A DNA stretch of 64,000 nucleotides, taken from Isoetes taiwanensis (lineage: Eukaryota > Streptophyta > Lycopodiopsida > Isoetales > Isoetaceae). Location: contig JAJEKV010000054.1 of NCBI GenBank assembly GCA_021234155.1, forward strand, positions 2,327,574-2,391,573. The letters are read 5' to 3'. Each line of letters opens with the position of its first letter. Position 1 is the stretch's first letter. The notes beneath the pieces are model-generated. The model saw nothing but the letters and a program-made list of their open reading frames with translations, was not told the origin of the DNA and made no database searches. Position numbers and translations under genes: made by a program. Positions 1-64,000 of the stretch are shown here, one piece after another.

Positions 1-1144
1 TATAGGCAAACTCGACCAGATAAATATAGTCAGCCCATTGTGATTGCTTACTCCACACATAGCTGCGTAGCATATCTTCTATAATGCGATTGGTACGCTC
101 TGTCTGACCATCCGTCTGAGGATGATATGCCGTGCTCATAGCAAGCTTGGTCTGAATGGTGGCAAAGAAATCTTTCCAGAATGCACTTACAAATTTGGGA
201 TCCCTATCGGAGACAATAACCTGTGGCATTCCGTGCAATCTGAAGATCTCCTTGGCAAATAACAGAGCAGTATCAAAGGCTGTATCCGTGTGACATGGCA
301 AGAAATGAGCCATTTTCGACAATTTGTCGACCACTACCATTAAGGCATTATATCCACGGAGAGTACGTGGAAGGCCCACAATGAAATCCATGGTTATCAC
401 TTCCCATTTAGCGTTGGGCACATCCAGAGGTTGCAACTCGCCTGGAATCCTTAACTGCTCAGCTTTGGTTTGCTGACACACCTGACACTGCTTAATGTAT
501 CTGGCAATATCCTTTTTCATAGAAGGCCAGAAATAGCTGGAGCGAATCTTAAAGTAGGTCTTCATAAAACCTGCGTGTCCAGCTATAGGGCTGTTGTGCG
601 TGTCGTGGAGGATTAGCTTACGCACTTCCAAAGTCTCAGGTACACACAACCTATCCTTGTAATATAACAAGCTGCCTCCTTTCTTATAGGAACGAAAAGC
701 TTCACGCTCCTTATCTGTGCGAGCTTCCTTGGCCAAACTATTCCAAACTTCAGAGAACTCAGGATCCGTGGCCAAGGTCTGTTCTATCTGCTTCCCAAAC
801 TCACTGGTGAGTGTAGAAACTGCATTACAATGGGTTCGGGTTACCAAGGGATGGCGTGACAACGCATCCGCAACCACATTGTGCTTTCCGGGTTTATACA
901 TAATCTCAAAATCATACTCCTCCAGAAATTCCATCCATCTTCTCTGACGGAGATTGAGATTTAGTTGGGTGGATAAATAACGGAGACTTTGATGATCCGT
1001 ATCCAACTGGAATCTTCTACCCAGAAGGTAGTGTCTCCATATTCGCAGGGCACGGACAATGGCTAACAATTCCTGATCATGGGTAGGGTATCGCTGCTCT
1101 GTCTCGTTCATTTTCTTTGAATCATAGGCAATAACCCTCCCCTC
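1..1144 (-). CDS. Element A RNase H and integrase (partial)
   Basis: An open minus-strand frame continues from the TAG at 1145-1147 to the window edge. RNase H comes first, with the run RALRIWRHYLLGR and the tether DALSRHP. It is followed by the integrase zinc finger (GHAGFMKTYF, then CQVCQQTK) and the catalytic core (WEVITMDFIVGLP with the first Asp, IVSDRDPKF with the second Asp, TDGQTERTNR next to the Glu). RNase H removes the RNA template during cDNA synthesis; integrase inserts the cDNA. The C-terminal part lies outside the window. It is the 3' end of the pol polyprotein and would be translated with RT if the TAG at 1145 were not present. Confidence 0.9.
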
Positions 1145-2209
1145 CTACATCAGGACTCCACCGGTGGCAATCTTACTGGCATCCGTGGCCACGAGTTTAT
1201 CCTTTTCAGGATCGGGCAACGTGAGAACTGGGGCTGACGTTAAGGCATCTTTAAGCTGCTGGAAACTTCCCTGAACTTTTGCCTTCCAGTGGTCCATCCA
1301 ATCCTTCACTTTCTCATGCTTTGTAAGATTTGTAAGAGGTGCTGCGATCTTTGCAAAATCCTTTACAAATTTCTGATAATATCCTGCTAGTCCTAAGAAA
1401 CTTCGGACCTCGGAAACATTTCCGGGAATAGGCCATTCCCTTACGGCCTCTATCTTTGCTGGATCTGTAGCAATTCCCTCTGCCGAAATGACATGGCCCA
1501 AATAATCGACCTTCGGAGTGGCAAACTTGCACTTAGAGAACTTGGCAAAGAGCTGATGACGTCTTAGCTTCTGCAGGGCCAATCTAAGATGTGCCTCATG
1601 CTCCTGTAGGGTCTAGATGAGAATGTCGTCAAAGAAAATAACAACAAAGTCATGCAAGTATTGTCGGAAGACATCGTTCATCAATCGCATGAAAGTTGCT
1701 GGGGCATTAGTTAATCCAAAAGGCATAACTGTAAACTCATAATGCCCATATCTAGTGCGAAAAGCAGATTTATGGATGTCCTCCTCTTTAATCCTTATCT
1801 GATGGTACCCGGAGCGTAGATCAATCTTTGAGAAATACTTAGCCCCTTGCAATTGATCCATTAGATCATCGGCTCTAGGCAAAGCATAGCGATTCTTGAT
1901 GGTATGCTTGTTGAGTTGCCGATAATCAATACACATCCTCAAGGAGCCATCCTTTTCTTATGAAAAGAATAGGAGCACCAAAAGCGAAACACTAGGGCCG
2001 AATGAAACCTAGGTTTAGTAACTCACGAAGTTGCTTCTTAAGCTCGCCAGTGCGGAGGACTCATGCGCAGACGGGGCCTTGCTGGTAGGCTTAGTACCTG
2101 GCTCTAAAGCTATCTCACATTCTACCCCTCTAAAAGGAGGAAGCTTCTGGATCTCATCTGGGAAAAGATCACCAAATTCTCGGAGAAGATTAGCAATCCC
2201 CTGTGGCAA
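1145..2209 (-). pseudogene. Element A reverse transcriptase, interrupted
   Basis: Ty3/gypsy reverse transcriptase. In reading order: LFPDEIQKLPPFRGVECEI before the RT core (about 2150), [16 protein letters not shown] (about 1930), the first catalytic Asp in [13 protein letters not shown] (about 1810), [16 protein letters not shown] (about 1710) and the active site FFDDIL (about 1620). It continues into the thumb/connection region with [10 protein letters not shown] and [12 protein letters not shown]. The frame is broken near 1950-2010 (frameshift), by a stop just after FFDDILI (about 1613) and by TAG at 1145-1147 before RNase H. All catalytic residues are still present, so decay is recent or partial. 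Confidence 0.9.
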
Positions 2210-2690
2210 GGTGTCGATTACTTGCTTTTGTTTAGCGTCTGACTCAACGGAGGCAAGTCTAATGACGCAGAGAAGTGTTTCCTTGCGTATAGCTTTGTCT
2301 AACTACCGATGGACATAGGCGCATAATATGGTTGAATGGTTTTATAGTCACGCGGACGCCATTAGGCTGCGTTGAAGGTAACTTCCGTTTCTCATGATCT
2401 CTATGTTGGCTTTTGCGGATGCCAATAATTCCATACCAACAATGAGGTCGTATTTGCCAATATCCATTAACTTTCGGCACCCAAAAACTGGTGCACCGGC
2501 AACCGTGCATCTTGAGATTGATGCGGACGGCCATGAGTATGTCGACCTTACCAGCGGCTAGAGTGGCAGGGCTTTGGTCGGGACCTCAATGTTTCAAAGT
2601 TTGTAAGACTGGGCCATTCTAGGAGAAGCAAAATTATGTGTACTTCCGTATCCATAAGAATTACAAAGGCTTCTTGTCTACTTGACCTAT
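2210..2690 (-). pseudogene. Element A aspartic protease region, frameshifted
   Basis: Located between gag and RT. Around 2660-2610 the minus strand encodes the stretch that in elements C and E reads DSGSSHNFASPR / DTGSTHNFASPR, the retroviral-type aspartic protease motif. Here the Asp-Thr is visible but the frame shifts within the motif by apparent loss of one base, so no continuous protease frame is left. The protease would cut the gag-pol polyprotein. The assignment rests on position and on comparison with the other two elements in the window. Confidence 0.65.
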
Positions 2691-4037
2691 GGTGGAAATG
2701 ACAACAGGTGACTTTCGGCATTGCCGGTTTCTATAGCCGCAAGGATATGGAGACGCGAGTGAATGTACTTTCGAGAGCCTCCTCCTCGGCGACGGGTTGT
2801 GTTGACTCAAGATCGTCCCAATCGAGGTCGGCCATGGCCGGTAGGCGTCTGGCGTGACATAAGGACAAGTGCATGAAGTGCGGGGACGATACACACTGTA
2901 GCATGCCTTATCTCGGCTGAGCTATTCTCGGGCCTCTTTAGGAATAGACTGTAAGAGGTTCCGAACTTCCTTGCCGACATTGTTCTGTTTATCGGCCGTG
3001 CTGAAGGTGACTTTCTTTTCCTAGCGGCCATAAGAGTTCTGCTGAGAGGGCCCCGGACTTGGTGAGCGGGGTTTATAAGGTGTGGACAGCCGTGGCTGCG
3101 AGTAAGGAGCAGGACGTGGATACTGGTTCTTTGGTGTGTCCTCCTCGAGGCTCAATGCTTTAGCCTCAGCCTCCGCAACTGATTTCAGGTCTATGGCCTT
3201 AACCATTCGTTTAATTGATGGGGCCAACCCTTCAATGTAACCCTCCACCGCCCTCTTCTCATTCATACCTGGTACATACAGCCTCAGGCGCATAAATTCA
3301 TCAGTGTAAGCCTGAACCGACATACCCTTTTGCTCTAACCTATAGAAGGTCTGAATTTGTTGGCATTTGTGCGCACGAGGCACATAATGCGACTTAAAAG
3401 CTTTCGCAAACTTCTTGAACTTGCATCTGCTTCTATCCAGATGCTTGGCTCTAGCATAGCCCTTCCACCAAATACGGGCAGCTCCTGTAAGGTTCGTGGT
3501 GGCAACCTTTCCTGTATCCTTTTCTGTCATGCCATAGGACTTCCCAAACTCCTTCATTTCGTCCAACCAGGACTCTGCATTCAGTCCGCCTCTAGATTTC
3601 CCATCAAACTGGGCCAGTTTCCTATTCTTACATATACTAGTTATGGCTGTATCAACCGTCTTGCGGTATTCCTTATCCCGGCGCTTTGCATGGTCACCAG
3701 CTGATACCGACGACTCAGAAGACACAGAGGTGGCTGATTGTGAGGAGGTGGCTCTATCCCTAGAGGAACTCCGACGACGTTTAGCGTGGGGCCTCCTCTG
3801 TGCAGGTACAGGGCTGGTTTCAGGTGGGGACGGCTGCTGTGTAGGTGGACTTGGCGGTGGCGGAGGTAACTCCGGTCCGTCTTCTTGTATGTGCTGGGGT
3901 GGATTGGCATGTAACACATACGCTTGCAACTCGCCTAATTGCCTCTTCATTAGCATAAGTTCCTGTTTAGGTGTTAGTCTGATGGCATTTGAGGGCGTCT
4001 GCCAAGCGGCGTTGCGTGCACCGTCTATATCCAGCAT
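2691..4037 (-). CDS. Element A gag
   Basis: Structural capsid protein of the retrotransposon. From the ATG at 4037 a frame of 338 residues runs to 3021. It contains a short helical segment (about residues 25-45), a proline-rich linker (55-80), a basic Arg/Ser-rich stretch (80-115, RPHAKRRRSSSRDRA) and the retrotransposon gag domain (about 140-290). That domain includes NAESWLDEMKEFG, GAARIWWKGYA, YRLEQKGMSVQAYTDEFMRL and VEGYIEGL. The zinc-knuckle part downstream of 3021 is frameshifted; only scattered Cys residues remain between about 2690 and 2960. Elements C and E have the matching gag domain with an acidic/serine variant of the RS stretch. The start is uncertain because a splice acceptor could lie just upstream. 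Confidence 0.85.
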
Positions 4038-4298
4038 ACAAAAGGTATAAGCCGACTTATGGTGACATAAGGTCTCACAACAATGCCATTTTGGATCAGT
4101 TAGAGAAAGAATACAAGAAAAAGTACAATGGCAAAGATCCTTATTACAGGTGAAAACAGTCATTCTATTATAGTTCGGTACAGTGATAGCAACACAAGTT
4201 GATACAAAGATATGATACAAGGACAGACATTATACATTGGAGATTTAAAGTTCAACTCACCTATAACCTCACAAGACACAAAACAAAAGAGACTGGGC

Positions 4299-4770
4299 CT
4301 AGGGGTTCGCAAATGGGTACAAGATTGAATAGCGAACACTTTCACGTACGGCCCTAACGAGCTTGTATCGTGCCCAGGCCTGAACTATTACAGATTGGTA
4401 ATCTAGCGTTGGGCTAATAATAAGGAGATTGAAAAGCCTCCTTAATGCGTAGAAGATTTGCCACAGGTGGTCATTGGCGTCCTCGAAAGCTTCGTGCCTG
4501 GACATGTCCCAATAGTCCCATGTGCGGCGAAGAGTTTGCTTCAGGTCCTCGTAGGCTCGTTCCCTGAGAATGTTAACTATCTCCATCCCTTTGGCTGGAT
4601 CGTAGGGCTCCCCTGGTGGCGTGGGTTCCATCTCGTAATCTTCGTCCCATTCCGGGTACTCCCCATACCTTTGACCATAGTCCTGGTCGGGCGGCCCGGG
4701 GTCATCCCTCCTTATCAGGTCCGTAATCCTCTCCTCATATTATTCGAGTGTTTCTTCTGTAAGATGATAA
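4299..4770 (-). CDS. Element A ORF3, unknown accessory protein
   Basis: A coding-like frame between ORF2 and gag. The ATG at 4631 gives 110 residues, but the same frame extends upstream to a TAA near 4744 and the residues there are also protein-like (acidic, many Tyr and Pro: YGQRYGEYPEWDEDYE). The body is predicted helical with many Trp, Arg and Leu (TWDYWDMSRHEAFEDAND, QAWARYKLVRAV). I do not recognise a domain. A perfect splice-acceptor look-alike (TCTTACAG) lies just upstream near 4762 and a donor look-alike (TATAG/GTGAGT) just downstream near 4263, so it might be an internal exon of a spliced gag leader. No clear counterpart was found in C or E. Confidence 0.4.
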
Positions 4771-4980
4771 AAATGAATATAGAACATTGAACAATTTCGT
4801 TATGCCCTAAACTCTAACAGATAGAAGAACACATCATGGAAGAGAACAATCTTAATTGTATTCATTGAGACAATAGTCACAATTGATAAAAAGATGGTAT
4901 ATCATAACTATAGAATGGCTAGAAATTGCCAAACCAAAATCCTACATCTATACGCAATACAAAATGCGTAATACAATTAT
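4771..4980 (-). other. AT-rich spacer between ORF2 and ORF3 of element A
   Basis: About 210 bases with low G+C and no coding frame. It ends, in minus-strand sense, at the TCTTACAG acceptor-like site. It could be an intron; no convincing donor was identified. Confidence 0.3.
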
Positions 4981-6381
4981 TTAAGAGCTAGGTCCTGCCT
5001 CTTCATTCGTAGACCGAGGAGGTGGTGGCGGCGGTCGGTGTCGTAGCAGAGTCACCCCTGGGTCTACTGTGGCAGCCGCAATGGAAGCAACCTCTGGCGG
5101 ATAAGTAACAGCCAATGGGGCTGCCGTAAGGAGCTTCATGCTCATCCAGGGTGCAATGTCTTGCCCCAAGGCCGTCAGGGCAAGATCCCGTCGTACGAGT
5201 ACATAAGTGAACGTACGATAGGGAAGCTTCTTGTGCCCGGCCAATGTGGAGAGAGCACGGAGGGTCCACCAAGAAGCTTCGGCCTCCGACCCTAAGTCTC
5301 GGGCTATAAAAAGAACTTGCCCCTGCCGAAAAGCTGATAGGAAGAAACAAGTAAGGTGGTTTCCTAATACCTTCCCTTGCGGAGTCTCTGACGTGGCCAC
5401 CTCCTTGTCTATGTCCATAGGGACCTCTTCTTCCTTGAGTTCTTGCTGCTCTTCCTTCAGATGAACAGGATTATGGTATAGATCCTCTCCCTCCTCATCA
5501 GAATCGGAGGGAACCTCGACCATATTAATGTTTGGAACATGAGATCCCATAGCCGTAAAGGCGTCCGGTGAAGGCTGAGAGGGCGGGTCCTGCATCACTA
5601 GTTCCCGAAGCCGTAGCAAAGTTTCTGCTGGCTCTAGGGTCTCCTGGTGGAATTGGAGTACCTGCTGCACCTCAGGGGGAAGCTCAATAGGAGCGAAGTC
5701 GATGAAATCATCCATACAGTACTCCGCTAGCTCATAGAGCACATGGTCCTTACGCCGGTGCTTGAACCCGGCCACCATGTGATAGGTCCAGATGATGTCA
5801 TCCAAGAGAATATATTCTTGCCCTTGGTGATACACGACTGTTAGGGCGTCTAACCCTGACAAGCGTGCAGCTTGCTCCCGGCGTGGTGGCATCTCCTCTG
5901 CCAACTGCTTCCAGCGGGCGAAGTCCCCCATGCCTATATGCTCATCTTCTCCCTCCTCGAAAGATTCAGGAAGTTTGCCTTTCTCTGCCGGCAAAGTCTC
6001 ATCCTCAACATATTGATCCATGAGGATGGCTAGGGCGAAGGCGACTTCAAGATATTGTCGCCCCTGATGTTGTACAACGGGCAGGTGCTTGCCCCATCTG
6101 AGCTTTCCTTTCAGCACATTATACGCGTGGGTATCACCCCCTAACATATCCCAGACCACCTCCCGTTCTAGGTACAACTGGGGAGGATCCCCAAGAGGAA
6201 TACACAAAGGAAGCATCTCCTCTGTGTAAAACTCTAGGAATCCGGCATAGTCTGGGTGTCACTGCATATTGGTGATGAGATCAAGGCGCTGACATAGCAA
6301 GGGCCGCAACAGGTCGAAGGGCACTTGCGGATCCCAATGCTCTCCGTCTTGATACCATGCAAGAAGGTCGGTGGCTGCCAT
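4981..6381 (-). CDS. Element A ORF2, unknown accessory protein (~466 aa)
   Basis: The frame starts at ATG 6381 (MAATDLLAWYQDGEHWDP), passes one in-frame TGA near 6262 and stays open to 4981; the longest uninterrupted part is 411 residues from 6216. No family is recognised. The middle part has DALTVVYHQGQEYILLDDI and YELAEYCMDDFIDF. An acidic stretch (SDSDEEGED, then EEQQELKEEEVPMDID) precedes a C-terminal globular part (FRQGQVLFIARDLGSEAE, FTYVLVRRDLALTAL) and a proline-rich end (RPPPPPPRS). Elements C (35057-36611) and E (about 45498-46793) hold diverged counterparts in the same place. Retention in three elements argues for a real function, possibly with ORF1. The TGA is the only break. Confidence 0.7.
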
Positions 6382-6579
6382 GGCGCTAGAAGGGAGGAGG
6401 AAGCAAGAAAAATATGACAAATGAAATGAAACTTTGAAGATATTTTTTAACCCTTTTTATTATGCTGACGTCAGCATTTTCGTATTTAACACAAAGTAAA
6501 AGGTTCTTAATACAAAACAAAAAGTTTTTATTAAATCTCAAAAAAAAATATTTATAATGCAGAAACTCAGCAAAATAGG
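6382..6579. other. Spacer between ORF1 and ORF2 of element A
   Basis: About 200 bases, AT-rich, with an A-rich run near 6540-6550. It contains TGACGTCA (near 6466), a palindrome of the bZIP/CRE type, which could be chance. Nothing else is seen. Confidence 0.3.
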
Positions 6580-7842
6580 CTAAGGATGCTCCCCCCCAAT
6601 CCTGCGGGCGATGGCTAAATCCTTAGGCATGATGGTGAGCCTCTTTGCGTGGATTGCGCAAAGATTGGCATCACCAAAAAGTGCCACTAGATAGGCCTCC
6701 GCAGCCTCTTGGAGTGCCAAAATGGCAAAAGTCTGGAAGCGGAGGTCAGTCTTGAACTCCTGGGCAATCTCCCGAACCAACCTCTAAAAGGGGAGCTTCT
6801 GTATCAGAAGTTGGGTCGACTTCTGAAACTTACGGATCTCCCGTAAGGCGACAGTGTTGGGTCGGTACCGATGGGGTTTCCTCTGTGGAGCAGGGTTGGG
6901 ACGCGGCCCCCTTTGTGCAGGTACAGTCTTGGCCCCAACAACTGGTCGGGACGCATCCACCCGCTCCTGCCTCCGATTGGAGCTCACGTTCTTCCCGAAA
7001 GCCCCGACATTCCTCAATTTTTCCTTGTATTGGCTGCCGGCCTTTCGGGCGACGGACTTCCTCTGGTGCTTCACCGTCGTGTGCTCTGTTGGTGTTGGGC
7101 CCTGCCCACTCCCGGATGCCCCTTCCCCTTGCGGGTTCGACTGGTCTTGCCGATCCTTCTCCTCCTTCTCCCGTTCTATCCTCTCCTGCTCTTCCCGGAA
7201 CTCTCGGGCTCTCCTAAGGTCTTCTTCAACCTGAGCATAATGTTGTGCTACACTGCGGCGAAGAAGTTCAGCGTGGTACCGGTTGGGCCGCTGGGCTATG
7301 TCAATCTGGATCGTCGTTAAGTAATCCAGACTGATATCAGGAATCGGGGCTCCCCACATGAAGCTCTGCGAAGCTTCATGCCATTGGTACGGGGGAAGTT
7401 CGATAGCCCGGCCATCAATAACGGCGACTCCATCCCCAAGGTACCGGTACTCCCTTCCTCGAGCCGCTGTATCGGCTCGCTCTATCTCCCTTTTGTCATC
7501 CTCCCTGGCCAAGTTTCTGATACGGTCGGCCTCATCCCTTATGTCCTCCTCCTCGGTGTGGCCTTCACATTCGGGAGGATAAAACTTTATTAACATCATG
7601 ACCAAGTCAGGTTGCTCGGCCATGGTGTAAGGAAGCTGGCGGAGGTTCAGTCGGACCAAGAACGGCTCCGAGAAATGATAGATTGGATAGGGGATCCTAT
7701 CGTTGTTATCAAATCTGTTGACCAACTCGTCTAGAAGTATGTCAATCAAAGCAGGGTCGGTAGCCATATTCCGAGCGATCAAAGCGTAGATCTGGGCTAT
7801 AGTAAGGGTAGTGGGGTCCGGAGCACTCTTGGTGTTGGCCAT
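6580..7842 (-). CDS. Element A ORF1: retrotransposon protein with C-terminal histone H3 fold
   Basis: The frame starts at ATG 7842 ([12 protein letters not shown]), the first coding region after the LTR. Residues 1-215 are unrecognised; about 185-235 is highly charged and probably coiled coil ([20 protein letters not shown]). About 240-320 is a basic, tail-like linker ([12 protein letters not shown]). From residue 321 it is plainly histone H3: [19 protein letters not shown], then [12 protein letters not shown], a TAG at 6784-6786 exactly where H3 has Gln, and onward to 6580 with [45 protein letters not shown] and ARRIGGEHP. The alphaN, alpha1, alpha2 and alpha3 segments have H3 lengths and loop 1 has no CENH3-type insertion. 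Total about 420 residues if the TAG is ignored. H3 identity is certain; its function in the element is inference. Confidence 0.92.
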
Positions 7843-8610
7843 GGCTGATCGCGCTGAGGTCTAGAGGGACAGGCGGTAGGGCGCTTGCTGGTAGGGAAGC
7901 GGCAATGAAGGCGCTAGGGTTAGCGAAAAGCTAGGGCGAAGGAACAAGGTCAAGTCTGGCGGCTATGGCGGGTGTCGGATCCGGCGGGCGAAGGCGATGA
8001 AGGCAAGGCGGAAATAAGAAAACTTTAACGGCCTGTTAACTTTTGAATTTTAAAATTTTTCTTATTAACTTTTTATTTCTTTATTAAAAAGATATTTATA
8101 CGGCAGAAATACGCGGGACATACGGTTGGGCGCCGACTGCATTCTACGCGCTCCCACCGCAACTGGGGGCCGACGAAAAGCAAGCGGCGCCCGGGTTGAC
8201 TTTTGGGCCCGCGTTGACTCGCGATGGTACGGTTGGGCGCCGACTGCATTTTTGGGTCTCCCACCTCGACTGCAAGGCGACAAAAATCAAGCGGCGTCCG
8301 AGTTGACTTTCGGGCCTTCCCTTGATCATTTTTCCGCCAGCGACGACTGTCCTAAGGTATTTGGGGTACGCCCGATCCAATGGAACCACTTTCTCCTTCA
8401 TTTAAATGACCTACAAGAATTTACAATTTTTCCAAACTTGGGGCCTCCAGTCGCCCTAACTTCTTTAAACCTGCAATTTCTTACTTTAACCTAACACAAA
8501 GCCAAGCATCAAAGAGGGCTAAGCAACACACTAGATTAGCCTCCTCCTAACTAACGAACTACGAGTTAGGGTTTGGCCAGTGCTATGATTTCGAGCAAAT
8601 CGAAATCACG
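7843..8610 (-). other. Element A 5' leader between primer site and ORF1
   Basis: About 770 bases of untranslated leader with no convincing frame. It holds a ~107-bp tandem duplication (8119-8332, listed separately) and GC-rich sequence near ORF1. Confidence 0.6.
8119..8332. repeat. 107-bp tandem duplication in element A leader
   Basis: TACGGTTGGGCGCCGACTGC occurs near 8120 and again near 8227. It is followed in both copies by similar sequence that includes AAGCGGCGYCCGRGTTGACT. The copies differ at scattered positions. It lies in the transcribed leader, upstream of the H3-containing ORF1. Confidence 0.8.
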
Positions 8611-8622
8611 GCTCTGATACCA
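8611..8622 (-). promoter_or_regulatory. Primer binding site (initiator tRNA-Met), element A
   Basis: On the minus strand this reads TGGTATCAGAGC, the classic plant primer site for initiator tRNA-Met, one base after the LTR end at 8624. It fixes the LTR border and the orientation of element A. Confidence 0.93.
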
Positions 8623-8623
8623 C

Positions 8624-10180
8624 TGTGACGCTCCCTGAATATATACGACCCCCGGTCGTATACATACGGGGACTTTCCCCTCCCAGGGCGACCATCTCGC
8701 CATGAGCAGGGCCCTCCGTCTGACCCAGGCCATCTACGTAGAGATGCTCGAGTGAAGGGCACGGAGGTGTCATTTGGCCCACGCCTTCGATGGGCTCCTA
8801 CGTCGCGGAAGCATGAATACAAGGGTTAGCACACAGCATAATATATATATAAATAACCACCACAAAGGGTGGCGCATCCATCCAAATACCAACGGCAAAG
8901 AATATGCATCTAAAACTAAGAAAACACCCCAAACCTCAGGGTCTACCCCGGCTCAGACTCCAGTGAGGATCGACTGACGAATAGCATAGAACATCGGCTA
9001 GGGTTGTCCACTCCATCCGCCCCTCCTGTGCACACTTTGCAGATGGGTCGATTCACGCTATGGCTTCGCTATAGCCTTCCGGAGACGCAGACTCAAGGTA
9101 TCACCCTTTTGAGCCTACTCCAGGGTTCATGACGCCCCGGTCCGATGAGGCAGGTCAAGGAAGTGTCCCCTTCCAGGATCACAGTGGTTCCATGGGTGAG
9201 CTAGAGGATACGTGCCGCATCAGTGACCCCCGCATCCGTACCCAACTTACTCACCCTAAATCTACTCAAAGTGCAAGATGCTCCATACGGATCACACCTC
9301 TACACCCAGGGAGTGTCAGACCCATACCCGGCCCTCTCCGTGACCGGCTATCAGGCCTAGCCCACTATAGGAGTCTCAGGAGCCTTTTATGTTCGTGCAA
9401 GACCCCACCCCCACTTCGCCACTGTGTCCCTTCTCTGGTGCTAAGCCAGACCATAGCATCTACGACCCGGTGGTCTCTTGTACACAGGCCGCATATAACG
9501 GGAATATTACGGGGCTCTATCTAGGAGCATACAGAGGTCTCTACCTCCCCTTTAAACCCCCGTTTAATGGAAGCTACCCAAATACTTCATAGATACATCA
9601 ATCATTCCTTAACAGAGTACCATTCATAATGAAATGTAATCCTACTTACCACAGAAGGGTTAATTGCAACAAAGGCAACAAGCAAAGAGTACTACAGTAC
9701 TATCTTACAAATCACAAGCTAAACTACTACTAACCCGTGTTTCGGCTAGAACCGTTATCGTGGGGTGCTTCCATAGTGCTACAAGTAGGGTGGCAGCAAC
9801 AGCTAGTGGTGGTTCAGTGATTTTGGTGAAGTCTGCAACAGTCCTTGGGCGCTCAGCTGCTCCTTGGGCGCTCAGCTGGTTCGATATTGGTTGATATGGG
9901 GGTGATGATCCACCTTAATGGATCCAATTAGTAATCACCATGCTGGCCAATCGAGTTTGGCCAGGAGGCGCTTTCTTAAACTATAATTAGCTTAATTGTC
10001 CTTCTTACTTATTAATTTCCTTAAACATAGGTTATTATCCTTAATGATTTAATTAACATAGCTAATGAAATCCCTTTTAGGTCAACCCCCTAGGTTACCA
10101 TACCCCATGGTGGCGTATCTATACTGGGTGACGTGTCAGTATATTTATACATATACCGTATAAATACTTGGAACGTCACA
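8624..10180 (-). repeat. 5' LTR of element A (1557 bp)
   Basis: Starts TGTGACGTTCC (minus strand, at 10180) and ends GGGAGCGTCACA at 8624, so the LTR has short inverted ends. Both ends carry stem-loops. At the 3' end the arms are TATACGACC / GGTCGTATA (8642-8662). At the 5' end an interrupted stem is built from AGTATTTATAC, with the outer GTGACG pairing CGTCAC. Plus-strand sequence resumes as element B integrase at 10181. No coding capacity is supported; frames inside it are incidental. Confidence 0.92.
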
Positions 10181-11494
10181 GATTCTCCACGACATCCACA
10201 ACAGTCCAATAGCTGGCCACGCAGGATTTATGAAGACATATTTCAAAGTGCACAGCAGTTATTATTGGTTAGGGATGAAGAAGCAGATAGCTCGCTACAT
10301 CAAAGAGTGCCAGCTGTGTCAGCAGACGAAGGCAGAGCAGCTTCGAATTCTAGGGGCATTGGAACCATTAGGGTGCCGAACGCTAAGTGGGAAGTCATCA
10401 GCATGGACTTCATAACAGGGCTCCCGATGACAGCAAGAGGAAAAGATGCCCTGATGGTTGTGGTCGACAAGCTGTCGAAGATGGCACACTTTGTGCCGTG
10501 CAGGACCACCGACACAGCTTTGGATACAACGGCTCTCTTCACCAAGGAAATCTTCAGGCTCCATGGCATGCCGAGAGAGATCATCTCCGACAGAGACCCG
10601 TTCATGAGCGCCTTTTGGCAGGATCGTTTTGCGACGATCCAGATGAAGCTGTCCATGAGCACGGTCTATCATCCTCAGACGGATGGGCAAACAGAACGGA
10701 CCAACAGAATTTTGGAAGATATGCTAAGAAACTATGTCTGGAACAAGCAGAGTAAGTGGGAAGATTACATTCACTTGGTTGAGTTCGCTTATAATAGCAC
10801 CAAGCAGGAATCATCCCAGATGTCGCCGTTCATGATCAACTACGGTTAACAATGTCTAACTCCAGACACTTGGCACAATCCTGTGTCAAAGGTAGAGGTT
10901 TCGCAGCAAATGTTGGCCGACATGCAGCAGCTGGTAGAAGAGGTCCGAGGGTATCTTCTTGCAGCAAGGAGTCGACAAAAAAGCATCGCCGACAAGCACC
11001 GGACGGTCAAAGAGTTCCAGGTTGGTGACAATGTCTGGCTCAAGATCAAAGTGAAGCAGGCAAAGCTCCGCATCGGAAATTGTAAGAAATTTGCTCCAAG
11101 GTGTGCTGGCCCTTTCAGAATAGAAAAGAGAGTAGGTAACCAATCCTACAAGTTAGAGCTGCCAGCACACCTGAAAATTCATAAAGTCTTCCACGTGAGT
11201 TTGTTGAAGAAGCATACTCCAAACCCAGAAGAAGTCTTGGACACGGCAACGTTGTTGGAAATGATAGAAGAGCAGCTAGAGATAGTCCCAAATTTGATCC
11301 TTGATAAGGCCATCAAGAAGACAAGGAGATCAGAGTTTCTCCAATATTTGGTCAAGTGGAAACACTTGCCGGTGGAAGACGCGACATGGGTACTTAAGAA
11401 GGACCTGATAAGGCAGTACCCGCAGTTCATGGAGCAATGGGACGGCAAGGTCATCTCCGAAGTAATCGGCTCAGGCATGTCGATTTATGTTTAG
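10181..11494 (+). pseudogene. Element B integrase with chromodomain, one nonsense codon
   Basis: Begins inside the integrase zinc finger (NSPIAGHAGFMKTYF, CQLCQQTK). The catalytic core follows (WEVISMDFITGLP, IISDRDPFMSAFW, TDGQTERTNRILEDML). A TAA at 10847-10849 follows NYG at a place where element C has a sense codon (one C-to-T change from Gln). The same reading resumes as the GPY/F region (APRCAGPFRIEKRVGNQSYK, HVSLLKKH) and a C-terminal chromodomain (about 11320-11450: EFLQYLVKWKHLPVEDATW, KKDLIRQYPQFMEQW). The chromodomain marks the lineage as chromovirus and is expected to bind modified histone tails to guide insertion. Apart from the TAA the frame is intact. Confidence 0.92.
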
Positions 11495-12436
11495 ATTAAT
11501 TGATGTGTAGTTAAGATTAATCTACGCATGCAGCCTATGCTAGATATGGGTTGCATGCGTTGTTACCGATGATGGAACCACTACGGTGATCTCTAGGACG
11601 TGGTGTAATGTCATTGTAGACATGACCACGGTTTTGCTTGGATTAGTTGTAAGGTAGATTAAAAAGTCTACTTCCGTCTCACGGAAGTAGATAACCTCGA
11701 GAGATAAGAGGCCATTCAGGCATGCATTGATAGGAAAGCACCTGGGGTTTGGTTTGCTAAAGGATGAAGGTGAAGTTGAAGGGGAAGGACTACTAAAGCC
11801 CCCTTTCTGGGGGATGAGTTTATATGGGAATGCCTACGGGGAGGACGCCATCCTTCACGCCAGAGGCAACTAAAGGTGTAGGCATGAGTGTCATCCTAGG
11901 CATTATAGGGCGCTGTCTCCACGGCCACGATGGAAGAAGCATCCTCTTCCTACGCCGGGAAATTAGTCATGCATCCATTTAGTTAATTAGATGGGTGGTT
12001 ACCTTATAACCATAATTTTATTAATAGTTAAAATGGTACTAACGTAGTGTCGACCTGCAGGCCAATAGAGCGCTCCGGAATGCAAGGAGGTCGAGTTACG
12101 AAGACTTGCAACACAATTTTGTTGGAATGTGTTGCAAGGAACGAAGAATACCTCGAAGGATAATTGTATATGAAAGTGTTGAATTTTGATAAACTTAAAT
12201 GTTGTATTAAGTGAGGCTAATAAGTACCTTACTTTAATGGAGTTATGAATTGATAAGTTATTGGGATAATGCAATGTCGTAGTAATGTTTCAAAAATATT
12301 ACCTTAGAGTAATGCTAATAATTGTGTAAGTATAATAATAATAAATTGTATGCATGAAGTTGGTTGCAGGACAAGAAGATCCCAAGGTGGGGAGACCCAC
12401 GATGCTGCGGACAGCATCATTTCAAGGTGGGGAGAA
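11495..12436 (+). other. 3' untranslated region and polypurine tract of element B
   Basis: About 940 non-coding bases conserved with element C (41560-42450) and, inverted, element F (55292-56160). They include a stem-loop at 11667-11691. The tract AAGGTGGGGAGAA at 12424-12436 directly precedes the LTR and is the plus-strand priming site. Confidence 0.85.
11667..11691 (+). other. Conserved stem-loop in chromovirus 3' UTR
   Basis: Arms TCTACTTCCG and CGGAAGTAGA around a five-base loop. Element F has the same stem at 55969-55993 with a different loop; in element C (near 41745-41770) it is degraded. Confidence 0.65.
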
Positions 12437-12910
12437 TGTGACGTTCCAGCACAGTATACGGTCCCAGGACATATACTGTACTGCCTCGTCACGCGTGCAC
12501 GCCATCCCGATTGACGTGTACGTGTAGCTAAGCAAGTAGCACCCTAGGGGGCAACTTGCAAGGGTGTGCATATTTATTCATGTGTACACTTTAGCCCACT
12601 TAATTAATATAGGCAAGTGGGCCACACCCATTATCCCACATGCTCAAGGGTTAATGGAAATTCTAGCCCTAACCCTTAGTCTATATAAGGCATATGAAAC
12701 CCTAACTTTCCATTTTCGTCCACAACCTTCTAGAACTCCGTTTTACTTGCTCCAAGAGCCAATTTCACCTCCCAAAGTCTGTCTGAGCAGCCTAGCTCAT
12801 CAGCTTCCCTTTCTAGCTTCATCTTCAAGCAGTTCTGCAGCATGGATGCATTCAGCGCAGGAGGAGCAAGCCAGGGATCAGGTATTTTGCCAATTCAATA
12901 GTCTAATCCG
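12437..12910 (+). repeat. 3' LTR of element B, truncated
   Basis: Starts TGTGACGTTCC right after the polypurine tract. It aligns with the LTRs of element C (TATACGGTCCCAGGA near the start, CCCTAGGGGGCAAC, and GGATCAGGTATTTTGCCAATT near 12877). Similarity stops near 12910. A TATA box, CTATATAAGG, lies at 12681-12690 and is the likely LTR promoter. Confidence 0.85.
12681..12690 (+). promoter_or_regulatory. TATA box in LTR of element B
   Basis: CTATATAAGG about 245 bases into the LTR. The related LTRs of element C have a weaker CTATTAAGG at the same place. Transcription start would follow about 30 bases downstream. Confidence 0.55.
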
Positions 12911-13200
12911 CCCTGGATCTCTTAGACCCTCACGACCGTTCTCGAATTTAGCGTTCTCTCTTCACCAGAGCTCTGATACCATGTAGCAAAATGGATCGAC
13001 ATAGAGAACACCAAGAAGCAAAGACCAACCAGAAATATTCTTGGAAGCCGTAACCCTTCTAGATTTTCGGATCTAAATATATATACCAAACATGCAATGT
13101 ATACATGCACTAAAAGTGACATCTGTACAGTCTTTATGAGCAGAACGTTCAGTAGTTTGTTATAACTACTCGTCCATCAGCCATAATATTCAAGCACATA
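12911..13200 (-). mobile_element. LTR edge and primer site of a copia-like element (fragment)
   Basis: On the minus strand, TTTTGCTACA is followed by TGGTATCAGAGC (primer site at 12981-12970) and internal sequence. This is the LTR/primer-site junction of a separate LTR element. The LTR side runs from 12982 upward and holds an A/T-rich TATATATA promoter-like run near 13077. Its far end is not defined. About 70 bases of internal sequence remain (12911-12969). No coding part is present. Confidence 0.55.
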
Positions 13201-13950
13201 TTTTTTTCCAAATGGAGAGATTATGTCCAACGACTGGGATTACGGCTCGTCATCAACAACCGAGAGCTTGGGCAAGGACCGCCATGCTTCTGGTTCTAAA
13301 CTGCCATGTGGAAACAGTAGGTGATCTCTGACTGCAGTATTATAGGTGTCGCGATCCCAGAGGTGAGGATCACGCATAGGTGTTGACGAGGATTATAGGC
13401 ACTAGGTTATATAGAGGACGATATTAGCCACCCCGATAGATCCTAAAGGTCGAAATAACACATGGTGAAATCTAACCTGATCTAGAAACCTAGAGGTGGA
13501 AATAACAAGGAAGTGATATCAAGGCTGTTATATTGACCTCCAGGTGATTCCAGGGGGTGGGATAACGCTTGATGATCACAGACGATATGATCCCAGAGGC
13601 AGAGATATTTTTGGTGAACTGGCAGGATAGGATGGCCACAGACGGCTGGGATGAGGCGGGGCATCGGACAACTGAGATCATCCGAAGTGTACCTGACGTG
13701 CATTAGTATGGCGAGCGGGCCAACCAAAACGAATCGTGTTGGAAATAGGATGAAATCCCAGATGTTGGAATTGTTTCCTCCGGGATGATCGAAACCAACA
13801 AGGTAAGAGTTCAGCGGCCAACAAACCCCAACCACAACTCCCCTTACCACTCCACCTACTAAAGTGTCACAACCCCGAATTACATAAGTAAATATAGGCC
13901 ATAGATCTTGTGTCGACAAGGTTGGTATAGAAAGTACGCGTGTGTCGTAA
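13201..13950. other. Intergenic sequence upstream of the DeSI gene
   Basis: No recognisable gene or element. A long minus-strand frame (13482-13961) has no family features and an atypical composition; I treat it as chance. The promoter of the DeSI gene is presumably at the right end. Confidence 0.4.
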
Positions 13951-14254
13951 GCATATGCCACGGTGGAGATGACGTGGCCGACTATACACCGGGCATTTAT
14001 TTCCCACCAGAATTCAGGTCCAGGAGACTCTAGAACCTTCCTGCCGCTGCTTCCCTCTATTTCATATAGGCTAGCCGGCCCCTTCTTTGTTATTCTGTCA
14101 ATTCTTGCATCTGCCGAGTTCTGGAGATCAGCTGCTGCTTGCTCATTGCTTGTTCTGGTGGATCAGATCTGAAGTTTTTTGTCGCCCCTTTACCCTTCAG
14201 CACACATTGAACAGATAGAGAAGAAGTCAGTTTTGTATCAAATTTTTGGTCCTT

Positions 14255-15498
14255 ATGGCAGAGGTACGTTGCCTTCCTTTGCGTTTCAAGCATAAATTGG
14301 CCGTCTATGTATGTGATTAGGGCAAAGAAAAGAAGGATGTTGAATATGCATGCTTTGATTGACATGGAGTACGTTTTTATTTTTCTAAATTCACTTAATA
14401 GGAAGGGGTCCGGGTGTTGCTAAACGTGTACGATTTGAGCCAAGGAATGGCTCGCCAACTGTCGACTATGTTGCTTGGCAAGGCAATCGATGGAATATGG
14501 TTAGTCTGGTTGCATGCGTTTTCCCTTTCTTTTTCTTTTTTCTTTTTGTTTTCGGGTGTGATCTAAAGTATGTTAATTTCATTTACCAGGCATACTGGAA
14601 TTGTGGTATATGGAGTTGAATTTTATTTTAGTGGAGGCATTGCTAGATCTTTTAGTGGTGAAACAGTTTATGGAAAACCTGTTCAAGTAGTAGAACTTGG
14701 TGTAACTCACGTACCAAGGGAAGTGTTTGAAGAGTATTTACAGGAGATTTCACCACGATACACGGCAGAAACATATAATTTGCTTAAGCACAATTGCAAT
14801 AACTTCACAAATGAGGTAGCACAATTTTTGCTGGGTACAACTATACCAGAATTTATTTTAAGGCTTCCTCAAGACGTTATGAGCAGTCCAATGGCCTCTT
14901 TGATAAGTAAGCTTATTCTTTTTGTCTTGGAATTACATTATTTCTTTTTTTTTTTTCCATAGGAGTAATAAGTTGTATCTTCTTTCAAGTTGGTTTGCCA
15001 GTCTTATAAGCTGTTTCATATTTTGCAGTGCCAATGATCCAGCAGATCGAAACAACACTGAAATATGGAGCTGTCCCTCAGATGCCACACTTAGTTGGTT
15101 CAAATTCCTCAATGCATGCAGCATCATCTCCATTTCAACAGCCTGTTGCAGCATCTAAAACTGCAAGCAATACTGACATTAGCAGAACAGCCAATGCAAG
15201 TGTGGAAGCAGTAAATACCCAGCTGAAAGCTGCAACCTTGGAAGGCACAGGGCCAAAACCATCAGATGCTGGAATAGCTTTGGAAAAAGCAAGTGGTGAG
15301 ACTTCCAAACCCAAATCAGCAGGAAGTATTGGAGATCCCATTAGCGAGGCCAAAGTTAAAGTGCAGGAGGAAATTGCCCGTGAGTTTGCAACTTTAATGG
15401 CTAATGGAAGCCTGAGGGCAAGTGAAGCTGCAGCTCTAGCTGCCCGGCGTGTCATGCAAAGACATGGTATTACTGCTGGTGCTCCGTCACAAAGGTGA
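14255..15498 (+). CDS. DeSI-like PPPDE isopeptidase, four exons
   Basis: A host gene. Exons: 14255-14263 (MAE only), 14402-14499, 14590-14906, 15029-15498. All introns are GT-AG (138, 90 and 122 bp) and the joined frame is 894 nt, 297 residues. The PPPDE fold opens with VRVLLNVYDLSQGMARQL, has the catalytic His37 in GIWHTGIVVYG and the catalytic Cys105 in LLKHNCNNFTNEVAQFLLG. It is followed by the plant-type block IMPMIQQIETTLK and a low-complexity Ala/Ser/Thr-rich linker. A conserved helical C-terminus closes it (EEIAREFATLMANG, RASEAAALAARRVM). PPPDE proteins of this type remove SUMO, ubiquitin or related modifiers, or palmitate; the exact substrate cannot be told here. The gene looks intact and is the only clear non-transposon gene. 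Confidence 0.93.
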
Positions 15499-16593
15499 CA
15501 TGAATGGTGATTTTTACTTCATTTAATTAAACTTTTTATACAATTTAAGGACCTGTGGTTAAGGACCTGTGGTTACATGTTAAAAGATTTTCTTGAAGGG
15601 CTAAGATGACTTGCAAAAAGCGTTCTTAATTGCAATTTCTTGTTCTATGTTGATGCTCCTTTGATGTCATAATAACCAAGAAGGGTCGTAATTATAGGTA
15701 GTTTAACTCTTTAGTCTATTCAGGTGGCAAGAGTTCTTCCATGGGGCTGGAAGAGGATTGATATTGAAGGGTGAATGACTGCATTCTTTCCTGCTTGTAT
15801 TATGGTGTCAAACCAGCCAACCAAATATGAAGACAATTTATCTAGCAGCAAAATTGAAATCTGATAGCATAATTTCCCTGGTTACAACTGTGCAGGTTTC
15901 CTATTCAGCCTGATAAATAAATCTGAAAAAAAAATGAAATGTAAATGAGGCATAATCTGAAAGCACATGGTGGTAAGACAAACTTCATGAAATGACAATA
16001 TAGTCTTCTTCATACAAGTACTTGGAAGAATACAGACTATGCGTCAGACCAAAATGCTATAAGCATGAGCATAGGTGGAAAAATTGATTTGTCACTATCA
16101 ACATCTTGTTGAAGATCATTCAACAAAAGCGGTGCCACCCTTCGTTTCTAGAGCGCAAAAGAACGCCGCACCTTCGTTTTTAGCATTTGGGCACTTGTTT
16201 TAATTGTACGAAATTTTAGTGACCTTGAAATTATAGGCTAAATCACCTTGATTTTTCAAGGTGAAGTTTCAAGGTAATCGCCTGTTGTTTTCAACATTCC
16301 ATAAATTTCAACAGTTAAGTTTCAACATCTTTTCAACAGATAAGTTTCATATCAGTGATCATTACAACAGTTACAATTTCATATCATTGCAACACAGCTT
16401 CCAATTTCATATCAGTGAAAAAAAGATAGACAGTTTAATAACACAGTTTCAAATACAAAGTTTCTGATCAAACTATGATCAAAGCTTCACATACAAAGTT
16501 TCAAATACAAAGTTCCCTGTACCTACTCAGTTGCCTTTCTGTCATGCTGAAATGAGTATTAAAAAGAAACTCAAACAAAATGTGCATCTGAAT
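15499..16593. other. 3' flank of the DeSI gene and intergenic DNA
   Basis: No coding region is supported. The start is likely 3' UTR, with A/T-rich possible poly(A) signals near 15530 and AATAAA-like text near 15914. From about 16260 to 16520 short degenerate repeats of GTTTCAA / TTTCATATCAGTG type recur. Confidence 0.5.
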
Positions 16594-16687
16594 GAATTCT
16601 CTAGTGTAGATTTCTGCCCATACTGCTTCCCTTTTCCTGGAGCTCTCAATCTCTTGTATGAATTCATCTGTCATGTCACATAACTGC
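16594..16687 (+). repeat. 94-bp direct repeat, left copy
   Basis: GAATTCTCTAGTGTAG... to ...CATAACTGCT, ending exactly where the left LTR begins. A 91-bp copy with a few substitutions and a short deletion is at 19580-19670. Confidence 0.9.
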
Positions 16688-17006
16688 TGTTAACCACCTA
16701 GTGGTTAACATTGTGCACATGTTAGGTGTCAGTGGTGACGCTTGGCATGTTTAGGTTAACCTAAGCGTATGGCTTAGATTTAGTTAGATGTAACTCAGAT
16801 TTGCGGTCTACACTATATTAGACCGGAGCCCCTTCAGATGTACTCAGGTTTGATCTCAAATTTGGAGAGCCTCATTTGGCCACGTTCCCTTCACTCTTTG
16901 TACATATTTGTTCTTCTTGTTCTTGTTTTGTGATCATGAGCATGGCAGCTTTGTAGCATCCGGCAGTCATAGACTGCTGCTGTAGGGTGCATGCCAAGAA
17001 CTCACA
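16688..17006 (+). repeat. Left LTR of the 2.9-kb LTR element
   Basis: 319 bp, TGTTAACC to ACTCACA, about 90 percent similar by eye to 19231-19555, with several small gaps, including about ten bases missing after GTCAGTGGTG relative to the right copy. Confidence 0.9.
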
Positions 17007-19230
17007 ATTAACAGTGGCGCTGTTATGCCAGGTTCGCTCGTGATCACCTTCTTGAGCCTTGCTGTTTTGCTGTTGTCTTTGTTGCTCTTATCCTAATCGG
17101 TTCTTGAAATACTTCTTGTACACTACTCTCTTTATTTGGCCCAACCAGTTGTTGAAATGGTCCGGCTGGAGGCCCCTTTGTCAATCAATTCCTTAGCACT
17201 TAGTTTGGTTATGAAAATCGTTTTCAAAAACTCTTTTTTTCATCTTTGCGGCAAATACAGTTTTACAATAGGGGGATTTACGGAGTGGTGGTGGCACTCC
17301 TCTCTGCAAGATCTTTAGAAAAATCAACAGTTTGATCCTCTTTTCTCTTCTATTTGCTGAAAAATTGTCAAAATATCAAGATTTTTTCATTATCCTCTGT
17401 CTTTCTCTCAGTTTTATCAGAAATCGTGCTCTGGCACACCAAAAATATTCTCGTTCATTTCTTCTTCAGTTTATTTTTCGAGGGCCAGCACTAGGCTAGC
17501 CCCTTTGAGCCCATCCATTTTGAGTTACGATTGAGTTCCCTCGCTTATTATGGCTTTCTTACGCACTTTCTGTTTCTATTCTTATAAGCGGTTCCTGGAG
17601 ATACACGAGTGTTATACCATTTTTTGGGCTCATGGATTATCACAGATACCAGCCGAGTTGGGGCAGAATCAAGCAAATATGACAAGAAATTTTAAATCTA
17701 TTGTATCATTTGTCCAAGTCACGGTACTGCGGGAGATCAATCGAAAGCTTCAAGTATCGTGAACCACGAATTACAGATCAAGGCCGATCATTTCTTCAAG
17801 CATATACTGGCTGCAGCAAAATCATCTTCAAGCAAACATCTCTGTGACGAGAATTCTTATGGCTCTTTCATCTGCAAGCAAGTACATCACATCTTTTTGT
17901 CCGTCACAGCTGGGACATTTATTTTTGACAATCTTTGTGGGCAGAGTTTTGGGCACATCCCCTGTTTCTGCAGCTTCATTGACACCAAAATCCGGCATCC
18001 TCGTTGCTATTCTTAGATGATCTTATCTGGCCCCTGCTCCATCCAGCAAAATTAGGCAACAAATAGCCTTCTCGCTCAACTTCTGGCACTCTATCAGGGC
18101 CTCTGCCTCTCAGAAACCTCGAAATCCTACTAATCTGGGCCCTGCCTTCCATTTTCGAACTTCCTATCAAAAGAAATCCGGAAATTCTGGCTGCCATCTC
18201 CCTGTTGCCGCAAATCCGGCCGCCATACCTGCCCTTATAGCTATGCCCATCTTTTGTTTTCCGAAACCCCAATCACATTCACCGATCTCTTGCAGCGGCC
18301 CCACACTTTCTGCAGCTTCTATCTATAGCATGCCACATTGAAGGAAGATCTTTGGCTTTATTCGCCACCATCTCATCAGCAAATAAGAAGCAGCACCGCC
18401 ATAGCCGGCCGTCCCTGCTCTGTTCAGCTGGTTGATAACGGGCCACGCTCTGTTTTCATAATTATTATTGGTTGATAACGGGCTACGCCGAATTTTTGAT
18501 CCATGCTCACGCTACCACCCACGCTATTAATGCAGCACCCACGCCCACGGCTCATTGCCCACGGCCCACGGCCCACGGCCCACGCAGTGATAAGTCCACG
18601 CCGATGGCCACGGCTCACGGCCCACACAGTGCTACTTTCCTCACGCTCACGCTCACGCCACGTCACGCTCCTCACGCTTATGTCACGCCACGCTCCTCAT
18701 GCTCATGCTCATGCCACGGTCGTCTACTCCTCACGCCATGACTCTCTACGACAAGTTATGATTGCATTTGTGAAGCTTTTTGAATTGTTGGTCTTTTTCA
18801 TATTGGAACCACGCCGTGACCTCTCTAAAGACATGCCCCTACTTCTTATGCTTGCTCACGCTAAAGTCACATTGCATGCTTCATTTGGCTTATCATGGGG
18901 GCATGATTTGATGCTTAAATTTTGAAGACCCCCCTAAATCTTTTTAAGTGGAATTTTGGGCCTTGTTCATTAAAATTGAATTACACAAGATATAAGGGAA
19001 TAGTCTCTATGTTTTTTCTGACCCCAGTTCCTATGATCCACGTTCTGCATCGATATTCTTTCGGATCTTATTCGTCATCGACACATTCACGAAGATCTTT
19101 TACGGCGACACAACCCAACCATTACCATCATTTTCGCCCCTAAATATTTTGGCACCACGTTGTAATTGTCGGACTTGTCTTATAAAAGTCTGTACATATT
19201 TTTGTGCTAAAAACTTTTAGGGGGAGGCAG

Positions 19231-19555
19231 TGTTAACCACCTAGTGGTTAACATTGTACACATGTTAGGTGTCAGTGGTGGCAGACTGACACTTGGCATG
19301 CTTAGGTTAACTTAGGTATATGGCTTAGATTTAGCTAGATGTAGGGCTCAGATTTGCGGTCTACACTATATTAGACTGGAGCCTCTTTAGATGTACTCAG
19401 GTTTATCTCAAATTTGGAGAGCCTCATTTGGCCACGTTCCCTTCATTCTTTGTGCATATTTGTTTGTCTCATTCTTGTTTTGTGATCATGAGCATGGCAG
19501 CTTTGTAGCAGGCAGTCATAGACTGCTGCTGCAGGGTGCATGCCAAGAACTCACA
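19231..19555 (+). repeat. Right LTR of the 2.9-kb LTR element
   Basis: 325 bp, directly after the tract AGGGGGAGGCAG. It is followed not by plain flanking DNA but by a primer site (19564-19580) and then the 91-bp direct repeat. Confidence 0.9.
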
Positions 19556-19579
19556 ATTAATAGTGGCGCCATTGCCGGG

Positions 19580-19670
19580 GAATTCTCTGGTGTAGATTTC
19601 TGCCCATACTGCTTCCCTTTTCCTGGAGCAATCTCTTGTATGAATTCATCTATCATGTCACATAACTGCT
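19580..19670 (+). repeat. 91-bp direct repeat, right copy
   Basis: Copy of 16594-16687. It directly abuts the primer-site relic and is followed by the poly-T end of the LINE at about 19683. Confidence 0.9.
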
Positions 19671-19682
19671 TCAAGGTTAACT

Positions 19683-21188
19683 TTTTTTAACTTGTTGGCT
19701 TTGATGCAATGATATCTCATAATTGTCAATGTCTGTGTCCAGTCTTGTGGAGCCTTCCCCTTTAAGAAACATTAGATATTCTGTCACAATCAGAATATGG
19801 AGCATTAGAATCAATAACATTGAAGGAGGAGACAAATAAATTAAAATGGCCCCTGTATAGCCCTATGGAATTCCAGCAACTGTTGTATTTGTCTCCAAAT
19901 TTCCTTTTATGACATGTAGCAATAGCTTCAATGTCTAACTGAAAGTGCATTTTAATCCAGAAAATAGATAGAGGTTTAGAAGCATAAAGGATTCTATTTC
20001 TAGATTTCCAGATGTTCCACAAGGCAGTATGGACAAAAGTGTTAGCAAGAGTGTCACCTTGTTGCAGAAAATCGATAATGCTATTGATATTCTTGTTTTT
20101 AAGGTTTGAACCAAGCTTGTCTAAGAGCCAAGTCCAAAAGGGTCTTAACTTAAAACAAAGGAAGATATGCTCCAAAGTCTCGTCCTGTAGGCATCCAGAG
20201 AAACAGTAGATACATTGCATCTTTTAGACAATGATACCAAATTTGTGAGGCTTTTATGTGCAATCAACCAGACAAAGAAGCAGATTTTTGGAGTGCAATA
20301 AGAGTTTCAGACATTCTTAAAAACAGATAGAACTTGGGATTGATCTAAGGACCATTTCTGCATAGCTTTAACTGGAACATCAGCAACATTAATCAAGGAA
20401 TAAATTTCCTTGACCCTGTGGAATGTCTTACCATTTATAGAGCAACCAATCGCTTTATTGTAGTCATTGAATTTATTAAAAGGAGCCAGAATAGTCTTGA
20501 AATGAGCATAAATTTTCTTGTCACTGGAGGTACCTTTAAGCACAGATTACAAAGCAGTCCAAGTTATGAATGAGTTATTGCTCCATAAATCTTTTATAGC
20601 AGTGACTCCCTTGCTAGCCCATTTACTATAGGTTGGATGCTTAATGGCCACAATTTTAGAATTCTGATCAGAAAAGATTGGTGACCTGAACAGATTTGTG
20701 CTCATAGTAGCATCTGAAAGATTATTTCTTTGAAGCACAGGATGGGTTTTATTCCAAGCCATAATCAAATTTCTCATCATAGGGGAAGTATTAGGAGCAG
20801 GATGAATGTCAACAAAAGCAGATTCTGGAAGAGAATGCTTAAGAGAGGGATGTTTAGAGGGATAGGAAATATTTAGCCAGTATGCAATAAACTGAGAGGC
20901 AGGAGAGTTGTTTCCCATAATTGTTCTCCAAATGTATTTGCCTGCCAATGAACAAGCCTGAAGGTGAAGGTTTTTGCATCCTATACCTCCTAAGTTCTTA
21001 GGCCTAGAAATTGAGTTCCAGTTTACAAGGTGAGATCCATTCCAGATGAAATTTCGAATAATCTTCTCCAGATCAGAATAAATTGATTTAGTGGCAACAA
21101 GAGCAGAGGAGAAATAAACATGGGAAGAAGCAAGAATAGAATTTGCTACGATTGTCCTACCAGCAAAGGATAGACAATTCCTGTAGTT
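19683..21188 (-). pseudogene. LINE, 3' half: RT C-terminus and zf-RVT
   Basis: Minus strand. The frame from 21188 down (NYRNCLSFAGRTIVAN, then IWRTIMGNNSPASQF) is the thumb and following region of a plant non-LTR reverse transcriptase. A second block (20543 to 19762) ends in the zf-RVT zinc finger common to plant LINEs (CIYCFSGCLQDETLEHIFLCFKLRPFW). A short T run at 19684-19690 is the poly(A) tail on this strand. Frameshifts separate the blocks near 20545 and 20240. The upstream half is at 28544-29395; a DNA transposon lies between. Confidence 0.88.
21185..21188 (+). repeat. 4-bp target site duplication AGTT (left)
   Basis: AGTT flanks the DNA transposon here and at 28544-28547. Removing the element and one AGTT restores an uninterrupted LINE reading frame across the junction. 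Confidence 0.85.
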
Positions 21189-22004
21189 GGGTGCTTTTTT
21201 TATTGACCTACCCACCAGCGGCGCTCCGGCCCGGCTCGGCACCTATTTTCAGCTTTTTCGTGGCGTGAAGGGCGCCCTTCATCATTTTGAAGGGCGCCCT
21301 TCATCATTTTTTGAGGTGTGTGCGGGGCCTGCTTGGAAAAGTTCCCGCGAGGCCGAATTGATTAGGTGCGGCTAGGGATTTTCGAATCGTGATCATTTTG
21401 ATTATGATTTTGATTTTGAATTGAAAGTGTAATTGGGTTGGGAAGTTCGGTTCATTACGCTACTCTTAGGAATTCCGGCATCTAGCTATGGTATTTGAAG
21501 TCCCGTGAGTAAAATCCCTCTATTTCTCATGCTTTTTCTTTATCTCTGCGATATTGAACTAAAAAAGTTTGTTTGATGTTATCGAGGATTTTGCTTTTAT
21601 AAGGCGAGTATGAATTTTACACAAGCGAGAGGTTTGTGTAATGAAGGGAAAAGCCAAAGGATTTGAAGGCGAAGGATGTTTCGGCCAAGTGATTTTCTTG
21701 AAGTGGCGATTGCCCACCGAAAGGAAAGATAAATTTAAAATTTGTTAGGCCCGGTTAAGCCCATGCTTGTCTTTGCATGACCTGCTTTGGAAAGGATTTA
21801 TCGAGAAAAAGCAAGCCTACCAACAATGAGGTTAGGGTAACCTTTGCTCGAGCTTTTGCTTGGAGTAATACCCAACGAGCTTTGTCAACCCCTGGGCAAT
21901 TCAAAGTGAAGCTGGGCTAGTTTTTCTTTGCGGAAGCTTATCGAACATCGGCCTTGATTTCTAGGGAGAGACCAGCAGCCCTCTTTGTTTGAAATATATT
22001 TGTT

Positions 22005-22870
22005 TTGGATCACTTGGGTAAGCTTGCTGAGATGAAGAGAGATCTGAGAGGAGTTGCTATTATCAAAACAAAGTCTTTGTTGAGGAAAGAAGGTGCTATT
22101 GTTGGGGCGGACATAGCTTGCAAAGCTATATATGAAAATATAGAGGCCAAGCGAGAAGTCGGAGAAGACCTTGAGCGTCATTTTCGGAAGAAGTTGATGC
22201 TATTGCAAAACTAAAGAATGATGAAGAAGTTATCACGAGAGCTTTTGGGTCGACACTTACGAAAATAGATTCTAAAGGGAAGAACACATTAAGTAAAGAA
22301 ATTTCTTTCTTTGAAGTCAGAAATAGATACCTTTGAGGAATCAATGGCTAAGTGGCATGCAAAGGCTAAGCATATTTCAGCCATGCAGCAAGATAGTGAA
22401 AGCACCAAAGCTCGGATGGAGTTGGGTATGGGTGTGTATTCTTTGCCTTTGCTAACTACTGATGTATGTCAGGCATGTGGCCTTTGTTTTCCTCAAGAAT
22501 ATGACCTGTTTGTTAAAATAAACCAATGTGGACATAAGTACCATGTGTTTTGCTTTTCAAGTGTCTTTGAAAACTATGCCTTTGTGTGGTTCCCTGTTGT
22601 GGAGAGGAAGTCCCAAGCAACATTTTGCGAGGAGCGGGATTCAAAAAATTGATATTGTGATTGAAGAGGACTCTAACTATGAAGATGAAGAACAAACTGA
22701 AAATGCAAGCGATGATGAAGATAAAAGCGAAGGATGAAGTTGATAGCAGCACCACTTTGTACAATAAACGCAAGTCTTTGAATTTAAAAGCGAGAAAGAA
22801 TTTGCAAAAATTAAGAAAAAGGAAGACAAGGGCCGGCACCAAGAAAGACTTCGAAAACATTTGCAAGTAA
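22005..22870 (+). pseudogene. Second protein of the DNA transposon, RING/PHD-like Cys-His cluster
   Basis: Several overlapping plus-strand pieces form one broken reading. It starts with a charged helical part (ADIACKAIYENIEAKREVGE), continues as ESMAKWHAKAKHISAMQQ and then a Cys/His cluster, CQACGLCFP and INQCGHKYHVFC (about 22470-22560). A CC pair follows one frame over, then a Lys-rich end. The Cys/His spacing resembles RING or PHD zinc fingers. Frameshifts occur near 22200 and 22600. An accessory protein of the transposon or a captured host fragment are both possible. Confidence 0.45.
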
Positions 22871-23045
22871 GTTTTTGTTCAATGTATCTTGTAATGTATT
22901 TGTTTTGTGCTAACTTCAATTCTATTTGAGCAGTTATAGATATTGACAAAATTTGAGTCTGTTAAATTTGCTCACATATCTCCCATAAAAGGTACACATT
23001 TAGTTTTAGTATTATAACTTCTCTTTAAGTTACATTAATTTTAAA

Positions 23046-23150
23046 TTAATCTTGCGGAGACAAAGAAGACCCTGCCCGACCTTTGGACAACTGGAGATAA
23101 GAAGACCCTGCCCGACCTTTGGACAACTGCTGAGACAAAGAAGACCCTTG
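23046..23150. repeat. Short tandem duplication inside the DNA transposon
   Basis: The phrase AAGAAGACCCTGCCCGACC followed by TTTGGACAACTG occurs twice (about 23063 and 23100), with a partial third copy. Period about 37-40 bases. Confidence 0.7.
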
Positions 23151-23699
23151 CAAGAACCAAGCTTGGAGCCGAAGAAAAATGGTAAAGTCTAATCGAAAAT
23201 TTGAATAGTAGTCCATGTTCAATTTAGTTGTACTAAATATTGATTTCTTGTTTAGGAAATGTGTCTAACATTCTTTGTGAAAATTTCTTCTTTGAAAGAT
23301 GCAAGGTTGGAGCCTATAGAAGATGAAGATCTTTGGAGATGTAAAGAACAATGATCTTTGAAGAGGATATAGGGCGATTTATCACGGGATGTAGGGCAGA
23401 TTTATCACCGGGATGTAGGGCGAGAATCTGAAGAAGAAATCCTTCCAGGTGGTACATTGGAGGAAAATTATCTTGCTTTTAAAAAGGCAAGACTTTCTGG
23501 AATTTAGCAGTCTCTCAGCATCTACCAAGCATCTTATCAGCATCTACCAGGAGGATATTATGAGGATGTTTTTTTTTTAAATATTATGTGGATCTTGTAT
23601 ACATGCAACACAATTTTGTTCCATAGTGTTGACATGTTTTTTGTATATTTATGTAATAGCAAGGTTTACACTAATATAAGGTTTGCATTCTGGAATATA

Positions 23700-24085
23700 A
23701 GTTTTACATAAGTTTTACATTAGGTTTTTACATAAGGTTTACATTAGGTTTTACATAAGTTTTACATTAGGTTTTACATAAGGTTTACATTAGGTTTTAC
23801 ATTAGGTTTTACATAAGGTTTACATTAGGTTTACATAAGTTTTACCTTAGGTTTTTTACATTAGGTTTACATATGAATAAGGTTTACATAAGGTTTACAT
23901 ATGAATAAGGTTTACACAAGGTTTACAAGGTTTATGTATAATAGGAATAGTAATGAATAAGGTTAATGAATAAGGTTTATGAATAAGGTTTATGAATAAG
24001 GTTTACATATGAAGAATAGCAATGAATAAGGTTTATGAATAAGGTTTACATATGAAGAATAGCAATGAATAAGGTTTATGAATGG
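23700..24085. repeat. Degenerate short tandem repeat (TTTACATAAGG type)
   Basis: About 380 bases built from variants of GGTTTTACATAAGGTTTACATTA and, further right, AATAAGGTTTATG. Unit length is about 11-13 bases. It lies between the two oppositely oriented gene regions of the transposon. Confidence 0.85.
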
Positions 24086-25499
24086 GTGAAAGCATGCTAG
24101 GGTGTACCATCTAAAGTACTTTTTTTATATGAAACTACCTAGAAAAGTAACAACTAGAATCTTGGGAACTTGCATTTTTTGCAATAAATAATAAGTTTGA
24201 GTTAATCCATTTATATTAGTCTCTAATATGATATACTATAGATTGACATGTTTTGACCTTCAATTCAATATTTTTGATTGATTTTTGGTTGTGTAGGTAC
24301 TTTGAGGGTTCAAAAGTGGTACCGTAGCATCTTTTACCGAATATAAGGTGTACATGAATATAAGGTTTTTGATTGATAGCTATCTTTATGATTGTTTACA
24401 TATTATTGTTTATGGTTACATATTTGTTTATGATTGTTTATGTTTATGATTGAAAACCTTGATTGTTTATGATTGAAAACCTTATTGTTTATGGTTACAT
24501 ATTTGTTTATGATTGTTTATGGTTATGATTGACAACCAATTTGATTACATATGAACTATGACAACAAATTTACAATATGATTTACAATTTACAATATGTT
24601 TCACAATTTACAAATTGGTCTAAGGTTCAGTTTGAATCACAAAGCATCTTTGCCTTTTCTTTGCTTTTGCTTTTGATTTATTCTTTCCTTTCGGATCATT
24701 TCGGGAAGACTCTAAAACTTCTTGAGCATAAATGGATGTGCTTTGATGCAAGCTATCCATAATTTGATCTTCCACTATGTCAGGGAGCTGAAACAAGTTG
24801 TTCCTCAATCTGGTCATATCAAAATTAACAGCCAGAACCAAATGGCTGTATACACTGCACTATGGCTCATGTTCTAGCAATTCATACAAGTTACCATTAA
24901 TCGACTTGTAATATTTTCCAGTGACAACTACTTCATTCCTACCAAACTTTTGCCCCCAAGGATCCTTGTATGCTTTCTCTATAACATGCTTTGTTCTAGT
25001 GCATTTTAAAATATAAAAGTCTACTTTTTCTTTGTTGTTAGGCTCAGCATTGACAGCAAAGTTATCTCAACGACAATGATATCGATTTCCACTCATGATC
25101 TCCTTCAAAAAGCGGGGCCTTCAACAACTTCCTCAACATAGTCAGTACCCATAGGTTTTAATTCAGAGTATGACCACGTGCCTATTCTAGCAATGTAGGG
25201 ACACTTTGCATATTTCCCTAACCAGCAGTTATGGCAGAAACAAGTGAAGTTCATATGTGCAACTTGAGTCGGGTCAGTTCTTTGAGTAGGCCTGATGGAA
25301 TGAAATTTGCTAGAGCCGGATAGAGTTGCACAATCATACCTCTCATACGTCAACATCTCCTATGCCAACTTCCCAAAAAATCTGTCAAACACAAGCATTC
25401 ACAAGCTCAACAAATTGGAATGTATAAAAATCCGGCAGTTCAACGGCACACACATGTCTGTCCTTGCCTTCCATTGTGATGTTGTCCTTTGAAATGTTT

Positions 25500-26700
25500 T
25501 TGCAAAAACCACTACATCATGTGCATTTCTAAGTGGCCTTGAATTTCGTTTTAACATCTCATGAGTTAGGGCTCTCTTAATGGCAGCTCCGGCACCATCA
25601 TGTTCACTGTTTCTCTATCCAGTTAGTCTTTGGAAATGAACATTAACTCTAGGTGCTTGAAAATGAAAGTTACCTTTCCCATGATAAAAGCAAAATAATT
25701 CCAAGTTATTGGGATGCCACTAGTTTGATAATTTCTTCCTAGAAAGTAAAATGTTCTACTTCCTTTCCTTTGGCTAGAACATCCATCGAGACCAAACAAT
25801 GTGTCTGCTGCGTACTTGATTTGTTTCTTTGGACAAAAATCTTTGCATATTTGTTCAAACAATGTTGCATAAACAAAGTGTCATGTTCCCTGTCATCTGA
25901 AATGTAGAAGTGAGTTTCTTTGATGATTCTTCTCTCATCTTCATCCAATTTAGGGTCATCACTTTTGGTGGCATGTCTATATGATATATGCACTAAAATT
26001 GTGCTTTGATCATTCCTCAATGCGGACTCGAATTTCTTGCTGAATTTTGAAGCTGTAATTTTCAACAAAATCAATCTTTGAAACTATTGCATCCTTTGGA
26101 AATGTTTCCAAACACTCCTTGAATTGCACGGCACGCCATCTAGCCTCATAGTTGTGTGGAATGAATTCTTTCGACCTTTGTTCTAGCGATGCGGAAAATA
26201 TCGGTGACACTTGTGGTCTTGTAAAACCCGGTTTAGTATTTGGTTTTTTTCCCGACTTATAACCACCTTTGCCATCGGGTTCTTCTCTGATTCATATATC
26301 TACAACAAATCTGAGAAATAAAGAATAAAGCTACACCATAATGAAGCATAAAAAGCAGCAACAATCTTAGTACCTTGTCATATGTCTTCCTCTCCACGCA
26401 CACCATTTTTGAAATTCACTTCTTTTTGGACATGTTGGCTGACTTGCTGGGTCCACAACTATTGCACTTGAGAGTTAGGCGGTCATGTGCATACCATTCT
26501 TCACTTTCATCTCTTGGACAAATAAGAGACCTCCAAAGCTCACTTGTTGAAGCATAGGTGCTCTTCCTTGCCATGCATGTTGGTCCGGGACCACAAACTT
26601 CCTGCGTGCATTTACAATTTGGACCATGAATTTTTTCATCATGTCTTACTTTGTTCATTGCAAGTCGAATAAAATCTGCTCTCATATGATACACACACTT
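25500..26700 (-). pseudogene. DDE-type transposase, frameshifted
   Basis: Minus-strand pieces in order. At 26694-26416 a Cys-rich part (CPRDESEEWYAHDRL, LKCNSCGPSK). At 26210-26010 FIPHNYEARWRAVQFKECLE and the likely first catalytic Asp in KIDFVENYSFKIQQEIR. At 26074-25739 ETHFYISDDREHDTLFMQHC. At 25862-25623 the second Asp in GLDGCSSQRK. Near 25600 an acidic, Gly-rich motif EHDGAGAAIKRALT, a candidate third catalytic residue. Frames change at least three times. The order DFxEN, DGCxxQ, EHDGAGA is one I recall from uncharacterised transposase-derived proteins; the match to Sola is tentative. Confidence 0.65.
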
Positions 26701-28520
26701 GACGCGTCTCTCTGTCCTTTACTTTCACGACATAAAGGGGTTTCAAGGCATGAAATCTTGAGAAAGAAACCTCAAACTTAGGATACTCCCTTAAAACTTA
26801 TTTGGTAAAATGAAAACACGCAAAAGCAGGACACAAAATTCTGAGCAATTAGAGCAATTTACAGAGAATTACAGCAATTCTGACAATTCTGACAATATCC
26901 GGCATGTGCAATCAAACTAACACGAGTATCCTCCATGAAGTGTAATGGATGCATGATCTTGAATCCTTGACCACTCTAATCCTTATAACATGTTTCTTGC
27001 ATGGAGACACTCGTGTGTTATCTCTCCAAAAGTCAACTATTAGCTTCCTCTCATCATAAAGAGTCTGTCAAATCTAGTATTCTTCTTGAACATGGACCAT
27101 GGTCCACTACCATGCTCTGCTGACCAATCTTCTATTTCTTGCAAGCCCGACACAATCTTCCTATTGATTCATTTGCTTGGCAAAAGCGGACTTGTTAGTT
27201 TCACCATTGGTTGTAAAAAAGTCATTGCGGCACTTCTTGCTCTCCACACATCGTATTTTTGAATACTTATGAGCTGCAAAAGACTCCCTCAAATTGTTAA
27301 TGATTGTTTTCATTGTGTTTAATTCTTTCTTTGTTTGAGAGATCTAGTTCGGTATCCACTTTCTAGCACCCCTAAATTTCCACTCTTTCTTGGATGTAGC
27401 ATTCTCACACAATTCGTTCACAAGCTTGCCTAATTCTTTTGACAACTTTCTTTTCTTCCAAGCTGCTGAATGAACCTTTCTTACCCTTGGTAGCATCATT
27501 TGCAAGCTGCACCTAAATTACCCGATTCGACATCCACTTCTCTTTTTTTACGTCTTTGAATCCTCGATTTCGGCTGTCTTTTTTTTTTGAAAGCGGTTTC
27601 ATAATTCTCTTGGTTTGCAAACCTTTGCAATTCTAACTCTGGTCGAGCGAAATTTATCAATGCAAATACCTCTATTATAGCAAGTACGTATTATGACGGT
27701 CGGATCCAACCTCTGACATTGCCAACATCCATAACTTCATCATCCTCATTTGATATTCCACCATATTCTCACGTAATTTTAGCATGTCGGTTTACTTTTT
27801 ATAAACCAAGTAACAAATTTAAATTGCATACTCGACATGTTGAAATCATGTTCAAAGTCCATAAACTCAGCACCATTGAATGAATTACATTCCCTTTGAA
27901 AGCGGTACATTACATCGGTCGGCAATTTAGAACAAAAAATTCAGCAATTTAATAGGAGGCATTTAACAAGGAATACACGGTCTTTCATCTTCATGATGAA
28001 ATTCTTGATCTGAATTTTCGGCTTCAAATGTAGTTTCTTCATTCCTTGTGAAATCCCTTTGTTTCAATGTGAGTACCGGCCGATTTGTGTAGGTGATTCT
28101 TCAAGGTAATTTTACGCAAATTGTGAGCGACCTCAATCGCTTGGAATTGTTGCGAACTCTTGCATGCCCTTGACAATCCCGGGCATCAAATTGCGCACAA
28201 TGCACGGACCACGAAGCAAAGGAATTCATCTCTCAACTCAAGAACCATAGGCGTGTGCTTCAAGCATTTGAAAGCTTGACATAATTACGAAGGTCGACAT
28301 TTGATTTGGGCGGGGAAATTCCAATTCGAATTGGAGATTGCAAACTAAAATTTCGGGATCGATGACTTGGCCAAAAATAGCAGGAATGATGGATCTTGAC
28401 TCCCGCTCAAGGCTGGCTATGGCGGGTGAAGTGCTTGACGAAACGTGAAGGGCGCTCGAAAAAATTTTATGACGGGTATCAGCACCTTACCAGCACCAAT
28501 GTCGCGACATGATTTTTTGA
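26701..28520 (-). other. Upstream half of the DNA transposon, no clear frame
   Basis: About 1.8 kb without a supported reading frame. It probably contains the decayed N-terminal part of the transposase (minus strand) and the 5' untranslated region. Confidence 0.4.
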
Positions 28521-28543
28521 GTAGGTCAATAAAAAAAGCACCC

Positions 28544-29395
28544 AGTTATTCAATTTCTTTTTGATTCTTTGGAGGATTGGATCCCAAAGACCTTTCAGGC
28601 TAGGACTGAGAGAGAGAGAGGCATACCTAGTAATTTGGATGCTTGATTGGGATTGAGCACTGGAATGTCACAAATAGAAGTCTGAGAAACATCCCCAATG
28701 ATCCTACTTTTTTCAAGATTAAGATGGACACCCGAGGCAGCAGAGAATTCTGTAATAAGATCAAGAAAGATACTGACATTGCTGGGCTTGGAATCCAAAA
28801 AAGCAAATGTGTCATCTGCATATTGAGAAATTGTGAGAGAATCCAAATTATTTGGGAGTTTGAGACCAGTTAATAATCCAGAATTTTGCAAGTGGAGAAC
28901 ACATCTCGTGAGCAACAATGAGAAAAAGATATGGAGCTAAAGGGCAACCTTGCCTAACTCCTTTTGCTAAAGGGAAGAAATTAGGTGGAGATCCATTGAC
29001 CAAGACAGGTGAGTTGGACATAGAATTTAAACCATGAATGAGAGATATGAGTTTAGACTGAAATTCCATTTTTTTAAGGCAATATCAATAAAGTCCCAGC
29101 TCACAGTGTCAAAGGCTCTCTTAAAATCTAATTTTAGCAGAATGCAAGATTGATTTGAAATTCTGTTCCAATGTAAGCCTTCCATTGCACTGATGTAATT
29201 GTCCAAGATGAACCTGTTAGGCAAAAAAGCAGATTTTTCACCTTTTATATCAGTATGTCCACTCAGAATGCCTATAAAGGTAACATGTTCTGGCTTATAC
29301 CAGCATATTTCATATGCCTTAATAATATGAGAGCACTGACATCTAAAGATCATGTGTTCTTTTGATTCCACCTCACCCACGTCACACGAATTCAT
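28544..29395 (-). pseudogene. LINE, 5' part: reverse transcriptase core
   Basis: Minus strand. Blocks in order: FLPNRFILDNYISAMEGLHW, LKLDFKRAFDTVSWDFID (first catalytic Asp), then after a frameshift near 29065 GVRQGCPLAPYLFLIVAHEM. After another near 28890 comes the active site QYADDTFAFLD (about 28825) and SGVHLNLEKSRI. The downstream half is at 19683-21188. The endonuclease and the 5' part of ORF2 are missing; upstream of about 29250 the reading is no longer LINE-like, so it is a 5'-truncated copy. Confidence 0.9.
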
Positions 29396-29584
29396 TTTAT
29401 TCTAGCTTCGTCCATTTTGTTCTAGCTTCATCCATCGTCCAACTTCTATCATAAGCTTGTGCGAGCTCATTCTGAACTTGGCAATAACACGAATAAGGTA
29501 TTTAAGCATCTCAACCGATAGATATGATTGAGGACCGAATCACCTGGGGATTGAAATCCCAAAAGTCATTTATTTGTCAATCTA
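29396..29584. other. Unassigned spacer
   Basis: About 190 bases between the LINE end and the minisatellite. Nothing recognised. Confidence 0.4.
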
Positions 29585-30644
29585 TGAGGAGCTTACTGCC
29601 AAATCTCCCATGAAGAGTTGACTCACACCTACTACCAATTTGAAAGTATCATACATGAGGAGCTGACTCATACCTATGACAATTTCAAAGTATCACCTAT
29701 GTATACACACTACCAACACCTATCATTTCCAAAGCATCATCCATTGGGAGCTTACTCACACCCACTGCCAATTCCAAGGCCGCACCCATTCAGGGAAAAA
29801 ATTACTAAAGTCATATTTTAGATTAGCTAGAACAACTTTGGCTAATTTAACCCAAAATACATAGGAAAACTTTCAAATGTTTGGCTAAAGTTGAATAATT
29901 TTCCTTTACTAGTTTTGAATGTTTGGCTATTTTTTGTTTAAATCTTTATATGAACTTTAGCCAAACATTTATGCTATGCCAAACTTTTTATTGTACGAAC
30001 ATATCAATAATAGAAATCTACTAGTTGGAGAACAAAAAACTGTCCATCTAATATAGTATTAGCAACCTTTATTCCATAATCTCATGAATAATCTCATATT
30101 TTACATTAGCTATTAAAAAGTATGGCTAATCTATCCCTAAATGCATAGGAAAACTTTCGAACATTTGGCTAAAGTGGAAGAATTTTTCCTCTCCTTCTTT
30201 CTTATGTTTGGCTAAACCTTGGTGTAAGGGAGGTCAACTTTGAAAATATTTGGCGATTTTTTCCTTTTTTCCAAAAATTTCCTCCTTTATAGTTTAGCCG
30301 TACTTTTTCCAAAAATGTCCAAAAAATCGCCATTTGGCTAATATTAGCCACTATTTTTTTCCCTGCACCCATTAGAAATTGACTCACACCTATTGATAAT
30401 TCCAAAGCATTATACATGAGGAGCTGACTCATACCTACTACAATTTCAAAGCTACACGTACATCCACTTGACAATTAGGAGAAGTTTATTGCCACCCACT
30501 ACCAATTCTAAAGAATCGCCTATTGAGGAGTCACACCTACTACCCATGAGTTTACTCCCATCTATTATCATTTGCAAATTATTGCATATTTTAAAAACTT
30601 TCTATTCTTAGAATGGGCTTGCACACCTACGGCCAATTTCAAAG
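29585..30644. repeat. Degenerate ~45-bp minisatellite, interrupted
   Basis: Variants of GAGGAGCTGACTCACACCTA followed by CTACCAATTTCAAAGTATCA recur every 44-47 bases (for example about 29613, 29660, 29704, 29748, then again from 30366 on). The array is split by a hAT-like MITE (29791-30365) and ends at the insertion of element E at 30645. Confidence 0.8.
29791..30365. mobile_element. hAT-like MITE, 575 bp
   Basis: Inverted ends CAGGGAAAAAA (29791) and TTTTTTTCCCTG (to 30365), flanked by the 8-bp duplication CACCCATT at 29783-29790 and 30366-30373. An 8-bp duplication with CA-starting TIRs is typical of hAT. Non-coding, AT-rich, with repeated TTTGGCTAA / TTAGCCAAA motifs inside. Related to the MITE at 52588. 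Confidence 0.92.
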
Positions 30645-30779
30645 TGTGGCGTTCTAGCATAATATACAGTATGAATACATATATTATACTGCCACGTCAC
30701 TCGTACATGTCGCCTTAACGACATGTACTTGGAAACCATAAAGAGTTGAACCCTAGGGGGCAACACCTTATGTTGCACA
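30645..30779 (+). repeat. 5' LTR of element E, first 135 bp
   Basis: Starts TGTGGCGTTCTAG. It continues with a stem-loop (AATATA...TATATT) and CCCTAGGGGGCAAC, as in the other chromovirus LTRs. It is cut at 30779 by element C; the LTR resumes at 44116. Confidence 0.85.
30775..30779 (+). repeat. 5-bp target site duplication GCACA (left) of element C
   Basis: GCACA lies immediately before the 5' LTR of element C and is repeated at 44116-44120 immediately after its 3' LTR. Confidence 0.92.
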
Positions 30780-32442
30780 TGTGACGTTCCAGGACAGTAT
30801 ACGGTCCCAGGACGTATACTGTACTGCCTCGTCATGCGTACACGCCACTCCGACTGACGTGTACGCTAACGTGTAGCCAGGTGGGTAGCCCTAGGGGGCA
30901 ACGTGCTAGGAATATGTGCAACTATTAATGTGCACATTTTCCAATGTACACATTAATGTGGGCACACATTTCCATGTGGACACTTGATGCCAAGTGGGCC
31001 ACACCCATAGGTGCAATTAATGTGCACATTTTCCAATGTACACATTAATGTGGGCACACATTTCCATGTGGGCACATTTTGCCACCTAGCCATTAAAGAC
31101 AAGTGGGCCCATTACCAATTATCCCACATGCCTAAAGGGGATAATTGGAAACCCTAGCCAACCCCTTGTCTATTAAGGGGGGAAACCCTAACTTGCCCAA
31201 TTTTTCGTTTCTAGGGTTTTGGAACTCTGTTTTGGCAGCCTCAACAGACCAAAACCGCCTCCCGAACTTTGCTGAGAGAATTGCAGATTAGTTTCCCTTG
31301 ATTCGGCGTTTTGCCGGGGATGGTCGAGCTCGGTGAGGAGGAGCCACTCAAGGATCAGGTATTTGGCCAATTAGATAGTCTAAACCCTAATTCAGTCCAT
31401 AGAATCGTAGGTTTAGCCTATTAAATTGCCCATAGCGACCTTCTAGATCTCTAGATACCAGCCTCTAACTAAAGAACCTAACTCTATGATGTAGATTAGA
31501 TATAGTTCTTTAGTTCTTACATGATGATATATGGATAATGTATCTCTATGAACTCCTTGTATCGGGAAGGGGGTAGAGACCTAAAAGCTTGGTAGTAGAT
31601 GCTCCTAGAGTAGCCTCTCTAGCACACTATAGATTCGACACATGTGTACAAGAACCACACTCGGTTGTGGGTGAAGGGGCAGGCTGGCTAAGAAGGAGGT
31701 TCATGTCGACTCTTGAGCGATCCCTCGGTGTGTAAGGCCTACCAGGGATCATTGTGACTGGGTCTAATGGCTCACCACTGAGTGCGGGTGAGGCATGGAC
31801 TCGACACCCGTGAAGTGGTGTACACTTTCCAGTGGGTTCAGTCGAATACGGGCAGTGGCCCTCTAGTCACCTTGAGTCGGCATGTAGATCTCGGAGGGAG
31901 TGATCCCTTCCTGCCCCATCGGGCCGAGAGGATGAAACCCAGGGAATAGCCCTTTTGGCTATGCCTCCCGTGGCTTCTGATCAGGTCCCAGAGCACTTTT
32001 CAGCCTACTCACGCAAAGTGTGCCTGAGGAGGGGCGGATGGAGTGGACAACCCTATGCCATGTTCATATGCCAGCCAAATCCATTGCCATGAATTCTGTC
32101 CGCAAGGAACTCTGGAGACCCAAGCCGTCAGTCATTCCCTTGAGTCTGAGCCCTGGGTAGAACTCCCCATATGTATTGTGCTCACCTTGTTATGCAGATG
32201 TGATGGACCACCCTTGAGGTGGATATGTGCTTATGTTATAACGACATGTATGTTTACGCTTCGCGACTAGGTAGGCCACGAGGGAGGCGGGGTAAAATGA
32301 CCCCTTCACTCTTCCCACTGGAACCAGTCACGGTTGCAGTGTTATGTGGAGGGCCCTGTATCGGCATGGAGCTGGTATGGGGGATGAACTCCTGTTTGTA
32401 TCACGGTGAGTGCACCGTATCACGAGTAGGGGGGCGTCCGCG
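30780..32442 (+). repeat. 5' LTR of element C (1663 bp)
   Basis: Starts TGTGACGTTCCAGG. A stem-loop near the start has arms CAGTATACG (30795-30803) and CGTATACTG (30813-30821), with the outer TGACG/CGTCA stem 30782-30786 and 30830-30834. A ~90-bp direct duplication (about 30927-30984 and 31017-31074, AATGTGCACATTTTCCAATG) lies within. It ends at 32442 in a degraded GGCGTCCGCG where the 3' LTR has GGACGTCACA. Confidence 0.92.
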
Positions 32443-32455
32443 GTGGTATCGAGCA
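32443..32455 (+). promoter_or_regulatory. Primer binding site of element C, altered
   Basis: GTGGTATCGAGC directly after the LTR; the expected TGGTATCAGAGC lacks an A here. Same position as the sites of A and E. Confidence 0.8.
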
Positions 32456-33224
32456 ATGTTCTTGGAGACCAAGAGCAAAAGCACTGGCCATGTTCCCAGT
32501 AGTACTAACTTGATAGGATCCTTAAACCTCGAAAAATGGGAAAATTTTTTCTCATTCTTTTAGTTTTGCTAAGCTAGTAACAGTTAAAATGAATGAAAAC
32601 ATAAAAAGATTAAGAATTGGTGAGCCAACATCCGAAAGGTAGGGTGGTCTCTGCGTCGCGCCGGAGACGAGAAAATGAGATTTTCATTTTTAATTTTGGT
32701 ATAGCGTCAATGAGACATTCAACTTAAACACACCAAAAAGTTGTAAATTACAGTAAAATAGCTTGATAATTCTAAATTAGAGCTAAGAATCAGTAGAATT
32801 AGCATGTTACATGTTTAAAAAGTACAAAATTTAGTAGTGGGTCCCACCATGTCTCACACGTCGTGCGCGGATGAGGGAAATGACTTTTTCATTTTGGGGG
32901 GCATAACGTAATGAACTTGCTTAAATAGGTGTTTTAGATGTTTTAAGCACCCCAAAAGGTAGTTTAAAAAGTTGACCTAAAATTGACACCTATAAATAGA
33001 CCTAGACCCCTCCCATTTTCGCTCTTCCTTAGAAGTTTGCTGCGCGTGTTCATAGAGGCGATCTTCCGGGCGCTTAGCTCCGTCGGCGAACCATCAAATG
33101 ATGGCCTTCACTTCAGGACTGCAAGGAAGCCTAGCCAAGAGCGGATCCTCAGCGCCCGTGATTCTGGCCTCTTCGGAGGGTCCTTCAAAACGCCTTTTTT
33201 AGAAGGCGAATCTTCTTGGCGAAG
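32456..33224 (+). other. Element C leader
   Basis: About 770 non-coding bases. Two degraded copies of the TCTCACACGTCG / GAAAATGA stem module are found at about 32650-32700 and 32850-32910. Confidence 0.55.
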
Positions 33225-34342
33225 ATGCGAGGATCAGATCGGGCGACCATCACGGAGATCATAGAGGACGGCCGTGGGACATCATGCATCAAATCCTCGA
33301 GGAGATCGCACGGGGAGGAAGGAAGGAGCGAGGAGCAAGAGGAAGCGGCGAGGGATCAAGCGGCCGAAGAGCAACACCGGGTGAGACCCACCTCACGGGG
33401 GAGGAGCAAGGAAGGGAAGAGCAAAGAACCGCCAACTCTTAGCCCCAGAAGAAGCAGATATTGCGCGCTTCATCGAAAGTATGAAGCCAAAGAGCGCCCG
33501 GGAGCAGAGGACGAAATCCGGAGGACGCGACCCAACCAGCACCCGGCCGAGCCAAAGAAGAGGAAGGCCAAAGCTATCAAAGCGTGCAAGAGAAAGGTTG
33601 TGAAGGTCGGAAGCTGAAGCGGTAGGGCCCGGCCATCAACGAACCATCAGGCGAAGAGACCCGCCTTCTACCGACGATTCGACGAGGATTACGCCCCCCA
33701 ACGCAGGGGCGAAGTTCTTCAAAACCCCACTGCGGAGAAGGAAGTCCCCGAAAGCAGGTGGCGAGGAACAAGACCAGTCGGGCAAAGAAGCCCCACCTTT
33801 TTCCGACGTGGGATAGGGTTAAAGCCCCGCGACCACAAAGGGAGGCGTACGTGATAGACCCGGTCAAGGTCTATCAGAAGAGGATCAGAGAGCATAACAC
33901 TTACATGGAGAAGTGGGAGGCATACAATGCCTATTATTAGGAGCACAGGGTGAGAATGATTGAAGGCGGACACCCGACAAGAAGCGAGACCTTGAAGCCG
34001 CCGCCACCCAGGCCCAAGCCTCCAAGAGCACCAGGGAAGAAGCGGTCCAACAGGAAAAAGTTGGAGGACAGAGCCCTCAAGGAGATCCGGCATTTCCAGA
34101 AGAGTTACGGACTCTTGATCCCCCGGGCACCGTTCCAACGCTTGGTCCGCGAAGTCATGCAGGAGTACAACACAGACATGCGCGTGACATATGAGATGCT
34201 GTTGTGCTTGCAGGAGGCAGCAGAAGCAAAAATAGTGCAGCATTTTGAGGATTCGACGGCCTGCACAGTGCACGCGAAGAGGGTCACCCTCATGAGGCAA
34301 GATATGTATCTTGCTAGGCACATCAAGGGAGAGCGCCCTTGA
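33225..34342 (+). pseudogene. Element C ORF1: diverged histone H3 fold at C-terminus, frame broken
   Basis: The frame opens near 33225 (MRGSDRATITEIIEDG) with a strongly charged region, ends at 33617, and continues in another frame from about 33758 (ARNKTSRAKKPHLFP). It passes a TAG at 33938-33940 and runs in the same frame to 34342. The last ~95 residues (from about 34052) follow histone H3 segment by segment: [80 protein letters not shown]. Compared with element A the domain is strongly diverged, yet the helix lengths and core residues are kept. TLMRQD and LARHIKG are closer to CENH3 wording than to canonical H3. A proline-rich linker ([13 protein letters not shown]) precedes the domain. 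Confidence 0.85.
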
Positions 34343-34488
34343 AACCTTTTTGTAAATAAGGAACATTTTTGTTAATATATAAAGAATTTTTGTGTAATTA
34401 ATGTGTCTGATCTAGCTTAATTAAGTTGTTAGAGAATTCTAGTCTTTATTTTGGTTAAATTGGAAGCTTTTGAGCAAATTGAGACGAT

Positions 34489-34555
34489 GTCTCACACATC
34501 GCGCCAGGACAGAAAATGAGATTCTCATTTTCGGGCTGGGCGCAACGTGTGAGAC
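34489..34555 (+). repeat. 67-bp stem-loop module, copy 1
   Basis: Outer arms GTCTCACACATCGCGCC and GGCGCAACGTGTGAGAC; inner arms GAAAATGAGA and TCTCATTTTC. Nearly the whole module can fold into one hairpin. Confidence 0.85.
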
Positions 34556-34687
34556 CATGCCCAAAAATGCCCAAAACAGCTCCAAATCGACCAAATAAGG
34601 GGTCAATTCTGCCTAACTCGACGCGTTTAGTGGAATTTCAGCCTTAGATCATCCAAATTGATTAAGTTTAGCCCATTTAGAACCCAT

Positions 34688-34754
34688 GTCTCACACGTCG
34701 CGCCAGGACAGAAAATGAACTTTTCATTATCGGTCTGGGCGCAACGTGTGAGAC
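34688..34754 (+). repeat. 67-bp stem-loop module, copy 2
   Basis: Same length as copy 1. Outer arms GTCTCACACGTCGCGCC and GGCGCAACGTGTGAGAC; inner arms GAAAATGA and TTTTCATT. Outer pairing is improved relative to copy 1. Confidence 0.85.
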
Positions 34755-35056
34755 CTCGTACCATTTTCTTCACCAAATGATCTCCAAGTTGTTACAATAG
34801 GTTCATTACTTGTTCTTAGCATGTTCAAACCCTAGAAGTAGTCTTCAAACTCGCAATTGCACCCTTTAATAGATCAGAATCACCTAATCTCAGTAAATTC
34901 TAGGTCATCCAAAAATTAGGGTTTCCCCCTTTTCTAAAAATAAGTCCCCCATTTCTCATTTAGCACCCTGCAAGTTTGCTCTCCACTGCTTAGGCGATCT
35001 TCCAGCTCCTTGAGGCGCTTCTGCATCCGTCTGTTACTCCCTTCTTCGCTAGATCA

Positions 35057-36611
35057 ATGGCCACTGCTGACTTCAGGATGATGGATGTAGCCGGTGCCCA
35101 TCTTTGCCGAGGCGGATGTCGACGACATCTTCCAAGTCTTTGGGAAAGAAATTGATATCCAAGCCACGCTAAATGCAACCCCAGCATATAGGCAAGTGCT
35201 AGCAGAGTTTCAAGCTAGGGTAGGACCCTCCCTTGTTCAGGTTCCCCCTTGCTTAGGATATTTTAGTTCCCGGCCATCCCTTCAAGCGGCCTTGACATGA
35301 TGTCCCCAACATCGCCAAGTACCTAACTAACAAGGCACAAAGGCAGCCCGAGACTACATGGTCACGACGACCAAACGGAACCAAGTATTTCTCTTACACG
35401 CCGCCCCTAGCTATGTTCTTAACCCATAGCGCGAAAACCCATTGGGGCAACCTCTATCCCTCTTGGATGGAGGTGGACCCCATAGCAGCTCAAGCGTAAG
35501 AGCGGATGCTTTTGCTTTCTTTATCAGCGAGAACAAGAAGAAAGAGAAGAAGAAGAGGAGTTCGGACGGCGAGGAGTACAGTCTTCGGAGCTCAACTCGC
35601 ATTTAAGAACGGGCGCCAAGCCGGGCAGGAGCTGATCAACTTCGAAGCGTTTAGCGGCTAAATATAGGAGAACATCGAGTTGCTCCCCCCACTTGGGCTA
35701 GGCATCACAAGCCTAGCCCTTATCATCATCAACGAGAGGAGTATCTACTCCTCGCGCGACATCCGAGAACCTTCCGAATGCGAGGAGAGGGAGCTCAGGT
35801 GGACGAACTGCTCCACCAACTGCGGGCTGGCAATGTAAGGCCCCCCGACATGGACGACTTCATTGTCAGGGAGTCTTAGACTTCCCACTTCAAGTCGTGG
35901 GGAAGCCTACATCTACACGAGGGAAGCGACTTCCGACATCGGGCATACTGAAAGGCATAAGGCAAGTCATGGGCGGAGACACGCCATCAAGAAGAAGAGT
36001 TCCTCGCCATTCAGGAACGGATGGGGATCAGAGGCAAGACCACTAGCATCCTGATGCCGAGTCCCTCAACACCACCTCCAACAAGAGGAGCAGGAATTGA
36101 CCTCAGGAGAGTCGACTCCACAATTGAAGATTACCGGGAGCTCACCGAGATCGAGGTCGACGACATGCCCGGGGGCATAGAGCGGGGGTCAAACAAGTGG
36201 GGAATCATCCGCGGACGCACAACGGCAGTCGCCTGAGGTACTACCCGCCCTTTGTTGCTAGATGGGAGAATAGCGGTAGTACACCGCAAATTCAGCCCCA
36301 GGGGCGAGGAAGGAGTGTTCATGCTGATTGCACTCTCAGGCTTCGGCAGGCATGCAAATGTCGACTATGCTGTCCTAGTCAAGAGGGCAATGGCACTCGA
36401 TCTCTTCGACTTCGCCATACCCCATCGACGGCAGGCGAGATTAGCCCGGCCGCATGGCCCTCACATCCGCCAGCGGGTGGAGGACTTGGCGAGAGCCTTG
36501 CAGGGCGGCTCGTCAGCAAGCGTCTTCAGGAACTTGGGTCATTCAGTAGGAACGGCCCAAGTTAAGAAGTTCCTTGAGGACAACCCATCTTACCGCCGAT
36601 TCCAAGACTAG
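35057..36611 (+). pseudogene. Element C ORF2, unknown accessory protein, frame broken
   Basis: Starts at ATG 35057 (MATADFRMMDVAG). It shifts frame early (EADVDDIFQVFGKEIDIQA near 35110) and several more times, and ends at 36611. The best-preserved part is the C-terminal ~115 residues (36252-36611): GRIAVVHRKFSPRGEEGVF, LIALSGFGRHANVDYAVLV, FRNLGHSVGTAQVKKFLED. This block is clearly shared with element E (46440-46793). The position matches ORF2 of element A, whose C-terminal block (RQGQVLFIARDLGS, FTYVLVRRDLALTAL) looks like a distant relative. No known family is recognised. Confidence 0.65.
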
Positions 36612-36974
36612 TTAGACTCTTGATCCCGGAGACTTTTTGTACTAAAATATTATATAATATATGAATATAATCTCTGTTGCACTTTAAATGTTTTGTTGAT
36701 GTAATTTTGCCCCACAACTATACCAACAAACATAAACAATGCAAGAGAACAAGGAAAACTAACCATATAGCCATGAATTACTTGTGTATGCAGTTAGAGG
36801 CCTAGGCTCAGGGGAACGACAACGCCAAGACTTTAGGGAAGAAACAGACCCCTTGAGACCACCCCGGCAAGGAACCTATTTGAAGATATGGAACCCATGA
36901 CCCGAGGAGGAGGAGATATCCCGATGATGAGGGCGGACCTTGAGCGGATAAAGGCTCATTAGCCAGACAAGCGG
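36612..36974 (+). other. Spacer between ORF2 and gag of element C
   Basis: AT-rich sequence and a broken stretch leading into gag. No separate gene is supported; element A has ORF3 at this place. Confidence 0.4.
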
Positions 36975-38010
36975 ATGAGCGGGCCGGTGGGCAATGCTCA
37001 ACTGCCACAAGCATCAGCTCGGAAAACAGGAAGGGACAAGAAGAGGAGCAAGAGAAGAAGATCCCCCAGCTCGGACTCCTCCGACTCAAGCTCAGAGTCA
37101 GACTCCGACTCCGAGGAAGAAGAAGATCAGGCCCAGGACCGAACAGACGCAAGGCAAAGGAACTTTGAAGAGGGAAGGCGGAGGAACACCCCCGGATGGG
37201 ATCTACAAAGGGACACTGGGGCCTCGACTACGGAAGAAGGTAGATTCGCGTTGGGCAATGTATGGAAGGCGGAATCGAAACAGTTCTCGGGGAAACAGGT
37301 CAGGATTAGAAGCGAGAGGCATGGCTGGGCCCGAAATGAGTGAGTACGGCAATGCTTATGGCATGAAGGATAAAGACAAAGGAAGAGTGGCAACGTGGCG
37401 AACTTGAAAGGAGCCATTTCGGATTTGGTGGAAGGGTTATGCAAAGGCACATGGCTTTAGCGTGGATGCTTGTAAGTTGAAAGTTTGCTAAAGCCTTCAA
37501 AAGCGCCATTACGTCGAGGAACATAAGTCTAGTATGATGCAAATAGAGTTCTGAGGTTCGCGGCAAGGCAACAAATCTGTCGAAGTATCTGGGAATTCAT
37601 GAGGCTGAGGTTGTATATGCCAAAATTGGGTGAGAAGCATGCAATGAGAAAGCTATATTGAGGGCTGAATGAGGAGATCCATAAGCTTGTGAGGGCAATA
37701 AACCCTAAGGCGATGTCGGAAGCGAGTCCAAGGCTATAAGCTTGCAAGGGGCGGGACCTGAGAATGGCAGGCGGAGGCGCCGGCATTTCGGGGACAAAGG
37801 CAAGGCGGCGAGAAGCTATAGCCCTAGAGCGGCGGCCAGTCCAGGTCCGGCTAGAGCCCCATATGGTGGCAACGGGAAGCGGCAGGAGAAAAGCGGTGTC
37901 CTTCAAGGACAAGCGAGGGGGTCAAACTACTCCAAAGCGGTGCGATCCTTTTTGCGGCGATGCCCAAGGAAAAGGCGGGAGTGCATAAGCGGCTCTGCAA
38001 AAGGTGCTTC
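36975..38010 (+). pseudogene. Element C gag, frame broken
   Basis: The N-terminal part is basic then Ser/acidic (KKRSKRRRSPSSDSSDS, SESDSDSEEEEDQ), matching the RS-like stretch of element A gag. The gag domain follows in broken frames (GNAYGMKDKDKGRVAT near 37350, WWKGYAKAHG near 37430). Downstream to about 38010 the frames are scattered. Forms the capsid in an active element. Confidence 0.75.
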
Positions 38011-38199
38011 CAACCCAGGCCATAGGGACGGTGGCGCCCCTCGTCATGAGTGCAGCCCTAGCGGAGTTGGGAGATTGGGACACTCTGTCGGCGGCGGCGG
38101 GAAGCCCGCGACTACATTGGGGGTGAGTGTCATATCTTTGCCGCAATAGATCTGAGCAAAAGCGAGAGCCCGGTATAAAGTAATTTCCACAGTAGGGAA

Positions 38200-38545
38200 G
38201 GCCAAGGCCAAGTCCTTCATAGTCTTGATAGACTCGGGAAGTAGCCATAATTTTGCATCCCCCAGAATGGTTCAAATGTTGAAGTTGAAACCACTAAAGT
38301 CAAAGCCAAGGCCTGTTGTCTTAGCAAGTGGTGCAGTAAGGCAGATGGCAGGCAAGAGAATTAACTTCGACATCGACTTGCCAGGGATTAAGATCCAGAT
38401 GGGGAGCAGAAGTAATGGGCATTGGCAAGTACGACCTGATCATAGGAATGGAGTACCTTGGACCAGCAGGGGCCATTATCGATTGTGGAAGCGGAAGGTG
38501 ACCTTCCCAACACCGGACGGCAAGATCATCGAGATCAGGTAAAAA
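38200..38545 (+). pseudogene. Element C aspartic protease
   Basis: The catalytic motif is in frame: FIVLIDSGSSHNFASPRM (about 38217-38270), followed by MLKLKPLKSKPRPVVLASGA and KRINFDIDLPGI. The last third is frameshifted (near 38405). It is the best-preserved protease of the elements in the window. Confidence 0.8.
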
Positions 38546-39500
38546 AGTTGTTCCCATCATGCGGTGCATGTCTTCTAGGCGGTGTTTCAAGTGCATCAAG
38601 GCGGCGGGTGGCATACATCTTCAAGCTTGAAATTGATGAGCGAATCGGGAGGAAAGCAAAGAAGGCGGGGTGCTCAAGCAAGTTGCCGAAGCAAATAGCT
38701 CGGTGATCACGGAATTCCATGATCTCTTTCGGATGAGATCAAGCGGCTTCCTCCTTATAGGGGAGTCGAGTGTGAGATAGCACTTTCGAGGCGGGAGCAA
38801 AGCCGACAAGCAAGGCTCCATACGGAATGGCGGGGAGTTTGTGGGGTGAAGAAGCAATTGCGGGGAGTTGCTCGACCTAGGCTTCATTAGACCTAGTGTC
38901 TCGCCATTTGGAGTGCCCATTCTCTTTGTAAATAAGAAGGATGGCAGTTTAAGGATGTGCATAGACTATAGGCAGTTGAACAAGCACACCATTAAGAACA
39001 AGTATCGCTCCCCGGATCGGATGACTTGATGGATCAACTCCAAGGTGCAAAGGTCTTCTCCAAAATCGACTTAAGGTCGGGGTTATCATCGGATCAGGAT
39101 AAAGGAAGAAGATATCCATAAGACCGCCTTGAGCGGTATGGGCATTATGAGTTCACGGTAATGCCTTTCGCTTATCGAATGCCCCCATGACGTTCATGAG
39201 GCTCATGAGCGACATCTTGAGGGAGTTTTAGACACCTTTGTGATTGTATTCTTTGATGATATTTTGGTGTATAGCAGATCCCTTGAAGAGCACGTACAAC
39301 ACTTAAGAAGAGTGCTAGAGAAGTTGAAGAGGCACCGGTTGTACACCAAGTTGTCGAAGTGTCGCCATAGCGGAGAAAGGTGGAATACCGGGTCATGTGA
39401 CCTCGTGAGAAGGAATCTCGGCGGATCCGCCAAGATTGAAGCCGTCATTCGGTGGCGGTGCGAAGAATGTGCATGAAGTCGAAGTTTTTTCGGCCTAGCG
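38546..39500 (+). pseudogene. Element C reverse transcriptase, heavily frameshifted
   Basis: Segments recognisable by eye: [18 protein letters not shown] (about 38955), KIDLRS (about 39065), HYEFTVMPF (about 39145), FFDDILVYSRSLEEHVQHL (about 39250, active site) and LYTKLSKC. Frames change every 50-150 bases. Many breaks coincide with places where related copies have CAG or CTG. Confidence 0.8.
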
Positions 39501-41560
39501 GTACTACTGAGGAAGTTCGTGAAGAACTTTGCTAAGATAGCAGCCCGGGTTAACAGACTTGGCCGAGGGCGGGAGAAAGTGAAAGATTAGGCAGAGCATT
39601 GGCACAAGAAAGCCCAGCGGGGTTTGAATTATTGAAGGAAGCTTTAACAACCGCCCGAAGTCTTAACCTGCCGGACCGGAGAAAGATAAGCTTGTAGCAA
39701 CGGGCCCCGAGTAAAGATAGCTACAGTGCGGTGCTCATGCAAGAAGAGCGTGTGGTAGCGTATGATTCAGGAAGATGAGCGATGCGAAACGCAGCTACCC
39801 ACCCACGATCGGGAATTGCTTGCGGTTGTGGGGCATTAAGAATTTGGAGGCACTATCTTTTGGGAAGGAAGTTCGGTTGGATACGAGACCATCGAGCCTC
39901 CGGTATGTATTCACGCAACCACACCTCAACCGAGGCGAGAGAAGATGGATGGAGTTCCTTGAAGAGTATGACTTTGATATAGTCTACAAGCGGGGAAGCT
40001 CAATGTGGTAGCGGATGCGCTTTCAAGGCATCCCACGACAACTAGAGTGCATTGCAATGCAATTTCGGCGCTCTCCGGCTGACTTTGGTAAGAAGATTGA
40101 AGAATCCTTGCCAGCGGATGTGGATTTCAAGGAAGTATGGGCAAGCCTCTCTAGGGAGGCTAGAGAACGGATAAGGAGGCGGGAAGTCTTTAAGCATTAT
40201 AGGAAGAAAGGCAACCTGTTATACCATAAGAACAAGTTGTGCGTACCCGAATCAGCAGGTGTAAGGAAATTGATCCTCCATGACATACTGCAGCCCAATA
40301 GCTGGCCATGCGGGATTCATGAAAACATATTTCAAAGTCTTGCGCGGCTATTATTATTGGCGGGAATGAAGAAGCAAGTAGCTCGCTACATCGGAGAATG
40401 CCGGTTATGTCAGACGTGGCGAAGCAGCGACTCAATTCGGGAGCATTAGAGCCATTAGCGGTGCCAAGCGCTAAGTGGGAGGTGATTAGCATGGATTTCA
40501 TCACAGGACTCCCAAGGACCGTAAGAGGGAAAGATGCTTTGATGGTAGTAGTCGACAAGTTGTCGAAAATGGCACATTTTGTGCCTTGCGGGACCACGAT
40601 CTGGCTATGGATACAGTGAAGCTCTTCACCAAAGAGATCTTCGGGCTTCATGGCATGCCAAGGGAGATTATCTCCGGCGGGGATCCGAAGTTCATGAGTG
40701 CCTTACGGCAAGACCTCTTTCTGACGATTGAGACGAAGCTATCCATGAGCCGCGACATATCATCCTCGGGCGGATGGCCAAGCGGAGGCGGACCAACAGG
40801 ATTTTAGAGGACATGCTCTGAAACTATATGCGGAATAAGCAAGGTATGTGGGAAGAATTCATTCACTTGGTGGAGTATGCATACAATAGCACCAAGCAGG
40901 AATCATCCCAAATGTCGCCGTTTATGATCAATTACAGCTATCAGTGCCTAACTCCGGATACTTGGCACAACCAGGTGTCAAAAGTAGAGGTTTCGCGGCC
41001 AGATGTTGGCCGATATCGGCGGCTTCGTGGAAGAAGTTCGAGGGTATTTGCTAGCAGCAAGAAGTCGACGAAGAGCATCGCCGACAAGCATCGAACGATA
41101 AGAGAGTTCAAAGTTGGAGATGATGTTTGGCTCAAGATCAAGGTGAAGCGGTGGCTTCGAATCGGGAATTGCAAGAAGCTTGCTCCAAGGTGGTTTGGAC
41201 CTTTCGGAATAGTCAAGAGAGTAGGTAATCAATCCTACAAGCTAGACTTGCCAAGACACCTAAAGATTCATAGGGTCTTCCACGTGAGTTTGTTGAAGAA
41301 GCACACTCCAAATCGGGCGAAGTCTTGGACTCTCAACGTTGTTGGAAATGGCGGAGGAGCGGTGGAAATAGTTCGAAATTGATTCTTGATAAAGCTTTCA
41401 AGAAAAGCGAGGAGATCGAGAATTCCTCAAGTATTTAGTCAAGTGGAAACACTTACCGGTGGAAGACGACATGGGTACTTAAGAAAGATTTAGTAAAGCG
41501 GTACCCACGGTTTATGGAGCAATGGGACGGCAAGGTCATCTCAGAAGAAATCGGCTCGGG
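39501..41560 (+). pseudogene. Element C RNase H, integrase and chromodomain
   Basis: RNase H (EERVVAYD near 39745; RWMEFLEEYDFDIVYKRG near 39945), then the tether ALSRHP, the integrase zinc finger (GECRLCQ near 40395), the core (WEVISMDFITGLPRTVRG near 40480, IISGGDPKFMSA near 40670), YAYNSTKQESSQMSPFMINY (near 40880), the GPY/F region (APRWFGPFGIVKRVGNQSYK) and chromodomain remains (41430-41540). Several frameshifts occur; the second catalytic Asp region reads SGGDPK where A has SDRDPK, one of the suspicious CAG/CGG-type sites. Confidence 0.85.
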
Positions 41561-42450
41561 CATGTCGATTTGTGTAGATTAATTCTATGTATAGTTAAGA
41601 TTAATCACGCGATGCAACCTATGCTAGGTATGGGTCGCATGCGTTGTGACCGATGATGAGACCACTACGGTGATCTCTAGGGCGTGGTGTAATGTCAATG
41701 TAGGCATGACCCGCGTTTCCGCTTGGCGAAAGTGGAAGGTAGATTAGAAAGTCTACTTGTCCCCACGGAGTAGGCGACCTCGAAGAAAGGAGGTCATGAA
41801 GGAATGCATTGATAGGGAAAGCACCTCTAGCCCCATATATGCTTTGATAGGAGGAATCAGGCCTTCCGCCCCATATATCTGGGGAAGGACCTATCCTCCA
41901 CTTATTTGGCAACTAGGGTGTAGGCATGGCGGCATATAGGCATATAGGGCTGTCTCCCGGCCATAATGGAAGATTCACCCTCTTCCCTGTAGGGAGATTA
42001 GCCATGCATCCATGTAGATAGGTGGGGTGGTCACCATATAACCAAAATCTTATTAATAATTAAAATGGTACTAACGTAGTGTCGACACATGAGGCCAATA
42101 GAGCTCAGGGAGGGCAAGGGGTCGAGCTCGAAGACTTGCAACACAAATTTTGTTGGAATGTGTTGCAAGGAATGAAGAGTACCTCGGACGTTAATCTTAA
42201 TTTTGATAAACTTAATTGTCATGTTAAGTGAATTATTGAGCAACCTGTTTTAATGATGTTATGAATTGATAAGTTAATTCATAATATAATGGCGTGATAA
42301 TATCCTAAAAATATTACCTTAAGGTAATCTTAATAAATGTGTAAGTATTATAGTAGTTATAGTATGCATCAGGTTGATTGCAGGTTAGGATGATCCCAAG
42401 GTGGGGAGACCCACGATGCTGCGGACAACATCATTTCAAGGTGGGGAGAA
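41561..42450 (+). other. 3' UTR and polypurine tract of element C
   Basis: Conserved with elements B and F. Tract AAGGTGGGGAGAA at 42438-42450 just before the 3' LTR. Confidence 0.8.
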
Positions 42451-44115
42451 TGTGGCGTTCGGGGCGGTATCGGTCCCGGGGCGCATATCTTGTATCTTTG
42501 CCTCGTCGCAGCGTACCGCGCCACTTTCCGTGGCATTGTGCGCTAGCGTGTAGCGGTGGGTAGCCCTAGGGGGCAACGTGCCAGGAATATGTGCAACTAT
42601 TAATGTGCACATTTTCCAATGTACACATTAATGTGGGCACACATTTCCATGTGGACACTTGATGCCAAGTGGGCCACACCCATAGGTGCAATTAATGTGC
42701 ACATTTTCCAATGTACACATTAATGTGGGCACACATTTCCATGTGGGCACATTTTGCCACCTACCCATTAAAGGCAAGTGGGCCCATTACCAATTATCCC
42801 ACATGCCTAAAGGGGATAATTGGAAACCCTAGCCAACCCCTTGTCTATTAGGGAGGGAAACCCTAACTTGCCCAATTTTTCGTTTCTAGGGTTTTGGAAC
42901 TCTGTTTTGGCTGCCTCAGCAGCCAAAACCGCCTCGAACTCTGCACGAGAGAATTGCAGATTAGTTTCCCTTGATTCGAGCGTTTCAGCAGGATGGTCGA
43001 GCTCAGGTCAGGAGGAGCCACTCAAGGATCAGGTATTTGGCCAATTAGATAGTCTAAACCCTAATTCAGTCATAGAATCAGTAGGTTTAGCCTATTAAAT
43101 TGCCCATAGCAGCCTTCTAGATCTCTAGATACCAGCCTCTAACTAAAGAACCTAACTCTATGATGTAGATTAGATATAGTTCTTTAGTTCTTCTGTACAA
43201 TGTATATGGATGATGTATCTCTATGAACTCCTTGTATCGGGAAGGGGGGTAGAGACCTAAAGCTTGGTAGTAGATGCTCCTAGAGTAGCCTCTCTAGCAC
43301 ACTATAGATTCGGCACTGTGTACAAGAACCACACGGTTGTGGGTGAAAGGGGCAGGCCCGGCTAAGAAGGAGGTTCATGTCCTGACTCTTGAACGATCCC
43401 TCTGGTGTGTAAGGCCTACCAGGGATCATTGTGACTAGGTCTAATGGCTCACCACTGAGTGCGGGTGAGGCATGGACTCGACACCCGTGAAGTGGTGTAC
43501 ACTTTCCAGTGGGTTCAGTCGAATACGGGCAGTGGCCCTCTAGTCACCTTGAGTCAGCATGTAGATCTCTGGAGGGAGTGATCCCTTCTGCCCCCCATCG
43601 GGCGGGAGGATGAAACCCAGGAATAGCCCTTTTGGCTATGCATCCGGCGGGCTACAGTCAGGTCCCGACACTTTTCAGCCTACTCTGCAAAGTGTGCACA
43701 GGAGGGGCGGATGGAGTGGACAACCCTATGCCATGTTCATATGCCAGCCAAATCCATTGCCATGAATTCTGTCTGCAAGGAACTCTGGAGACCCAAGCCG
43801 TCAGTCATTCCCTTGAGTCTGAGCCCTGGGTAGAACTCCCCATATGTATTGTGCTCACCTTGTTATGCAGATGTGATGGACCACCCTTCGAGGTGGATAT
43901 GTGCTTATGTTATATACTGACATGTATGTTTACGCTTCCGCAGCTAGGTAGGCCCTGAGGGAGATGGGGTAAAATGACCCCTTCACTCTTCCCACTGGAA
44001 CCAGTCACGGTTGCAGTGTTATGTGGAGGGCCCTGTATCGGCATGGAGCTGGTATGGGGGATGAACTCCTGTTTGTATACGGTGAGTGCACCGTATACGA
44101 GTAGGGGACGTCACA
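42451..44115 (+). repeat. 3' LTR of element C (1665 bp)
   Basis: Starts TGTGGCGTTCGGGG, ends GGGGACGTCACA. A perfect stem-loop GTATACGGTG-AGTG-CACCGTATAC lies at 44075-44098, close to the end. The ~90-bp internal duplication seen in the 5' LTR is present. Differences from the 5' LTR cluster at CAG/CTG contexts. Confidence 0.93.
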
Positions 44116-45405
44116 GCACATGCCTATAAACATGTGCATTTAACCTCTTTGCTACATGGCAAAACCCCACATGACCTTTTAGCTCTAACCCTAAAAGGGT
44201 CATGTAAAAGGAACCAAAATGGAAACCCTAAACCTTTTCTCTTTTCGCATTCCAACTTCCTTGAGCCATTTCGGCCAAGTGCTAGCGCTATTCCACAAGC
44301 CGGCCTTTCACAACAGATCCCCCCGATTCAGTCACCTTCAACCCAAACAGAAGCATGGACGCATTCCTAGGAGCTGGAGCAAGCCAAGGATTGGGTAAGC
44401 AATTTTGTTGTGCAATGCCAACTTCCAGTCCAGCAATGAGCTAGATTAGCATGTTAGTTTAGCCTTCGAGGCCTTATAAATTTTGAGATCACAAGCCCTA
44501 ACAAAGGAACGTAACCATGTATGTTTAGGTTGATAGATTAGATGTTATTCTATATTTCAGTTCTATGGATGATGATGCTCTATTTTATGCGCACTCCTGT
44601 GTATTGGGAAGGGGGATAGAGACCCTGAAAGCCTTAGTAGTTGATGTACCTAGATAGCCTCATTAATTCCCAATAAATGCGGCCTGTACATAAGAGCCCG
44701 CATGGCTGTAGGTTGCGGGGCTAGACCGGTAGATAAGGAGGACATGTTCCATTACAGATTGATCCCTCTGGTGTGTAAAGCCTACCAGGGATCTTAGCGA
44801 GCTAGGCCTGATGGCTTGCCACTCAGTGTGGGCAAGGCATGGGCTTGACACCTTTTGGGTGATACGTCACATTAATTGAGGTTCAAGTCGTAGACGAGCA
44901 GTGGCTCTGTAGCCGCCTGCAATGGGCATGCATGCCTCTGGAGGAACCTCCTGCCTCATCGGGACTGGGGAGACGCAACCCAGCAATAACCCTCTTGGCT
45001 ATGCACCCGGCAGGCTATGGTCAAGTCCCAAGACTTATCAGCCTATTCTGCAAAGTATGCACAGGAAGGGCGGATGGAGTGGACTACTCAGCGACCATGT
45101 TCTTATGCCAGCCCAATTCATTTGCCATGAATTCTGTCTGCTTGATTTCTGGAGTCCCAAGCTGTCAGTCGATCCCCTCGAGTCAGAGCCTTGGGTAGGG
45201 TTTCCTGACGATGATGATGTATTGATGTTTTACAGATGTATGTTATGGTGAGCCACCCTTCGAGGTGGAACTATATGTATTTGATGTCATGTGCTTATGT
45301 TATTTACGCTTCTGCAGCTAGGACGATCCCGAGGGAGGATGTGATGAATGAGAACTCTGGCTTCATATACGATGGAAGCATCGTATACGAGCATGGGACG
45401 TCACA
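44116..45405 (+). repeat. 5' LTR of element E, remaining part
   Basis: Continues the LTR begun at 30645, after GCACA at 44116-44120. Total LTR is about 1.42 kb. It ends GGGACGTCACA at 45405. A stem-loop near the end has arms TATACGATG (45366-45374) and CATCGTATA (45379-45387) and keeps pairing although the sequence differs from C. Confidence 0.88.
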
Positions 45406-45418
45406 ATGGTATCAGAGC
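45406..45418 (+). promoter_or_regulatory. Primer binding site (initiator tRNA-Met), element E
   Basis: ATGGTATCAGAGC immediately after LTR end GACGTCACA. Perfect match to the plant initiator tRNA-Met primer site. Confidence 0.92.
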
Positions 45419-45497
45419 TATGATCTTGGTCGACCAAAATTGAGCACTGGCCAATTCCCGAATAGTACTAACAGTCTAGATCTTTAGACTTTGGGGA

Positions 45498-46793
45498 TGG
45501 CAACCCAAGTAGGAGCCTCGATTGTTTTTCCTCATATTAGATTAACAAGCTAAGCTAATAATAGTTAGCAAAAGTATAACAAAAAAACCTTGAAACCTGA
45601 AAAATTTTGGCCATCTGAGAGTGACCCCTCATAGAGTGCGCCTGGACCCTTAGCTAAAATTTAGCAAGGAACCTTCTACCCAGCCACTAAATATAGAGCC
45701 CCTGCCTCCACAGCAGAAGATCAACTACTCTTGGAGTATGAAGGCTCAGAACTGGAGGAGGAAGAAGAAGGCGGACACGACTACGACATCGAAGACCTCA
45801 TCGACGTCGACCCCATTCAAGAGCACTAGCAAGCAGGGCATGAACTTCAGGGCTTTGACAAAGGCCTGAGGACGACGAGGACAGTTCCTCCACTTGAGTA
45901 GGCATCACAAGCTTAACTCCCGTCATGATCGAAGGCCAGGCGTACCTCCTACTGCACAACATCAAGAATCTACACCTACATCAAGAATCTACTGTACTAC
46001 ATCAAGAATCAAGAGGCCAGGCGGATGAACTCCTACACCTCCTGCGCCAATAGCCCGACCTCGATGACTTCATCGACCAGGAGATGCAAGACTTCTCCAT
46101 CAGCATACGGAAAGCCCATACCTATACGGGGCAGTCATCATCTGATATCGAGGCAGAAGAAGAATTTATCGCCATCCAAGAACGGATGGACATCAGGGGC
46201 AAGACCACAAGTGTACCCCTGCCTAGTTCTTCATCAATGACGCCAGCCGGAATCGACAGAAGCGGGGTCAATCTGACCTCCTTCAGGTCCATGTTTCAGA
46301 TTACAAGGACCTGACAGCAGTACTGGTGGACAAGTACTCCAGGAGGCATAGGTCCAGCATCAGGACCGGAGATAAAGCAGGAGAGGCAGGACATGATAAG
46401 TCCCTCAGGTACTACCTTCCACTTCTCATCGACGAAAGGATAGCAGTGATCCATCGGCAGTTCAGCCCACGGGGAGAAGAACGAGTGTTCATGCTGATTG
46501 CCCTCTCAGGATTTGGTAGACATGCATGAAAGCCTCAAAACATCGGCCATGTCATACTAGTAAAGAGGACAATAGCCATGAACATCTTCGACTTCGCGGT
46601 CCCGTGCCGACGCCAGGGCAGATTAGCCGTCACTGCGGCCTACACATCGGACTGAAGAGTGGAAGAATTGGTAATAGCTTTGCAAGGTGGGACGCCCACC
46701 AATATTCTCAGAAATTTGGGACATACAATTGGTACAGCCCAAGTAAAGGTATTCTTGGAGGACCACCTTGTATATCAGAGATTCCAAGAATAG
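45498..46793 (+). pseudogene. Element E ORF2, unknown accessory protein, frame broken
   Basis: The probable start is ATG 45498 (MATQVGASIVFPH), only 80 bases after the primer site, so ORF1 is missing. Recognisable pieces: an acidic stretch near 45740 (YEGSELEEEEEGGHDYD, DLIDVDPIQ), AHTYTGQSSSDIEAEEEF (46111) and the conserved C-terminal block DERIAVIHRQFSPRGEERVF, LIALSGFGRHA, LRNLGHTIGTAQVKVFLED, ending at 46793. This block matches element C ORF2 closely. Several stops and frameshifts. Function unknown. Confidence 0.65.
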
Positions 46794-47034
46794 CTTAAAA
46801 TTTTGTTTCTCTCTCAATCATTGTAATAATTTTTTATCTTATAAATATATTTTGTTGGCATTATGAATGTTCTTTGATATATTTTGTCCCCACATCTATA
46901 TCATCAACAACCAATGCAATAACAAACAAAAGCTAATCATAAGAGTGCAATCTAATGTGTGCGCAACTAGAGCTCCTAGAACCATGGAGCAAAACTGACG
47001 CCATCAAGAAAAGCAAACTCTTTCACGACAATTT
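46794..47034 (+). other. Spacer between ORF2 and gag of element E
   Basis: AT-rich, no gene seen. Corresponds to 36612-36974 of element C. Confidence 0.4.
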
Positions 47035-48165
47035 CAGCCAAGGAACTTGTACGAAGAGTTCGAGGCACCGACCACAGAAGAAGAGATATCTTGGATGAGA
47101 TTGAATATCCAAGAGACAAAAGCTCTACTGGCAAAAGGGCAGTATTTGCACTAGACCAGAACATCCAGCTGCCCCAGGCACCTGCTCAGGGAACAGATAA
47201 GGGAAGGAAGAGAAACTGGAGAAGGAGATCCCCTAGCACGGACTCCTTCAACACCAGTTTCGACTCCGACTCGGAATCAGAGAAGCAGGATAATGATCGG
47301 CGGACCCCCAGAGTTTCCGAACCGTGATAAAGGCAGGAACGGGGCCGACTATCAGAAGAAAGTCGACTCCACAATGTGTGGAAAGCAGGAAGTTAGAGTA
47401 GTTCTAGGGAAAGGTCCTTTGCAAAGCAGTAACATCCGAAGTGAAGTGGAGTTCCATTGAACTGAATGAATGAAAATACAATGACCCATAGAGTACCCGC
47501 AATGAGGCCCCAACATGAGTGAATATGAGTAAAAAAACAACAATAACCTCAGCCATATAACTAGCTCAAAACATATAACTAGGCCCACGATCCACAAAGT
47601 TCCCGAACCCAAAAACCGCATCCAAAGCTCGTCCAAGTCATAATTGACAAGATCAAAGCTGCACCTCGGCCCGCAACCCTCAAATATCGACTCCCAACCC
47701 CCACCTCAACAAGAAGGTAGAAGTGAAAACTGCAACCGCAATCACCTCGGAACTGCTGAAAATCGGCTAACACCTCAGTGTCAAGAAAGAGGATTGTGCC
47801 AAACTGTAAACACAATCACACAGATGGTTAATGTGAAAAGGTTAGGAACCCTATGGCCAAGCATGCATCATGCTCGAAAAGCAAGCAGAGCACAAGAATC
47901 TGACGAGAAAAAATAGTAGAAAGAGAAATTATAAAGAATCCTCAAAATCGACATTGCTACGTCGAGAAAGAAAATATATAGATACACTACGCCCGACCGC
48001 GGGGGTCTTCTCCTCAGTGCCCTCTGGAAGCCACAAAGCTACGCCAGGAAGAGAAAATAGGCACATCCAATAGAAGAACCCTTTGGAGCCTACCCAGAAG
48101 CGACAAGTGCTACGCTGGAAGAGAGAGGGTACAAGCACGACGAATGGCCAACTGAGAATCAACCC

Positions 48166-48724
48166 GATAGTAAACAAATAGTTAATAGTCAACGCAAGCC
48201 ACCAAGCACAATAGCACAATATCAAAAATTGAAAAGACAATCCATCTCGCGCTAGCTGTAAACAACAGACCACATGGAAGTTTAAGACAAGGGGTTAGCC
48301 GCCCTCATGCGCCAAGCATTAGAATGCCAACCGAATAAGAAAACACACGAGTAGGATGGAATAAGGATTCCAGAGATAATGACACAACAAATGAGAATAC
48401 TCGGATGCCACAGAGCTACGCCGAAAAAGAGAGAGAAAGATAGAAATAGTCTAGGACCAACCGCGGGGGTCTGCCCCTAGGTGCCCTCTAGAATAGTAAA
48501 CAAATAGTTAATAGTCAACACAAGCCACCAAGCACAATAGCACAATATTAAAAATTGAAAAGACAATTCATCTCACACCAGCTGTAAACAAACAGACCAC
48601 ATGGAAGTTTAAGACAAGGGGTTAGCCGCCCTCATGGGCCAAGCATTAGAATGCCAACCGAATCAGAAAACACACGAGTAGGACGGAATAAGGATTCCAG
48701 AGATAATGACACAATAATGAGAAA
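48166..48724. repeat. 327-bp tandem duplication
   Basis: 48166-48397 (ATAGTAAACAAATAGTTAAT to AGATAATGACACAA) is repeated at 48493-48724 with few changes, period 327. Confidence 0.9.
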
Positions 48725-48740
48725 TGACGCACGTAGCTTT

Positions 48741-48882
<142 letters not shown>

Positions 48883-49821
48883 CGGGGGGTCTGCCCCTAG
48901 GTGCCCTCTAGAAGCGACAAGTGCTATGCTGGGAAATTGCAAAGGCCACCAGCCACAAAGATATAGAAGAGAAGAGTCAATCCAGCTCTCACTAGGTGGA
49001 ACGAGAAGAAATCAAAAGATGTTAAGATGAGCCGACACCAGGTGACTAGACTCAGAGGAGGGAGAGAGGGAAACTCTAGAACCAACAGAATTCAGCTCAG
49101 AGGAAACGCCGATGAGGAATGCTAGCAGGCAACCATAGTAGACAGAGCCAAAGAAAACCTGCGCCATAGAAGGCTCAGGCTATAGATAAATCTGACACCC
49201 AAAATGGCGTGACGCCAAAACAGACGTCCCTTTCCCCAGAATGATGGTTCTCTTCTATATAAGAAGAGCACAATGGCATTCTCAGGGGATAACATGTCAA
49301 GAACGGAAGTCGAAGCTTGGTTAGACGAGATGAGAAAGTATGGGAACGCTAATGGCATGAAAGACAAGGACAAGGGCAGGGTAGCAATAGCCAACCTCAA
49401 AGGAGCGGCCAGAATTTGGTGGAAAGGCTAAGCCAAGGCCCATGGATTGAGCAGGGACAACTGCAGATTCAAGTAAGTTTTCCAAGGTATTTAAGCGTCG
49501 TCATTACAGCTTGGAGCAGGGAAATAAGATGGTGTAGAAGTACATCGAAGAGTTTATGAGACTAAGGTTGTATTGTGCCAAAGTTGAGCGAACGACACGC
49601 AGTGGAGGGTATATTGAGGGCTTGAATGAGAAAATTAAGAATCAACCCCAGAACAGTGTCAAAAGCAGAGTCCAAGGTCGTGAGCCTACAGGGAGCCAGG
49701 GATAGGTTCAATACACTGTACGTTTTATACAGAATACATATGAATTGTATGATACGGCACATATTTGTCGTATAAAACGTAAAAAATACGGAAAAAAAAA
49801 AATCGGCGTCGGAAGATTTTT

Positions 49822-50104
49822 TTTTTTTTTGAAGAACGTGATTTACTTCATATTATACACTCAAAATATTACAGAGTACTTCCAGAAGTAAGAAATGTCC
49901 CTGAAGCATCAATCACTTTTAGATGATCATTCCGTATTGGAATTTTAATACGATCAGGCCAATTGGAGATCTGAAAGCAATTATACAACTTCTTACGAAT
50001 TTCTTGACGCACCACCTGAGAAGAAATACGCTTATCATAAAAGATCTTTCTTCGCCTTCGCTTCCATACACTCCATATTAGCCAAGACTTTGCCATGTGA
50101 AATT
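49822..50104 (-). pseudogene. LINE 3' fragment nested in the MITE
   Basis: Minus strand: a protein end typical of plant LINEs (SWLIWSVWKRRRRKIFYDKR), then a short 3' region and a poly(A) tail (T run at 49817-49830). It is flanked by a 19-bp duplication beginning TCGGCGTCGGAAGA at 49803-49821 and 50105-50123. Classic target-primed insertion of a 5'-truncated LINE. Confidence 0.85.
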
Positions 50105-50119
50105 TCGGCGTCGGAAGAT

Positions 50120-50380
50120 TTTTGCGTACGCGAAAACATCTAATTCGCATATGCAAAATTTTTTTCGCGTACGCGAAATAGTGAAAACAGCATACTAATT
50201 CGCGTATGCGAAACTTTTTCCGCGCACGCGAAACAGTATAAAGCGGGTAGCAAATTTATTTTTTATTTTTTTTTTATTTTTTGACGAATTGGAATTTGAA
50301 AACCGCGTACGCGAAACCTTCTAAACCGCATAAGCGAAAGCTTTTTCGCGTATGTGAAACAGTATAAAGCGCGTTCGCGT
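50120..50380. repeat. Cluster of TTCGCGTACGCGAA palindromes
   Basis: Variants at about 50124, 50142, 50163, 50199, 50219, 50303, 50325, 50345 and 50374, such as TTCGCGTACGCGAAA, TTCGCGTATGCGAAA and CCGCGCACGCGAAA, spaced about 20-40 bases apart. Possible subterminal transposase-binding sites. Confidence 0.85.
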
Positions 50381-50924
50381 ACTAAAAAATACGTAAAATA
50401 CGTTTTTTTCCAAAAAAAAATACGTATTTTTTAACTATATACATCAGGAATTTATATTTCGTACGTACAGAACCTATCCCTGAGGGAGCATGTCCCCAGA
50501 GCAGTGGACAGAAGCAACAATTCTATCAGGATAAGAGAAAAGATACCCGAAGCTATAGTCCGAGAGCAACAAGCCCGACACTTGCTAAACCTCAGTACAA
50601 CACAAATTATGGGAAGCAAGACAAGAAGTAGGTCAGCTTGGGGGACAAAGGGCAAGCGAGAGATTCAAACTACTCCAAAGCAGTCAAGCAATTCTTGCAG
50701 TTCATCCCGAAAGAGAAGAGGCAGGAATGCTTAGAAAAGCGGTTGTGCTTCAGGTGCTTCCAAGGACACACAACTGTCCTTTTGTGATGAACGCAATGCT
50801 AGCAGAGTTAGGAGGATGGGAGACACCCCCGGAAAACGACGACAAAGATGCTTGCAACTACATCCAGAGTGAATGCCACATCTTTACTGCCATTGAATCC
50901 GAGAATGCCGAGAGTCAATATCAA

Positions 50925-51310
50925 GTCATTTCACCAATAGAGAAAGTCAAAACCAAATCCTTCATAGTGTTGATAGACACGGGGAGTACACATAACTTTG
51001 CTTCGCCAAGGATTGGTAGAGTTGTTAAAGCTGAAACCTTTGAAGTCCAAGCCCATGCATGTAGTGTTGGTAAGTGGAGCAATCCGACACACAGCGGGAA
51101 AAAGGATCAACTTCAACATAGATTTGCCAAGTATCATCATTGGAATGGGAGCAGGGGTCATGAATATTGGCAAGATATGACCTGATCATAGGCATGAAAT
51201 ACCTTGGCCCAGCTGGTGCTGTAATTGATTGCAGGAAGTGGAAAGTGACCTTAACGGCACTAGGTGGCAAAATCATTGAGATACCAGGTAAAGAAGTCAC
51301 ACCAATCATG
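50925..51310 (+). pseudogene. Element E aspartic protease
   Basis: FIVLIDTGSTHNFASPRI (about 50960-51013) gives the catalytic Asp-Thr-Gly; the rest (LLKLKPLKSKPMHVVLVSGA, KRINFNIDLPSI, DLIIGMKYLGPAGAVIDC) is in a second frame after a shift near 51015 and a third from about 51165. Confidence 0.82.
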
Positions 51311-51365
51311 CAATGCATGTCTAGTAAGAAATTACCTAAGTGCATAAAGAAGGAGCAAGTGGCCT

Positions 51366-52475
51366 ATGTCTTTAAGCTTGAAATTGAAGAGCCAAAAAAT
51401 AGAGGAAGACAAGAAGGACAAAGCATTGCGCAAGTGGCTGAAACAAATAGCCAAGCTAGCAAAGGAATTCCACGATCTGTTTCCAGATGAGATCAAGCAA
51501 TTTCCTCCATACAGAGGAATCGAGCGTAAAATAGCACTTGAACCAGGGACTAAGCCCACAAATTAGACACCATATAGAATGACACCTCAGGAGTTGGCAG
51601 AATTGAAGAAGCAATTGCAAGAGTTGCTAGACCTAGGGTTTATAAGACCTAGTGTCTCCCCGTTTGGGGCGCCTATCCTATTTGTCAAGAAGAAAGATGG
51701 AAGTATGAGAATATGCATTGGCTATCGTCAATTAAACAAGCACATCATCAAGAATAAGCGCGTTGCCCCGACAGACGACTTGATGGATGAGCTCCAAGGT
51801 GCAAAGGTCTTCTCGAAAATTGACTTGGGATCGACAAAGACATCCATAAGACCGCTTTCAAAACGAGATATGACCACCATGAGTTTACAGTGATGCCATT
51901 CGGACTGTCCAATGCCCTAACAAGATTCATGAGGCTCATGAACGACTTTTTTCATGAGTTTCTATATACGTTCATCATAGTTTTCTTTGATGACATCTTA
52001 GTGTATAGCAAGTCCCCAGAAGAGCATGCACAACACTTGAGGAAGGTACTTGAGAAGTTTAGGAGGCATCAACTCTACTCGAAATTGTCCAAGTGTCACT
52101 TCACTACAGAAAGAATAGAGTATTTGGGACATGTAACTTCAGTAGAGGGAATTTCCACCGATCTTGCGAAGATTGAAACGGTAATTGATTGGCCAGCACC
52201 GAAGAACATCCATGAAGTAGCTTCCTCGGCTTAGCGAGTATTATAGAAAGTTCGTCAAGAACTTTGCCAAAATAGCCGCACCACTAACGGACCTCACCAA
52301 AGCAAAGAAAATAAAAGATTGGGCAAGTCATTGGCAAAAGAAGGCCCAAGCAACATTTGAGGCATTGAAGGAAGCTCTAATGACTGCCCCAGCCTTGACA
52401 TTACCGGACCCAGAGAAGGATAAGTTGGTGGTAACCGGCTCTAGCAAGATTGCAACAAGAGCAGTCTTAATGTAG
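51366..52475 (+). pseudogene. Element E reverse transcriptase
   Basis: LFPDEIKQFPPYRGIERKIAL (51484), [20 protein letters not shown] (51585), [17 protein letters not shown] (Asp replaced by Gly in the usual IDYRQLN), KIDLGS (51822, then a small deletion), MMPFGLSNALTRFMRLM (51890), FFDDILVYSKSPEEHAQHL (active site, 51985), YLGHVTSVEGISTDLAKIE. Frameshifts near 51835 and 52225, and a TAG at 52473-52475 at the same position as the TAG in element A. Confidence 0.88.
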
Positions 52476-53657
52476 GAGGAGAGAGTTGTAGCATATGATT
52501 CAAGGAAGATGAACGACGCCAAAATGTTCGACCCAACCCATGACCAGGAGTTGCTAACAGTGGTGAGAGCGTTAAGGATATAGAGACCATGGAATAAAAC
52601 AACGGCTAAGGTTAGCCAAATGGCTATTTTGTAGCAGTTTTTACAAGAAAAACGGCTAAAGTAAATGGAAAAAATGCCCTCAAAAAAGAAAATTTTAGCC
52701 CAATTTTTTTGCCCCCCAAGTGAGCTTTTAAGTTGAATAGCCAAACCTTTACCTCCAGACATATCCACCAGGACATCGATTAGCTAAACCTAAGATAGAG
52801 TGGGCTTGGAAAAATGGATAGATTAGCCCAAAATTCAACACCAATGTATGTACCAACTTTAAGAAATTTCAAATAGGGTTTATATTTTTCCTTTTTCCAC
52901 TTTCTTTCTTGTTCCAAGTACAAAGTTGAAGCATTAGAGGGAAAAGGAACAATGTAGTCTTTTTTTTTTTTAGGTTTTTGAACATGTTCATGTATATTTG
53001 TGTCTTGATTTATGTATTTATAATAAATTCAATGTCTTTGCCAAAATGCTTGGATTTTTTTTAAATTACTATAACGTGATGGCTAATATGTGCCTCTCCA
53101 TTTTGTGAAAGTTTAGCCAAAAGCAAGAAATTGTGATGGAGAAAAACCATTTAGTTTAGCCAAGTGTTAGAAACTTCTTGTCCCGATTTGAAGGTAGTTT
53201 AGCTAAACCTATTTTGGCTACACCAAAATATAGGAGTAGTAATTTATTCCATGATAGAGACACTATCTATTGGGAAGGAAGTTCCAATAAGATACGGACC
53301 ACCAGAGCCTATAGTATGTCTTCACCTAACTACATCTCAATTTGAGGAAAAGGAGATGGATGGAGTTCCTGGAGGAGTACAATTTTGACATCATGTATAA
53401 AACAGGCAAGCTCATCGTGGATGCGAATGTGCTTTCAAGGCACCCTTTGACGATGAGAGTCCATTGCAATGCCATATCAACACTCACCAGTGAGTTTGGC
53501 AAGAAAATAGAAGAAACCTTGCCAACGGACCGAGACTTTAAGGAAGCATGGGCAAGCCTTTCCAAGGAAGCAAGAATGGACAAAGAGAGGGGAACCTTCA
53601 AGCATTTTAAGAAGGAAGGCAAGCTATTGTACTATAAGAACGAATTGTGCATACCAG
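52476..53657 (+). pseudogene. Element E RNase H and integrase start, split by a MITE and cut by element F
   Basis: RNase H begins EERVVAYDSRKMNDA and is interrupted at 52587 in RALRI by the MITE. It resumes after 53261 as RHYLLGRKF, continues to RRWMEFLEEYNFDIMYKTGK and NVLSRHP, and on to the pre-integrase region ending KNELCIPV at 53657, where element F begins. A TGG-to-TAG change sits beside the MITE site. Confidence 0.87.
52588..53253. mobile_element. hAT-like MITE, 666 bp, in RNase H of element E
   Basis: Inverted ends CATGGAATAAA and TTTATTCCATG, flanked by the exact 8-bp duplication ATAGAGAC at 52580-52587 and 53254-53261. Removing it with one duplication copy joins the RNase H frame. 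The TIR matches 9 of 11 bases of the MITE at 29791, and both contain TTAGCCAAA/TTTGGCTA motifs, so they belong to one family. No coding capacity. Confidence 0.93.
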
Positions 53658-55291
53658 TGTGACGTCCCCTACTCGTATACGGTGCACTCACCGTATACAA
53701 ACAGGAGTTCATCCCCCATACCAGCTCCATGCCGATACAGGGCCCTCCACATAACACTGCAACCGTGACGGGTTCCAGTGGGAAGAGTGAAGGGGTCATT
53801 TTACCCCGTCTCCCTCAGGGTCTACCTAGCTGCGGAAGCGTAAACATACATGTCAGTATATAACATAAGCACGTATCCACCTCGAAGGGTGGTCCATCAC
53901 ATCTGCATAAACAAGGTGAGCGCAATACGGGGGGGAGTCCTACCCAAGGCTCAGACTCAAGGGGATGGCCCGGCGGCTTGGGTCTCCGAGTTCATTGCGG
54001 GGCGAAATTCATGGACGATGGATTTACCGGCATATGAACATGGCATAGGGTTGTCCACTCCATCCGCCCCTCCCTGTGCACACTTTGCGAGTAGGCTGAA
54101 AAGTGTCGGGGACTGGATGTAGCCAGCGGATGCATAGCCAAAGGGCTATTCTGGGTTTCATCCTCCCGATTCAGATGGGGCGAGGAAGGGATCACTCCCT
54201 CGAGATCTACATGTAGACTCAAGGTGACTAGAGGGCCTTGCCGTGATATTGAACCTTTGGAAAGTGTACACCACTTCACGGTGTCGAGTCCATGCCTCAC
54301 CGCTTTTCGGTGGTAAGCCATTAGACCTAGTCACAATGATCCCTGGTAGGCCTTACACACCGGAGGGATCATTCAAAGTGAACATGAACCTCCTTCTTAG
54401 CCGGTCGGCCCTTCACCCACAACCGGTGTGGTTCTTGTACACTGGCCGAATCTATAGTGTGCTAGAGAGGCTACTCTAGGAGCATCTACTACCAAGCTTT
54501 GGGTCTCTACCCCCTTCCCAATACAAGGAGTTCATAGAGATACATCATCCATAAACATCACAGGAGAAGAACTAAAGAACTATATCTAATCTACATCATA
54601 GAGTTAGGTTCTTTAGTTAGAGGTCGGTATCTAGAGATCTAGAAGGCTGCTATGGGCAATTTAATAGGCTAAACCTCTTGATTTCTATGGACTGAAATAG
54701 GGTTTAGACTATCTAATTGGCCAAATACTGATCCTTGAGTGGCTCCTCGACCGAGCTCGACCATCCTCTTTGAAATGCTTTCGAGTCAAGGGAAACTAAG
54801 GTTGCAATTCTCTCGAGGTAGTAAGGAGGCGGTTTTGGCTGTTGAGGCAGCCAAAACAGGAGTTCTAAAACCCTAGAAACGAAAAAATGGGCAAGTTAGG
54901 GTTTCCCTCCCTTAATAGACAAGGGGGTTGGCTAGGGTTTCCAATTATCCCTTTAGGCATGTGGGATAATTGGGAATGGGCCCACTTGCCTTTAATGGCT
55001 AGGTGGCAAAATGTGCCCACATTAATGTGTACATTGGAAAATGTGCACATTAATTGCACACTTGGGTATGGCCCACTTGGCATCAAGTGTCCACATGGAA
55101 ATGTGTGCCCACATTAATGTGTACATTGGGAAATGTGCACATTAATTATTGCACATATTCCTTGCAAGCTGCCCCCTAGGGCTACCCAATGGCTACGTTG
55201 GCGCACACGTCGGTCGGGGTGGCGGTATGCGGCGTGACGACAAGACGAAAGATATCGTCCCCGGGACCGTATCGTCATCTGGAACGTCACA
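53658..55291 (-). repeat. 3' LTR of element F (1634 bp)
   Basis: Plus-strand reading starts TGTGACGTCCCC and ends GGAACGTCACA, that is TGTGACGTTCC...GGGGACGTCACA on the minus strand. The end stem-loop GTATACGGTG-CACT-CACCGTATAC is at 53675-53698. Very similar to the LTRs of element C. Confidence 0.92.
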
Positions 55292-56160
55292 TTCTCCCCA
55301 CCTTGAAATGATGATGTCCGCAACATCGTGGGTCTCCCCACCTTGGGATCATCCTAACCTGCAATCAACCTGATACATACGATAAATTACTATAATACTT
55401 ACACATTTATTAAGATTACCTTAAGGTAATATTTTTAGATATATTATACCGCTATATTATGGAATAACTTATCGGTTCACAACATCATTAAAACAGGTTA
55501 CTCAATAATTCACTTATCATGACAATTAAGTTTATCAAAATTAAAATTAACGTCGAGGGTACTCTTCATTTCCTTGCAACACATTCCAACAAAATTTGTG
55601 TTGCAAGTCTTCACATCTTCGACCTCTTTGCCCTCCTGAGGGCTCTATTGGCTGTGAGGTCAACACTACGTTAGTACCATTTAATTATTAGTAAAATTTT
55701 GGTTATATGGTGACCACCCACCTATCTACATGGATGCATGGCTAATCTCCGTAGGAAGAGGGTGAATCTTCCATTATGGCCGTGGAGAGGCGCGCCTATA
55801 TGCCTATATGCCGCTCATGCCTACACCCTAGTTGCCCCAGCGTGGAGGATAGGTCCTTCAGTATATGGGGCGTGAAGGCCTGATTCCTCCTATCAAAGCA
55901 TATATGGGGCTAGAGGTGCTTTTCCTATCGATTGCATTCCTTCATGACCTCCCCTTTCTCGAGGTTAGTCTACTTCCGTGGGACGGAAGTAGACTTTCTA
56001 ATCTACCTTCCACTCGCCCAAGCTTTAAACGCGGTCATGCCTACATTGACATTACACCACGCTTAAAGATCACCGTAGTGGTCTCATCATCGGTCTAGCA
56101 TCGACGACCCATACCTAGCATAGGTTGCATCGTAGATTAATCTTAACTATACATAGAATT
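55292..56160 (-). other. Polypurine tract and 3' UTR of element F
   Basis: TTCTCCCCACCTT at 55292-55304 is the inverted polypurine tract. The 3' UTR stem-loop of element B recurs at 55969-55993. Confidence 0.82.
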
Positions 56161-58047
56161 AATCTACACAAATCGACATGCCTGAGCCGATATCTTCGGA
56201 GATGACCTTGTCGTCCCATTGCTCCATAAACTGCGGGTACTGCTTTACTAAATCTTTCTTGAGTACCCATGTCGCGTCTTTCACTGGCAAGTGTTTCCAC
56301 TTGACCAAGTATTGGAGGAACTCCGACCTCCTTGTTTTTCTTGAAAGCTTTATCAAGAATGGAGTTAAAGAATTATTTCCGGTTTTGCTCCTTCCGTCAT
56401 TTCCAACAACGTTGAGAGTCCAAGACCGTGCGGATTTGGAATGTGCTTCTTCAACAAACTCCACGTGGAAGACCTTATGAATCTTTAGGTGTCTTTGGCG
56501 AGTCTAGCTTGTAGGATTGATTACCTACTCTCTTGACTATTACGAAAGGTCAGCCCCACCTTGGAGCAACTTCTTGCAATTCGATTACGAGCCGCTGCTT
56601 CACCTTGATCCGACCACGAACTCTCTCCAATTCGATGCTTGTGCGATGCTCTTACAATCGACTTCTTCGCTAGCAAATACCCTCGAACTTCTTCCACGAG
56701 CTGCTACATATCGGCCAACATTTGCTGCGAAACCTCTACTTTGACACGGGATTGTGCCAAGTATGCGGGTTAGGCAGCGATGGCGTAAATTGATCATAAG
56801 CGGCGGCATTTGGGATGATTCGCTTGGTGCTATTGTATGCAAACTCCACCAAGTGAATAAATTCTTCCCACATACCTTGCTTATTCGGACATAGTTTCGT
56901 AGCATGTCCTCTAAAATCCTGTTGGTTAAAGCTCCGGTTTGGCCATCCCGATGCAGGGGATGATATGCCGTGCTCATGGATAACTTAGTGCAGAATAGTG
57001 TAAAGAGGTCTTGCCGGAAGGCACTCATGAACCGGATCCTAATCGGGAGATAATCTCCCTTGGCATGCCATGAAGCTGAAGATCTCTTTGGTGAAGAGCT
57101 TATTTGTATCCATAGCCGTATCGTAGTCTGCAAAGGCACAAAATCGCCATTTTCGACAACTTGTCGAGCCACTACCATCGAGGGGCATCCTTTCCTCTTC
57201 TTGTTCTTGGAAGCCTGTGATGAAATCCATGCTGATCACCTCCCCTTAGCGTTTGGCACCGCTAATGGCTCTAAGCCTCTGGAATTGGCTGCTCTGCCGC
57301 GCCGTCTGCGACATAGCTGACATTCTCACGATGTACTGAGCTGCTTTCTTCATTCGGCCAATAATAGGCTAGCTGCGCACTTTGAAAATATGTTTTCATG
57401 AATCCCGCATGGCGGCTATTGGGCTGTTGTCGCGTGTCATGGAGGATCAATTTCCTTACCCCGATGATTGAATGCAGCGCAACTTGTTTTTATGGTATAA
57501 CAGGTTGCCTTCCTTCTTATAATGTTTAAAGGCTTCCCGCTCCTTATCACGATTTCTAGCCTCCCTAGAGAGCTTGCCCATACTTCCTTGAAATCCACAT
57601 CCGTTGGCAAAAGGACTCTTCAAATCTTCTTACCAAAAGTCATTTGGAGGCGTCGATATTGCGTTGTAATGCACTCTAGTTGTCGGGGATGCCTTGAAAG
57701 CGCATCCGCTACCACATTGAGCTTGCGCTTGTAGACTATATCAAAGTCATACTCTTCAAGGAACTCCATCCACCTTCTACGCACCGGGTTGAGGTGTGGT
57801 TAGCGTGAATACATCTTGGAGGCTCGATGGTGCGTATCCAACTGGAACCCTTCCCAAAAAGATAGTGCCTCCAAATTCATTCTTAATGCCCCGACAACCT
57901 TAAGCAATTCACGATCGTGGGTGGGGTAGCGTTGGCGTCGTTCATCTTCACTGAATCATCGCTACCGGCTCTTCTTGCATGAGCACTGCACACTGTAGCT
58001 ATCTTCTTCCGGCGTCCGTTGCTACAAGCTTATCTTTCTCGGGTCGG
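56161..58047 (-). pseudogene. Element F RNase H, integrase and chromodomain, frameshifted
   Basis: Minus strand from 58047: RNase H start (LVATDA), then integrase pieces (MISMDFITGF near 57239, TNRILEDMLRNYV near 56920, QMPPLMIN near 56810). The last block from 56464 has TRRSEFLQYLVKWKHLPVKD, ATWVLKKDLVKQYPQFMEQW, the chromodomain. Many short frameshifts as in element C. Confidence 0.82.
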
Positions 58048-58079
58048 CGGGTGGTTACACACTCACCCGGTTTTGGTCC

Positions 58080-58800
58080 TTTGTTGAAAACATCAGTTTT
58101 GGTAGGTCTACATGTCACTGTTTTCAAAAGAATCCTACATGTGGATTTGTGGAGGTATGGTTTTGTTCGATAATGGTGTTCTTTTTTCGGTGGACTAAAA
58201 CATCCTTTCGTTGTTTTTTGTAGTTTCTTCTATTGTGACATGTCATTTTATAATACAATCCACTGTAGGAAAAGAATACTTGAATTTCTACATGTCTAAT
58301 AATTCTATTGTCACATGTCTTTATAGATGTAGGAAAGAATATTTGATTCTCTACATGTCCTATACTTCCATTCACATGTCTTTATAGTAGTAGGACCAAG
58401 TACTTTATTTGCTAAGGCATTGTAGGAAAGAATACATGAATTATGACATGTGTAATACTTCTATTGTCACATGTCTTTATAATTAGGAAAGAATACTTGA
58501 TTCTCTACATGTCATATGCTTACATGTCACATGTCTTTATAGTAGTAGGACGTAGTACTTTTATTTGCTAAGGCATTGTAGGAAAGAATACATGAATTAC
58601 GACATGTGTAATACTTCTATTGTCACATGTCTTTATAGAAGTAGGAAAGAATACTTGATTCTCTACATGTCCTATCCTTTCATATCACGGTGTCTTTATA
58701 GTGGTAGGACAGAGTACTTGATTTGTTACATGTGATGCGTGCACGATCACATGTCCTTATACTAGTATTCCATGTAAGACAAGTTACTTCAATTACTTAA
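58080..58800. repeat. ~60-bp tandem repeat, TAGGAAAGAATACTTGA type
   Basis: GTAGGAAAGAATACTTGA, CTACATGTC and TCACATGTCTTTATAG alternate every 55-65 bases from about 58255 to 58745. A longer period of about 180 bases is visible because phrases such as GCTAAGGCATTGTAGGAAAG recur (58410, 58570). Non-coding. Confidence 0.8.
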
Positions 58801-59146
<346 letters not shown>

Positions 59147-59204
59147 CTTTTTTATGCCTCAAATCCATTTTTTCAGCATATGCACATGATCTCAGGTCCC
59201 AATC

Positions 59205-60770
59205 AGCTCAAACATGCCAAGGTGGCTCAAACATGCCACCAAGGTGGCTCAAACATACACAAGATGGCTCAAACATGCCACAAAGGTGGCTCAAACATGC
59301 CAAGGTGGCTCCAACATGCCACTTGTGGCCTAACATGCCATGTGTGCTCCAATGCCAACGCATGGGCAAAACACGCCACGTGGGCTCCCACCCATGCCAC
59401 CTAGGTCCAACATGCCAAGGTGGCTCACAACATGTCACCTAGGCTTAAATATGCCAAGTTGGCTTCAAACATGCCACCTAGGCTCCAGCATGCCACCGTA
59501 GCTCTAACATGCCACCTAGGCTCAAACATGCCAAAGTGGCTCAAACATGCCAATGGGCTCCAACATGCCACCCAGGTTCCAACATGCCAAGGTGGCTCAA
59601 ACATGCCACCTAGGTCTAACATGATGACAAGGTGGCTCAAACATGCCACATGGGCTTCAACATGCCACCTAGGCTCCAACATGCCAAGGTAGGCTCAAAA
59701 ACAATGCGGCTCCAAACATGCCAATGGGCTCCAACATGCCAAGGTGGCTCTAACATGCCACCCAGCTCAAACATGCCACTTTGTGAAGCCAACATGCCAC
59801 TTAGGCTCCAACATGCAAAATGGCTCAAACATGCCACTTAGGCTCCAACGTGTTCAAACATCCCACGCAGTTCCCAAAGATGCCACCTATGTTCCAACTT
59901 GCCAAAGGTGGCTCAAATATGCCACGTGGGCTCCAAACATGCCACCTAGGCTCCAACATTCCTAGGTGGCTCAAACATGCCACATAGGCTCAAACATGCC
60001 ATGCTTGTGCTCACTTAGGCTCCAACATGCCAAGGTGGCTCCAACATGCCACCTAGGCTTTCAACGCCAAGGTGGCTCAAACATGCCACCTAGGCTCCAA
60101 CATGCCACCTAGGCTCACACATGCCAGGTGGCTCAAACATGCCAAGGTGGCTCAAACATGCCACCTAGGTCTAACATGCCAAGGTGGCTCAAACATGCCA
60201 GGCTCCACCATGCCACCTAGGGTCCCAACATGCCAAGGTGGCTCACAACATGCCACCTAGGCTTAAATATGCCAAGTTGGCTCAAACATGCCACCTAGGC
60301 TCCAACATGCCACCGTGGCTCAAACATGCCACCTAGGCTCAAACATGCCACGTGGGCTCAAACATGCCACCTAGGCTCCAACATGCCAAGGTGGCTCAAA
60401 CATGCCATCTAGGCTCCAACATGCCACCCAGGCTCAAACATGCCAGGTGGCTCAAACATGCCAAGGTGGGCTCAAACATGCCACCTAGGTTCCAACATGC
60501 CAAGGTGGCTCAAACATGCCACGGCTCCCACCATGCCACCTAGGATCCAACATGCAAGGTATGCCACCTAGGGCTTAAACATGCCAAGTTGGTTCAAACA
60601 TGCCACCTAGGGTTCCACATGCCACCGTCGAATACGCCACCTAGGCTCAAACATGCCAAAGGTGGCTCAAACATGCCACGGGTTTCCAACATACGCCACC
60701 CAGGCTCCAACATGCCAAGGTGGCTGCATGCCACCTAGGCTCAAGCATGCCACCCAGACCCCAGCGGGTG
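59205..60770. repeat. 19-bp minisatellite (AACATGCCA...), ~1.6 kb
   Basis: Two alternating 19-base forms, TCAAACATGCCAAGGTGGC and TCCAACATGCCACCTAGGC, make a ~38-base higher unit repeated about 40 times with many small indels. The first form carries the imperfect palindrome GCCA-AGG-TGGC. Open frames across it are an effect of the repeat, not genes. Confidence 0.95.
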
Positions 60771-61080
60771 ACATGGCATGCCAAGTAAGCAAGGTCAAGT
60801 TTTGACTAGGTCAAAAAAATGAAAAGATGTCCATCTTTGGTCTTTTTTCATTGGGTGATGTTGGGAATTTTAGGTGACATGGCTAGATGATGGTGGATAT
60901 GGACATGATGACCAGGGACTTTTTATGCAAGAAATATGATGGTAGAGGAGTTTGGCAAGGAATGAATAGAGGGATCGAAGAACTTAATGCTTGGTGACAT
61001 ACTTCCCAACTCCAACCAAAGGACTTTCTTGCACTTTCTCACGGGAGGGAGAGGCCGGACCCCGGAGATGGATCTCACCG
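60771..61080. other. Unassigned spacer
   Basis: About 300 bases between the minisatellite and the 790-bp array. Nothing recognised. Confidence 0.4.
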
Positions 61081-63845
61081 AAGGTTGCCCAGGAGATGGA
61101 GGCGGGGATGGTCTTACGCCCACCAAACTTGGTCTCGGGGTAATGTAGATGTTTTCGAGTCCGTTGGTGAAAGTTAGATGACATTCGGGGGTGGGAGAGT
61201 TAGTTCGTCCGGTGGCTAGGGACCTTCGAGAGATGACCTTTGGGTCAACCGCTCGGAAGGTTTTAGGGCTCCATCTTACGGCGTCAACGCCTCCCACCAC
61301 CTCATGACGTGTGCAAGATCCTGGTCCAATCTGACTGGGGTATGGCCTCCCAAAGCGTAAACCACGGCTCACCCAAGGGTTATTGTAGGGTTTTACGTTA
61401 TGGAGGTCGAGTTTTATTCAGTTGCATTTGAGACATGGTCACAGAAGCCTGCCATTGAAAACAAGAAGCAAGAAACCGGCTTGAAATGGGGTTTGGATTA
61501 CCGCAGGCGCCACGGTGCTCCTCGGGAGGCAAATGCCAATGCCTCCCCTTCCCGGAACCCGTTTCATCCCACCGATTGAATCCACGCTTCAAGCAACTTG
61601 CCGGCGAGGTTCAAAATTCAAGATCCGGTCAGGAGAACATATCAAACCCAGTGTCCTCCGCCCGGTGGCCAATCGCGGTAGAAAACCCAAGTGTTTTGTC
61701 GCTCAGTACAAAGCATAAAGGAATGGAGATTTGACTTCATGTCGTCCAAACAGCGAAATTACCCTAGGGACCAAGTTACCGCGGTCATTTTTTGCAGCAA
61801 AAGAAACACAGGCCCCCACACGGGCGATGCCCACCCTCCTAAGGCCAGCCAATTCACGAACGTGGTAGACATGAGGCTACTTTATTTCACGGGCGAGGGT
61901 GGTCTTACGCCCACGTAGCATATTCAAAAGGTAATGTCGATGTTTTGAACTGGCGAGGCCGATCCACAGTTCGAGGGTGGGAGGAGAGTTGCCCGATAAA
62001 ATTAGCCGAGGACCTTCCAGAGGACCTTTGGGTGAAGGCACTACGAAAGGTTTAGGGCTCCGTCTACTAGCGCCAATGCCCTCCCACTACCTCATGACAT
62101 TGTGCAAGATCCCCTGGTCCAATCTTAGGGTATGGCCTCCAAAACGTAAACCCCGGTGCCTTGCCAGTTATTGTAGGGTTTACGCTACGTTGGAGGTCGT
62201 AGAAGCTTTATTCGGTGCACTTGAGACATGGTCTAGAAGCCGCTGCTTGAAAACAAGAAGCAATAGAAACGTATCGAAATGGGGTTTTGGATTTACGAGG
62301 CTGACTTTCCTACCGGTGCTCCTCCGGGAGGGCAAATGCCAATGCCTCCCTTCCAACCCAAGCCCCCTATCCGACCGCTGAATCCACGCCCATTAACTTG
62401 CTTCGGCGAGTTCAAAAAATTCAAGATCGTCCGGGAGAACATATCAAACCCAGTGTCCTGGCAATGCCGACCGTAGAAACCCAAGTGTTTTGTCGTTGGG
62501 CAAGCACAAAGGTCCGGAATGGAGATTTGACCGCCATATGTCGTCCAAACAAGCGAAATTACCCTAGGGACCAAGTTACACGGTCATTTTTGCAGCAAAG
62601 AAACACGAACCCTCTACATGGCAAGATCTCGCACCCTCCGCTAAGGCCAATTCACTACGAACGTGCAGACATGACTACTTGGCGCTTCACGGAAGTAGGG
62701 TGGTCTTTCGCCCACTAAACTTGGTCTCCAAAGGCCAATGTCGATGTTTTGAATCCGTGGCAGTCAGGCCTTCCATCACGCCTTCGGGGGAGAGTTGCCC
62801 GCCCAGGCTGGGGACCTTCCAGAGGGACCTTTGGGTCGAATCGCTTCTGAAAAGGTTTTAGGGTCTGGCTCTACTAGCGTCAATGCCCTCCCACTACCTC
62901 AAGCGACATTGTGCAAGATCCTGGTCCAATCTGACTAGGGTATGGCCTCCCAAAACGTAAACCCCCTGTGCCTTGCCAGGTTATTGCTTAGGGTTTACGC
63001 CATGGAGGTCGAAGTTTTATTCTGCACTTTGAGACATGGTCGAAGCCTCAGCTGGAAAACAAGAAGCAACAGAAAATTTAAATGGGTTTGATTTACCGAG
63101 GCGCCCTACCAGCAGCCTTCTCCGAGGGCAATGCTAATGCCTCCCTTCCGGAACCTGCTTCATCCACCGTTGAATCCATCGCCTGGGTAACTTGTTTCGA
63201 GGTGTTCAAAAAATTCAAGACTGTCCGGAGAACATTATCAAACCGCAGTGTCCCGCAATGATCGTAGAAAACCAAGTGTTTTGTCGTTCGGGTACACAGT
63301 CTGAATGGGGACGGACTTCGCCATGTCGCCCAAAAACAAACAATACCCTAGGGACCGTTACACGGTCATTTTTGCAGCAAAAGAAACATAACCCCCATAT
63401 GGTAGTATTCACCCCTCCCCGCCATTATTGCCCGTTAATACTTAACGTTGGATTATGAGCTACATTGGTGTTTCCCGGATAGGTGGCCTACACTAAACTT
63501 GGTCTCGTGGTAATGTCGATGTTTCGAAGTTCGCTGGCGCAGCCCATCACGCCTCCGGTGGGAGAGTTGCCCGGCCCAGGTAGGACCTCCCAGAGGACAT
63601 TTTGGGAATCAACCTTCCTGGAAGGTTTTAGGCTCCGCCTTCTGGCTTCAATGCCTCCCATTACCCTCTACGACATTGGTGCAAGATCCCGTCCAACTGC
63701 TAGGTATAGCCTCCAAAACGAAACCCCAGCTCTGCTGCTATTGTAGGGTTTGTTATGGAGGTTTGCCGGTTCGCACTTGGGATATGGTTTCAGCAAAATG
63801 CTATGAAACACGAGGCAAAGAGAAACCGCCAATGGGTTTGATTTA
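61081..63845. repeat. ~790-bp tandem array, about 3.5 copies
   Basis: Landmarks recur at steady spacing: GCAAGATCCTGGTCCAATCT-type at about 61315, 62105, 62915 and 63680; AATGTCGATGTTTTGAA-type at 61133, 61931, 62733 and 63510; CATGTCGTCCAAACA at about 61738, 62538 and 63322. Copies differ by many small indels. Each unit has stretches that look weakly protein-like on either strand, but no frame is shared between copies. Origin unknown. Confidence 0.88.
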
Positions 63846-64000
63846 ATCTCCTCCCGTTTTGTAATAAAGTCTAGAGCTCTTATGCAAGAGCAAAATTGTT
63901 TGGGGATCACCTGCTGGCCAATAGATCAAAACTTTGTTATTTCGCCTCGTGGCTCCCCATGCATGCGTTTAGAAATGATCCACCTAAGTTATCAAAGAAG
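63846..64000. other. Unassigned sequence at right edge
   Basis: Past the end of the tandem array; nothing recognised. Confidence 0.4.

Follow-up and report, generated by a model that had tools for sequence, protein, structure and literature searches.

Histone H3 folds upstream of gag in two diverged Ty3/gypsy LTR elements of Isoetes taiwanensis

Analysis of 64,000 nucleotides of Isoetes taiwanensis DNA (the whole stretch is referred to here as the window) revealed that ORF1 of an LTR element, designated element A, ends in a histone H3 fold, with chance ruled out as an explanation, and that a diverged element, designated element B, carries a second H3 fold in the same slot between the 5' LTR/leader and gag. 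H3 was present in two of the three elements whose pre-gag region is visible in the window (elements A and B, but not element E). Judging from the pattern of substitutions, the H3-like gene looks to have been kept by selection in both elements, which hints that an element-encoded histone may serve elements of this kind in coping with host chromatin.

Most of element A lies on the minus strand of the window, the left edge of which cuts off its pol (Table 1). The element shows the Ty3/gypsy LTR order, with one LTR, a primer-like site, gag, and RNase H followed by integrase, and its pol frame contains several in-frame stops. The motif adjoining the LTR is presumably an initiator-Met type of primer site; one of the same kind follows the LTR in element E, and that of element B is one letter shorter. 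The first-pass annotation had placed ORF1 directly after the LTR and primer site and in the order of gag-pol. ORF1 is indeed on the same strand and precedes gag, but a leader of ∼770 nt separates the LTR and primer-like site from its ATG, and an additional ORF (ORF2) lies between ORF1 and gag. ORF2 gave no match in Pfam and was weakly similar to the ORF2-like stretches of elements B and E. The leader of element A includes an 89-bp direct repeat (8121 to 8209 and 8228 to 8316, 82% identical). To the right of the LTR, from 10181, lies the integrase region of element D, which is on the plus strand, so that element A represents a nested insertion into that region at 10180/10181. The earlier label of chromovirus stays putative for element A, whose integrase runs off the window edge, a chromodomain (PF00385, 1.2e-09) having been matched in the relative D only; the corresponding stretch of element B contains a stop, and no Pfam match was obtained with the pieces of it that were tried.

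Table 1. Coordinates of the features of elements A, B, and E in the window
Feature	Position	Strand	Remarks
5' LTR of element A	8624..10180	-	Terminal motifs TGTGACGTTCC ... GACG/GCGTCACA; partner LTR beyond the window
Primer-binding-site-like motif GTGGTATCAGAGC of element A	8611..8623	-	Adjoins LTR end
ORF1 of element A	6580..7842	-	ATG at 7842; ∼320 residues without Pfam match, then histone H3 fold
H3 fold of element A	6580..6879	-	KPHRYRP (residue 322) to final stop; two pieces around 6786-6784
ORF2 of element A	4981..6216	-	411 codons, between ORF1 and gag
gag ORF of element A	3021..4220	-	Retrotrans_gag 9.4e-16, Ty3_capsid 2e-15
RT end, RNase H, and integrase pieces of element A	2..1612	-	PF17919, PF17917, PF17921, PF00665; leave the window
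5' LTR of element B	30780..32441	+	3' boundary set by eye, approximate; preceded by GCACA
Open frame of element B	33941..34339	+	133 codons; ends in uninterrupted H3 fold (34052-34339)
ORF2-like stretch of element B	36237..36608	+	61% identical to that of element E over 124 residues; no Pfam match
gag remnant of element B	37054..37724	+	tblastn with gag of element A, two pieces, 5.3e-19
3' LTR of element B	42451..44115	+	GCACA directly after
Leader and ORF2-like stretch of element E	45406..46790	+	Matches to element B; no H3 between them

The presence of the H3 fold in ORF1 of element A, upstream of gag, was borne out by profile and structure database searches, with small corrections to its outline. 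It begins at residue 322 rather than at residue 321 as annotated before, and the frame closes with the terminal stop at codon 421 (6582-6580). The fold had been described as continuous through all helices; both of its pieces match H3, but an in-frame TAG at codon 353 (6786-6784) that had gone unmentioned splits the H3 part, indicating that this copy is broken. The Histone profile PF00125 matched residues 306 to 352 at 7.1e-07 and the 65-residue piece after the stop at 1.9e-24. Considering the Pfam cut-off of 26.4 bits for this profile, the scores of the two pieces (30 and 86.7 bits) and of the frame of element B (99.3 bits) were all above it, and the H3 similarity on which the first-pass annotation had staked its call thus survived the profile search. 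Moreover, the top PDB matches of the two pieces were histone H3 chains (4.7e-12 and 6.9e-30). Identity to the solved H3.3 7ux9_E was 79/96 residues for the fold of element A and 52/97 for that of element B, and both folds could be aligned with their best solved relatives (H3) without gaps. In comparison with plant H3.3, 71 of 88 residues were identical in element A (the CENH3 and most H3 reference sequences used in this study are provisional).

The second H3, which is absent from the first-pass annotation, was detected by tblastn of the element A proteins on the window (34037 to 34333, plus strand), 27 kb from the first. Element B shows the hallmarks of a Ty3/gypsy element, namely, two LTRs, which are 93.4% identical, and a 5-bp target-site duplication (GCACA) on both sides. 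Its H3 frame matched PF00125 at 2.4e-28 and H3.3 in PDB at 1.5e-27; at a cut-off of 1e-30, neither this frame nor the provisional Arabidopsis CENH3 matched PDB. The frame over the H3 fold is uninterrupted in element B, unlike in element A, but it is preceded by an in-frame stop, and stops and frame breaks occur further upstream; a fully intact ORF1 is found in neither copy within the window. No introns interrupt either H3. AlphaFold models built from single sequences without an alignment were poor (pLDDT of 50 and 59, the latter for element B), and Foldseek with the element B model returned no match at an E value of 0.001 or better. Given the strong sequence profiles, this result was read as a failure of the model, although it lends no support to the fold.

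Element E has an LTR end, a primer motif, and a leader of the same kind as those of elements B and A, and its ORF2-like stretch lies at 46419 to 46790, with a leader-to-ORF2 distance ∼2.8 kb shorter than that in element B. A filter-free hmmsearch with a model of both folds, covering six-frame segments of at least 15 residues over the whole window, recovered only the frame of element B and the two pieces of element A, with none in element E. The first-pass annotation had reasoned that an H3 confined to a single copy, with ragged junctions, would mean a one-off gene capture. The diverged element B also carries it within the window, although element E does not. In elements C and D, the pre-gag region was not recognized in the window. 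Element C (minus strand, 58052 to 53658) forms another nested insertion at 53657/53658, inside the integrase region of element E. Elsewhere in the window, a minus-strand ORF of 231 codons (20547 to 21242) presumably encodes, judging by eye, the end portion of a LINE protein of the L1 type, and tandem arrays occur in 8-bp steps (48658 to 48928 and 58969 to 59181), in 19-bp steps (59441 to 60539), and as longer repeats (58271 to 58746). Scans of the window for tRNA and Rfam families found none.

To assess constraint on the histone, the two folds were compared with each other and with plant H3.3. Elements A and B share 48 of 87 comparable residues, with codon differences at positions 1, 2, and 3 numbering 39, 24, and 52 of 88 (pN of 0.34 and a saturated pS of 0.75). 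When neutral evolution with the same amount of nucleotide change was simulated 2,000 times, at most 36 residues were identical, far below the observed 48, so the H3 is not what remains of a single recent capture. Since separate captures would place part of this constraint on host genes, each element was also tested alone against the provisional plant H3.3. The 16 changes in element A had a mean BLOSUM62 score of 0.69 (neutral, -0.42; P = 0.0045), and the 37 changes in element B had a mean of 0.14 (neutral, -0.51; P = 0.0075), the latter figure also including any changes that predate capture and arose in a host CENH3. The stop-free fold of element B is weak evidence when taken alone (P = 0.13 and 0.065 in two tests).

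Imitation of the H3 tail by the linker ahead of the fold, as suggested previously, was not borne out. Alignment of the element A linker with the H3 tail scored 31, compared with a mean of 28.0 for shuffled linkers (P = 0.27), and the linker of element B likewise gave no significant alignment (P = 0.57); a P value of 0.04, obtained for the element A linker plus the KPHRYR stretch, was carried by that stretch of the fold start. In the absence of a significant alignment with the tail bearing K4, K9, and K27, both proteins are regarded as H3-fold proteins rather than ordinary H3. Residues C110, H113, R116, D123, L126, and I130 are taken here to form the H3-H3' interface; C110, H113, R116, D123, and I130 are unchanged in both elements, and L126 is replaced by I in element A. 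These unchanged residues are compatible with, rather than a demonstration of, entry into nucleosomes. In addition, K56, K115, and T118 are retained in both, while R63 is altered in both and K79 and K122 in element B only, so that DNA contacts may be weaker. Within residues 86 to 90, which presumably decide chaperone choice, only position 90 is unaltered in the two elements; position 88 differs in element B alone, and positions 86, 87, and 89 differ in both. This residue pattern would fit retained pairing with H4 combined with handling unlike that of host H3.

The explanation that we tentatively prefer as a whole, and consider a good possibility if somewhat short of probable, is a Ty3/gypsy LTR lineage whose accessory ORF1, placed after the 5' leader and ahead of ORF2-gag, encodes a C-terminal H3 fold. 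The ORF1 protein would pair with host H4 and might become part of nucleosomes or of H3-H4 tetramers, either on the DNA of the element or at target sites; since a long unrelated part stands in place of the ordinary H3 tail, the usual K9 mark could not be set on these nucleosomes. In plants, H3K9me2 and CHG/CHH methylation strengthen one another and silence transposons (PMC9033089), so that nucleosomes lacking the tail could weaken this loop of H3K9me2 and non-CG DNA methylation. The occurrence of H3 in the same slot of elements A and B, the bounding of element B by LTRs and its target-site duplication, the constraint between the two folds, the conservative changes in each, the key residues kept, the lack of a tail, and the residues that element B shares with CENH3 (described below) are consistent with this explanation. 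Against it stand the lack of a wholly intact ORF1 in either copy, the absence of H3 from element E, the changes at R63, K79, and K122, the weakness of the missing stops in the element B fold as evidence, the provisional nature of the CENH3 references, and an outcome of tree comparison (AU, 0.073; see below), as well as the N-terminal parts of ORF1, between which only weak, low-complexity matches and no convincing homology were found. Entry of the ORF1-H3 protein into chromatin, if real, would mean that a transposon itself alters the composition of nucleosomes instead of only reading histone marks. Escape from H3K9-based silencing and the partner of type II chromodomains would then become directly testable, and the evolution of transposons would be linked with that of centromeric histones.

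With regard to the origin of the histones, two captures, or the replacement of one histone by another, are tentatively favored over a single capture because element B shows CENH3-like sharing and element A no such excess. Among the 37 changed residues of element B, 11 recur in the provisional Arabidopsis CENH3 (2.2 expected with BLOSUM62 as the model; 200,000 draws never reached 11), 5 in rice CENH3 (1.6 expected; P = 0.016), and 4 in human CENP-A (2.0 expected; P = 0.13); in a plain permutation, the values were 0/5000 for Arabidopsis and P = 0.053 for rice. The corresponding counts for the 16 derived residues of element A were 2, 2, and 1, with no excess (2 of 16 where 1.2 were expected). In a tree of the kind called for by the first-pass annotation, built with provisional H3 and CENH3 references, element B joined the three plant CENH3s (maximum likelihood, 86% UFBoot), but a clade of A and B, at a cost of 7.4 log units, was not rejected (AU, 0.073). 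By plain identity, element B was slightly closer to plant H3.3 (51/88) than to Arabidopsis CENH3 (47/88). A longer loop 1 is a criterion for CENH3; this loop has the length of H3 in both elements, with no gaps against H3, whereas the provisional CENH3 and CENP-A sequences require two gap columns. A single ancestral capture of H3, followed by loss in element E and by convergence of element B on CENH3-like residues, is nevertheless a serious contender with a probability a little under even. The shared slot and the unrejected A+B clade speak for it, and so does the coincidence of changed sites, 12 of the 16 in element A being also changed in element B (6.8 expected; P = 0.004). RT nucleotide identities over 1,497 columns (0.60 for A-B, 0.60 for A-E, and 0.72 for B-E) also accord with it; under a clock they would make element A branch first, in which case element E would have lost its H3. 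Conversely, elements A and B have only two identical derived residues in common (1.5 expected), and the grouping of element B with plant CENH3s points away from a single capture. A broader version of the preferred explanation, which we regard as rather doubtful, is that the LTR lineage repeatedly took up different H3-family histones (H3.3-like in element A and CENH3-like in element B) as nucleosome subunits of the element with exchanged tails, thereby escaping H3K9 methylation or settling in chosen chromatin, e.g., centromeres.

The main functional alternative to an antisilencing mechanism is targeting, in which the element histone would be deposited in chosen chromatin (perhaps centromeric if CENH3-like) and the integrase complex, possibly via a chromodomain, would integrate there. 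We consider it unlikely. It draws on the CENH3-like residues of element B and on the chromodomain of the relative D, from which, judging by eye, the first and the last aromatic residue of the cage are missing, as in the type II chromodomains, whose partner is given as unknown (PMC6317226); the histone of element A is not CENH3-like, though, and the H3-length loop 1 of element B differs from that of the provisional CENH3s. A passenger role, in which host H3 transcripts were caught during reverse transcription and ride along as in fungal hAT transposons, their conservation being inherited from the host gene, seems to us somewhat improbable. Capture of host genes, including H3, by transposons is known (PMC6710886), the H3 of both elements is intronless, element E manages without H3, and both ORF1 copies are broken, all of which speaks for a passenger. 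Such a role fits poorly with the occupation of the same slot twice, with departures from H3.3 that in either copy are milder than expected of neutral change, and with the fold of element B, whose frame 37 changes over 88 sites have left open. Histones of giant viruses compact viral DNA, and the histone fold might likewise compact element cDNA or RNA in particles, as the proximity of the histone to gag and the basic linkers ahead of the fold (net charge of +12 in element A and +7 in element B) could suggest. No fused H4, H2A, or H2B partner was seen among the ORFs examined, and this role appears very unlikely.

Elements A and B can be classed as host-gene capture by a mobile element, since H3 capture is known in fungal hAT transposons. 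Viral and prokaryotic contigs were also searched. In IMG/VR, ORF1 of element A gave 14 pattern matches, of which 1 was confirmed, on an unrelated viral contig (L001); none of 25 was confirmed with the H3 frame of element B, ORF2 of element A had no pattern match, and none of 5 was confirmed with its RNase H-integrase, for which 0 of 32 were also confirmed among prokaryotic genome contigs. The match on L001 covers only query residues 321 to 352 (58%) and falls to a 356-aa protein (379 to 1449) with an H3-like stretch; a 90-aa ORF next to it (41 to 313) is histone-like by eye, and we take the contig to resemble giant-virus histone fusions. It shares with elements A and B an H3-like fold in a noncellular genome, but by eye no LTR element genes occur among its six listed ORFs. 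Among the matches listed in the open literature, outside which most subscription papers lie, none described a histone gene in an LTR element.

The closest precedent met is that of the Dothideomycete hAT DNA transposons, which carry captured, intronless H3-like copies amplified in the genome (PMC6710886). Like elements A and B, they are mobile elements with a captured intronless H3-like sequence; they differ in being DNA transposons, most copies of which are truncated and damaged by repeat-induced mutation, and in that no constant fusion to an accessory ORF ahead of gag is described for them. With the plant chromoviruses (PMC6317226), the elements of the window share a Ty3-type capsid in Gag, RT, RNase H, and integrase, and the relative D shares the chromodomain, whereas elements A and B add an H3-bearing ORF1 and ORF2 upstream of gag. 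The main text of that survey uses the word histone once, with regard to chromodomains, and the terms tried for extra ORFs are absent from it. The likeness to the host H3.3 and CENH3 (provisional sequences) lies in the identity of element A to the former (71/88) and in the derived residues shared by element B with Arabidopsis CENH3 (11/37). Unlike these host proteins, the histones of elements A and B are encoded in an LTR element and lack the standard tail, and that of element B has a loop 1 of H3 length. What is unusual is the slot shared by two diverged elements, the constraint on the histone, and the possible use of two types of H3.
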